From: Cytophagales bacterium
GTDB taxonomy: Bacteria; Bacteroidota; Bacteroidia; Cytophagales; Microscillaceae
Reading direction: 5' to 3'
Length of the DNA stretch: 43,326 nt
NCBI GenBank assembly: GCA_013298075.1
Contig: JAAFJG010000039.1
Span: 1 to 43,326, forward strand
The notes below the pieces were generated by a model that made no database searches, had not been told where the DNA came from, and was given only the letters and a program-made list of their open reading frames with translations. Each line of letters begins with the position of its first letter. Position 1 is the stretch's first letter. Below are positions 1 to 43,326 of the stretch, piece by piece. The position numbers and the translations under genes are program-made.

Positions 1-1
1 C

Positions 2-109
2 ACTCACTCATTAGAATTTGAAGTAAAATCGTTGTTACCTGGTATGTATTTTTGTACATTTTCAAATGGTAAAATTAATAAAATTCAAAAATTAATGATT
101 GTCAAATAA
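2..109 (+). CDS. C-terminal end of a T9SS cargo protein (5' part outside window)
   Basis: Reading from base 2 gives 35 codons ending in TAA at 107-109. The peptide reads LEFEVKSLLPGMYFCTFSNG and ends KLMIVK. The pattern 'v.sL.pGmYf....g......k.iv.K' is the end of a type A T9SS sorting domain, the C-terminal signal that sends secreted proteins through the Por/Gld machinery to the cell surface. The rest of the gene lies upstream of the window, so the passenger domain is unknown. A strong hairpin at 132-178 follows, as expected for the end of a transcription unit. The family call rests on a short tail and is therefore moderate. Confidence 0.7.
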   Translation, partial: THSLEFEVKSLLPGMYFCTFSNGKINKIQKLMIVK

Positions 110-131
110 AATTCTCTTTTTTCTTTCTAAT

Positions 132-178
132 AAAAATGGTTATTTGTATTTATCGAATGAATACAAATAACTATTTTT
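132..178 (+). terminator. Hairpin terminator after the T9SS cargo gene
   Basis: The 19-base arms 132-150 and 160-178 pair with a single G-U. The loop is 9 bases (151-159), and AT-rich sequence flanks both sides. It starts 22 bp after the stop at 109 and lies before the promoter at 289. Confidence 0.7.
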
Positions 179-288
179 AATTTATCTAAATATTCCTTTA
201 TAAATTTCAAAAATCAACTATTTTCCAATACAAACGAATTAAAAATAAAAAAAAATATCTTTTTTTTATTTTTTTCGTTTAAAACTTA

Positions 289-296
289 TATCTTTG
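289..296 (+). promoter_or_regulatory. Bacteroidota -7 box (TATCTTTG)
   Basis: It matches the Bacteroidota sigma-A -7 consensus TAnnTTTG. Poly-T sequence, not a clear TTTG, occupies the -33 region. Transcription would start near 303, which places the upstream ATG at 294 inside the promoter and supports translation from 327. Confidence 0.55.
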
Positions 297-326
297 TACT
301 TTAAAAACGATAATTTATTTGTTTAT

Positions 327-1232
327 ATGCTTAAAATATCATTATTTGTTCTTATTTATTTATTTTTGACTTCATTTATCAATGCCCAAATGCTTGATAT
401 TCCTACCCAAAAAAGTAAAAAAGGAAAAGAAGAAAATATAACGCTTGAATCTGATACGCTTTCTAAAATTGATACCGATGTAATCAAAACTGAAGATTTT
501 TTGATGCGTTATGATGATAAACAAACTCGAAAAAAGAAAAAAAATGCTAAGAAAAGAAAAAGCAGAAGAATGTATTTGGGTGTCAAAACAAAAGCAGGAT
601 TCATTCGTGATGAAGATGGCGAAAGTTATGATTTATTCAGAACGATAGAATTTGCGCAAGTTGAAAAAACAGGAAATCTAAAAAATATCCATTATTACGA
701 TAGAAAAACAGGAAAAATTCGAAGTGATGAATATAAAAATATCGAAAATAAAATCAAAAAAGGACTTAAAATTGTTGTTTTGCATGGACATTATCAACAA
801 ATTAAAGAAGGTGAAGTTCGATTAGAAGGATATTATAACAAAGGACATAGACACGAAAAATGGTACGAGTTTGATAGAAATGGTATTCTTATCGAAAAAT
901 TAGACTATCATCTTGGACACTCTGAAGAAACACTTATCACGCACCACGATAATGACAGCACAAAATTAAAAGAAATATTGCCAATGGTGCATGGACGCAT
1001 ACAAGGAAAATATATTTTATACCACAAAAACGGTATTGTTGCCAAAGAAGGAAAATTTGATAACAACGAAAAAATAGGTTTTTGGAAAGAATGGTATGAC
1101 AATAAAAAAATGAAAAAAGAAGAACAATATCCACAACATTGGTACGATAAATCTGAACCTATTTTATTAAGAGAATGGGACGATAAAGGAAAATTAACAT
1201 TTGATAAAGATAAAGGTGGTAAACAAAAATAA
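327..1232 (+). CDS. Secreted MORN-repeat-variant protein
   Basis: The product is a 301-residue exported protein of unknown function. I start it at 327, not at the in-frame ATG at 294, because 327 begins a clean signal peptide (LKISLFVLIYLFLTSFINAQ, cleavage after the Ala before Gln) and 294 lies in the -7 box. A Lys/Arg-rich stretch follows at about residues 68-86. The C-terminal half carries at least three MORN_2/YwqK-type units of the form 'G.y..Y..nG....eg.y..g...G.W..w': near 'EGYYNKGHRHEKWYEFDRNG', 'GKYILYHKNG' and 'GKFDNNEKIGFWKEWYDNKK'. Such proteins are common, mostly uncharacterised, periplasmic or surface proteins in Bacteroidota. Although the family is often labelled 'toxin-antitoxin component', nothing here shows a toxin partner. 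Confidence 0.75.
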   Translation: MLKISLFVLIYLFLTSFINAQMLDIPTQKSKKGKEENITLESDTLSKIDTDVIKTEDFLMRYDDKQTRKKKKNAKKRKSRRMYLGVKTKAGFIRDEDGESYDLFRTIEFAQVEKTGNLKNIHYYDRKTGKIRSDEYKNIENKIKKGLKIVVLHGHYQQIKEGEVRLEGYYNKGHRHEKWYEFDRNGILIEKLDYHLGHSEETLITHHDNDSTKLKEILPMVHGRIQGKYILYHKNGIVAKEGKFDNNEKIGFWKEWYDNKKMKKEEQYPQHWYDKSEPILLREWDDKGKLTFDKDKGGKQK

Positions 1233-1342
1233 AAAAAAGAAACGTTCTGTATCATTATAACCAATATTTTTTATAAAAAATGCATTTTCTTACTTACCTA
1301 TGTAAGTTTTTTGTTATATATACGTATAAATTTAACTCAATT

Positions 1343-4300
1343 ATGAAATACAAATACATTATTTTGATGTTTGTTATTTTTTTAACAACTCAAATACATA
1401 CTATTTTTGGAAAAAATCCAACTGCTGTTACAATTACTGCTCCTACTTTATCTAATCTTTGCGTAGGTAGTGCTGTTTATACGCCGTTGGGTAATATTGT
1501 TATTACCGAAGGAGTCAATAATGATATAACAGGCAATCAAAATCATACACTTATTTTGAATATGCCAACAGGTTTTGAACTACAACCATCAACAGGAATA
1601 ATGAATACTTTGGCGGGAGGAAATATTGTTAGTCAGTTTATATTTGTGAGTTCGAATGCTATTTTTATTGCTTTTACTACTGATAATACTACTGATAAAC
1701 CTGATGCAATAACTATCAGTGGTTTGCAAGCAAAAGCGACAATTGTAGCATTAAATCAAAATATGATTGTGGCAAATGGAAGCACAAATAATATCACAGG
1801 AATTACGGTAGGCACGAGTGTAATGGCAACTTTTTCATCTAGTGCTTTACCTACTTTAAACGTGTTGAATAGTGTTATACCTATTTGTGCGGGACAACAA
1901 GTTACATTTACGGCATCGGGAACATCAACTTTATTTTATTTTGAGTTGATGCAAGGAGTAACAAGCCTTAATATTCAAAACTATTCTGCGACTAATACTT
2001 ATACCACTTCTAATGCTTTGGCTGCAGGAAATTATAGTATGAAAGTAATCGGAAAAGATGGCAATGGTTGTGTGAGTACAACGAGTACAACTAATTTTAT
2101 TATCAATGCTATTCCTACTATGACGGTGGGCAATTCTGGGACTTCTATTTGTCAAGGAAAAACGATTACTTTTACTGCTACAGGCACATCAAATTATCGT
2201 TTTGAACTGATGCAAGGGGTTACAAGTTTGGATATTCAAGGGTATGGATTACCTAATACTTATACCACTTCTAATGCTTTATTAGCGGGAAGTTATACGT
2301 TACTTGCTTGGGGGCGCGATGCTAATAATTGTATCAGTACATTGAGTACTACTAATTTTACGATTAATCCATTACCTACCTCTCCTACTATTACGGCGGG
2401 TAATACACAATCCTTTTGTGCGGGAGTTGCTACTTCTACTGTGATTAATACGACTGGAGTTGGTACAAGAAGATGGTTTAATGACGCGGGGTTAACCTCT
2501 GTTGCGTCTTCTTTATCTAATCCTACTTTAAACGATTTAGGTATTACTTCTACTAATTTTCCTGCTGTTTATACTTATTATGTGGTCAATGATAACGGAA
2601 CTTGTTTTAGTAATGTTGTTATTGTAACGATTACTATTCTTCAAAGCCCAGTGGTTTCTTTAACAAGTGGTGATACTAATTATATTATTTGTCAAGGAGA
2701 TCCAGTTACTTTTACAGGCACAGGCAATGCTACGCAATATAGTTTTGATTTACGTATATCTGGTGTTTCACAAGCAGGATTTCCTACTGCCTTTGGAGTT
2801 GTCAATACATTTACCACTTCACCAAGTTTATTGGCAAATAATAATTATTCTATGATAGTTATTGGAAAATTAGCGAATAATTGTGAAACTATTTCAAATA
2901 TAATTAGTTTTCAAATCAAGACTAATCCTTCCGTAACTTTCACTTGGCCTGGCACTACAAGTTTTGTTAATACTGATAATACCGCAGTCAATTTGGCAAG
3001 TTCAGTTACCCCTACGGGAGGTGTTTTTTCGGGAGATGGTATTGCAGGAAATAGTTTTACGCCAAGCGTGGCAGGTTCTGGTTTACATTCTATTACTTAT
3101 ACTTATACAGATGGTAGTAGTGGTTGTTCAGATTCAAAACAAGTATCTGTGAGTGTTACAACGGGTGGATTTATTCTTCCTAGTGCTTTTTGTCAAGGTG
3201 ATGCAGTAACTTCTCCTTTAACGAGTGGTGGTTGTACCACATCAATAGTATCTGCTAATCCTGGCTCTGCTGGTGCTGCAATTACACCTACTTTTGCGTT
3301 TGATCCATCTGCTGTTACCATTCCAACAGGGCAAGATTATGTAAAATGGGAAGGAAGTATATATTTTAGTCCAAATACTGGCGCTTTCTTTCCTTGTCCT
3401 TCTTATGGATTTTACATATTTACTTATGTATTTAGAAGACCAAATCCTATTATTACAGGTACGACTTTAGTATGTGAAAATACTAATAATGTAGTTTATT
3501 CAGTACCTGCTGTGGTAGGTAATAGATATAATTGGACTGTAACAGGTGGAACAATAGTAGGAAGTGCTATTAATAATTCTGTTACTGTCAATTGGGGAAC
3601 TGCGGGTATAGGAACTATTCAAATATCACAAACTGCCAATTATACTACGCCTATTTCTCAAAGTTGTGCGACATCTGTTTCTCAAAACATATCAATTATC
3701 GCGCCTCCTAATCCAAATATAGTTCCGGGTAGTGGTGCTACTTGTGAGGGATCAACAGAAAATTATTCTGTATCTTCTTCCCCATCTAGTACCTATTTAT
3801 GGACTGTAACAGGTGGAATAATAGTAGGTGCCAATAATACAAATAGCATTACAATTACTTGGGGTGCCGCCGCAACAGGACGGACTATTTCAGTAACACA
3901 AACTACATTCTCTTGCAGTGGAACAGACACTAGAAATATTAACGTTAGAACGGTGCCTTCTCCTACTATTACAGGTTCATTAAGTGTTTGTGAGGCAGCA
4001 AATGGTATAAATTACTCAGTTTCGAATGTATTACCTCCTTTCGCTTTGAGTACTTCTTATCAATGGACTGTCATAGGTGGAGCAATAGTAGGAAGTAATA
4101 CAAATGATAATGTTACGGTCAATTGGGGAAGTTCAGGGACGGGAAGAGTTATTATTACACAACAATACAATTATACAAGTATAAATTGTTCAAAAACAAG
4201 TCTTACGAATGTAACTATCAACCCCTTGCCCTCTGTAGCGGTTTTTGTAGGTACAGGAGTTTTTTGTGAAAATACTACTAATAATAATTTTTATACCAAT

Positions 4301-7300
4301 GGGGTAGCAGGTGATACTTATGTATGGTCTGTAACAGGTGGAACAATTGCTTCTGGACAAGGAACAACTTCAATTATGGTCAATTGGGGCGCGCCCGGAA
4401 ACGCCAATGTATCTTTGGTAAAAACAAATAGTAATGGTTGTGCTAGCCTTAGTCCTAATAATTTTACTATTAGGTCAAAACCTAGTCCTTCTATTATATC
4501 CTCAGCAGGTTTTGCTGTTTGTGCGAATAAAACAGGTTTAATATATAATACAAATCCTGTCGTGGGAAATACATATACTTGGTCAGCAATTGGTGGAACC
4601 ATAGTAGGGGCTAATAATACAAATAGTGTTACAATTGATTGGGGAGTTCCTGATCCATTGGCATCTATCACAATCACAGAAACCAATTCTGCTGGTTGTA
4701 TCCATAATTTTACAAGAAATATTAATATTTTGCCTTTACCTAATCCACCTATTTTAGGTAGTTTAGCAGTCTGTGCCAATGCTACCAACGTTAATTATAC
4801 TACATCAGGCTCAGGTACTTTTGTTTGGGCTGTAACAGGGGGGACAATTATATCAGGACAAAATACAAATGTAATTGCAGTGAATTGGGGAGCAGCAGGC
4901 ACAGGAAATGTAAGTATTACCAATACAAATATAAATGGTTGTGTAGGTTCAAACTCTTCTAATGTTACTATTAATGCTTTACCAGCGCCAACTATTTCAG
5001 GAGCAGCAAGTGTTTGTGCAGGTAAAACAGGTGAGGTATATAATGTAACATCATCAGCGAATAGAAGTTATCTTTGGAGTGTTTCAGGTGGAATTATTTC
5101 AGGTACAAATACAAATAATATTGTAACGATAGATTGGGGAACTTCAAATAGTGGTTCATTACAAATTATAGAAACAAATACTTTGACGAATTGTGCTGTA
5201 ACTACCACAAGAATAATTACTATCAATCCGTTACCTAATCCTATTATCACAGGAAACACAAATGTATGCACAGGAATTATAAGAAATTATTCTGTAGTCA
5301 ATGGAGTTAATCAAACGTATAATTGGGTTGTAACAGGTGGGACAATCAATTCAGGACAAGGTACAAATAATATTCAAGTAACTTGGGGAAGTGCAGGTAT
5401 AGGAAATATATCCATCACACAAACAGACAACGTATTAACGCCAAATTGTAGTAAAAATATAAGCCAACCTATTTCTATTTTGCCTTTGCCTAATCCAAAT
5501 ATTATCGGAAATATATCGGTTTGTGCTTCTTCAATAGGCGTACAATATAGCACAGCTTTATCAGCAGGAAATATATATATTTGGAGCGTTACAAATGGAA
5601 CGATTACTATTGGGCAAGGAAGTGATAAAATAAGTGTAGATTGGGCAGCAGCAGGAACAGGACAAGTATCAGTAACACAAACAGACATAAATGGTTGTAC
5701 GAAATCAATCAATCAAAGTATTACGGTTAATCCATTACCTACGCCGATTATCACACAAAATTCAGGAAGTCTTTGTGAAAATACACCAGGAAATATATTT
5801 TCTGTTCCTTCAAGTATGGGAAGAAATTATACTTGGAGTGTAATAGGTGGCACAATTACATCAGGACAAGGCTCAAATAATATCAATATTACTTGGGGAA
5901 ATGCAACAAATATAGCTTCTGTTTCGGTTGTTGAAACAGTCATAGCTACGACTTGCTCAGGAACTACCACCAACAATGTAATTATTATTCCAAAACCAAC
6001 ACCTAATGTTACCAGCGTTACTACTTCGGTTTGTGCTAATCAAATGGGAGTAATTTATTCTACACCTCAAATAATAGGAAATTCATATCTTTGGTCAATA
6101 ACAGGTGGAACTATTACCGCAGGACAAAATACAAATCAAATTACAGTCAATTGGGGGTTGATTAATCCAAGTGCGTCTATTAGCGTTACAGAAACAGCTG
6201 CCAATGGTTGTATTGTAATATCATCAAAAAGTATTATTATCAATCCATTACCAACACCTTCTGTTTCAGGAGACATAGTAGTTTGTCAAGGTTCTACTAA
6301 TAATGTTTATAGCACAAATTTTGTATCAGGAAATTCATATTTTTGGACGGTTGTAGGTGGCGTAGGAACTTCATTTGTAGGACAAAATACAAATCAAATT
6401 ACAGTTACTTGGGGAGCAGCGGGATCAGGAACAGTTTCAGTATTAGAAACAATAATTACTACCAATTGTAAAGTTAGCCAAACCAGAAATATCAACATCA
6501 GTCCATTGCCCACTCCAACTATTGCTAATAATAGTGCAGTATGTGCTAATTCGACAAATAATATTTACAGCACAAACTTAGTGGCGGGCAATACTTATTT
6601 GTGGGACGTTACCAATGGCATAATCATAAGTGGACAAAATACAAATCAAATCTCAGTTACTTGGGGGAGTACAGCCACAGGTATCGTAAAAGTTACGCAA
6701 ACAATTACAGCTACTAGTTGTGTAAAAGTTATGACGCAAAATATCGTTATTAATCCATTGCCAACACCAAATATTATAGGCGGAGTAATAGGTACTAATA
6801 ATGTTTGTGCTACTCTAACTTATACTTATCGAACGCCAAATATTATGGGACATACTTATAATTGGACAGTAACTAATGGCACTTTTACAGGACAAGGCAC
6901 AAATCAAATTAGTGTAACTTGGGGCAATAGTTCGGTTGGAATAGTAGAATTAACTCAAACTAACACACTTTTAGTACCTAATTGTTCTAAATATGCAAGT
7001 GTTGATGTGATTATTTTACCATTACCAACGCCTTCTATCATAGGTGCAGGAGTAGTTTGTCAGGATAACAAGTATGCTTATTCTACTACACTTATTGCGG
7101 GACATACGTATATTTGGGAAGTAAATAATGGAACAATCGTATCAGGAACGGGTACAAATGCTATCCTTGTCGTATGGGATGATGTTTCTGCTACTCAATT
7201 TGTAAAAGTTACACAAATAAGTAGTAATACAACTCCTAACTGCTCGCAAATTGCTCAAATTCCAGTGGTAGTTAATCCTGTGCCTTATAATACGATTGTG

Positions 7301-9358
7301 GTTGCAAATACTTGTTATGGTGAAATTACTACATTTACTCCTTCCAGTACTCAACCTGATTGGATTTGGGAATGGGTTTTTCCTGATAATACAACATCTA
7401 ACGTTAGTAATCCGTCTAAAATATTTCCTACCGCAGGTAATTTTTCAGTAAAAGCAAAAGTTACCAATCAATATGGTTGTTTTTATGAACAAAATACGAT
7501 TCCTTTGGCTATCAATCCTGTTCCTGTAGCAAATTTTAGACATTCAGGAACTTGTTTGGGAAGTACAACACAATTTATAAATTTATCAACATTGGCTACT
7601 ACCAATGTAAGTTTTATTACTCAATGGAGTTGGGATTTTGGTGATGGTTCACCTATTTTAGTAGGAAATTTTCCTAATCCAACACATTCATTTGTGAATC
7701 CAGGTGTATATGATGTGAAACTAATTGTAACAAGTAATAGAAATTGTTCCCATACAATTACTAAAAAAGTAATTATCTTTCCATTTTTTGCTCCCACAGA
7801 TACTACGCCTTACAATGAAGCATTTGAAACGACTAATCACGGTTGGGTTTCTGGAAGTTATAATGGTTTGAATAGCTGGGGAACGGTCCCAAATGTTCCA
7901 TTGCCTTCAAGAACAGTTCAAGGTAGTACAGGAAAAATATGGAGTACAGGTTTGAGTAATAATTATGCAAATGCTGAACGCTCTTATGTAGAAAGTCCGT
8001 GTTTTGATTTACAAGGTTTAACGAGACCTATGTTAACTATCAAAAAATGGTCAGACTCTGAAGTAGGTTTAGATGGAACGGTCATATTATATACAATTGA
8101 CGAAGGAACAACTTGGAAAGTATTAGGAGACATAAATGAAGGTTTATATTGGTATAACCAAAATAATATTCTCTCAACTCCCGGCCCTGGAGGAGAAATC
8201 AATCAAAAACGTTCAGGCTGGACAGGGAAAGATAATGCGTGGATTGATGCTCGATTTGCCTTAGATGCCGTGAAGGCAGATGCAGGTGCTAACTCAGTTC
8301 GTTTTAGAATTGCGTTTAGTAGTAATGCAGATAATTTACCAGGTAGATGGGATGGATTTGCTTTTGATGACGTAAGAATTTTAAACCGAGATGGCAAAGT
8401 ATTACTAGAACATTTTACCAATATGTCATCTGTGGTAGAAAATGAATCAGTCAATTTATTTTCCCCTGAAACAGTAAAATTACAATATCATACGAATTTG
8501 GCGAATGATAATGATAAATTATATCAAGAGAATAGAGCAGATGGCGGCGCAAGGGCGTTATTTTATGGTATTTCTGAGATAGCACGTGCTGCTATGAATG
8601 GTAAGGCAAACACAACACAACAATTTAGTAATTGGGCAGCAAATGCGTATTCACAAAATGCATTAAATTCTCCAAGATTTGATGTAAAATTGACGTTTCC
8701 TTCATCACCAACAAATACACTTAATATCAATGTGGCTGTGAAAGCAAATCTACCTTATACTAAACCTGTGGTAGTGCATATCGTTTTAGTTGAAAAACAA
8801 GTTACTTCTACACAATTAGGCGTAACAGGCACAACTATTTATAAAAATATAGTCAGAAAAATGCTTCCGAGTGCAGGGGGGACATTATTTTCAAGTACTT
8901 GGGCGGTGAATCAAGTACAAAATTTCTCACAAAATATTTCAATTTATGCAATGACTCAAGAAAATGGAGCAAAGTTTTATGATTGGAATAATTTATCTGT
9001 GGTGGCTTTTGTGCAAGATTATGAAACAAAAGAAGTATATCAAGCCGACCAAAATATAATCCCGATTATATTGCCAACGTTAATTTCAGGGATAGAAGAT
9101 GAGTTAAAAAAACAATGCTGGATTTATCCAAATCCTACTTCTGATGAAGTTTTTATTGGTTTTAAAGACGAAGTAGTCGGTGATTATCAATGGGAAATCT
9201 ATAGTATGCAAGGCGTAAAAATAAGTCAAGGCATCATCAATGAAGGAGAGAAAGGCGTAAAAATTGATGTTACTAAATATCCAAAAAGTATGTATATTAT
9301 CAAAATCATTAATCCACGTTCTCAATCCGTTTGGCAGTCTAAATTAGAAATTAGATAA
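1343..9358 (+). CDS. Giant secreted PKD-like repeat protein with Omp28-like module and T9SS sorting domain
   Basis: The product is a predicted cell-surface or extracellular protein of 2671 residues. Start 1343 is preferred over 1280 because it begins a signal peptide (MKYKYIILMFVIFLTTQIHT). The N-terminal 700 residues hold Ig-like repeats of the type 'ICqGk.itFTAtGt..Y.FeLmqG'. Residues ~700-1975 hold about 15 units of ~85 residues with the signature 'Y.WsVtGGtI..GqgtN.i.V.WG.aGtg.isvtqt...gC', typical of the PKD-like family. Two PKD domains follow (~1978-2148; WSWDFGDGS), then a jelly-roll-like segment (~2153-2350; SYVESPCFDLQG). Residues ~2352-2570 resemble Omp28 (VLLEHFTN, NIVRKMLPSAGG, VVAFVQDYETKEVYQA), but the usual Cys-x-x-Cys after 'FT' is missing. 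The last 80 residues are a type A T9SS sorting domain (IYPNPTSDEVFI...). The likely role is adhesion or surface layer; the ligand is unknown. Confidence 0.9.
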   Translation: MKYKYIILMFVIFLTTQIHTIFGKNPTAVTITAPTLSNLCVGSAVYTPLGNIVITEGVNNDITGNQNHTLILNMPTGFELQPSTGIMNTLAGGNIVSQFIFVSSNAIFIAFTTDNTTDKPDAITISGLQAKATIVALNQNMIVANGSTNNITGITVGTSVMATFSSSALPTLNVLNSVIPICAGQQVTFTASGTSTLFYFELMQGVTSLNIQNYSATNTYTTSNALAAGNYSMKVIGKDGNGCVSTTSTTNFIINAIPTMTVGNSGTSICQGKTITFTATGTSNYRFELMQGVTSLDIQGYGLPNTYTTSNALLAGSYTLLAWGRDANNCISTLSTTNFTINPLPTSPTITAGNTQSFCAGVATSTVINTTGVGTRRWFNDAGLTSVASSLSNPTLNDLGITSTNFPAVYTYYVVNDNGTCFSNVVIVTITILQSPVVSLTSGDTNYIICQGDPVTFTGTGNATQYSFDLRISGVSQAGFPTAFGVVNTFTTSPSLLANNNYSMIVIGKLANNCETISNIISFQIKTNPSVTFTWPGTTSFVNTDNTAVNLASSVTPTGGVFSGDGIAGNSFTPSVAGSGLHSITYTYTDGSSGCSDSKQVSVSVTTGGFILPSAFCQGDAVTSPLTSGGCTTSIVSANPGSAGAAITPTFAFDPSAVTIPTGQDYVKWEGSIYFSPNTGAFFPCPSYGFYIFTYVFRRPNPIITGTTLVCENTNNVVYSVPAVVGNRYNWTVTGGTIVGSAINNSVTVNWGTAGIGTIQISQTANYTTPISQSCATSVSQNISIIAPPNPNIVPGSGATCEGSTENYSVSSSPSSTYLWTVTGGIIVGANNTNSITITWGAAATGRTISVTQTTFSCSGTDTRNINVRTVPSPTITGSLSVCEAANGINYSVSNVLPPFALSTSYQWTVIGGAIVGSNTNDNVTVNWGSSGTGRVIITQQYNYTSINCSKTSLTNVTINPLPSVAVFVGTGVFCENTTNNNFYTNGVAGDTYVWSVTGGTIASGQGTTSIMVNWGAPGNANVSLVKTNSNGCASLSPNNFTIRSKPSPSIISSAGFAVCANKTGLIYNTNPVVGNTYTWSAIGGTIVGANNTNSVTIDWGVPDPLASITITETNSAGCIHNFTRNINILPLPNPPILGSLAVCANATNVNYTTSGSGTFVWAVTGGTIISGQNTNVIAVNWGAAGTGNVSITNTNINGCVGSNSSNVTINALPAPTISGAASVCAGKTGEVYNVTSSANRSYLWSVSGGIISGTNTNNIVTIDWGTSNSGSLQIIETNTLTNCAVTTTRIITINPLPNPIITGNTNVCTGIIRNYSVVNGVNQTYNWVVTGGTINSGQGTNNIQVTWGSAGIGNISITQTDNVLTPNCSKNISQPISILPLPNPNIIGNISVCASSIGVQYSTALSAGNIYIWSVTNGTITIGQGSDKISVDWAAAGTGQVSVTQTDINGCTKSINQSITVNPLPTPIITQNSGSLCENTPGNIFSVPSSMGRNYTWSVIGGTITSGQGSNNINITWGNATNIASVSVVETVIATTCSGTTTNNVIIIPKPTPNVTSVTTSVCANQMGVIYSTPQIIGNSYLWSITGGTITAGQNTNQITVNWGLINPSASISVTETAANGCIVISSKSIIINPLPTPSVSGDIVVCQGSTNNVYSTNFVSGNSYFWTVVGGVGTSFVGQNTNQITVTWGAAGSGTVSVLETIITTNCKVSQTRNINISPLPTPTIANNSAVCANSTNNIYSTNLVAGNTYLWDVTNGIIISGQNTNQISVTWGSTATGIVKVTQTITATSCVKVMTQNIVINPLPTPNIIGGVIGTNNVCATLTYTYRTPNIMGHTYNWTVTNGTFTGQGTNQISVTWGNSSVGIVELTQTNTLLVPNCSKYASVDVIILPLPTPSIIGAGVVCQDNKYAYSTTLIAGHTYIWEVNNGTIVSGTGTNAILVVWDDVSATQFVKVTQISSNTTPNCSQIAQIPVVVNPVPYNTIVVANTCYGEITTFTPSSTQPDWIWEWVFPDNTTSNVSNPSKIFPTAGNFSVKAKVTNQYGCFYEQNTIPLAINPVPVANFRHSGTCLGSTTQFINLSTLATTNVSFITQWSWDFGDGSPILVGNFPNPTHSFVNPGVYDVKLIVTSNRNCSHTITKKVIIFPFFAPTDTTPYNEAFETTNHGWVSGSYNGLNSWGTVPNVPLPSRTVQGSTGKIWSTGLSNNYANAERSYVESPCFDLQGLTRPMLTIKKWSDSEVGLDGTVILYTIDEGTTWKVLGDINEGLYWYNQNNILSTPGPGGEINQKRSGWTGKDNAWIDARFALDAVKADAGANSVRFRIAFSSNADNLPGRWDGFAFDDVRILNRDGKVLLEHFTNMSSVVENESVNLFSPETVKLQYHTNLANDNDKLYQENRADGGARALFYGISEIARAAMNGKANTTQQFSNWAANAYSQNALNSPRFDVKLTFPSSPTNTLNINVAVKANLPYTKPVVVHIVLVEKQVTSTQLGVTGTTIYKNIVRKMLPSAGGTLFSSTWAVNQVQNFSQNISIYAMTQENGAKFYDWNNLSVVAFVQDYETKEVYQADQNIIPIILPTLISGIEDELKKQCWIYPNPTSDEVFIGFKDEVVGDYQWEIYSMQGVKISQGIINEGEKGVKIDVTKYPKSMYIIKIINPRSQSVWQSKLEIR

Positions 9359-9369
9359 AAATAAAAATA

Positions 9370-9403
9370 TTTTTACCCCATTTTTTATATTTTGGGGTAA
9401 AAA
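9370..9403 (+). terminator. Perfect hairpin between the giant gene and the next gene
   Basis: The arms TTTTTACCCCA (9370-9380) and TGGGGTAAAAA (9393-9403) pair perfectly around a 12-base loop and are followed by TTGTTTT. It lies 11 bp after the stop at 9358 and 30 bp before the ATG at 9434. It may end the transcript or work as a partial attenuator that lowers expression of the downstream genes. Confidence 0.65.
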
Positions 9404-9433
9404 TTGTTTTATAAAACACATCAAAAAAAAATT

Positions 9434-10552
9434 ATGAAAAATCAGTATAGTCAAGAAAAAAAAATATTTTTATTTTTATTTTTATGTTTAATAAATTCTC
9501 TTATATTTGCACAAGATTGTAAAGATATTTTGCAAAGAGCAGAAGTTGCTTATAAAAAAGGACACTTAAATGACGTAAAAGAAATTTTAAACCAAGAATG
9601 TATCGATGTTTTACCCTCAAACGAGGATAAAGAAAAGGCATATTATTTGGTTACTTTATCTAATTTATATCTAAAAGATGTAGAGGCGGCAAAAGAATCA
9701 ATGTTAAAAATTTTGCATCAAAATCCTGAATATATATGTGACCCAATCAGTCCTGTAGCATTTCAAAAATTTTATAATTCTTTTAAAACTACGCCTTTTA
9801 TAGTTTTGGGAGCAAAAGCAGGAGGAAATTTTTCTCAAATTAAATCTGAAAAAGTGTATTCTTTAGATGATTCAAAAACTGCCCAAGAAGGAACTTATAC
9901 TTCTTCAGTTGGGTTAAATATACAAGTATTTGTGAAATTACCTATTTATAAAAGAATAGAATTGAGATTAGAGGCGGGCTTTAAACAAATTAATTATTCA
10001 TTTAAGAATCGACAATTTGGATATAGTACCATAAAATTTACAGAAAAACAAAGTGTTATCGAAATACCTATTATAGTAAAATATAATTTTGGGAATAATT
10101 ATAATTTTAAAAGAAGAAGTAAAAATATTTTACAATCTTTGAATCCTTATGTAGTAGGTGGAATTTCTACTACTTATTTATTGGCAAGCAAAGGCAATAT
10201 TTTTAGAGAAGATAAATTATTGACAAATGGTCTTTCTACTTTAACCTCGCCCGATTATAATTTGAAATCGATGAGAAATACTTTTGCTGTGTATGGTGTG
10301 GGAGGAATAGGAATAGAATTTAAAAAAAATAGGTCAATTTTTACCCTTGAATGTCGTTATAATTATGGATTTACGCCTATCATAAAATCAAGTGCGAGAT
10401 ATGATAATCAAGATATGTTATTGAGTTATGGTTATATAGATAGTGATATAAAATTTAGAAATATAATGATTACAGCAGGTTATGCTATTCCTTTATATCG
10501 TCCAAAACAAATCAGACAATTTTTTGCTGATGAAATCACTGATAAAAAATAA
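9434..10552 (+). CDS. Outer-membrane beta-barrel protein (PorT-like) with N-terminal helical repeat region
   Basis: The product has 372 residues from the ATG at 9434, which precedes the signal peptide (IFLFLFLCLINSLIFAQ). The ATG at 9404 would put ten odd residues before it and lies against the hairpin. Residues ~22-115 form a TPR-like helical segment (CKDILQRAEVAYKKGHLNDV...). From ~120 onward the sequence alternates as amphipathic strands with Gly/aromatic turns (FIVLGAKAGGNFSQI, NIQVFVKLPIYKRIELRLEAG, IEIPIIVKYNFG, MITAGYAIPLY), as in PF13568-type barrels. Part of a + strand run with the lipoprotein and cyclase (gaps 29 and 10 bp). A transport or sensing role alongside the cyclase is inference only. 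Confidence 0.75.
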   Translation: MKNQYSQEKKIFLFLFLCLINSLIFAQDCKDILQRAEVAYKKGHLNDVKEILNQECIDVLPSNEDKEKAYYLVTLSNLYLKDVEAAKESMLKILHQNPEYICDPISPVAFQKFYNSFKTTPFIVLGAKAGGNFSQIKSEKVYSLDDSKTAQEGTYTSSVGLNIQVFVKLPIYKRIELRLEAGFKQINYSFKNRQFGYSTIKFTEKQSVIEIPIIVKYNFGNNYNFKRRSKNILQSLNPYVVGGISTTYLLASKGNIFREDKLLTNGLSTLTSPDYNLKSMRNTFAVYGVGGIGIEFKKNRSIFTLECRYNYGFTPIIKSSARYDNQDMLLSYGYIDSDIKFRNIMITAGYAIPLYRPKQIRQFFADEITDKK

Positions 10553-10581
10553 AAAATACTTAAATTAAAAAAAATAAAAAA

Positions 10582-11772
10582 ATGAAAAAATATTATCTCA
10601 TCTTTCTTATTTGTAGTGGATTCATTTTGAGTGCTTGTACTTCTAAAAATGATGCAAGCCCCGATGAATCTGGCTTGTTTATCAAAATATTAGGAGGTAA
10701 TCAAGACGATACTGTCAATGATTTTTTTATAAGTGATAATGGAGAAATTGTTGGTACAGGAACAACACAAAGCTTTAGAATAAATAATGATTTTACTAAT
10801 ATTCTTTTATTTAAAACAGATAAATTAGGCAATAAAATTTTCCTAAAAGGATTAGGTGGGGCGGAAGGAAGTTCTATTATTCCTACTAACGATGGTGGTT
10901 ATGCTATTTTGGGTAATACTTCAAATTTTATTACACTCCCTTCTTATCATTTACTTAAAATTAATGCACAAGGAACAATCGAGTTAGATAGGACATATTC
11001 ACCTATTTTATCATCAGGTAAGTCAACTAAAGCAGTATCAGTAGCTATAGGGCAAGATAATAATTATTTGCTGATGGGTAATGTTGAGGTTAATTCCAAA
11101 AATACTATATATTTTATGAAAGTATCATCTATTGGAGATGTACTATCAGACAAATACTATACTTATGCTAATTCAAGTAATACTATAGCAAAAGGAAAAA
11201 TGTTAGCCAACGGAGATGGGGTTATAGTAGGGACAATTACTGAAAATGGTGACTCAAAAATACGAATAACTTTAATCAATTCAGATTTAGGTCCTAAATG
11301 GGATTTTAATTATAAATCAGATATTGCTTTGAGTACAACATCTGCCTCAGATATTCAAATTGCTAATGCAGGTTTTATTGTGGCAGGTACTTCTATCGTG
11401 AACAAAAAAAATGTAGGTTTCTTATTGAAAACGAACTCTAATGGTCTTTTGACTTGGAAAAAAGATATTAACATAGGTGCCGGTCTAAGTATTAATTCTG
11501 TTTATCCTACTCAAGATGGTGGATATATCTTAACGGGTAATGTATTGCTGACTGATAGGGAAATACCACACACACATATTTGGGTAGGTAAAGTAGATGC
11601 TACAGGTAATTTGGAATGGAATAAAGACTTTGGAAATAGAAAAGATGACAAAGGAGTTTGTGTGCGAGTTACAAAGGAAGGGAATTATGTGGTGATGGGT
11701 AATATAGATTTTGGAACGAGCGAAACGTTGGTATTGATAAATTTAGATAAAAATGGTAATTTAATCCGCTAA
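10582..11772 (+). CDS. Lipoprotein with propeller-like 'DGGY..GN' repeats
   Basis: The product is a 396-residue lipoprotein. The signal peptide ends in the lipobox LSAC, so Cys19 would be lipidated. The mature part repeats a unit of ~45-55 residues: 'tnDGGYailGnt......llKinaqGti.w.k.y', for example NDGGYAILGNTS, QDNNYLLMGNVE, QDGGYILTGNVL and KEGNYVVMGNID. At least six or seven units are visible, which would fit a beta-propeller. No enzyme motif is seen. It starts 29 bp after the barrel gene and ends 10 bp before the ATG that begins the cyclase leader, so the three are probably co-transcribed. A ligand-binding or scaffold role is plausible but unproven. Confidence 0.75.
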   Translation: MKKYYLIFLICSGFILSACTSKNDASPDESGLFIKILGGNQDDTVNDFFISDNGEIVGTGTTQSFRINNDFTNILLFKTDKLGNKIFLKGLGGAEGSSIIPTNDGGYAILGNTSNFITLPSYHLLKINAQGTIELDRTYSPILSSGKSTKAVSVAIGQDNNYLLMGNVEVNSKNTIYFMKVSSIGDVLSDKYYTYANSSNTIAKGKMLANGDGVIVGTITENGDSKIRITLINSDLGPKWDFNYKSDIALSTTSASDIQIANAGFIVAGTSIVNKKNVGFLLKTNSNGLLTWKKDINIGAGLSINSVYPTQDGGYILTGNVLLTDREIPHTHIWVGKVDATGNLEWNKDFGNRKDDKGVCVRVTKEGNYVVMGNIDFGTSETLVLINLDKNGNLIR

Positions 11773-11782
11773 AAAAAAAAAA

Positions 11783-11880
11783 ATGAAATTTTTATTGCAA
11801 TTATTTGTGTCTTATTATTTTATGTTACAATCACTAAAGCCCAAGATATTTACAAACCTTATGTAAATAATGATAGCTCT
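11783..11880 (+). other. Displaced signal-peptide coding sequence of the cyclase gene (apparent 1-nt frameshift)
   Basis: An ATG at 11783 follows the A-run after the lipoprotein stop, but its own frame closes at 11864-11866. The frame of the cyclase (codons in phase with 11881) is open from just after 11772 and encodes FIAIICVLLFYVTITKAQ followed by DIYKPYVNND, a textbook signal peptide, with no start codon. Adding one T to the T5 run at 11789-11793 joins ATG-Lys-Phe to this peptide and to the rest of the gene. Either the assembly has a homopolymer error or the gene is off or slippage-controlled in this strain. Confidence 0.75.
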
Positions 11881-13905
11881 ATGGCAAATAATGATGTATT
11901 AGCAAGACTTAGATTGTTAAATAGTAACACTACAAAAAAAATATCTTTAAAAGCCTTAAAACTTACTAAATTTCCAACTGCTCTTCTTAAATTTAAAAAT
12001 TTAGAAGAATTAGATTTGTCAGGAAATAATATAATGGTATTGCCTGAAGAATTGGGAAACTTAGAAAAATTACGCGTGTTAAATATCAATAGTAATAGAC
12101 TACAAAGATTACCCGCATCTATCAAAAAATGTAAGGAATTATCACATTTAGGCATTGCTTATAATAAATTAAAAATTTATCCCGATGAAATAAACGCCCT
12201 TACTTCTTTACAAACTCTAGATATTAGCGGAAATAGTTTGATAGATATTCCTGAAGAAATTGGCAATCTTACCAACTTAAATGCTTTGTATTGTTCGCAT
12301 AATAGTTTGTCATTTTTACCAGAAAATATTGGTAAACTTACAAAATTAAAATTGTTATTTGCTTTTAATAATCAAATTAAAAAACTCCCAAAAGAAATTA
12401 AAAATCTCAAGGAAGTTAGTAATTTACAATTATATAACAATGAATTGACAGAATTACCCAAAGAAATGGGAGAAATGACCGCACTGACTTTTCTTGGTAT
12501 TTCTAAAAATAATTTTAAAGAAATACCAGATGAATTGGCTAAAATCCCAAAACTAAAAAAAATATACATCAAAAGAAAAGACGAACAATCGCCTATTATT
12601 CATGATGATTTGTTGGCTTATATCAGAGATAATGTGGTAGAAACCGACGTGTATGACATCAATAATAAATTTATTGAGTTTGGTAGAAGGCAACAACAAG
12701 CACAACTTTTGGCAGATCAAGAGAAAAAAAGTAAAGAATTAGAATTAGAAAATTCTAAAAAGGAAACGGCATTACAAATTGCAAGAACAAAAGAAGCGGA
12801 AGCGGAAAGGCAATTAGCAGAAACGAGATCGAAACAAAATGCAGAAAGAGAAGCAGCAAAACGTGAAAAATTAGAAAGAGAAAAAGAACTTTCTGAACAA
12901 CGTAGAAAAAGTCAAGAAATTGAAAATAAAGCACGTGAAGAAAAGGCAGCCGCAGAAAAAAAAGAACTCGAAAATAAAAATGCACAAAAACAACAAGAAC
13001 TTGAAAACGAAAAACTAAAAACGCAAAGTGCGCAATTAGCAGGAGAGGCTGTAAAACAAAAAGCAGAAAAAGAACGACAATTTCAACGAACTATTATTTC
13101 TGTGTTTATTGGTGGGTTGATTTTGGCAGGTTTATTTATGATTTTTGTATTGTATAGTAACCGAAAAATCAAACAAAAACAAAAAGAAGCGGAACTACAA
13201 AAAGCAAAAGCCGATGCTTTATTATTGAATATTTTGCCTCTCGAAGTAGCAGAAGAATTAAAGGAAAAAGGCACGACACAAGTACGTACTTTTGACGATG
13301 CTTCTGTGTTATTTGCTGATATTAAAGGGTTTTCTGCGTTGGCTACAAAAGTAACGCCTCAAGAACTTATCAAAGAATTAGACACAACTTTTGGTATGCT
13401 TGATGATATTGTAAAAAAATATGATATTGAAAGGATAAAAACCATTGGCGATTGTTATATGTGTGTGGGTGGTGTGCCTACGCCTAATCCTGCAAATGCG
13501 GTCAATATGATTATGTCCGCTTTAGAAATTCAACATTGGATGGCAGATGAAAAAATAAGAAGAAATGGAGATTTTTGGGAAGTGCGTTTGGGAGTTCACG
13601 TAGGAGAATTAGTGGCGGGAGTAGTAGGAAAAAGTAAATTTGCTTATGATGTTTGGGGAAATGCTGTAAATACTGCCTCACGTATGGAGTCAGGCGGAGA
13701 AGTTGGAAAAGTAAATATTACATTGGATACATATAAAAAAGTAGAGGATTTTTTCGAGTGTACGTACAGAGGAAAAATAGAAGCCAAAAATATTGGTTTA
13801 GTAGATACTTATTTTGTGAAAGGTCTCAAACCTGAATATTCTATCAATGGTTTGGGCAAAGAACCGAATGAGATTTTTTTCGCCAAAAGGAATTTAATAA
13901 AATAG
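11881..13905 (+). CDS. LRR - coiled coil - transmembrane - class III adenylate cyclase
   Basis: A 674-residue open frame. Residues ~19-235 are eight to nine leucine-rich repeats (LEELDLSGNNIMVLPEELGN). Residues ~265-400 are a charged coiled coil. A membrane segment spans ~405-425 (IISVFIGGLILAGLFMIFVLY). The C-terminal half is a class III cyclase: metal-binding Asp480 (ADIKGF) and Asp524 (IGDCYM), adenine-selecting Lys520 and Asp590 (YDVWGNAVNTASRM), and transition-state Asn597 and Arg601. The Lys/Asp pair predicts ATP, not GTP, as substrate, giving cAMP. With the displaced signal peptide restored (see 11783-11880), the LRRs and coil face the periplasm and the cyclase the cytoplasm: a receptor cyclase. 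It follows the barrel and lipoprotein genes closely. The ATG at 11881 is the first in-frame start and is probably not the original one. Confidence 0.9.
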   Translation: MANNDVLARLRLLNSNTTKKISLKALKLTKFPTALLKFKNLEELDLSGNNIMVLPEELGNLEKLRVLNINSNRLQRLPASIKKCKELSHLGIAYNKLKIYPDEINALTSLQTLDISGNSLIDIPEEIGNLTNLNALYCSHNSLSFLPENIGKLTKLKLLFAFNNQIKKLPKEIKNLKEVSNLQLYNNELTELPKEMGEMTALTFLGISKNNFKEIPDELAKIPKLKKIYIKRKDEQSPIIHDDLLAYIRDNVVETDVYDINNKFIEFGRRQQQAQLLADQEKKSKELELENSKKETALQIARTKEAEAERQLAETRSKQNAEREAAKREKLEREKELSEQRRKSQEIENKAREEKAAAEKKELENKNAQKQQELENEKLKTQSAQLAGEAVKQKAEKERQFQRTIISVFIGGLILAGLFMIFVLYSNRKIKQKQKEAELQKAKADALLLNILPLEVAEELKEKGTTQVRTFDDASVLFADIKGFSALATKVTPQELIKELDTTFGMLDDIVKKYDIERIKTIGDCYMCVGGVPTPNPANAVNMIMSALEIQHWMADEKIRRNGDFWEVRLGVHVGELVAGVVGKSKFAYDVWGNAVNTASRMESGGEVGKVNITLDTYKKVEDFFECTYRGKIEAKNIGLVDTYFVKGLKPEYSINGLGKEPNEIFFAKRNLIK

Positions 13906-13929
13906 AATTAATATTCTCAATTCTATTTT
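13899..13929 (+). terminator. Hairpin terminator overlapping the cyclase stop codon
   Basis: The arms AAAATAGAATT (13899-13909, including the TAG stop) and AATTCTATTTT (13919-13929) pair perfectly with a 9-base loop and are followed by T-rich sequence. It lies between convergent genes and could also serve kmo on the minus strand. Confidence 0.65.
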
Positions 13930-13957
13930 ATCTTTATTCTTATCAAAATTAAAAAGA

Positions 13958-15310
13958 CTAATGTTTTTTCAATGCTTGATAAATTTCTTCGATATTTATA
14001 TCTTTGATATTTTCGTTTTTTCTACATAATTCTAACAAGAAATTATCTTGAAAATTTCCCCTTTGGTGTGCTTCCGAATAAGGAACTTCAGGGTGAAACG
14101 TTACCAAAGAATATTTTGAATGATATTCGTTATATTTATTTTCAAGAATATTTTCTAATTCTCTTTTACGCAAAAAAGCAGGCTCTGCAGTGCCATCACG
14201 CATTTCATAAAAATTTTCTAACGCCAAATCTGCAATCGCATTCGCTTCTTTTGGTCTGAAATCATTAAATTTCTCACAAACTTTTAACCAACTATCCGCA
14301 TCATTTTTTTGATAATAGGTGTCAATCAAATCATCTAAAAAAACACAATCTTCAAACGCACAATTCATACCTTGTCCATAAAAAGGCACAATCGCATGAG
14401 CCGCATCACCCAATAATAATATTTTATCCTCAAAATTCCAAGGACTACAACGCACAGTGCCTAGCATTCCGACAGGATTTTTTTGAAATTCTTGCACCAA
14501 ATTAGGAATTAAAATCATTGTATCTGCAAAATTTTTCTCAAAAAAATCTTTAATTTTTTCGTCTGTGTTCAATGTATCAAAACTATTTTCGCCGTGATTG
14601 GGAAAAAATAAAGTACACGTAAAACTTCCATCAAGATTGGGCAAGGCAATCAACATATATTGTCCACGAGGCCAAATATGCAACGCATTTTTTTCGATTT
14701 GAAATTGATTATTTTCTGCGGCAGGAATATGTAATTCTTTGTATCCGTGTAGTAAAAAATCAATATTTTCTTCGAATTTTATTTTATTTTTGATAGCATT
14801 TCTCAAGAGAGAACCTGCTCCATCGGCAGCCAACACTTTTTTTGCGTGATATTTTTTGGTCGTTTGATTATTTTTATCCTCAAATGTATAAGTTTGAGAA
14901 TCTAAATCAGCTTCCGTTAATTCGTGTGCAAAATTGATGTGAATATTCTCAAATTTTTCAGCCAAATTCAACAAAGCAATATTTAAACCGCCTCTTGAAA
15001 TAGAATTAATAAATTCAGATTTATTTTTTCCATACGGCACAGCAATCAAGTTTCCATTCACAGCGTGCAACATTCGCCCATACATAGGAATTGCTTCTTG
15101 CAAAATTTCTTGCCCAATTCCAGCCCTTTCCAAACCTTTTAATCCTCGATGAGAAAGTGCCAAATTGATAGAACGCCCCGCCTCCACTTTTTGCGTTCTC
15201 ATATCTTTTCTTTTCTCAAAAACTTCCACTTCGAATCCCTTTTTTGCCAAAATAATTGCCAACAAAGAACCCGCCAAACCTGCCCCAATAATTGTGATTT
15301 TATTTTCCAT
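13958..15310 (-). CDS. kmo: Kynurenine 3-monooxygenase
   Basis: A 450-residue FAD enzyme that hydroxylates L-kynurenine to 3-hydroxykynurenine with NADPH and O2, in the tryptophan-to-quinolinate/NAD route. The FAD Rossmann motif GAGLAG is at 9-14 with the acidic strand end FEKR at 31-34. The KMO-type segment AGRSINLALSHRGLKGLERAG follows at 44-64, the DG motif (AADGAGS) at ~161-167, and the second FAD motif GDAAHAIVPFYGQGMNCAFED at 301-321. Length fits bacterial KMO. Its ATG directly abuts the TAA of the serine-hydrolase gene (no spacer), so the two are probably translationally coupled. No other kynurenine-pathway gene lies in the window. Confidence 0.93.
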   Translation of the reverse strand: MENKITIIGAGLAGSLLAIILAKKGFEVEVFEKRKDMRTQKVEAGRSINLALSHRGLKGLERAGIGQEILQEAIPMYGRMLHAVNGNLIAVPYGKNKSEFINSISRGGLNIALLNLAEKFENIHINFAHELTEADLDSQTYTFEDKNNQTTKKYHAKKVLAADGAGSLLRNAIKNKIKFEENIDFLLHGYKELHIPAAENNQFQIEKNALHIWPRGQYMLIALPNLDGSFTCTLFFPNHGENSFDTLNTDEKIKDFFEKNFADTMILIPNLVQEFQKNPVGMLGTVRCSPWNFEDKILLLGDAAHAIVPFYGQGMNCAFEDCVFLDDLIDTYYQKNDADSWLKVCEKFNDFRPKEANAIADLALENFYEMRDGTAEPAFLRKRELENILENKYNEYHSKYSLVTFHPEVPYSEAHQRGNFQDNFLLELCRKNENIKDINIEEIYQALKKH

Positions 15311-16738
15311 TTATTTATTTTGATTTAGCCATGATAATATATCAAAACCAATAGTTACTTCTTCTGCCATATTACTCAATACCACCACTCCTGTTTTGGT
15401 TGCGGGACAAAAAGCAGCTAAACTTCTAAAACCACCTGTTCCTCCTGCGTGTTGCCAAACGTCATTTTCTTTTATTTTTGTGATATGCCAGCCTAAGCCA
15501 ACTCTATTTTGTCCAAATTCAAAAGTTTGTTTTTGGGTTAATTTCATTGCATTTGCCATATTTTTAGGCTGAGTTAAATAACCATTTATGTATTTTAACA
15601 TATCTTCCACATTGGAACGAATTGCTCCTGCCCCTGCGAGAGATTGAAATTCCCAAGAAGAAACTGCATTTCCTTCTTCGTTATATCCTTGTGAAAAAAC
15701 ATTTTTATCTTTGTCATTCAATGTAATTTTGGTATTTTTCATACTCAATGGTTTACAAATTTGTGATAAAATTTGTTCTTCATAAGGTTTTTTATTTATT
15801 TCTTCTAAAATAGTTCCTAACAAACCAAATCCTAAATTAGAATATTCATATTCTTTTGAAATAGATTTTTGTAATTTGTATTTTTCTAAGAAATTATATA
15901 AATCATTTTTTGTATAATTTTTATACGGATTAGTAGGAATTGTATTTGTATTTGTTAATAAATCTTCAGGCAAACGCGGTAAACCTGAACTATGATTTGC
16001 TAAATTTTCTACCGTTATTTTCTTATTTTCATAAGCCAATACAGGAATATTTTTTCGTAAATAAGTATTGATTGATGTATTTAGAGTTGTTTTTTTATTT
16101 TCAATTGCTTGTGCCAATAAGAAAGCCGTAAAGGTTTTTGAGATAGAACCAATTTCGTATAAAGTATTATTGTTTGGTAAATTATTTTCATTTTTTTTCA
16201 TTTCTCCATAATGATAAGATTGCATTTTTCCGTTTTTTATAATGCCAATACTCAACCCTACAGTTTTTGGATTGCTTAAATAATTTTGTGCCAATTCATC
16301 TATTTTTTTATCTGTTTCCGAATTCAAAGCATTATCTGATTTGACTTTTTCTTTGCGTTTTTCTTTATCATCTTTGAATGGTTTGAATAAAAAAGTTACT
16401 ATTTTTTGTTTTTCGTCCAAACTAATATAATAGGAAAGCGGCGTTGCTTCAAAAGTAGCTTTATAATGAGAAATATTTTGTTTGATTCCCAAAAAATCAT
16501 TTTGCCCCCAATTTCCTAATTGTTGTTTTATTCCCGCAAAAGTTTGCGAAAATTTTTCGTAGTTTAATTCTTTTTTAAATTTCTCTCCCATCAATCCATA
16601 CATTTTTTCCAAATCATTTTCATTGTATAATTTTTTGGCAATAATAGTTACAGAGTCATTTTTATCTTTTGTAGATTTTTGAGCGAATAAATTAGTTATA
16701 AAAAATGTAACTAAAAAAAGTAAAAATATTTTTTTCAT
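15311..16738 (-). CDS. Secreted serine hydrolase (beta-lactamase class C/PBP4* family) with N-terminal DUF3887-like domain
   Basis: The product has 475 residues from 16738, which begins the signal peptide (MKKIFLLFLVTFFITNLFAQ); 18 further codons upstream are not signal-like. Residues ~28-120 resemble DUF3887, a small fold often fused to hydrolases. The catalytic domain has the nucleophile motif SxxK (Ser198-Ile-Ser-Lys201), the Tyr-x-Asn motif (Tyr299-Ser-Asn301) and HAG (430-432) in place of KTG. These are the three marks of the class C beta-lactamase/D-aminopeptidase/esterase family. True substrates vary widely in this family, so resistance should not be assumed. The stop is immediately followed by kmo. 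Confidence 0.85.
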   Translation of the reverse strand: MKKIFLLFLVTFFITNLFAQKSTKDKNDSVTIIAKKLYNENDLEKMYGLMGEKFKKELNYEKFSQTFAGIKQQLGNWGQNDFLGIKQNISHYKATFEATPLSYYISLDEKQKIVTFLFKPFKDDKEKRKEKVKSDNALNSETDKKIDELAQNYLSNPKTVGLSIGIIKNGKMQSYHYGEMKKNENNLPNNNTLYEIGSISKTFTAFLLAQAIENKKTTLNTSINTYLRKNIPVLAYENKKITVENLANHSSGLPRLPEDLLTNTNTIPTNPYKNYTKNDLYNFLEKYKLQKSISKEYEYSNLGFGLLGTILEEINKKPYEEQILSQICKPLSMKNTKITLNDKDKNVFSQGYNEEGNAVSSWEFQSLAGAGAIRSNVEDMLKYINGYLTQPKNMANAMKLTQKQTFEFGQNRVGLGWHITKIKENDVWQHAGGTGGFRSLAAFCPATKTGVVVLSNMAEEVTIGFDILSWLNQNK

Positions 16739-16840
16739 TTTGATTATAATAAAGTGAAATTTTGAACAAATCTTATATCGAAAACAGAACAAATAATTTC
16801 TTTAAAATGTTTTAAAAATAGTCGATTTAATGAATAAATA

Positions 16841-16872
16841 AAACCACAATATTTAGATAAAAGTTGTGGTTT
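16841..16872 (-). terminator. Hairpin terminator after the ftsI-like gene
   Basis: The arms AAACCACAA (16841-16849) and TTGTGGTTT (16864-16872) pair perfectly with a 14-base loop. On the minus strand the hairpin begins 16 bp after the stop and is followed by T-rich sequence. Confidence 0.7.
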
Positions 16873-16887
16873 TTATTTTTTATAAAA

Positions 16888-19224
16888 TTATTCCTCCTCA
16901 TTTCTCCTACGTGCAGGAGTAGTGCGAGTTTGTGTACGAGGACGCACCAAAGTCGGTCTGCGTATCACATTGCTATCAGTTTCCACAAAACCATCATCAT
17001 TAGTATTGGTTCGAGTTCGCCTATTGTTTCTCGGCGGTCTTTGGATAGTGTCATTTCTAATGGTATCTCTTGGAATAGGTTTTCGAGGTTTATAGACATC
17101 GCTTTTCCAACCACCCTCTAATTGAATAATAATTTTATCACCTTTTTTAAGGTTACTTCCTGGCATCAAAGATTGTGTTTTTACTCTTCCTTTTCCGGTA
17201 TAAACCACTCTCAAACCTCTATTTTCTAATATATATAAAGCATCTCGCAAACTCATTCCTTTTACGCTCGGAATAGTATTAGATTTCATATTGACTTCTT
17301 CCCAATCTACTTCATATTTTCCAGCAGAAGGTTTTACCCATTCTTTATTTTTTGTGGTCATAGTGGGTATTTGTAAAAACTCAAAAATACCTTTGGCATC
17401 TTCTGCATTGCTCACTTGTTGATTAGGCAAATCATTTTGAAACAAACCTACTTCTCTTTTAGCAATACTTTCAGATTTCACGTCTACGTCTTGTGCGTAT
17501 AATCTATCTGCAATCAACTTAAAAACAGGTGCAGAAACATCACCACCATATTGTTCGGAGCCTTGCGGTTCGTCTATCACCACAATACAAGAATATTTTG
17601 GTTTTTCGGCGGGGAAATATCCTACAAAAGAAGTGTGATATTTTTTGATATATCTTCCTCTTGTATTTAATTTTTGAGAAGTACCTGTTTTTCCTGCAAT
17701 TTTATATTTACTTGATTTGATACCCACTGCGGTTCCTCTTTCGACTACGCCCTCTAACATTGTTCTTATTTTTTGGATAGATGCAGGTTTTGCAATCAAA
17801 TTTTTGCTAATAGTTGGTTCATATTTTTCTAAAATTTCATCATTTCTTTTCACCATTTTTACCAAATAAGGTGAAACTAAATACCCATCATTAGCAATCG
17901 TATTATAAAAAGTAAGCATTTGCAAAGGAGACAAACGTAATTCGTACCCAATAGACATCCAAGGCAAAGTTACGCCACTCCAAGTCGCATCTTTGGGCGT
18001 TTTGATATATGGTTTTGCCATTCCAGACAAACGAAACGATTTTTCTAAATCCGTATTCAATCCAAATTTATCTAAATAGCCTAAATATTTATCAATTTTT
18101 TTTCCGAAATGCCTTGTTACAAACCTTGAAACTGCAATATTTGATGAATTTTCTAACGCTTGTTGAAAAGTTTGTGTTCCCCAACCTCCTGCTCTTGTAT
18201 CTTTCATTTCTCTGTCATAATATTTATACAATCCGTTGCCGGTATCAATCGTATCCTGCAAAGTATAAGTACTATCTTCTAACATTGCCAACATCGAAGC
18301 CGTTTTGAAAGTAGAACCAGGGTCAATACTTCCTTGGTCGCCAATCGCATAATTATAATTTTCTTTGTATTCATCGCTTTCAACTCCCAAATTTACCATA
18401 GCTTTGATGGCACCTGTTTTGACTTCCATTACGACCACACAACCATATTTTGCCGCATATTTACTCATATATTCTGCCAAAGATTCTTGGGCAACGTCTT
18501 GTAAATTAATATCAATCGTAGTATAAATATCATTGCCATTGACGGGGTTTATACGTGTGCCTGTGCCTACGGGTTTCCATTCTCCGCCTGTTATTTTTTG
18601 GTATAATGCTTTGCCATTTGTGCCTGACAATGCTTTATGAAAACTCATTTCTAAGCCTGCTCCGTCATTATTTTCATTGACAAAACCGATTGTTCTGCCT
18701 GCCAAACCACCAAAAGGGTAAGTTCTTTCTTCTACTTTTTCGAATAAAACGCCACTTTTATTTTGTTTATCATTCAAGAGAGGCCATCTATTTAATAGTT
18801 GTCTTTCTGTAAATGTGATAGGTCTTGGGCTTAAAACGATATATCTTTTTTTCAATCGCCTTGCTTCATTGATTTTTGCCAAATATTCTTTTGGTTTTTT
18901 ATCTTTGAAAAATAGACTTAATAATTTTGTTAACGTATCTATATTTTTTCGGTACATCTCGTCATTGATAACCATTGGGTCAAACGAAACTTTATAAAGT
19001 GGAATAGAAGTGGCTAACATAATACCATTTTCAGCATAAATAGTTCCTCTTGTTGCTTTTTTGGTTCGATATTGCAAGCCCATTTCATCTGCACGACTTT
19101 GCCAATATTCGCCTTGCAAAAACTGAATATTTAAAATTTGTAAAAAAATAACAACTGCAATACCTGTAATGATAAAATTTGCGGTTTGGATACGTACTAA
19201 AATAGATTCTTTTATGCCAGCCAT
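16888..19224 (-). CDS. ftsI: Penicillin-binding protein, FtsI/PBP2-type transpeptidase with PASTA domain
   Basis: A 778-residue class B PBP, an inner-membrane D,D-transpeptidase that cross-links peptidoglycan, probably at the septum. From the ATG at 19224 (MAGIKES): one membrane anchor (~17-35), the PBP dimer domain with the ATRGTIYAENG motif (~57-67), then the active site Ser304-Thr-Phe-Lys307, SSN 360-362 and KTG 512-514. A PASTA domain lies at ~650-703, and a Pro/Arg-rich, highly basic tail closes the protein. The ATG at 19239 is possible, but a -7 box at 19249-19256 would leave almost no leader for it. ftsI usually sits in the dcw cluster with mraW, murE and mraY; here none is adjacent, so it is either relocated or a paralogue. 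Confidence 0.88.
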   Translation of the reverse strand: MAGIKESILVRIQTANFIITGIAVVIFLQILNIQFLQGEYWQSRADEMGLQYRTKKATRGTIYAENGIMLATSIPLYKVSFDPMVINDEMYRKNIDTLTKLLSLFFKDKKPKEYLAKINEARRLKKRYIVLSPRPITFTERQLLNRWPLLNDKQNKSGVLFEKVEERTYPFGGLAGRTIGFVNENNDGAGLEMSFHKALSGTNGKALYQKITGGEWKPVGTGTRINPVNGNDIYTTIDINLQDVAQESLAEYMSKYAAKYGCVVVMEVKTGAIKAMVNLGVESDEYKENYNYAIGDQGSIDPGSTFKTASMLAMLEDSTYTLQDTIDTGNGLYKYYDREMKDTRAGGWGTQTFQQALENSSNIAVSRFVTRHFGKKIDKYLGYLDKFGLNTDLEKSFRLSGMAKPYIKTPKDATWSGVTLPWMSIGYELRLSPLQMLTFYNTIANDGYLVSPYLVKMVKRNDEILEKYEPTISKNLIAKPASIQKIRTMLEGVVERGTAVGIKSSKYKIAGKTGTSQKLNTRGRYIKKYHTSFVGYFPAEKPKYSCIVVIDEPQGSEQYGGDVSAPVFKLIADRLYAQDVDVKSESIAKREVGLFQNDLPNQQVSNAEDAKGIFEFLQIPTMTTKNKEWVKPSAGKYEVDWEEVNMKSNTIPSVKGMSLRDALYILENRGLRVVYTGKGRVKTQSLMPGSNLKKGDKIIIQLEGGWKSDVYKPRKPIPRDTIRNDTIQRPPRNNRRTRTNTNDDGFVETDSNVIRRPTLVRPRTQTRTTPARRRNEEE

Positions 19225-19248
19225 AAGATAGATTTTCAAAAAATTTTA

Positions 19249-19256
19249 CAAAAATA
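19249..19256 (-). promoter_or_regulatory. -7 box (TATTTTTG) for ftsI
   Basis: On the minus strand it matches TAnnTTTG. The implied start of transcription near 19242 supports translation from 19224. Confidence 0.4.
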
Positions 19257-19333
19257 ATATTTTTTTTTGAATAAAATAGAATACACTAAAAAAATTGTTA
19301 TTTCAAGAAAAAATAATCAATAGTAGAAAAAAA

Positions 19334-20917
19334 TTACACCCAAACCGCCAAAATATTCTTGTCTTCAAATTCGATATTTTCTTCTTTAAATTCCTTTTTT
19401 TGATTAAAATTAAAAATCAATAAAAAACCTTCTTTTTTGTTATAAAAATCTAAATAATTGCTTAATTGCTCTAAACCTTCTTGATGATAACTTTCTCCTC
19501 GCCAAATTTTTAATTCTAAAATATAAATATTTGTGGCATAAGTGATGACAATATCCATTCTTCTTTCTTCGCCAATATTTGGTTCTTTGAAATCAAAACC
19601 ACGTCCATTAATAATTGGTTTTAAGAATGATAAAAATATCAAACGACCTTCTCTCTCGATAAATTCTGGATCTTTTTTACTATAATTTTCTTTCATAAAC
19701 TCTTGAAATTTACGCAAAATTTTAGGCATATCTAACGTGCCTTTTGGACTCGAATACACATCACTTAGGATATTTATATGGTCATAATCGCCATTTATAA
19801 TCATTCCAGCCAATAAATGACTGTATAATTTTTGCTCAAAAATACGATTATGAATCTTACAATATTTGTCATCAATATCCAACATTCCATAAATTTGTCC
19901 CAATGAAATAGTTTCATCTGATACCACAAAAGGCACTTTTAAACCTTTCATCAAAATATTAGTTAATAAGTTTTTTATTTTTGGATTATTATCTACATTT
20001 TTAGTCAAATCATCAAAAATAGTCGTGGTGTAATTATCTTTTACTAAATATTTAAAACTATTTTCTATATCTTCTACATCCCATTCTGTCTGATTTTCTT
20101 TTTTGGGTAATAATATTTCATCAATCACTTTACACATTTTACTCACCAAAAAAGGATAGCCTGACGTATAGTAAAAAATGCGTTCTGATAGTTTTTTAAT
20201 ATCCATTTGTATATTTTTTTCCTGTGAATACTGCTCCAACATTGTCGAAATTTCCGAAGGATTAAAAAACATATCTACTTTAAAATCAACGGCAATATTC
20301 CAAGGGCTATTAAATTTCTTCTTTTCATCAGGGCGGAGTTTTAATTTAATAGTTTTAATGTCGTGAATTCCTACCAAAACAATCGAGTGAAAAGTTAAAA
20401 AAGGAGCTAAATTTCTCTCTAAATATTTATTCCTTAATAAACCTAAAAAATGTAAAAATAATTGATTATTAGTTGATTTATCCACTTCATCAATTAAAAC
20501 CACTACCTTTTTTTGCACTTTTTGCGTAAAATCTGTAATTTGTAAAGATAGTTTTTCAAAACCAGTTTTATTTGTTTGTAAATTGTGGTCAATAAAAAGC
20601 TGCTGACTAGGATAACTAAATTTTAACTTATCATTAAATTTTTCTATGAAATAAAAACAAAATGTATCAGCATCTTTAAACGCATCATCACTACTTCCTT
20701 CAAAACTCAGTAAAATTGTTAAATAATCGTCTTTTACTAATAACTCTTGATGCAAACGATATAAAGCAGTCGTTTTTCCAAATTGACGTGGACGATTCAT
20801 AATAAAATATTCTCCATATTCTATCATTTCAAAAGTTTGCTCAATTTTGGAACTCGTATTGACCATAAAATGTTTATCTTCTATACAAATACCTGTATCG
20901 TTAAATCTTTTTTTCAT
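19334..20917 (-). CDS. AAA-like ATPase with C-terminal PD-(D/E)XK nuclease-like domain
   Basis: A 527-residue orphan. Residues ~10-330 are an AAA/STAND-like P-loop domain: atypical Walker A RPRQFGKTT (42-50) and Walker B VVVLIDEVD (138-146), followed by a helical region. The C-terminal ~100 residues carry a PD-(D/E)XK core: Asp455 (RMDIVITY), Glu468-Leu-Lys470 (LELK) and the trailing Gln-x3-Tyr (484-488). This matches the AAA-ATPase-like/DUF1703 (PDDEXK_9) architecture, abundant as scattered paralogues in Bacteroidota and anaerobes. Its function is not established; nucleic-acid processing or defence has been suggested for related nucleases. It is monocistronic with its own -7 box. Confidence 0.82.
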   Translation of the reverse strand: MKKRFNDTGICIEDKHFMVNTSSKIEQTFEMIEYGEYFIMNRPRQFGKTTALYRLHQELLVKDDYLTILLSFEGSSDDAFKDADTFCFYFIEKFNDKLKFSYPSQQLFIDHNLQTNKTGFEKLSLQITDFTQKVQKKVVVLIDEVDKSTNNQLFLHFLGLLRNKYLERNLAPFLTFHSIVLVGIHDIKTIKLKLRPDEKKKFNSPWNIAVDFKVDMFFNPSEISTMLEQYSQEKNIQMDIKKLSERIFYYTSGYPFLVSKMCKVIDEILLPKKENQTEWDVEDIENSFKYLVKDNYTTTIFDDLTKNVDNNPKIKNLLTNILMKGLKVPFVVSDETISLGQIYGMLDIDDKYCKIHNRIFEQKLYSHLLAGMIINGDYDHINILSDVYSSPKGTLDMPKILRKFQEFMKENYSKKDPEFIEREGRLIFLSFLKPIINGRGFDFKEPNIGEERRMDIVITYATNIYILELKIWRGESYHQEGLEQLSNYLDFYNKKEGFLLIFNFNQKKEFKEENIEFEDKNILAVWV

Positions 20918-20940
20918 AGTTTTAATGTTTTATTTTTTTG

Positions 20941-20948
20941 CAAATATA
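20941..20948 (-). promoter_or_regulatory. -7 box (TATATTTG) for the AAA ATPase gene
   Basis: Minus-strand TATATTTG with a TTTG at 20972-20975, 23 bp upstream, in line with the Bacteroidota TTTG/TAnnTTTG promoter. It lies 23 bp before the ATG. Confidence 0.6.
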
Positions 20949-21027
20949 ACGATTTATTTTTGTATTTTCACCAAAAAATATATTTATTTGCAGCAAAAAA
21001 AACTCCAATAAAAAAAAAACTCTCAAA

Positions 21028-22080
21028 TTACCCACCACCAAATAAAAAATTAGTTGGATAATTGACATCAAAACCTAAATATTCGCCTTCTAAATACAAA
21101 GAACTATCGATATTGTTATGATATAATCCGCCTGTGCCTAAACCTTGTGGGAGAGGATTTTGAAAATTAGCCGTAAATTGTGCAATCGCATTCAAACCAA
21201 TATTTGATTCGAGAGCAGAAGTTATCCACCAATCAATTTTCATATTTTTTGCTATATCAATCCATTCTTTCGTGGCTTCAAATCCACCTAATAAAGTCGG
21301 TTTGAGAATAATAAATGGCGGTTGAATAGTTTTTAACAAATTTTCTTTGTCTTTTTTATCCATAATTCCTATCAATTCTTCATCTAAAGCAATAGGAAGT
21401 GGCGATTTTTGGCATAATTCAGCCATTTTTTCGATTTGATTGGCTTTGATAGGTTGTTCGATAGAATGTAAATCAAATTCAGCTAACTTTTTCAATTTTT
21501 CTAACGCATTTTCAGGTTCGAAAGCACCATTGGCATCAACTCTCAAAATCATTTCTTTGGCAGAAAAATTTTTTCTAATATTTTTGATGATATTTAATTC
21601 AGTCTCAAAATCTAACGCACCAATTTTTAATTTCAAACAACGAAAATTTTTCTCTAATTTTTCCTCGATTTGTTTTTGCATTGATGCTTCATTTCCCATC
21701 CAAATCAATCCATTTATCCATAATTTATCTATTCCTTTTGAAAAATTATTCTCAAAAATAATTCTTTTTCCTCCATTTTTCCAATCTAAATACGCCGTTT
21801 CTAAGCCAAAAAGCAACGCAGGAAAAGATTTTAAAGCAGGATTTTTGAGTGTTTCGGGCGTGAAATTTTTTGTAAATTGTGTTAATAACAAAGGAATATT
21901 AGCCTCAAAATCTATGCTCAATCCTAACAAAGGGGACACCTCCCCCACTCCAATTTGATGTGGAAAATCAGTATGTATTAATAAAATAAAAAAACTATTG
22001 CGTTCGGTGAGGACACCTCTCGATGTTCCTGCCTCAAATTTGAACTTTAATTGATAAGGAATATATTGAATTGTAAACAT
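21028..22080 (-). CDS. menC: o-Succinylbenzoate synthase (enolase superfamily)
   Basis: A 350-residue enzyme that dehydrates SHCHC to o-succinylbenzoate in menaquinone synthesis. The barrel residues of the superfamily are in place: KxK at Lys150/Lys152 (LKLKIG), metal ligands Asp182 (VDANGAF), Glu208 (IEQP) and Asp233 (ALDEE), and the second catalytic Lys260 (ILKPTLLGG). The SALESNIGL segment fits MenC better than dipeptide epimerases, though these are close relatives. No other men gene is adjacent. It has its own -7 box. Confidence 0.85.
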   Translation of the reverse strand: MFTIQYIPYQLKFKFEAGTSRGVLTERNSFFILLIHTDFPHQIGVGEVSPLLGLSIDFEANIPLLLTQFTKNFTPETLKNPALKSFPALLFGLETAYLDWKNGGKRIIFENNFSKGIDKLWINGLIWMGNEASMQKQIEEKLEKNFRCLKLKIGALDFETELNIIKNIRKNFSAKEMILRVDANGAFEPENALEKLKKLAEFDLHSIEQPIKANQIEKMAELCQKSPLPIALDEELIGIMDKKDKENLLKTIQPPFIILKPTLLGGFEATKEWIDIAKNMKIDWWITSALESNIGLNAIAQFTANFQNPLPQGLGTGGLYHNNIDSSLYLEGEYLGFDVNYPTNFLFGGG

Positions 22081-22117
22081 AATTTAAGAAAAATAATAGA
22101 ATAAGGCAATTTTTTTA

Positions 22118-22125
22118 CAAAAATA
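22118..22125 (-). promoter_or_regulatory. -7 box (TATTTTTG) for menC
   Basis: Minus-strand match to TAnnTTTG, 37 bp before the menC ATG. Confidence 0.4.
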
Positions 22126-22168
22126 ATAAAATATTTTCAAAAAAATATGATTTTGAATAATTTAGCAA

Positions 22169-22176
22169 TAATTTTG
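22169..22176 (+). promoter_or_regulatory. -7 box (TAATTTTG) for the histidine kinase
   Basis: Match to TAnnTTTG. Transcription near 22183 would give a 77-base leader to the ATG at 22260, or 172 bases to the ATG at 22355. Confidence 0.45.
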
Positions 22177-22259
22177 TATGATACTTAACACTCATCTATC
22201 CCATTAAAAAATATTCTAGGATTATCTAAAAATCATTTAACCTAAATCACAAAAATAAA

Positions 22260-22354
22260 ATGAATTATCAAATTATAATACCAGAAGAAAAAAAATACAT
22301 ACAAAAGACGAAAATACAGAAGATAAAAATACGGAAGCTAAAAATACAGAAACC
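22260..22354 (+). other. Probable out-of-frame N-terminal extension of the kinase gene
   Basis: The frame of the kinase is open upstream of 22355 back to 22256 and encodes a polar repeat of five residues (DENTE, DKNTE, AKNTE). The only upstream ATG (22260; MNYQIIIPEEKK) is in another frame. One extra A in the A8 run at 22288-22295 would join it to the repeat and to the kinase. This may be an assembly error, a slippage site, or simply untranslated leader. Confidence 0.45.
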
Positions 22355-23473
22355 ATGCAAAATAATGAGTACCTTTCTTTATTACCTCACCAACAAATGC
22401 AGGCGTGGTTTGATGCAGCGCCACAGGCTTCCTATTTGATTGGTACAGATGAAATTATTTTTCGTGTCAATAATTTAGGAAAAGAATATGCCAAAAATTA
22501 TGGTTTAAAATCTAACAATTTTGAAAATTTATCTCATTTAGTAATAGCAGAAGTTTTTCATTTGACCAATGCAGAAGAGTATTTTTTAAAAGCAATGAAT
22601 AGCCAAAAAGTATCTCTTAAACATAAAATTCAACAAAAATATGTAGGCGAGGTTTGGTTAGAAATCGAATATATTCCTTTGATTAACGTTGAAAATAAAA
22701 TTACTGGAGTGGCTCTGGCTGTGCAAGATATTACAATAAGAAAAAAAGCAAAAGCAAAAATATTAGTCCAAAAAAATGAATTAGAAGAACTTAATCGAGT
22801 AAAAGATAGATTATTTTCGGTGATAAGTCACGATTTTAGAAGTCCTTTGGCATCTTTGAGGAGTTTTTTTAATTTACTAAAAGTGCAAAATTTAGAAACT
22901 AATCAAATCCAAAATATATTACAAAAAATTGATATTCAATTAGCCACCACTACCGATTTTTTAGATAATATTTTATTTTGGACAAAAAGCCAAATGAATG
23001 GTTTGCAGTTAAATTCAAAAAATTTATTACTCAAAAATATCATCAATAATGTAACCAATTTATTGATGTATAATTTACAAGAAAAGAATATTGAAATTGA
23101 AAATAATATAGCCGAAAATAATGCTGTTTTTGCTGATTCTAATACTTTACATTTGGTTTTGAGAAATTTAATTGGAAATGCGATTAAATTTACACCCCAA
23201 AATGGCATCATAAAATTACACTCAAAAATTGAAAATAATATGGTGCATATTGCCATAGAAGACAACGGAATCGGAATTACTGCTGATGACAAAACAAAAC
23301 TTTTTCAGATGGGAAAATATTCAAAAAGAGGTACTGACCAAGAAACTGGACACGGTTTTGGGCTTTGGATTTGTAAAGATTTTATCGAAAAAAATAACGG
23401 TACCATTTGGGTAGAAAGCCAAATCAATCAAGGAAGTACGTTTTGGTTTACTTTGCCTTTGGAAAATCAATAA
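22355..23473 (+). CDS. PAS-domain sensor histidine kinase
   Basis: A 372-residue soluble kinase without membrane segments, so it probably senses a cytoplasmic signal. A PAS domain with a PAC-like end (AVQDITIRKKAKAK) spans ~15-135. The HisKA box SHDFRSPLASL contains phospho-acceptor His159. The HATPase domain has the N box around Asn271/Asn275, G1 DNGIGI (303-308) and G2 GHGFGL (332-337). No receiver domain or response-regulator gene is adjacent; it is an orphan kinase. Start 22355 is the first in-frame ATG, but a longer N-terminus in a shifted frame is possible (see 22260-22354). Confidence 0.88.
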   Translation: MQNNEYLSLLPHQQMQAWFDAAPQASYLIGTDEIIFRVNNLGKEYAKNYGLKSNNFENLSHLVIAEVFHLTNAEEYFLKAMNSQKVSLKHKIQQKYVGEVWLEIEYIPLINVENKITGVALAVQDITIRKKAKAKILVQKNELEELNRVKDRLFSVISHDFRSPLASLRSFFNLLKVQNLETNQIQNILQKIDIQLATTTDFLDNILFWTKSQMNGLQLNSKNLLLKNIINNVTNLLMYNLQEKNIEIENNIAENNAVFADSNTLHLVLRNLIGNAIKFTPQNGIIKLHSKIENNMVHIAIEDNGIGITADDKTKLFQMGKYSKRGTDQETGHGFGLWICKDFIEKNNGTIWVESQINQGSTFWFTLPLENQ

Positions 23474-23474
23474 A

Positions 23475-23517
23475 ATTAAAATCCACAAATTTTTTTTAGA
23501 ATTTTGTGGATTTTAAT
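23475..23517. terminator. Bidirectional hairpin terminator
   Basis: The 15-bp arms ATTAAAATCCACAAA (23475-23489) and TTTGTGGATTTTAAT (23503-23517) pair perfectly with a 13-base loop. It lies between the convergent kinase and SDR genes. Confidence 0.75.
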
Positions 23518-23535
23518 GTTGAAAATAAAGATGGA

Positions 23536-24390
23536 TTAGTTCATTTTTGCGGTCTGCTTTTCTGGAACTGCTTCATCTTTCGGGCGACCTACAAAATCAC
23601 TCATCGTGCCATATACTCCAAAAATATTTCGAGCCACAAAATCATACCAACTCAAAGGCAAAATACCACGCAAAGCAGGCACTAAACGTACTGTCCAAGG
23701 AGATTGCACCAAAACTTTGTTATATTTTATAGCATTTACAATTTTTTGAGCAATATATTCAGGCTGTAAAACAGGAGTTAATAAAGGTTGTTTTACGCCT
23801 TTAAACATACCTGTATCAATATAACCGGGCAAAATAGTAGAAACATTTACATTGCATTTTTCGGCTTTTAGTTCTAATCGTAGCGATTCTGACCAACCTA
23901 AAACCGCCCATTTTGACGCAGCATAGACAGACATTTTTGGATTAGGTGTGTAACTCGAAGCAGAAGCAATATTAACAATATGTCCTTCTTTTTGAGCAAT
24001 CATTTGATTTAAAAAACACAAAGTTACGTTCATCACGCCACCCACATTAATATCTAATGTTTTTTGAACTTCTTTGCTGGTGTGTTCTTTAAACATTTTT
24101 CCAACCACAATTCCTGCATTATTGATTAAAATATCTACCACACCCACTTCTTCTAATACTCTGTTCGCATTTTCTTGAATATCTTTGGCATCAGACACAT
24201 CAACGTTATACGGATAAACTTTGTAATTTTTGGCTTTTAATTCGGCTGTCGTTTTATCTAAATTGGCTTGATTGATATCCCAAATAACTAAGGCTTTTGC
24301 TCCTTCTTGCAAACATTTTTCGCCCATTATTTTTCCTATTCCGTTGGCACCGCCCGTAATCAACACGATTTTATCTTTTATTGTACTCAT
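23536..24390 (-). CDS. Short-chain dehydrogenase/reductase (classical SDR)
   Basis: A 284-residue NAD(P)-dependent oxidoreductase. The coenzyme motif TGGANGIG is at 12-19, NNAG at 90-93, the catalytic Ser in IASASS (142-146) and Tyr156-x3-Lys160 (YAASK). Length and the C-terminal extension (WTVRLVPALRGILPLSWYDFVARNIFGVYGTM, a partly hydrophobic helix) resemble SDRs that act on lipids or retinol-like substrates, but the substrate cannot be read from the sequence. Monocistronic with its own -7 box. Confidence 0.85.
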   Translation of the reverse strand: MSTIKDKIVLITGGANGIGKIMGEKCLQEGAKALVIWDINQANLDKTTAELKAKNYKVYPYNVDVSDAKDIQENANRVLEEVGVVDILINNAGIVVGKMFKEHTSKEVQKTLDINVGGVMNVTLCFLNQMIAQKEGHIVNIASASSYTPNPKMSVYAASKWAVLGWSESLRLELKAEKCNVNVSTILPGYIDTGMFKGVKQPLLTPVLQPEYIAQKIVNAIKYNKVLVQSPWTVRLVPALRGILPLSWYDFVARNIFGVYGTMSDFVGRPKDEAVPEKQTAKMN

Positions 24391-24417
24391 ATTAAAATAT
24401 CAAATTTGTTTTTTTCG

Positions 24418-24425
24418 CAAATATA
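24418..24425 (-). promoter_or_regulatory. -7 box (TATATTTG) for the SDR gene
   Basis: Minus-strand TATATTTG, 27 bp before the ATG at 24390. No clear -33 TTTG is seen. Confidence 0.5.
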
Positions 24426-24499
24426 AGTATTTTTAAAACATTATGAAAAATAAAAAAAATATTTTTTGATTAAATAGATGTTTTTTCCAAAAATAATCT

Positions 24500-24507
24500 T
24501 AATTTTG
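24500..24507 (+). promoter_or_regulatory. -7 box (TAATTTTG) for the small membrane protein
   Basis: Match to TAnnTTTG, 35 bp before the ATG at 24543. Confidence 0.5.
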
Positions 24508-24542
24508 CCAAAAAAAATAAAAAAACAAAAAAATCTACAAAT

Positions 24543-24878
24543 ATGATAGGTATTCTTTTTTTTATAATCATTGGAATTGTTGCGTATGTATTGATTCAAA
24601 AATCAAAATCAAAAGCTATTTTAAACAGAGACCAAAATATTATCAATGCTATGAAATCTAAAAATAATAGTACTCATTTCGAAATTACTGAAGAATCTTT
24701 AATTCGTTTAGCCAGCCGTTTGGGCGGGAGAATATCTGTGAAAGATGTCATCACGCAAACCACTTTGAGCGAAGAAAAAGCAAAAGAAAAATTAGAACAT
24801 TTATTACAAACTGGAAAATGCGAAATTAAATTAGACGAAGTAGAAGCTACAGGCGTTATTTATTATTATTTTTCATAA
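24543..24878 (+). CDS. Small membrane-anchored winged-helix-like protein
   Basis: The product has 111 residues and I do not recognise a named family. One N-terminal membrane helix (IGILFFIIIGIVAYVLI) is followed by a basic stretch. The ~65-residue cytoplasmic domain has helix-turn-helix character (ESLIRLASRLGGRISVKDVITQTTLSEEKAKEKLEHLLQTG, then beta-strands ending VIYYYFS), as in winged helices. Its reading resembles domains that recognise DNA or proteins through the second helix. It has its own -7 box. gldH follows 96 bp downstream on the same strand, so the two might be co-transcribed. Confidence 0.7.
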   Translation: MIGILFFIIIGIVAYVLIQKSKSKAILNRDQNIINAMKSKNNSTHFEITEESLIRLASRLGGRISVKDVITQTTLSEEKAKEKLEHLLQTGKCEIKLDEVEATGVIYYYFS

Positions 24879-24888
24879 TTTATTTTTT

Positions 24889-24920
24889 ATTTTTACCCTT
24901 TATTTTTACCCTTTATTTTT
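24889..24920 (+). repeat. Two and a half 13-bp direct repeats (ATTTTTACCCTTT)
   Basis: Copies at 24889-24901 and 24902-24914, then ATTTTT at 24915-24920, in the gap before gldH. No hairpin forms. Probably a simple slippage repeat. Confidence 0.7.
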
Positions 24921-24974
24921 AAACAAACCCATTTCAATTTAATATTTACTTTAAACTCTATTTTTTTTAATTTT

Positions 24975-25463
24975 ATGAACAATATCAAAAAAATTTGTCT
25001 TTTGTTAATCGTTGTATTTTTCGTTACTGCTTGTAGTAATAATAAAATTTATCAACAATACGAAGAATTAGCCAAATTTCAGTGGGAAAGAAGCAAAGTT
25101 CTCAATTATACAATGCCTATCAAAGATAATAGTAAAAATTATTTTTTGGGTTCAAGTTTGCGTTTTTTGGCTTCTGTGGCACATAGTAGCATCAAAATAA
25201 ACTTTAAAATGACTGCTCCTTCGGGAAAAGTGGAATTGGTAAAAGCGTATGAAATTAAAATACGAAACGAAAAAGGAATCGATGGAAGTGTGATGGGCGA
25301 TATTGCTGATGTGGACAAACCTTTGGAAGAGAGCATCAAATTTGCAGAAAAAGGCGATTATAAAGTCGAAATCACGCACAATATGAACGCAATAGAAATT
25401 TTAAATGGCGTACAATCTGTGGGTATATTTTTGGAAGATAAAGACAAAGACAAAAAGAAATAA
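24975..25463 (+). CDS. gldH: Gliding motility lipoprotein GldH-like
   Basis: A 162-residue lipoprotein with signal sequence and lipobox VTAC (Cys20). The mature part has the GldH layout: 'yqqYeela.fqWers.vl.y.mpi.D', then SSLRFLASVAHSSIKINFKMTAPSGK, a DG-type middle (EKGIDGSVMGDIADV) and the C-terminal 'f.ekGdYkveitHnMn...L.GvqsVGIFLED'. GldH is needed for gliding in Flavobacterium and sits in the envelope with the T9SS/gliding machinery. In keeping with that, the window encodes T9SS cargo. The match is at family level and divergent. Confidence 0.75.
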   Translation: MNNIKKICLLLIVVFFVTACSNNKIYQQYEELAKFQWERSKVLNYTMPIKDNSKNYFLGSSLRFLASVAHSSIKINFKMTAPSGKVELVKAYEIKIRNEKGIDGSVMGDIADVDKPLEESIKFAEKGDYKVEITHNMNAIEILNGVQSVGIFLEDKDKDKKK

Positions 25464-25489
25464 TATCTATTCTATTGACAATCAATGAT

Positions 25490-25530
25490 TTATATTGATG
25501 TTTTTTGTATCATAAAAAACATCAATATAA
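25490..25530 (+). terminator. Strong hairpin terminator after gldH
   Basis: The 17-bp arms TTATATTGATGTTTTTT (25490-25506) and AAAAAACATCAATATAA (25514-25530) pair perfectly around a 7-base loop, 27 bp after the gldH stop. Confidence 0.7.
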
Positions 25531-25635
25531 TTTAACACACTTTTAACGTCAATATTGAAATTAAAATCAAAGAAACAATGTTTGAATAAATGTGGCATAT
25601 AAAAAATAAATTATCTACCAAAAAAACTTATTTTT

Positions 25636-25721
25636 AGTTCCCTCACCGCTGGGGAGGGTTAGGGTGGGGCTTTTCGTTCAAATTATGCCCCACCCCAGCC
25701 CTCCCCAAAGGTGAGGGAGTT
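25636..25721. repeat. GC-rich imperfect palindrome (REP/MITE-like)
   Basis: The arms 25637-25670 and 25687-25720 pair over about 34 bp with a few mismatches or G-U pairs; core halves are GGGGAGGGTTAGGGTGGGGC and its partner GCCCCACCCCAGCCCTCCCC. The loop is 16 bases, and a T-run follows. Its base composition is completely unlike the surrounding AT-rich DNA. It occupies most of the gene-free stretch 25464-25779, which otherwise holds only the hairpin at 25490-25530. Confidence 0.8.
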
Positions 25722-25779
25722 TTTTTTAATATATTATTTTTTATTTAGTCCCAAATGTGCGTACATCTAAACTTTTTTT

Positions 25780-27336
25780 ATGCAAACTCAAACTATTGAC
25801 TTCGAAAAAAGCCATCAATTTTCAACGATTTTTTTGGATTATATACAACAAAATGAAAAGTTAAAACCTTTTTATCAATATTTTCCAACCATCGAAAATT
25901 TCGAAAAACAAATCGAATTAAGACAAAATTTTACGACTAAACAAAGAAATATTTTAGTCGAATCTCTCCAAAATCAATACAAAAATATTGGTATAGAAAC
26001 GCCCAAAGCCGTTTTTTCATTACAAAATCAAAATACTTTTACCATTACCACAGGACACCAATTATGTTTGGCAACAGGTCCTTTGTATTTTATTTATAAA
26101 ATTGTTACAGCAATCAATACCACCAAAAAACTCAAAGAAAAATATCCAAATAATAATTTTGTGCCTGTGTATTGGCTCGCGTCTGAAGACCACGATTTTG
26201 CAGAAGTCAATCATTTTCATTTATTTGGCAAAAAAATAGAATGGCAAAGCGAACAAAAAGGAGCAGTAGGACGTTTTTTGTTGGATAATATAACCGCACT
26301 TTTAAAAGATATTCCTGATTTTCCTGTGGCTTGGATTGATAATTTTTTCAAACCTTCGTTTAATTTAAGTCAAAATATTCGATTGTTAGTAACGGAATTA
26401 TTTAAAAACACAGATTTAATTTGTCTTGATGCTGATGATATATTGCTCAAAAAAAGTTTTACTCCTATCATAGAAAAAGAAATTTTTACGCAAAAATCTT
26501 TTGAAATTGTCCAAAAAACAACCGAAAATTTATCTAAAATTTATAAAACTCAAATCAATCCAAGAGAAATTAATTTGTTTTATATAGATGATAATTTAAG
26601 AGAAAGAATTGTCAAAAATGGTGATAATTTTGAAGTATTGAATACAAATATCACATTTTCTACAGAACAAATAAAAGAAGAAATTACAAATTTCCCCGAA
26701 AAATTTAGTCCAAATGTTGTTTTAAGAGGAATTTATCAAGAATTTATTTTACCTAATTTGGCGTACATTGGCGGACCGGGTGAGTTGGCTTATTGGTTTC
26801 AATTAAAAGAAGCATTTGAAAATTATGAAGTCGTTTTTCCTATTTTGATGCCTCGAAATTTTGCTTTGTATATTTCTGCGGGACAATCTAAAAAAATAAA
26901 TAAATTTGATTTTTCTTGGGGAAATTGGTTCGAAAATGAAACAGATTTGAAAAAAATGTATTTACTCAAAAATGAAAATACAAATACCAATTTAAGTGAT
27001 GAAAATACAAAAATAAAAGAAGTTTTTGAACAAATCAAACAAAAATCAGCACTTTTAGACAAAGGTTTGATGGATTGGATTGGAGCAGAAGAGCATAAAA
27101 TTTTGAAATCGTTGGAAAATATTGAAAAAAAATTAGAAAAAACAGCCGAAACAAAAGCCGAAACAACTTTAAAACAAATTTTTGCAATCAAAGAAAAATT
27201 ATTTCCTAACGGAAGTTTGCAAGAAAGACACGATAATTTCTTAAATTTTTATATTAATAATCCGTTATTTATTCAACAATTACAAGAAGTTTTAAATCCT
27301 TTTGATTTTAGATTAAATATTTTGATTGAAGATTAA
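25780..27336 (+). CDS. bshC: Bacillithiol biosynthesis cysteine-adding enzyme BshC
   Basis: A 518-residue protein that adds cysteine to GlcN-malate in the last step of bacillithiol synthesis (a low-molecular-weight thiol). Family hallmarks: the TGHQLCLATGPLYFIYK segment (91-107), VYWLASEDHDFAEVNH (130-145), LRGIYQEFILPNLAYIGGPGELAYW in the middle, and PILMPRNFALYI. A coiled-coil hairpin near 400-470 (LENIEKKLEKTAETKAE) matches the BshC structure. Length is normal. It stands alone, convergent with pth. Confidence 0.92.
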   Translation: MQTQTIDFEKSHQFSTIFLDYIQQNEKLKPFYQYFPTIENFEKQIELRQNFTTKQRNILVESLQNQYKNIGIETPKAVFSLQNQNTFTITTGHQLCLATGPLYFIYKIVTAINTTKKLKEKYPNNNFVPVYWLASEDHDFAEVNHFHLFGKKIEWQSEQKGAVGRFLLDNITALLKDIPDFPVAWIDNFFKPSFNLSQNIRLLVTELFKNTDLICLDADDILLKKSFTPIIEKEIFTQKSFEIVQKTTENLSKIYKTQINPREINLFYIDDNLRERIVKNGDNFEVLNTNITFSTEQIKEEITNFPEKFSPNVVLRGIYQEFILPNLAYIGGPGELAYWFQLKEAFENYEVVFPILMPRNFALYISAGQSKKINKFDFSWGNWFENETDLKKMYLLKNENTNTNLSDENTKIKEVFEQIKQKSALLDKGLMDWIGAEEHKILKSLENIEKKLEKTAETKAETTLKQIFAIKEKLFPNGSLQERHDNFLNFYINNPLFIQQLQEVLNPFDFRLNILIED

Positions 27337-27350
27337 TCGATAGATTTTTA

Positions 27351-27424
27351 GCACGCGGATTAGACGGATTGAGCGATTTAAACGGATTTTTTTATAGAAA
27401 AATATCTGTTTAAATCCGCTCAAA
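27351..27424. terminator. Inverted repeat between bshC and pth (shared terminator or repeat element)
   Basis: 'TTGAGCGATTTAAACGGAT' (from 27369) pairs, with one bulge and one mismatch, to 'ATCTGTTTAAATCCGCTCAA' (27403-27422). The preceding GCACGCGGATTAGACGGATT resembles short GGATTA-rich repeats known from Bacteroidota genomes. The position between convergent genes fits a two-way terminator. Confidence 0.6.
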
Positions 27425-27427
27425 ATT

Positions 27428-27991
27428 TTAATCTTTATTTGCCATATTCATCGTTTTATCGATACCGATTGTAACAAAAGAAAGTATCACTTCTATACAT
27501 TTATTGATGGGCGTAATAATATCTTTCATTTGTTCTTCTGAAAAATTGCTCAATACATAATCTGCTTGTTGTCCTTTGGCGTAATCATTGCCAATTCCGA
27601 AACGCAAACGCGCATATTCTTGTGTGCCAATCAGTTGCTCGATGCTTGTCAAGCCATTGTGTCCGCCTGCTGAGCCTTTGCTTTTGAGTCTAATTTTTGC
27701 GTGGTCAATCGCCAAATCATCAACTACCACCAACAAATTTTCTTTGGGAATATCCAATTCTTGTAACCAATAATTGACTGTTTTCCCGCTCAAATTCATA
27801 AAAGTATTGGGTTTGATGAGATGTAAAGTTCTTCCTTTGTATTTCACTTCTGCTTTTTGGCACAATCTTGCCGTTTGAAAAGTACCTTCCAATTTTTCTG
27901 CTAATTGATCCAATACCAAAAAACCGATATTATGCCTTGTCAATTCATATTCTAAACCCGGATTTCCAAGTCCTACGATTAAATATTTCAT
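27428..27991 (-). CDS. pth: Peptidyl-tRNA hydrolase
   Basis: A 187-residue enzyme that frees tRNA from stalled peptidyl-tRNA. Bacterial Pth residues are present: Asn10 (GLGNPG), catalytic His20 (TRHNIGF), Asn66 (PNTFMN), the Asp91-Asp92 pair (VVVDDLAID) and Asn112 (GSAGGHNG). Normal length. Its ATG overlaps the TGA of rfaE2 as ATGA, so the two are co-translated from one mRNA. Confidence 0.95.
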
Positions 27992-28473
27992 AAATTTTCA
28001 ACTTCTTTTATTTTTTGAATAATATTGCTGGTAGAAAAACCTTCTACCAAATCTAAAGTTTCTACTTTTCCACCATTGGCAATCACAAAATCACTTCCAA
28101 TGATATTTTTTATTTCATAATCACTTCCTTTCACCAACACATCAGGACAAATTTGCTCGATTAAATCTTTGGGAGTATCTTCCTCAAAAATAACGACCGC
28201 ATCAATAAATTCCATCGCAGCCAACATACGCAAGCGTGCATACTCAGGAATAATTGGTCTTTTTTTACCTTTAATTCGCTTTACAGAAGCATCACTATTT
28301 AAACCAACAATCAATTTATTTCCCTTTTCTTTTGCTTTTTCTAAATAATCGATATGTCCCAAATGCACAATATCAAAACAACCGTTGGTAAAAACGACTT
28401 TTTCTTGATTTTTTTTCCATTCTTCTCTTTGAATGATGAGTTGTTGGAGTGATACGATTTTATCTTTTGTCAT
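27988..28473 (-). CDS. rfaE2: D-glycero-beta-D-manno-heptose 1-phosphate adenylyltransferase
   Basis: A 161-residue stand-alone nucleotidyltransferase, the counterpart of the C-terminal half of E. coli HldE. It makes ADP-heptose for LPS core or S-layer glycans. The motif [12 protein letters not shown] contains His37-x-Gly-His40; the GFSTSNII motif is near the C-terminus. It starts the operon with pth. The GT9-like gene at 40987-42138 is a family that uses ADP-heptose, but a link is inference. Confidence 0.92.
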
Positions 28474-28687
28474 TTTTTTTGTTTTTTTGTTTTTTTATAA
28501 CGATTTTTTTTGGAAAGAATTGTATTAAAAGGTAAGTGAAAGGAAATTATTTTTTTAACCATCTATTTTTACAAGAATTTTGGTTTTAATCAATATTTAA
28601 CGAACAATAATTTGTACCATTTTTATCTGTATATTAAAATAAGTAAAATTATTACCAAATTTAGTTGTTTTATTAAATATTTTCTTT

Positions 28688-28695
28688 TAATTTTG
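28688..28695 (+). promoter_or_regulatory. -7 box (TAATTTTG) for the R-M operon
   Basis: TAATTTTG with TTG at 28665-28667 (20-bp spacing). Transcription near 28702 gives a leader of about 11 bases before the ATG at 28713. The remaining gap 28474-28687 shows nothing else I can identify. Confidence 0.55.
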
Positions 28696-28712
28696 CGCAT
28701 GTATAACCTTTT

Positions 28713-29225
28713 ATGAATAGTTTAATGACGCAGGAAGATATAAATGACTTAGAAAGTCACTTAAAAAACTATATTGGGTCTTTAGGTGGGGACTTTGTAA
28801 ATAAAAATAGTGGTTATGAAAATGCTATATGTGAAATTATAGAAGGCTTTTCAGAAAGTACAGATAGATATTGGGATTGTGTTTGGAAAGAAAAATATAT
28901 GCACATAGAATTAAAAAAAGGTACGAGTATTTGGCTCGATTTGGTTCGTTATAGTGAGGTTATTTTAGAAAAAAATCCAAATGCACAAACCAAAACTTTT
29001 ACTTTATTTTTTATTCCAAACAAAGAAAAAACACTTATAAAAGAGATAATAGGCATCAAAACAGATACTATTATCGATAAATTAAGTATCAATGCTGAAC
29101 ATGCAAAACAATTATTAAGCTTAAATGAAGTTGTGCCGCGTTCTTTTAATGCACAAGCAAGTTTGACGGTGAATGATGTAAAAAAATTAGCTGATTTTAT
29201 CATAGAAATAAACAACAATAATTAA
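28713..29225 (+). CDS. Putative type II restriction endonuclease (PD-(D/E)XK)
   Basis: The product has 170 residues. No named family is recognised with certainty. The centre reads YWDCVWKEKYMHIELKKG: Asp55 and Glu66-x-Lys68 on what look like two beta-strands, a D-x10-ExK core of PD-(D/E)XK nucleases, followed by an Asp and an Arg/Tyr helix. Small size, position 12 bp before a DNA methyltransferase gene and a shared promoter make a restriction enzyme the natural call. Few small restriction enzymes share detectable similarity, so the assignment rests on motif and context. The alternative start ATG 28725 would remove four residues. Confidence 0.65.
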   Translation: MNSLMTQEDINDLESHLKNYIGSLGGDFVNKNSGYENAICEIIEGFSESTDRYWDCVWKEKYMHIELKKGTSIWLDLVRYSEVILEKNPNAQTKTFTLFFIPNKEKTLIKEIIGIKTDTIIDKLSINAEHAKQLLSLNEVVPRSFNAQASLTVNDVKKLADFIIEINNNN

Positions 29226-29237
29226 AAATTTTCAATA

Positions 29238-30089
29238 ATGGTCGTTGATAAAATACTCAATAAAATTATAAATGGAGATAGCACAGAGGTATTAAATCAA
29301 ATACCCAAAGAAAGCATTCATTTAATTATCACTTCGCCTCCTTATAATCTAAAAATTGATTATGAAAACCACCATGATGAATTGCCTTATACCGATTATT
29401 TAGATTGGATGAAAAATATTTGGCAAAAATGCAAAGATGTATTAGTAAATGGCGGTCGTTTGTGTATAAATATAGGTGAAAATAAAAGGCAAAATATCAA
29501 TATTCCTACCCATTCAGCCTTCACACAACAATGTGTAGAATTAGGTTTTTTATATAGAGGAACTGTTATTTGGAATAAAAATAGTGCGGCTAATCATTGT
29601 GCTTGGGGAAGTTGGCAAAGTGCTTCAAATCCACATATTGTTCCCAGACACGAATATATTATTATTTTTTCGAAAGGTGATTATAAATTAGAAGGAGATA
29701 AAAGTAAAACAGATATGAATGGAGATGAATTTATGGAATATACAAGAAGTGTGTGGAATATGGGAACTGAAAGTAAAACTAAAATAGGACACCCTGCTCC
29801 TTTTCCTTTGGAATTACCTAAAAGGTTAATTAAATTTTACTCTTTTCAAGGACAAAATGTACTCGATCCTTTTGGTGGTTCGGGAACGGTTGGATTGGCT
29901 GCTAATCAATTAGATAGAAATTTTATTTTGATTGATAATTCATTAGAATATTGTGAGTTAGCCAAAAAAAGAATAGAAAAAAAAATGAATAATCTTTTTA
30001 GCACACAAAACAACATTGATATTATCGATATGAAAAATAATTTTATCTTAGAAAAACCTATAATAGAAACCGAAAGTATTGAGATATAA
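29238..30089 (+). CDS. Type II DNA methyltransferase, beta class (N4-cytosine or N6-adenine)
   Basis: A 283-residue SAM-dependent methyltransferase. Catalytic motif IV TSPPYN (32-37) near the N-terminus and SAM-binding motif I LDPFGGSGT (209-217) near the C-terminus give the beta-class order IV-to-I. HPAPFPLELPKRLI just before motif I is typical. SPPY is common in N4-cytosine enzymes but also occurs in N6-adenine ones, so the modified base is open. The 80-residue target-recognition region lies between. It starts 12 bp after the putative nuclease and would protect host DNA from it. The recognition sequence is unknown. Confidence 0.9.
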   Translation: MVVDKILNKIINGDSTEVLNQIPKESIHLIITSPPYNLKIDYENHHDELPYTDYLDWMKNIWQKCKDVLVNGGRLCINIGENKRQNINIPTHSAFTQQCVELGFLYRGTVIWNKNSAANHCAWGSWQSASNPHIVPRHEYIIIFSKGDYKLEGDKSKTDMNGDEFMEYTRSVWNMGTESKTKIGHPAPFPLELPKRLIKFYSFQGQNVLDPFGGSGTVGLAANQLDRNFILIDNSLEYCELAKKRIEKKMNNLFSTQNNIDIIDMKNNFILEKPIIETESIEI

Positions 30090-30112
30090 AACTAATGATA
30101 ATTGTATATTAA

Positions 30113-30172
30113 CCTCCAGATAAATCTGGAGGCAATTCAAAAAATACATTATCATAGTTTGCACAAATTCCC
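30113..30172. repeat. Hairpin repeat copy 1 (inverted relative to 36762-36821)
   Basis: The palindrome CCTCCAGATAAATCTGGAGG (30113-30132) is followed by CAATTCAAAAAATACATT and GCACAAATT-CC. The reverse complement of 36762-36821 reads the same apart from a block of about 7-9 bases. It lies between the convergent methyltransferase and LRR-Roc genes and may also act as a terminator. Confidence 0.8.
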
Positions 30173-30218
30173 CATTTGAAACAACACCTATTTTTTTGTA
30201 TTTTATTTTTATTGAGTT

Positions 30219-33200
30219 TTAACCAAAGTATTCTTTATACTTTGCAGGGCGTTCTTTTTTGATATTTACTAAAAGTTCATTGACTTTATTATGATGTCTG
30301 CAATATGTAATCAAAGCCATTATTTTTTGTTTTTTGGGCATTACACCTGCGAAATTATTGCTTACTTCATCAAAATACATAAAACAAAATTCTTGTATAC
30401 CATCATCATCAAAAGCCTCCTCAAGAAGTTGAAGTAAAGTAGCATTATTTACTTCACCAATATTTTGAACTACATCGGGAATAGATGTTTTTATTTCTGA
30501 TTTTGTTTCTTCAAAACTAAAATCAATCATAAAACCTAAAACTCTTGATTTCCAATCTTCCAACTGAAAATTATTAGTACGATTGACAAAATCATATTTG
30601 AGTGTATTAAAAGTTGATTTTTGTGAACCATTCATTTTATTTTCATGAGATTTCAAAACCTCCAATAAATCAGGAATGGCAGACATAACGCCTTCTGATA
30701 GGCGTTTTTTAAATGTTTCAGTATTCATATTTTCATTATTTATATTGTTTTTATTTTCTTTCAAACCACTCAAACCCCAATATTTTTCTGTGTCAGATTT
30801 ATTTTCGCCTTGTGTGATACGCCCTTTTAGATTGCCTTCATTGGCAATACTTTTTAATTCTTCTTTGATTTTTTGGATTACAACCTTATTATTCGATACA
30901 ATAGAAATGGTGCGATTCGTATAATTTGCTTCTACGATTGCATTTCCTTCTTGTGTAGATACATATAAGCCTTTTTGCCACATATATTGCACCTCCGAAA
31001 AACGACTTGCCAATACAATAAACCGCTGTATAAATACTTTGGGTAAAAAAGTATATTCGATTTTTTCTTTTGTAGATTGTTGTATGATTTCATTTTCATA
31101 AAAAACTACTTCCGCTGGCTTTTCCAAAGGCAAAAGAGATGGCACTGCAAAAGTCCTTTCGTTTAATGGCTGATAATCTTTTTTATCCTTAGTCGTTTCA
31201 AAAGCCAATTCTGCACTCAACATAAAATCTATAAACAATTTTCTTTCGTCATCTGTATTATTTTCCCAAATTTTACAAATATTTTTATACAACAATGTTC
31301 CTTTTTGTAATTTGGCAACTATTTCAGAAATATATTTATTTTCTCGGTTTAGTATTTTATAAATGGCTTCGATTGCCCAACTTTGATTTAAAATAATTTG
31401 ACTATTAAAATATTTCTCTTGATAATAAAAAACTCCTGTATCGTGGAGATAATTTAAAACCGTATTAGAGGCAGAAATACAACCTTTTTCTTCACAAATT
31501 ACTTGAAATTCTGCTATGGAAATGGTTTTTATATCTTCTTTTTGTTTTTGTTTTATGACTTCACGCACATGTACCCAATCCGTAGGCAAGTCATTTTGTT
31601 GAAAAGCAGGATTATTTGTAAATATATCTTCTAAAATATATTCCAATGCCTCGAAACCCTCATTATTTTCTGCACTCACTTGCAAAAAATCAATAATAGG
31701 AAACTCTTTTTTCCATCTATCTTTATGATCTTTCAAAAAATCCTTTTGATTAGGTTTGTCTATTTTATTTTGTAACACCAAAATAGGACTTTCTTTGCCA
31801 AAACAATGGGCATATTCTAACCAATATTGTAGTTTTTCGTTGTCATATTGTTTATCTTCCCACGTATGAGATGCACAATTTTCATTGTCAAAATCCCAGA
31901 CCAACACAAACAAAGCACGACTTTGCATAAACAAACGGTGTGTGGCGTGATACAAATCCTGTCCCGCAAAATCCCAAATATTTACCTCAAAATCTCCTAA
32001 TATGCTACACAATATCTCGATAGCATGTGTAGAATTGTGTACTTTATTTATTACAAAATTCTCTTTTTCTTCTAATCTTCTCGCTACTTGTGTTTTGCCT
32101 ACACTACCATTGCCCACCAAAATCAGTTTTACTTCTCTATTTTTTGTACTTCCCTTGGAAATTCCTTCTAAATAATCTCGTACTTGTTTTAAAACATTTT
32201 CACGTTTATTAAAAATTTCTTTGGGAATATTTTTGATTGGATTGTTATGCAATTCAAGTTTATTTAACTTTAGAAAGTGATTGAGAAAGTCTAAAGAAAT
32301 ATCCGAGATTTGATTAATTCCTAAATCTAAATTTGTTAAATTTGTTAAAGATTGTAAAAATGAAATATCAGAAATTTCATTGTTAGCTAAGTTGAAAACA
32401 TTTAAATTCGTTAGAGACTGTAAAAAAGAAATATCTGAAATTTTATTACCCCATAAATTTAAACTTGTTAAATTAGGCAAGTTTTCTAAAATTATTTGTT
32501 CAATCTGTAAATATTTTAAATCTAATTCTTTAATATTCTCAAAGTTGAATAATTTAATAGATTTTAAAGGGTTATTGTTTATTCCCAGTGTTTGTAATTT
32601 TGATAAATTTGATAAAGAAATATCTGAAATTTTATTGTTACCTAAGTTTAAAACATTTAAATTCGTTAGAGATTGTAAAAAAGAAATATCTGAAATTTGA
32701 TTATAACCTAAACTTAATTCTGTTAAATTTGTTAAAGATTGTAAAAAAGAAATATCTGAAATTTGATTATAACCTAAACTTAATTCTGTTAAATTTGTTA
32801 AAGATTGTAAAAAAGAAATATCTGAAATTTGATTATGACCTAAACCTAATTCTGTTAAATTCGTCAAAGATTGTAAAAAAGAAATATCTGAAATTCGATT
32901 ACCATCTAAATTTAAACTCATTAAATTCGTCAAAAATTGTAAAAAAGAAATATCTGAAATTTGATTAACACCTAAATCTAAACTTGTTAAATTCGTCAAA
33001 GATTGTAAAAAAGAAATATTTGAAATTCCATTACTCCATAAATTTAAAGTAGTTAAATTTGTTAATGATTGTAAAGGTGAAATATCTGAAATTCGATTAA
33101 TATTTAAATTTAAACTCGTTAAATTCGTCAAGGATTGTAAAAAAGAAATATCTGAAATTGGATTATTACTTAAATTTAAAATGATTAGATTTGGAAAGGA

Positions 33201-33383
33201 TTGTAAAAAAGAAATATCTGAAATTCGACGACCAGCTATATTTAACCCAATAACGCCTTCGTTTTTATTAAGTAAACATGTTCCACTTTCTCTATTGTTT
33301 AAAATATCATCAACCTTGTAAGTTTCTTCAAATTTAAAACCTAGTATTTCTTCTAACTCAAGTATTTCTGCAGGTTTGCTCAT
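30219..33383 (-). CDS. LRR-Roc-COR GTPase with C-terminal effector-associated (EAD/death-like) domains
   Basis: A 1054-residue Roco-family protein. Residues ~46-390 are about 15 LRRs of 22 residues (ISDISFLQSLTNLTELSLGYNQ). A linking helix (~393-408) leads to the Roc GTPase: G1 GNGSVGKT 424-431, G3 DFAGQD 471-476, G4 NKID 539-542. A COR domain follows to ~860. After a low-complexity Asn/Glu linker come two small helical domains: ~895-955 (EAD11-like) and ~980-1050 (LLQLLEEAFDDDGIQEFCFMYF...VNELLVNIKKERP). Domains of the latter kind are adaptor, death-fold-like modules in prokaryotic conflict systems that pair with a matching effector; no second carrier is in the window. It is convergent to the R-M pair. 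LRRs would be the sensor and Roc-COR the switch. Confidence 0.88.
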   Translation of the reverse strand: MSKPAEILELEEILGFKFEETYKVDDILNNRESGTCLLNKNEGVIGLNIAGRRISDISFLQSFPNLIILNLSNNPISDISFLQSLTNLTSLNLNINRISDISPLQSLTNLTTLNLWSNGISNISFLQSLTNLTSLDLGVNQISDISFLQFLTNLMSLNLDGNRISDISFLQSLTNLTELGLGHNQISDISFLQSLTNLTELSLGYNQISDISFLQSLTNLTELSLGYNQISDISFLQSLTNLNVLNLGNNKISDISLSNLSKLQTLGINNNPLKSIKLFNFENIKELDLKYLQIEQIILENLPNLTSLNLWGNKISDISFLQSLTNLNVFNLANNEISDISFLQSLTNLTNLDLGINQISDISLDFLNHFLKLNKLELHNNPIKNIPKEIFNKRENVLKQVRDYLEGISKGSTKNREVKLILVGNGSVGKTQVARRLEEKENFVINKVHNSTHAIEILCSILGDFEVNIWDFAGQDLYHATHRLFMQSRALFVLVWDFDNENCASHTWEDKQYDNEKLQYWLEYAHCFGKESPILVLQNKIDKPNQKDFLKDHKDRWKKEFPIIDFLQVSAENNEGFEALEYILEDIFTNNPAFQQNDLPTDWVHVREVIKQKQKEDIKTISIAEFQVICEEKGCISASNTVLNYLHDTGVFYYQEKYFNSQIILNQSWAIEAIYKILNRENKYISEIVAKLQKGTLLYKNICKIWENNTDDERKLFIDFMLSAELAFETTKDKKDYQPLNERTFAVPSLLPLEKPAEVVFYENEIIQQSTKEKIEYTFLPKVFIQRFIVLASRFSEVQYMWQKGLYVSTQEGNAIVEANYTNRTISIVSNNKVVIQKIKEELKSIANEGNLKGRITQGENKSDTEKYWGLSGLKENKNNINNENMNTETFKKRLSEGVMSAIPDLLEVLKSHENKMNGSQKSTFNTLKYDFVNRTNNFQLEDWKSRVLGFMIDFSFEETKSEIKTSIPDVVQNIGEVNNATLLQLLEEAFDDDGIQEFCFMYFDEVSNNFAGVMPKKQKIMALITYCRHHNKVNELLVNIKKERPAKYKEYFG
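32695..32826 (-). repeat. Two identical 66-bp tandem copies inside the LRR array
   Basis: Bases 32695-32760 and 32761-32826 are identical and each encodes one complete LRR. Flanking repeats differ by only a few bases. This indicates recent unit duplication by recombination or slippage. Confidence 0.9.
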
Positions 33384-33410
33384 AGTTTTTTATCTTTGTA
33401 TTTTATGGCA

Positions 33411-33418
33411 CAAATATA
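33411..33418 (-). promoter_or_regulatory. -7 box (TATATTTG) for the LRR-Roc-COR gene
   Basis: Minus-strand TATATTTG, 27 bp before the ATG at 33383. The gene therefore appears to be transcribed alone. Confidence 0.5.
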
Positions 33419-33479
33419 AGTGTTTTTTTTGAAAAAATGATATTTTGAGTTTTTTTGAAATAAATATTTTCCCTTTTTT

Positions 33480-35339
33480 TTATGATTTATCCGCATACAA
33501 AGTCTGCATTTCTACATATTTTTTATACATTCCTTGTTCGTTTTCCATCAAAGATTGGTGTGTTCCTCGTTCTATAATTTTGCCTTTATCCAAAACCAAT
33601 ATCAAATCTGCTCTTTGAATCGTACTCAATCGATGGGCAATCACCAAAGAAGTTTTATTTTTCATCAATTTTTCTAACGCATCTTGCACCAATCTTTCAG
33701 AATTAGAATCTAAGGCAGAAGTGGCTTCATCTAAAATCAAAATGGGCGCATTTTTGAAAACTGCTCTCGCAATCGCCAATCGTTGTTTTTGTCCACCTGC
33801 CAACAAATCGCCTCTATCTCCTACATTATACTGATATTTTTCTTCTTTTTCGATGATATATTCGTGTGCGTTGGCGATTTTTGCAGCAGTTTCTACTTCT
33901 TGTTGTTGTGCGTTATTTTTTCCAAAAGCAATGTTATTAAAAATCGTATCATTGAATAAAATTGAATTTTGGGTTACGATAGCAATTTGTTTTTCTAATG
34001 ATTCTAATTCAATGTCTTTGATATTTTTTCCATCAACCAAAATACTTCCTTCTGTTACATCATAAAAACGAAGTGTTAAATCAGCCAACGTAGATTTTCC
34101 ACTTCCTGACGCACCCACTAACGCAACGGTTTGTCCTTTTTTGATTTCAAAATTGATATTTTCTACTACTTTTATATCATTTGTATAAGAAAAAGCAACG
34201 TTTTTAAATTCAATTTTATCCTCAAAATTTTCTAAAATAAATGGATTTTCTACGTTTTCAATTTCATTTTTAGCATCTAAAATTTTAAATAATCTTTCTG
34301 CAGATGCCGAACCTTTTTGAAAATGGGTATAATGGGTGGTCATTTCTTTGATGGGGTGCAATAATTGCGAAAAAATAGCAATATAAGCAATAAAAGAAGC
34401 AGCCGACAAAGAAGATTTATCAGCAAAAATTAAACTACTTCCATACATCAAAATAATCATCACTAACATTACGCCTGTCAATTCTGAAAATGGCGAGGCT
34501 GCCTCTTGTGTTTTGACCATTTTCATATTGCTATCCACAAATTCTTTGACCAAAAATTTATATTTTTGTTTAAAATAATCAGTCGCATTATAAGATTTTA
34601 TGACTTTTAAAGAGGTTAAAGATTCGTCCAAAATAATGCTCATATCTGCAAATATTTTAATAATTTTAGTGGACATTTTTCGCAATCTACGCCCCACAAA
34701 CGCAATCAATCCGCCCATCACAGGCACAATCAACAACGTAAATAAAGTTAATTCCCAAGAAATAAACAATAAAGTTACCAAATAAATCAAAATTGTAATC
34801 GGATGTCTGAATAAAAAATCCCAAATACGTTTCATCATCGCTTCGGTTTCTGACGAATCTCCCATAAAAGAAGCCATCAAATCTCCTTTGCGCTGTCCCG
34901 CCACATATCCAATATGAAAATCTAAAATTCTATCGAATAAAGCCGTTCTTAAATTTCGAGTTACGTTATTTTTGACAGATTCACTCGAAAGCATAGACAA
35001 ATATTTGAATAAATTAGACAAAAAAACGGAAGTAAGAATAATCGCACCCACAAATTGTAAGGCAGCCATTTTTCCGTGATTGAGCGTTATGAGAGCAAAA
35101 TAATAGTTAAATATATTCAAAAAATATTTGACATCTCCATTAAATTGGGGTATTTCTTGAGTCATTTTCAATAATTCTGCTTGGCTCAAATTATTAAACA
35201 AAATACTCAACAAAGGCATCAATAAACCTAAATTTAAGATACCAAAAACAGTCGATAAAAAAGCACAAATAAAAAAACTAAGGCTATAAAAAGTATATGG
35301 GTGCGCATAAGATAGCACACGAAAGAGTGTTTTAAACAT
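33480..35339 (-). CDS. ABC transporter, fused permease-ATPase (MsbA-like)
   Basis: A 619-residue half-transporter exporter that works as a homodimer in the inner membrane. Six membrane helices lie in residues ~15-330. The ATPase has Walker A GASGSGKST (409-417), Q-loop Gln457, signature LAGGQ (513-517; Ala in place of the usual Ser), Walker B ILILDE (533-538) and H-loop His569. Such proteins flip lipid A-core (MsbA) or export drugs, lipids or polymers; MsbA is the closest general type. Its position before glycan genes fits envelope lipid export, but substrate is not readable. Confidence 0.88.
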   Translation of the reverse strand: MFKTLFRVLSYAHPYTFYSLSFFICAFLSTVFGILNLGLLMPLLSILFNNLSQAELLKMTQEIPQFNGDVKYFLNIFNYYFALITLNHGKMAALQFVGAIILTSVFLSNLFKYLSMLSSESVKNNVTRNLRTALFDRILDFHIGYVAGQRKGDLMASFMGDSSETEAMMKRIWDFLFRHPITILIYLVTLLFISWELTLFTLLIVPVMGGLIAFVGRRLRKMSTKIIKIFADMSIILDESLTSLKVIKSYNATDYFKQKYKFLVKEFVDSNMKMVKTQEAASPFSELTGVMLVMIILMYGSSLIFADKSSLSAASFIAYIAIFSQLLHPIKEMTTHYTHFQKGSASAERLFKILDAKNEIENVENPFILENFEDKIEFKNVAFSYTNDIKVVENINFEIKKGQTVALVGASGSGKSTLADLTLRFYDVTEGSILVDGKNIKDIELESLEKQIAIVTQNSILFNDTIFNNIAFGKNNAQQQEVETAAKIANAHEYIIEKEEKYQYNVGDRGDLLAGGQKQRLAIARAVFKNAPILILDEATSALDSNSERLVQDALEKLMKNKTSLVIAHRLSTIQRADLILVLDKGKIIERGTHQSLMENEQGMYKKYVEMQTLYADKS

Positions 35340-35372
35340 TTTTTAAGAAATAAATCTACAAATAATTGGGTG

Positions 35373-35380
35373 CAAATTTA
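35373..35380 (-). promoter_or_regulatory. -7 box (TAAATTTG) for the ABC transporter gene
   Basis: Minus-strand TAAATTTG, 33 bp before the ATG at 35339. Confidence 0.5.
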
Positions 35381-35530
35381 GAGTATTTTTTTGGATTTTA
35401 TAGTATTTTTTTGGAATATCTACTTTTTTAGTTTAAAATTGCAATGTTATAATAAGAATTTAGAGAGTATCCAAAAAGTAAATTACCAACTTAATATTAA
35501 GAAATTGGTTTTTTATTTTGAAATCTTCAT

Positions 35531-35566
35531 ATATAAAGCGTAGGCGTTAACGCCTACGCTTTATAT
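35531..35566. repeat. Perfect 36-bp palindrome
   Basis: Every base pairs around the centre GTTAAC (35546-35551), with half-site AAAGCGTAGGCGTT. The middle is GC-richer than its surroundings. It lies in the divergent gap (35340-35636) between the ABC transporter and GT4 genes, 70 bp before the GT4 start. It could be a REP-like element, a cruciform or a binding site. Otherwise the gap holds only the -7 box at 35373. Confidence 0.85.
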
Positions 35567-35636
35567 GAAATTTTTCGGGCAAATATTTTCTATTTATTCC
35601 GTTATACATATAAAAAAAATCAAAAAAAAGAGCAAG

Positions 35637-36722
35637 ATGGAAAAGAAAAAAATTATGTTAGATATGACTATGTTAAAACGTCCACATACGGGACTTGGAC
35701 AATTTTCATTGTATTTAGGTAATTATTTATTAGAGATGAACGAAAGTAATAGTTATGAATATCATTTTTTATTGCATACACGCACCAAACCGACCATATT
35801 TAACAAACTGAGTTATACGCCTTGTTATTTTAATATTGTTCGAAAAAATATTCCTGTTCAATTAGCTACACATACTTTTAAAAAATATGATATTTGGCAT
35901 ACTTTATCACAACAATCTGCTTATTTTCCGTTGAATATGAATTGTGAAAGTATTTATACGATTCACGATTTGAATTTTTTGAAAGAAGAAAATCAACAAT
36001 TTATCGATAAAAAAATGAAAATGATGCGAAAACAAATAGAAAAAGCATCAATTATTACTGCTATTTCGCATTATGCTGCGAATGATGTAGCCCAAAATTT
36101 TGATTTAAAAGGAAAAAAAATAGAAGTAATTCATAATGGCATCGAACTCAAAACGTATATCAATCCCAAAAAACCAAATTTTATTGCGGAAAATCAAAAA
36201 TTTATATTTACGATAGGTTCGTTGATGGAAAAGAAAAATTTTCACGTGTTAGTGCCAATGATGAAATATATGCCTGATTATAAACTTATCATTGCAGGCA
36301 GGCGAGAAAAAGATTATATTTATACGATTCAAAACGAAATAAAAAAACATCAACTCGAAAATAATGTAATTTTAGCGGGAGAAATCAATGATGAAGATAG
36401 ATTTTGGTTGTATCAAAATTGTGAGGCGTTTGTTTTTCCGTCTTTATTAGAAGGTTTTGGAATGCCGATTGTGGAAGCGTTATCGGTTGGAAAACCTGTT
36501 TTTTCGTCTGATGCGACAAGTTTGCCCGAAGTTGGCGGAGAATTGGTGGATTATTGGCATAATTTTGAGCCTGAAAATATGTATGAAGTATTTAAAAATG
36601 GCATCGAAAAAAGAAAAAAAGACGCATTATTTGCTGAAAAAGCCATTCGTAGAGCAAATGAATTTACTTGGAAAATTGCTGCAGATAAATATTTTGATTT
36701 GTATCAAAGGTTTTTAAAATAA
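35637..36722 (+). CDS. Glycosyltransferase family 4 (GT-B fold)
   Basis: A 361-residue retaining glycosyltransferase of the GT1/GT4 type. The N-terminal domain begins MLDMTMLKRPHTGLGQFS (Gly-rich acceptor loop). The C-terminal domain has FTIGSLMEKKNF, the phosphate-binding region and the E-x7-E motif EGFGMPIVE (Glu272-Glu280), followed by PVFSSDATSLPEVGG. I choose 35637 because the upstream ATG at 35565 lies inside the 36-bp palindrome and adds 24 basic residues absent from the family. It adds a sugar to a surface glycan or lipid; donor and acceptor are unknown. Confidence 0.88.
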   Translation: MEKKKIMLDMTMLKRPHTGLGQFSLYLGNYLLEMNESNSYEYHFLLHTRTKPTIFNKLSYTPCYFNIVRKNIPVQLATHTFKKYDIWHTLSQQSAYFPLNMNCESIYTIHDLNFLKEENQQFIDKKMKMMRKQIEKASIITAISHYAANDVAQNFDLKGKKIEVIHNGIELKTYINPKKPNFIAENQKFIFTIGSLMEKKNFHVLVPMMKYMPDYKLIIAGRREKDYIYTIQNEIKKHQLENNVILAGEINDEDRFWLYQNCEAFVFPSLLEGFGMPIVEALSVGKPVFSSDATSLPEVGGELVDYWHNFEPENMYEVFKNGIEKRKKDALFAEKAIRRANEFTWKIAADKYFDLYQRFLK

Positions 36723-36761
36723 GATATTTTTAGGGAATTATTACAAAGATAATGGTTCTTG

Positions 36762-36821
36762 GGAAATTTGTGCGGACAATAAAAATGTATTTTTTGAATT
36801 GCCTCCAGATTTATCTGGAGG
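36762..36821. repeat. Hairpin repeat copy 2
   Basis: The reverse complement of this segment closely matches 30113-30172, including the palindrome CCTCCAGATTTATCTGGAGG (36802-36821) and the flanking Ttttttgaattg and cacaaattt-type sequence. The palindromic end is shared with the inverted-repeat element starting at 36796. Confidence 0.8.
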
Positions 36822-37094
36822 ACAATATAAAATTCAATTCTTGGCTTTAGCCGAAATTTTTATGTTTATTAAATGGATATTTTTCTATATTTTTTAAATA
36901 AAACGCTTTTTATATACAGACCAAAATCATCTCCACAATAATTTCCTAATAACCAAGATAATTTTGTGATACTATGAATAGAAATGGCATTTATGCCATT
37001 TATTCCAAAATATAAATTCAAAAAGTATAGAAATTTTGGCTAAAGCCAACTATTAAATTGTATGTTATCCCCCAGATAAATCTGGGGGCAATTC
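36796..37094. mobile_element. MITE-like element with ~65-bp terminal inverted repeats
   Basis: 36796-36860 pairs with the reverse complement of 37030-37094 at about 85% identity. Each end holds two hairpins: the CCNCCAGAT/ATCTGGNGG palindrome and TTGGCTTTAGCC. The interior holds a third, AAATGGCAT/ATGCCATTT (36982-37001). The outer stem reads CCTCC/GGAGG on the left and CCCCC/GGGGG on the right, so both arms changed together. There is no coding capacity. It fills most of the gene-free stretch 36723-37275. The alternative is a structured RNA or a REP (BIME) cluster. Confidence 0.65.
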
Positions 37095-37137
37095 AGATAA
37101 ATCTGGGGGCAATTCAGATAAATCTGGGGGCAATTCA
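37075..37137 (+). repeat. Three tandem 21-bp repeats (GATAAATCTGGGGGCAATTCA)
   Basis: Identical units at 37075-37095, 37096-37116 and 37117-37137, the first being the right half of the terminal hairpin of the MITE-like element. They have no spacers and are not a CRISPR. Shorter ATAATTCAAA-type sequence follows to about 37180. Confidence 0.9.
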
Positions 37138-37239
37138 AAATAAAGTATAATTCAAAGTAAAATATAATTCAAAAAATATATTTTCATTTGATTTTTTAAT
37201 AATTTTTTAGTTATTCTATCAAAATAAAAAAAATATTTC

Positions 37240-37247
37240 TAAATTTG
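37240..37247 (+). promoter_or_regulatory. -7 box (TAAATTTG) for the GT2 gene
   Basis: Match to TAnnTTTG, 28 bp before the ATG at 37276. Confidence 0.5.
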
Positions 37248-37275
37248 CACAAAAATTACCAAAAAATATTTTTTT

Positions 37276-38181
37276 ATGAAACTTTCAGGTTTTTCTTATG
37301 TGCGCAATGGATTACAATTTGATTATCCTTTTTTACAATCAATTCAATCTATTTTACCTATTTGTGATGAATTTGTGATAGCGGTTGGTGACTCAACTGA
37401 CGGCACACGCGAAGCAATAGAAAATCTTAAGTCTGATAAAATAAAAATTATTGATACTGTTTGGGATATGACTTTGAGAGAAGGTGGAAAAATATTTGCC
37501 CAACAAGCAAATATTGCCTTAGATAATATCACAGGCGATTGGGCGTTGCATATTCAAGCAGACGAATTGATACACGAAAGAGATATACAAAAAGTTCGAA
37601 AAACGATAGAAGAAAATCGAAATAATCCAACAATAGATGGATTTATTATGCCTTATTATCATTTTTATGGCAGTTATGATTATATCAGAAACACAAGAAA
37701 AGTGCATCGTTACGAAGTAAGAGTATTTAGAAATCAAAAATATGTGCGTTCTTATCGAGATTCACAAGGTTTTAGAATTTATAAAGATGCCGCAGATTAT
37801 AATTTTGGCGAAGGAGCAAAAGGTACAAAATTGCGTGTAAAAGCATTAGAAACTTATATGTATCATTATAATTATGTCAGAGCGCCTAAAAATATGGTAG
37901 AAAAATCAGAATTTTTTGCCAGTTTTTGGGACAAAAAAGAAGGAACAGAAAGAAGAGAATTGAGCGAAGGACATACTTTTCCTTATGAAAGAGTAGATAA
38001 ATTGGAAAAATTTAAAGATTCTCATCCTTTATTGATGCACGAAACTATCCAAAAACAAGATTGGAAATACGAATATGACCCTTCAAAATCTAATATGTCT
38101 TTCAAAGATAAAATACTCAATGGTATTATAGATTTGACAGGAATAAGACTTTTTGAATATAAAAATTATAAAAAGGTGTAA
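37276..38181 (+). CDS. Glycosyltransferase family 2-like protein
   Basis: A 301-residue GT-A-fold protein. The N-terminus (LSGFSYVRNGLQFDYPFLQS) resembles glycosyltransferases of the WcaA/GT2 group that start with 'aFtfvrNe'. AVGDSTDGTREAIE (36-49) is the nucleotide-binding strand-loop. WALHIQADELIHE holds the DxD-like QADE (94-97). The C-terminal half is specific and includes HRYEVRVFRNQKYVRSYRDSQGFRIYK, as seen in enzymes that modify glycoproteins or exopolysaccharide. Alone on the + strand with its own -7 box. Confidence 0.82.
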   Translation: MKLSGFSYVRNGLQFDYPFLQSIQSILPICDEFVIAVGDSTDGTREAIENLKSDKIKIIDTVWDMTLREGGKIFAQQANIALDNITGDWALHIQADELIHERDIQKVRKTIEENRNNPTIDGFIMPYYHFYGSYDYIRNTRKVHRYEVRVFRNQKYVRSYRDSQGFRIYKDAADYNFGEGAKGTKLRVKALETYMYHYNYVRAPKNMVEKSEFFASFWDKKEGTERRELSEGHTFPYERVDKLEKFKDSHPLLMHETIQKQDWKYEYDPSKSNMSFKDKILNGIIDLTGIRLFEYKNYKKV

Positions 38182-38208
38182 GAAAATAAGAAAAAATAGT
38201 TTTTTTTG

Positions 38209-38256
38209 ATGCGTTTATAAGAATTTTTTTGAAGAAAATATTTCTTATAAACGTAT
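38209..38256. terminator. Bidirectional hairpin terminator
   Basis: The arms ATGCGTTTATAAGAA (38209-38223) and TTCTTATAAACGTAT (38242-38256) match at 14 of 15 positions with an 18-base T-rich loop, and T-runs flank both sides. It separates the convergent GT2 and DUF5672 genes. Confidence 0.7.
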
Positions 38257-38270
38257 TTTTTTATCAAAAA

Positions 38271-39053
38271 TTACTCTACAATAATGCCGTGTTCTTTCCA
38301 AAATTCTGGCTCCCAATCATCAAAATCGTGACAGCCAAAAGGTAATTGAGAATGATTGAGTTTATACGTATAACTTGGATACATTTCGAAAGCAAATTGT
38401 ATTCCTTGTTTGAATGTAGGAATTTTAATTTGTTTTGATTGATATAAATTGACCAAAACGCCAAAAAAAATATCTTCAGGAATATTAGATTGAATGATTT
38501 TTTGTATCCAATCAGGATATAATTTTACAATTTCTATCATTTTTTTGATATTTCGCAAACTAAAACCTCCGTTTCCTACTTTTTTATTCGACACATATCC
38601 TAATCTTAAATCAGATGCATAATTTTGTTTTTTGGCTAATTTATACATATATTTCATTGCTCTCAAATCATATTTTAGACTTTCCCACCAATTTTTGTGG
38701 CAATGAATCCAAGATGCCCCTATATAATCTAAGTTTTTTTCGCACCATTTTAATAGTTCATCTTTAAAAACATAGGCATCTAATTGATACAACAACATAT
38801 ATTCATACGCTAAAAATTTTTCATAAAAATCAGGAGATAACATCAAAGTATTATAACCTTTAATATTACTAAAATAATCAGCAGAAAAATAAACAACTTC
38901 ATTATTTTGGATATAATCAGCCTCAAAATTGTCAGGTGCAACAAAAATAATTGGATAATTTCCTAAAATTTCTCTGCATCTTTTTAATGAAATTTGCTCT
39001 GATTTACTTAATATTTTTTTGTAAATAGGAATAATAATGACTGCTTTTTTCAT
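38271..39053 (-). CDS. DUF5672 family protein (glycosyltransferase-like)
   Basis: The product has 260 residues. Family marks: N-terminal AVIIIPIYKK, the central LLYQLDAYVFKDELLKWC (88-104), DYIGASWIHCH (109-119) and GNGGFSLRN (160-168), ending near DWEPEFWKEHGI. DUF5672 proteins occur in glycan clusters; LDAYVF plays the part of a DxD-like sugar-nucleotide site in GT-A proteins. The activity is unproven. It is the last gene of the six-gene minus-strand glycan operon, 20 bp after the epimerase. Confidence 0.8.
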   Translation of the reverse strand: MKKAVIIIPIYKKILSKSEQISLKRCREILGNYPIIFVAPDNFEADYIQNNEVVYFSADYFSNIKGYNTLMLSPDFYEKFLAYEYMLLYQLDAYVFKDELLKWCEKNLDYIGASWIHCHKNWWESLKYDLRAMKYMYKLAKKQNYASDLRLGYVSNKKVGNGGFSLRNIKKMIEIVKLYPDWIQKIIQSNIPEDIFFGVLVNLYQSKQIKIPTFKQGIQFAFEMYPSYTYKLNHSQLPFGCHDFDDWEPEFWKEHGIIVE

Positions 39054-39073
39054 GATTTTTTATGAATATATTT

Positions 39074-39946
39074 CTAATTTGCCAATAATATTTTTACCAA
39101 TGCTTTCAAGTCAGTTTTTGCATGCCAACCTAAATTTTGAATAGTAGTTGGGTCAGAAATCAATTTTGGATATTCAGACTTAAAATTATTCAAAAAAATT
39201 ACATTTTCTTCTAATGATAAATTGGTTTGTTGAAAACATTCCACCAAAAAATCCATAATGCTATACGTAATTCCTGTGCCAATAGTTGCCTCAAAAAAGT
39301 CATTTTGATTGATTAAAGTAAAAATTCCTTCTACAATATCTTCCGCAAAAGCCCATTCTTTTTGTACACTTGCATCTCCAATCGTTATTTTTTCTTCTTT
39401 ACCCGCCAATATATTTTTGATTATATTGGTAATCATTTTACTCACGTGTGTAGCGTGTCTATGCGGACTTTCGTGATGAAAAAGATAAGCAACATACGTT
39501 TGAATACCTATTTTTCTAAAATATCGAGCCGCATAAACCGATTGTATTCGAGCAATCGCATACGCATTTGATGCTTCAAAAGCAGTTTTTTCTGAAATAG
39601 GAAGACCTTTATTTTCAAACTGAACGCCACTTCCTGTAATCATTACTTTGGTTTGTGGTGAATATTTTTTGACACTTTCCAAAATATTTAAAGTTCCTGT
39701 CGAGATAGTTTCGTGATTTTCAAAAATGGCTTCGTGTTTTGTGGTTGAGTTCGCAGCTAAATGAAAAATAAAATCAGGTTTCATTTTAACCAAATTTTCT
39801 ACCAAATGTATATCCGATACACTTCCTTTGTAATCAAAATTATCAGAACGAGCAACTGTTATCGGAATAATATGTTGTTTTTTACAAAAATCAGTCATAT
39901 AAATTCCATCTTGACCGCTTGCGCCAAATATAATTGCTTTTTTCAT
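39074..39946 (-). CDS. NAD(P)-dependent sugar epimerase/dehydratase (GMD-like)
   Basis: A 290-residue extended SDR. Coenzyme motif GASGQDG (8-14) and PDFIFHLAANS (57-67), as in GDP-mannose 4,6-dehydratase/RMD-type enzymes. The WAFAEDIVEGI and LGWHAKTDLKALV segments are also GMD-like. The catalytic Tyr is present (Tyr129) but the usual Lys four residues later is Arg133 (YAIAR). The codon CGA is clear, so this is not a reading slip. It probably makes or reduces a nucleotide-6-deoxysugar, with reduced or altered chemistry. The GT2 stop lies 3 bp upstream, so the genes are coupled. Confidence 0.82.
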   Translation of the reverse strand: MKKAIIFGASGQDGIYMTDFCKKQHIIPITVARSDNFDYKGSVSDIHLVENLVKMKPDFIFHLAANSTTKHEAIFENHETISTGTLNILESVKKYSPQTKVMITGSGVQFENKGLPISEKTAFEASNAYAIARIQSVYAARYFRKIGIQTYVAYLFHHESPHRHATHVSKMITNIIKNILAGKEEKITIGDASVQKEWAFAEDIVEGIFTLINQNDFFEATIGTGITYSIMDFLVECFQQTNLSLEENVIFLNNFKSEYPKLISDPTTIQNLGWHAKTDLKALVKILLAN

Positions 39947-39949
39947 ACT

Positions 39950-40972
39950 TTATTTGTTGATATATGTAGCCACTTCTTCTGCTAATTTTGGGTTAGGAAT
40001 TTGGTTATATTTTCGTCTTAAAGCCATTCTAAAAATAACTTTAAATTTTTTAAATGGATTTTGTTTGCGTGTAAATAAAATAATTTTTCTATTTTTATAC
40101 AACAACCAAAATAATTGAGGCACAAAATTTTTCGTTTTTTTCTGTTCAAATCCTTTGATTAAATTTTCTATTAGTAATTTATCTTCTTTATTTTTATACG
40201 CATCAAAAGAATTATAATTTTTTAATTTTATCATAATTTCTTTATATTCTTGATTTGTTTTAATAATTTGAAGTTGTTTTCTAATATTTCGGGCTGTAAT
40301 AGTTTGTTGTTTGATACCTGAAATATCTGTAATATTTTTTTCGTGTTGTCTATATTGCACAAAAGTTTCAGGTAAATATTTAATTTTCCCAACAGCTAAC
40401 GCTATAAACCCCATCCACCAATCATAAAACATATCAGTTGGAAAAGGAAAAATATAAGATAATAATTCTTTTTTACACAAAATAGTATGCCCCGAAACAC
40501 AATTATCAAATATCAAACTTCGACAATTATCGCCTTCGTACATATTGATAATGGACGAAATATTTTTATTCAAATATTCCCCTTTTTGATTGATTAAAGC
40601 CGAATCGTGATAAATAATGAGATTATCTTCTATATTTTTTTGTTGAATTTCTAATTTTTGAGGCAACCAAATATCGTCTTGGTCTGCTATGGCAATCAAA
40701 TCTCCTGTTGCTTTTTTCAGTGCCTTTTCAAAATTTTTGGTATATCCTATGTTTTTTTCATTTTTATAAATAGAAATATTTTCATATTTTTGTTGATATT
40801 GTTCTAAAATTTGCCACGTATTATCAGCAGAAACATCATCAACAATAATAATTTCTAAATTTTGATAAGTTTGTTTTAAAATAGAATTAAGTTGTTCCTC
40901 AATATATTTTTCTCCGTTATACGTACACATTACTACAGAAATAAGCGGCAATAAATTATTTTCTTTATTCAT
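39950..40972 (-). CDS. Glycosyltransferase family 2
   Basis: A 340-residue inverting GT-A enzyme. SVVMCTYNGEKYIEEQLNSILKQ (12-34) is the classic start, EIIIVDDVSADNT (40-52) binds UDP/dTDP-sugar and IADQDDIW contains the DxD motif (Asp97-Gln-Asp99). The C-terminal region (YDWWMGFIALAVGKIKYLPETFVQYRQHEKNITD) resembles rhamnosyltransferases of the O-antigen type. It lies 14 bp after the GT9-like gene and 3 bp before the epimerase, which could supply its donor sugar. Confidence 0.9.
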   Translation of the reverse strand: MNKENNLLPLISVVMCTYNGEKYIEEQLNSILKQTYQNLEIIIVDDVSADNTWQILEQYQQKYENISIYKNEKNIGYTKNFEKALKKATGDLIAIADQDDIWLPQKLEIQQKNIEDNLIIYHDSALINQKGEYLNKNISSIINMYEGDNCRSLIFDNCVSGHTILCKKELLSYIFPFPTDMFYDWWMGFIALAVGKIKYLPETFVQYRQHEKNITDISGIKQQTITARNIRKQLQIIKTNQEYKEIMIKLKNYNSFDAYKNKEDKLLIENLIKGFEQKKTKNFVPQLFWLLYKNRKIILFTRKQNPFKKFKVIFRMALRRKYNQIPNPKLAEEVATYINK

Positions 40973-40986
40973 CTTTGGGTAAGATT

Positions 40987-42138
40987 TTATTTTTTGAATA
41001 TTTTTGACAATATTTTATACGGATAAGTTATAAAAAATACTATTTTATATATTTTTTTTTTTCTAGCCTTTAACATTATCAAATACAACTCTAAAAAACT
41101 AAGATGTTTATTTTGTTTGTGATATTGTACTATGTATTGATGTAATTTAGTATATGTTTTATTGGCTTTTTTTCGCATAGAAGCCAATAAAGTTTCTCTA
41201 TAATTTTGATAACTTGGTTTCAAATCTTGATGAAATTCATTTTTTGCATTTTCAAAATTTTTATCAAATATTTTTTTTAAACAATTTTTTACTTTATTGG
41301 TATCACAATCTACTAACTCTATAATATGTTGTGTGGGTAAATTCCACAAGGTATGTTCATGACAAAGTCCTGCATATAACGAGGATTTTTGAGTAAGTAA
41401 TTGAAGTGTATTGATTTTTTTATTTGTCCATTCTGACGTAGAAAGCCAAGTAATTCCACTCGAACAGCCTATCAATAAAGTACAATATTTTAATAATTCT
41501 GCATTTTCTCTAAAACTTAATTTACTCGCATCTTTGATATGTGAATTGACGTTAGAAATATCATTTTGAGAAGAAAAAATAAAACATACATTCTTATAAT
41601 TTTCCAAAATATACTCACTTACTTCGAGTGCAAAATCAAAATCGACAAAAGATTGTCCACTTCCTGGTGCATACTCAAACAAAATAATATGTTGATAAGA
41701 AGAAATATTATTTTGGTTAATAAAATTTGAAACATTTTCTACTTCTTTTTGACTCAAACAAATAACGGGGCTGACAGAAACATCAATTTTTTTTGGATAT
41801 ACATTTAATAATGATGAGCGAATTGTACCATCAAATCGATGCCAATTTTGGTTTGGAATTTGAGTTAAATAAATTTCATCAAATTCTCCTTCTTCTTTTT
41901 TACGTTTCGCCTCTGCTTCAAAAATATCCCAATTTTTATCATAATAATCCTTGTCTTCAATTTTTAATTCCCAAATAGCATCTATATCAGGATTGAGCTC
42001 GATAGCAGGTTTGTAGCGTGAAGAAATAGCCCAAGTAATATGACTATCAGGAAAATCTTTTTTAATTTGTTTAGCTAAAGCTGTAACGTACAAACAATCA
42101 CCAAAACAAGCCAACTGTCCTATTAAAAACTTTTTCAT
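40987..42138 (-). CDS. GT9-like glycosyltransferase (heptosyltransferase family)
   Basis: A 383-residue GT-B protein. MKKFLIGQLACFGDCLYVTALAKQIKKDFPDSHITW matches the N-terminus of LPS heptosyltransferases (iGDvl..tP....lk..fP.a.I.w; Gly13-Asp14). IILFEYAPGSGQ is the start of the second domain, and LLIGCSSGITWLSTSEW is the counterpart of the donor-site 'GpdtG..HlA'. The last 60 residues are basic and hydrophobic, as in a membrane-associated tail. Divergent from true WaaC/WaaF. The start codon overlaps the stop of the upstream gene as ATGA. Confidence 0.78.
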   Translation of the reverse strand: MKKFLIGQLACFGDCLYVTALAKQIKKDFPDSHITWAISSRYKPAIELNPDIDAIWELKIEDKDYYDKNWDIFEAEAKRKKEEGEFDEIYLTQIPNQNWHRFDGTIRSSLLNVYPKKIDVSVSPVICLSQKEVENVSNFINQNNISSYQHIILFEYAPGSGQSFVDFDFALEVSEYILENYKNVCFIFSSQNDISNVNSHIKDASKLSFRENAELLKYCTLLIGCSSGITWLSTSEWTNKKINTLQLLTQKSSLYAGLCHEHTLWNLPTQHIIELVDCDTNKVKNCLKKIFDKNFENAKNEFHQDLKPSYQNYRETLLASMRKKANKTYTKLHQYIVQYHKQNKHLSFLELYLIMLKARKKKIYKIVFFITYPYKILSKIFKK

Positions 42139-42578
42139 CGTTGATTATTTTTAACTATTTCTATCAAAGTATTATTGATTTCGTCCATACATTGATTTCG
42201 TTCAAGATTTAGAATTGCTAATTTTTTGACTACCTCATTTTTTTGTTCATCAGGCACTTTTTCAAATTCATATACCTTTTCTTGTTCGTGCCAAAGCAAA
42301 CAATTCACTTCTGCTAACTTACTAAATACCTCCGCAATACTTCCTTTGATATCTTGTGTTTCGTTTCCTTCTTTTTTATAGACTTTATTGGCAGAAAAAG
42401 AAAGTTTATCTATAGGAATATTACCCAAAATAGCATCATTTAGAAAAACATCAATTTCAAATTTTAGGCTTTTTTCTTGATTATTAAGACTTTCTAAACG
42501 CTGTTTTTCTTCTGTATGATATTGTTTTAGTTTAATGATAGTTAATTTATCACAAAGTGAACCTAATGTTTCAGCCAT
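42135..42578 (-). CDS. Small conserved protein of glycan clusters (DUF6165/DUF4254-like)
   Basis: The product has 147 residues from the ATG at 42578. The ATG at 42629 would overlap the FkbM gene and adds Lys/Tyr-rich residues. LGSLCDKLTIIKLKQYHTEE resembles the 'GEL.DK.tIL.iK.erI' start of DUF6165 proteins, and LLWHEQEKVYEFEKV with LERNQCMDEINNTLIEI resembles DUF4254. Both families accompany ADP-heptose/GT9 glycosyltransferases. It is all-helical, without enzyme motifs. Its stop overlaps the GT9-like start (ATGA), which suggests a partner or regulator of that enzyme. Confidence 0.6.
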   Translation of the reverse strand: MAETLGSLCDKLTIIKLKQYHTEEKQRLESLNNQEKSLKFEIDVFLNDAILGNIPIDKLSFSANKVYKKEGNETQDIKGSIAEVFSKLAEVNCLLWHEQEKVYEFEKVPDEQKNEVVKKLAILNLERNQCMDEINNTLIEIVKNNQR

Positions 42579-42597
42579 AATAGTAAAAGTTTTATTT

Positions 42598-43326
42598 TTA
42601 TAAATATAAATATTTTTCAGGATTATCAAATTGTTCTTTTGCTACAAATATCGTATTGATATAAGTATCAGCATAAATAAAATAATTTTTAGTTAGCATA
42701 AAATCAATCAAATCATTTACTTTTCCTTTGATATGATTTTCGCTATATTGACAAGTTTCAACACAAAAAATAAAAGGTCGATATTTATCAAAATCAATAC
42801 TTTTTAAAACTGCCAAATCAACTCCTTCCACATCAAGAGAAACAAAATGAGGGGCTTTATTATTAAAATATTTTTCAAAAATAGTATGTAATTTCACCAA
42901 TGGAATTTGTAAAACTTCTTTGATTTTATGATTGCCATAACTTTCTCTTATGTTTGCTTCTTCTTTTGAAAGTGTACTCAAAGAAGGTTCATCAAATAAA
43001 TAAAAATCAATATGAGGCGAATCATCAAGCCCAACAGCCACATTTAAACAACTATCATCAGGGCGAATTTTTTTGATATTTTCGCACATATATGGGTCAG
43101 GTTCTATACAAACGCCTCTTTTTCCTTGTAAATAAAATAAATAAGTATTATTACCATAGTTAGGCTGATTTGTGCCAATATCCAAATAGTTAAAGTCATT
43201 TAGTTTAATGGTTTCTATCAAAAAACGAATAATAGCGTCTTCACCTGCTTGTGAATAACTGCGAGGAATGTATTCATTTCTTTTTTTTGGAAAGAAGAAT
43301 CTATAAGGAACTCTTACAATATTTTC
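42598..43326 (-). CDS. FkbM family methyltransferase (N-terminus outside window)
   Basis: The frame stays open from 43221 to the window edge (35 more codons), encoding ...IPRSYSQAGEDAIIRFL, the hallmark 'SySQ.GED.i...L' of FkbM methyltransferases. The TTG at 43221 is thus internal, not a start. FNYLDIGTNQPNYGNNTYLFY is the SAM-binding motif I region, CIEPDP the acidic loop and FVSLDVEGVDLAVLKSIDF a conserved core. FkbM enzymes O-methylate sugars of surface glycans or secondary metabolites. It is the first visible gene of the minus-strand glycan operon; 19 bp separate it from the next gene. Confidence 0.9.
   Translation of the reverse strand, partial: ENIVRVPYRFFFPKKRNEYIPRSYSQAGEDAIIRFLIETIKLNDFNYLDIGTNQPNYGNNTYLFYLQGKRGVCIEPDPYMCENIKKIRPDDSCLNVAVGLDDSPHIDFYLFDEPSLSTLSKEEANIRESYGNHKIKEVLQIPLVKLHTIFEKYFNNKAPHFVSLDVEGVDLAVLKSIDFDKYRPFIFCVETCQYSENHIKGKVNDLIDFMLTKNYFIYADTYINTIFVAKEQFDNPEKYLYL

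Follow-up and report, generated by a model that had tools for sequence, protein, structure and literature searches.

A putative genus-specific gene row of a giant surface protein, an outer-membrane barrel, a propeller-like lipoprotein and a predicted LRR-headed adenylate cyclase in Cytophagales

Gene content of the window

The window, a stretch of 43,326 nucleotides from a Cytophagales bacterium, contains four real genes in a row, all on the (+) strand, which run from a giant gene with a type IX secretion (T9SS) sorting domain through a barrel and a propeller lipoprotein to a class III cyclase. The features are listed below.

294..1232 (+): 312-aa ORF; weak MORN_2 match under the Pfam cut-off
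1280..9358 (+): giant protein of 2692 aa with PKD repeats and, at the C-terminus, a T9SS sorting domain (Pfam)
9369..9404 (+): hairpin, 12-bp stem, between the giant and barrel genes; z = -3.6
9434..10552 (+): outer-membrane protein with signal peptide, helical TPR-like front (predicted periplasmic) and eight-long-strand beta-barrel
10582..11772 (+): beta-propeller lipoprotein (predicted fold), lipobox Cys19
11783..11785 (+): ATG at the congeners' cyclase start position, here out of the cyclase frame
11788..11844 (+): stretch resembling a signal peptide, in frame with the cyclase; it aligns with the N-termini of G001, G002 and G004
11881..13905 (+): cyclase gene of 674 aa, counted from the first in-frame ATG; LRR, charged helix, TM and class III adenylate cyclase domain in this order
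11941..12582 (+): leucine-rich repeats (LRR_14, LRR_8, LRR_4), predicted periplasmic, approximate bounds
12685..13041 (+): Pro/Gly-free stretch, 119 residues, 48% charged, presumably helical
13093..13149 (+): single transmembrane segment (hydropathy)
13282..13824 (+): catalytic domain of the class III adenylate cyclase, with all metal, purine (Lys/Asp) and Asn/Arg residues present

A preliminary description had presented the barrel, lipoprotein and cyclase as a tightly spaced unit of three genes. All three are present, but the description omitted a fourth member, the 2692-aa giant directly upstream. The barrel and lipoprotein are 29 bp apart and the lipoprotein is followed after 10 bp by the ATG at 11783, while the in-frame cyclase ATG at 11881 lies at 108 bp. 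We infer one transcript for the row. A promoter scan gave 25 sites against 28 in shuffles and a terminator scan 4 against 1.7, and both scans were set aside.

The giant protein matched PKD_6 (E 1e-103) in 15 stretches and Por_Secre_tail (E 2e-9). The 312-aa ORF also precedes the giant gene in G001 (84% identity, L119:193-1158). The hairpin between the giant and barrel genes, possibly an attenuator or terminator, occurs in two of the three genus genomes, namely the window and L039 (z = -3.9); the same scan found none in the corresponding gap of L040. This hairpin was counted against our best explanation of the row.

Barrel and lipoprotein

The ORF caller placed the barrel at 9404..10552 (+); we took the ATG at 9434, as in the preliminary description. 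Its identification as an outer-membrane barrel was borne out by a Pfam match to OMP_b-brl_2 over the cut-off (E 1e-16; OMP_b-brl and one spurious match fell below it), by the AlphaFold2 model (nine-row alignment, pLDDT 80.8) and by Foldseek, which returned OmpW, OmpA and NspA among the best matches. The model has six helices within residues 32-114, followed by eight long strands and one short one. These helices agree with the TPR-like front described earlier, but a Pfam TPR match was absent; we therefore rejected the name TPR by profile and use at most "TPR-like", a term that rests on the predicted helices. The Pfam scan of the barrel also found no PorP/SprF-type domain, by which a SprF/PorP helper of T9SS would have been recognized.

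The lipoprotein had no Pfam match. Its lipobox cysteine, Cys19, is invariant among 14 aligned proteins. The structure model (pLDDT 86.6) has 28 strands and its best PDB matches are propellers (CylK, TM 0.76-0.79), which supports the propeller-like fold proposed earlier as a predicted one.

The cyclase and the location of its LRR

The cyclase matched LRR_14 (E 9e-41) and Guanylate_cyc (PF00211; E 2e-49, 168 bits against a cut-off of 21.9). Active-site positions were aligned with adenylate cyclase 9, and Asp516, Asp560, Lys556, Asp626, Asn633 and Arg637 were identical in the 10 other cyclases compared. We take the two Asp residues to be the metal ligands, Asn633 and Arg637 to have the transition-state role of these positions, and Lys556/Asp626 to be the purine pair of the ATP type, the alternative being Glu/Cys. 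With its class III catalytic residues complete, the enzyme is predicted to make cAMP. The genome has ten class III cyclase matches, so that a cyclase beside any given gene is less surprising; it also has six cNMP_binding matches over the cut-off, in five frames.

The long helix had been described as a coiled coil. This did not hold: the hydrophobic heptad power over 131 residues was matched by 86% of shuffles, and the 119-residue Pro/Gly-free stretch is better called a charged helix that lacks heptad periodicity. Besides the signal-like stretch there is a single TM-like segment (residues 441-459, numbered in the frame open from 11773). In the window its flanks carry a net charge of +3 on both sides and thus do not tell inside from outside, whereas in three orthologues the cyclase side carries +3 and the other side 0 to +1.

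At the start of the cyclase the window differs from its congeners by one base. The intact G001 and G002 genes have an in-frame start 13 bp after the lipoprotein, and a signal-like start is present in G001, G002 and G004, as judged by eye and hydropathy (the G002 stretch is below the hydropathy threshold used). In the window, the open cyclase frame extends upstream as far as 11773 and includes the signal-like stretch, but no in-frame ATG, GTG or TTG precedes that stretch, the ATG at 11783 being in another frame; the product from the ATG at 11881 is without a signal peptide. The congeners' signal-like start, the one TM segment and the cytosolic type of the cyclase fit the periplasmic LRR of the preliminary description; the broken signal frame of the window speaks against it. 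Because the signal-like stretch of the window cyclase lacks an in-frame start codon, we regard a periplasmic LRR arm as no more than likely.

Conservation within the genus and family

The row of giant, barrel, lipoprotein and cyclase was found in all three genus genomes examined, with the cyclase directly following the lipoprotein after 10-13 bp. In the same genomes the order of the downstream 19.4 kb is scrambled. All 7 neighbour pairs in the row were kept, compared to 1 of 15 neighbour pairs among successive conserved segments downstream (Fisher p 4.7e-5). The background count used segments of at least 350 bases with E < 1e-60, leaving out weaker or repeated ones, and conserved segments may be missing from it because 40 first-look candidates were scored per genome.

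The three-gene order thus holds in the genus but was not seen beyond it, in the regions covered here; the preliminary description had itself named such independent occurrence in relatives as speaking against its proposal. Of the 12 other family genomes, 10 supplied 15 regions around the barrel or the lipoprotein, and no cyclase match was found in these; G012 had no match and a weak partial match in G010 was left out. The contig stops short of the downstream side in G003 and in one G005 copy, and truncates the gene that follows in others. The nearest pairs in the barrel tree as well as the lipoprotein tree, those of genus g3, have a different gene after the lipoprotein. Since both trees place the cyclase-linked pair beside these cyclase-less pairs, we rejected a cyclase as old as the pair; either it joined later or it was lost in g3. 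The barrel tree carries a long-branch warning at the outgroups. When the order was searched with the cyclase's N-terminal half, scoring at most four candidates per genome, seven of the matches listed had at least 326 bits, all of them in loci already considered here, the next being at 212.

An order-wide operon around the barrel and lipoprotein

Outside the family, barrel and lipoprotein occur together across the order, usually directly behind a gene encoding nSTAND1, a TM segment, a helix and WD40 repeats. We collected 60 regions (±7 kb) around the best full-length barrel matches in 50 genomes, leaving out partial and family matches; seven were shorter than 14 kb because of contig ends. The barrel ORF was uncalled in five, where both partners are present, and 55 were scored. 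Of these, 49 have the nSTAND1 gene directly upstream of the barrel, 46 the lipoprotein directly downstream and 44 both, in counts where related species are not independent. A TIR/DUF4062-like gene was found in 45 of the 60 regions by HMM (44 with a single-sequence query) and a membrane/HEAT gene in 43 by either method; the HMMs derive from sequences within the set itself, and the single-sequence repeats were nearly equal for these two upstream genes. The one full-length copy of the membrane/HEAT gene scanned has a cNMP-binding domain (E 8e-8). In all 54 nSTAND1 proteins of at least 950 aa, the NTPase is followed by a TM-like segment whose preceding flank is more positively charged than the one behind it, and 49 of the 54 have a Pro/Gly-free stretch of at least 80 residues from the TM on.

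None of the 60 regions has a cyclase beside the barrel; we therefore rejected the three genes as one conserved receptor class and take the three-gene unit to be a genus-level assembly. The window resembles the operon in that a homologous barrel is followed by a homologous lipoprotein; the giant gene occupies the place upstream of the barrel, from which nSTAND1 is absent. The genus retains nSTAND1 as an orphan away from the row in each of the three genomes, here on contig C128; we therefore rejected a plain swap, with the cyclase replacing nSTAND1, as unsupported.

Possible function of the row

The barrel and lipoprotein are old order-wide partners that usually adjoin a different signalling protein, which suggests that the cyclase was added recently to a device of the envelope that is older. 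Our preferred reading, held tentatively and with considerable reserve, is that the row is a genus-specific operon in which a cyclase with a periplasmic LRR arm was added onto this order-wide envelope module. The barrel and lipoprotein may plausibly be coupled to the cyclase. The LRR head would reach toward the outer membrane and contact the barrel front or the lipoprotein; a change in the barrel/lipoprotein complex, for example when the giant surface protein is engaged or missing, might pass through the helix, the TM segment and the linker to the cyclase dimer and alter cAMP, which the cNMP-binding proteins of the cell could then read.

It is possible, though somewhat doubtful, that the genes are co-expressed neighbours without contact and that the cyclase acts alone as a periplasmic sensor, its LRR binding a ligand of its own, such as peptidoglycan fragments. 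The same genome encodes a paralogous LRR-helix-TM-cyclase, C6, with counterparts in G001, G002 and G009, and no barrel or lipoprotein match was found in the regions examined around these or around the LRR-cyclases L042 (G004) and L087 (G013). The G004 orthologue likewise has no lipoprotein end within the 94 bases upstream, up to the contig end. The row, however, has stayed intact in each of the three genus genomes while the order downstream of it is scrambled, which speaks against this reading. A ligand of this kind has a fungal precedent, since the LRR of the Candida adenylyl cyclase Cyr1 binds muramyl dipeptide (PMC3795026).

Extending our preferred reading to the whole order, barrel, propeller lipoprotein and giant T9SS protein might form a trans-envelope platform of Cytophagales with an exchangeable inner-membrane reader, each reader having a repeat domain on a long periplasmic helix; we consider this unlikely. 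Under such a scheme most of the order would use a WD40-headed nSTAND1 NTPase as the reader, and this genus the LRR-headed cyclase. If true, surface-protein signals would feed cAMP or a STAND switch, and in some species would do so next to contractile injection genes.

That the barrel and lipoprotein secrete or anchor the giant T9SS protein, with the cyclase merely tuning its expression, appears improbable. Giant homologues do adjoin the pair at six loci (L119, L120, L121, L123, L125 and L126), with a T9SS C-terminal domain in both genus copies and in G013 and G006, and a long ORF follows many order-wide barrel copies, with low-scoring T9SS C-terminal domain matches in six extended regions (L239, L241-L244 and L246). 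However, across the order the gene upstream is usually nSTAND1 rather than a secretion part, and the barrel has no PorP/SprF match. A cyclase gene truly broken at its start, with a signal-less protein as the only product, would account for the off-frame ATG but is very unlikely, as the other 674 codons are intact with the active-site residues retained, the signal-like codons are still hydrophobic, and a misassembly or a sequencing error within the A/T runs of this draft genome would look no different.

Comparison with known systems

To our knowledge, few systems pass the state of an outer-membrane or surface protein to cytoplasmic second messengers, and the row offers such a unit in compact form, with cAMP as its predicted output. 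With class III adenylate cyclases (PF00211; PDB 5o5k and 7yzi, entries named "Adenylate cyclase" that we take to be mycobacterial Cya) the window protein has in common the catalytic domain, the Asp pair, Lys/Asp and Asn/Arg; the LLLNILP linker before the domain is presumably the cyclase transducer element. Mycobacterial Cya has a polytopic membrane anchor, whereas the window cyclase has one TM segment, a charged helix and an LRR. Fungal Cyr1 has further domains, RA and PP2C; neither is among the Pfam matches of the window cyclase, where only LRR and cyclase exceed the cut-off. Cyr1 also combines an LRR, used as a sensor, and a class III cyclase in one chain (PMC3795026). In the window protein, the congeners' signal-like start and the one TM segment would put the LRR outside the cytoplasm.

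For the barrel and lipoprotein, the nearest parallel in type IX secretion is PG1058, presumably the protein also named PorE; the Pfam scan of the window proteins gave no OmpA_C match. PG1058 is an outer-membrane lipoprotein that unites TPR, propeller and OmpA_C-like domains in a single chain (PMC5053529), whereas here the TPR-like and propeller parts are split over two proteins. Two further reports concern other STAND or propeller systems (PMC7159879, PMC10907252). Among the matches listed in the open-access literature, neither the unit nor the order-wide operon was found described.

A further related system is the nSTAND1-WD40/barrel/lipoprotein operon of the order, where a homologous barrel is again followed by a homologous lipoprotein and the transducer has one TM segment and a long Pro/Gly-free stretch. 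There the NTPase gene lies upstream of the barrel, whereas in the window a cyclase gene lies downstream and nSTAND1 is not linked. This wider operon, conserved across the order, is of greater interest than the three-gene unit, as it brings together a barrel and lipoprotein of the outer membrane and a STAND-type protein of the inner membrane. The propeller of the STAND-type protein, carried on a long helix beyond one TM segment, has a layout analogous to that of the cyclase.

Gene row in the window

The window contig (C87) belongs to a 4.7 Mb draft genome in 153 contigs and carries the following row of genes; the next genes after the cyclase lie on the opposite strand.

294-1232, +, ORF of 312 aa, first of the row in the window
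1280-9358, +, giant protein of 2692 aa (PKD_6 in 15 stretches; T9SS sorting domain)
9434-10552, +, barrel (Pfam OMP_b-brl_2)
10582-11772, +, lipoprotein (Cys19; propeller model)
11881-13905, +, cyclase from its in-frame ATG, with LRR and catalytic domains by Pfam

Two of the three genomes of the genus have a hairpin in the gap that separates the genes for the giant protein and the barrel (window 9369-9404; comparison region L039, 7842-7868); it perhaps sets their expression ratio. At 30219-33383 (-) the window also encodes an LRR-Roc-COR protein that carries an effector-associated domain, EAD7.

Predicted structures of the barrel and lipoprotein

The AlphaFold2 model of the barrel (pLDDT 80.8, pTM 0.67; 9-row alignment) consists of a signal helix, six helices over residues 32-114, and eight long strands plus one short, and its best Foldseek matches among solved structures include OmpW, OmpA and NspA. 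Since both ends of an eight-strand barrel face the periplasm, this is the most likely location of the modeled helical front. The barrel proposed in the preliminary description is supported by OMP_b-brl_2 and the model strands, and its TPR-like front by the six predicted helices. In the lipoprotein, Cys19 is invariant in 14 of 14 aligned proteins. The propeller assignment was supported by a model (pLDDT 86.6, pTM 0.84; 8-row alignment) of 28 strands, all-beta except for the signal helix, that resembles propellers, best CylK (TM 0.76-0.79).

The cyclase and its start

Both the LRR and the catalytic domain of the cyclase were well above the Pfam cut-off, with a single TM-like segment between them. 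Net charge was +3 on both sides of this segment in the window protein; in the orthologues it was +3 on the cyclase side and +1 (G001 and G002, the two congeners) or 0 (G004, of genus g3) on the other, as expected for a catalytic domain inside the cell. The catalytic domain was aligned with adenylate cyclase 9, and adenylate-cyclase residues occupied the six catalytic positions checked, both in this protein and in all 10 of the others included. The LRR-to-TM stretch includes 119 residues without Pro or Gly, 48% of them charged. A helix of this size, with a rise of 1.5 A per residue, would measure some 18-20 nm and could cross much of a periplasm. For the coiled coil suggested earlier, the hydrophobic heptad power of the stretch (131 residues) fell below the shuffle mean.

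Upstream of ATG 11881 the cyclase frame encodes a signal-like stretch ending in KAQDIY. In both congeners an ATG 13 bp past the lipoprotein stop starts an equivalent stretch in frame, ending in QDIY or QDIF, and the G004 orthologue also has a signal-like stretch. These starts would fit a periplasmic LRR, as first described, but the matching ATG in the window (11783) is out of frame with the cyclase. We describe this as a one-base discrepancy, due to either an assembly error or a mutation.

Conservation in the genus and family

Among 15 family genomes, own genome included, barrel matches were found in 14 and lipoprotein matches in 12, counting weak and partial ones. The giant-barrel-lipoprotein-cyclase row was present in three, which are all the sampled genomes of the genus. 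Row neighbors were kept in 4 of 4 cases in G001 and 3 of 3 in G002, whose contig starts within the giant gene, while beyond the cyclase, successive conserved segments of the following 19.4 kb shared one contig in 1 of 10 and 0 of 5 cases, respectively; the pooled Fisher p of 4.7e-5 for row versus downstream pairs is only a guide because short draft contigs inflate apparent breaks. The gene after the cyclase differs in each of the three genomes. We compared 15 regions around a barrel or lipoprotein match, drawn from 10 of the other 12 family genomes (G010 has a weak partial barrel match, G012 neither match), and none held a cyclase match. In G003 and one copy of G005 the contig stops before the downstream side can be seen, and in G004, G007 and G009 it stops within the following gene.

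Each genome of the genus also has a second pair of barrel and lipoprotein genes (L063, L064, L065). A different giant T9SS protein is encoded next to it, and no cyclase was found there in any of the three. The nearest relatives of the cyclase-linked pairs in trees were g3 genes (support 100/99 for the barrel, 96/96 for the lipoprotein). There the gene after the lipoprotein encodes a different product, with a called length of 295 aa in G013; the G004 copy is truncated where its contig ends, and the two share 44% identity over 209 residues. This protein looks secreted and occupies the place that the cyclase has in the window genus (L066, 6720-7607, -; L073, 5738-6412, +). The orthologous LRR-cyclase of G004 begins 94 bases from a contig end, and those bases showed no resemblance to a lipoprotein end in three frames. 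The cyclase domain has 10 matches in own genome, nine of them almost complete. LRR-cyclases built in the same way occur in own genome (contig C6), G001, G002 and G009, and G004 and G013 have one more each; the regions read around all of these held no match to the barrel or the lipoprotein.

An order-wide operon

Of the 390 genomes of the order, 186 had a match to the barrel profile, often a partial one. We compared 60 regions (L156-L215, 50 genomes) at the best full-length barrel matches outside the family. In the 55 where the ORF caller recognized the barrel, an nSTAND1 gene immediately preceded it in 49, a lipoprotein homologue immediately followed it in 46, and both were so placed in 44; the other five, with the barrel ORF missed, had both partners. 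None of the 60 had a cyclase match. The three-gene order proposed as one unit is kept in all three sampled genomes of the genus; no cyclase match was found in these 60 regions or in the 15 family regions, some of which are cut by contig ends.

A TIR/DUF4062-like gene was present in 45 of 60 regions, always directly upstream of nSTAND1, and a membrane/HEAT gene in 43, preceding the TIR/DUF4062-like gene in 30 (single-sequence queries gave 44 and 43, respectively). By Pfam, DUF4062 exceeded the cut-off in one of three TIR/DUF4062-like proteins scanned and TIR_2 fell below it in two; one full-length membrane/HEAT copy had HEAT repeats and a cyclic-nucleotide-binding domain. A long ORF often follows the lipoprotein, and the operon also occurs in the family (L067, L069, L070, L071).

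The nSTAND1 protein has its NTPase at the front and WD40 repeats at the end (two scanned). All 54 copies of at least 950 aa have a TM-like segment after the NTPase, with the positive charge higher ahead of it than behind it; in 49 a Pro/Gly-free stretch of at least 80 residues continues from the TM; by sequence, this topology would place the WD40 part in the periplasm. In the window genus nSTAND1 is still present, alone. Near the orphan gene of G002 is a protein with cNMP-binding and SpoIIE-phosphatase domains (L228, 13772-15082, -), and in own genome a protein that resembles it by eye has a cNMP match (contig C90, L249).

Contractile-injection (eCIS-like) genes, identified by Pfam as Pvc16, sheath, tube and gp25, were within reach in seven of the 60 regions (L156, L157, L158, L163, L205, L206, L212); in the last three neither nSTAND1 nor the lipoprotein adjoins the barrel. 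They also occurred in three of 15 further regions (L236, L237, L238): next to the second G002 pair, near the G006 pair and where the G157 region continues. The remaining 12, which include two from own genome, had none. The Pvc16 gene of own genome shares a contig with the second pair, some 67 kb away.

Putative relay and comparison with known systems

The gene products could be placed as a relay from the surface protein to the barrel with its periplasmic front, the propeller lipoprotein, the periplasmic LRR on its long helix, the TM segment and the cyclase; contact between these parts, and any effect on cAMP, we infer. The signal could be read by cNMP-binding proteins of own genome, where six matches in five frames exceeded the cut-off.

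Other sensors are well documented on class III cyclases, and one with an LRR and coiled coil had been regarded as a non-standard receptor class. Among the matches listed in the open-access literature searched, we found no bacterial signal peptide-LRR-helix-TM-cyclase, which is weak evidence, but LRR and cyclase are combined in fungi (PMC3795026). In the strongest alternative to the relay, the cyclase would have a ligand of its own, independent of barrel and lipoprotein: Candida Cyr1 binds muramyl dipeptide through its LRR (same paper), and peptidoglycan sits where the window LRR is predicted. In its predicted layout, the order-wide nSTAND1 protein, with NTPase, TM, helix and WD40, mirrors the LRR, helix, TM and cyclase of the window protein.
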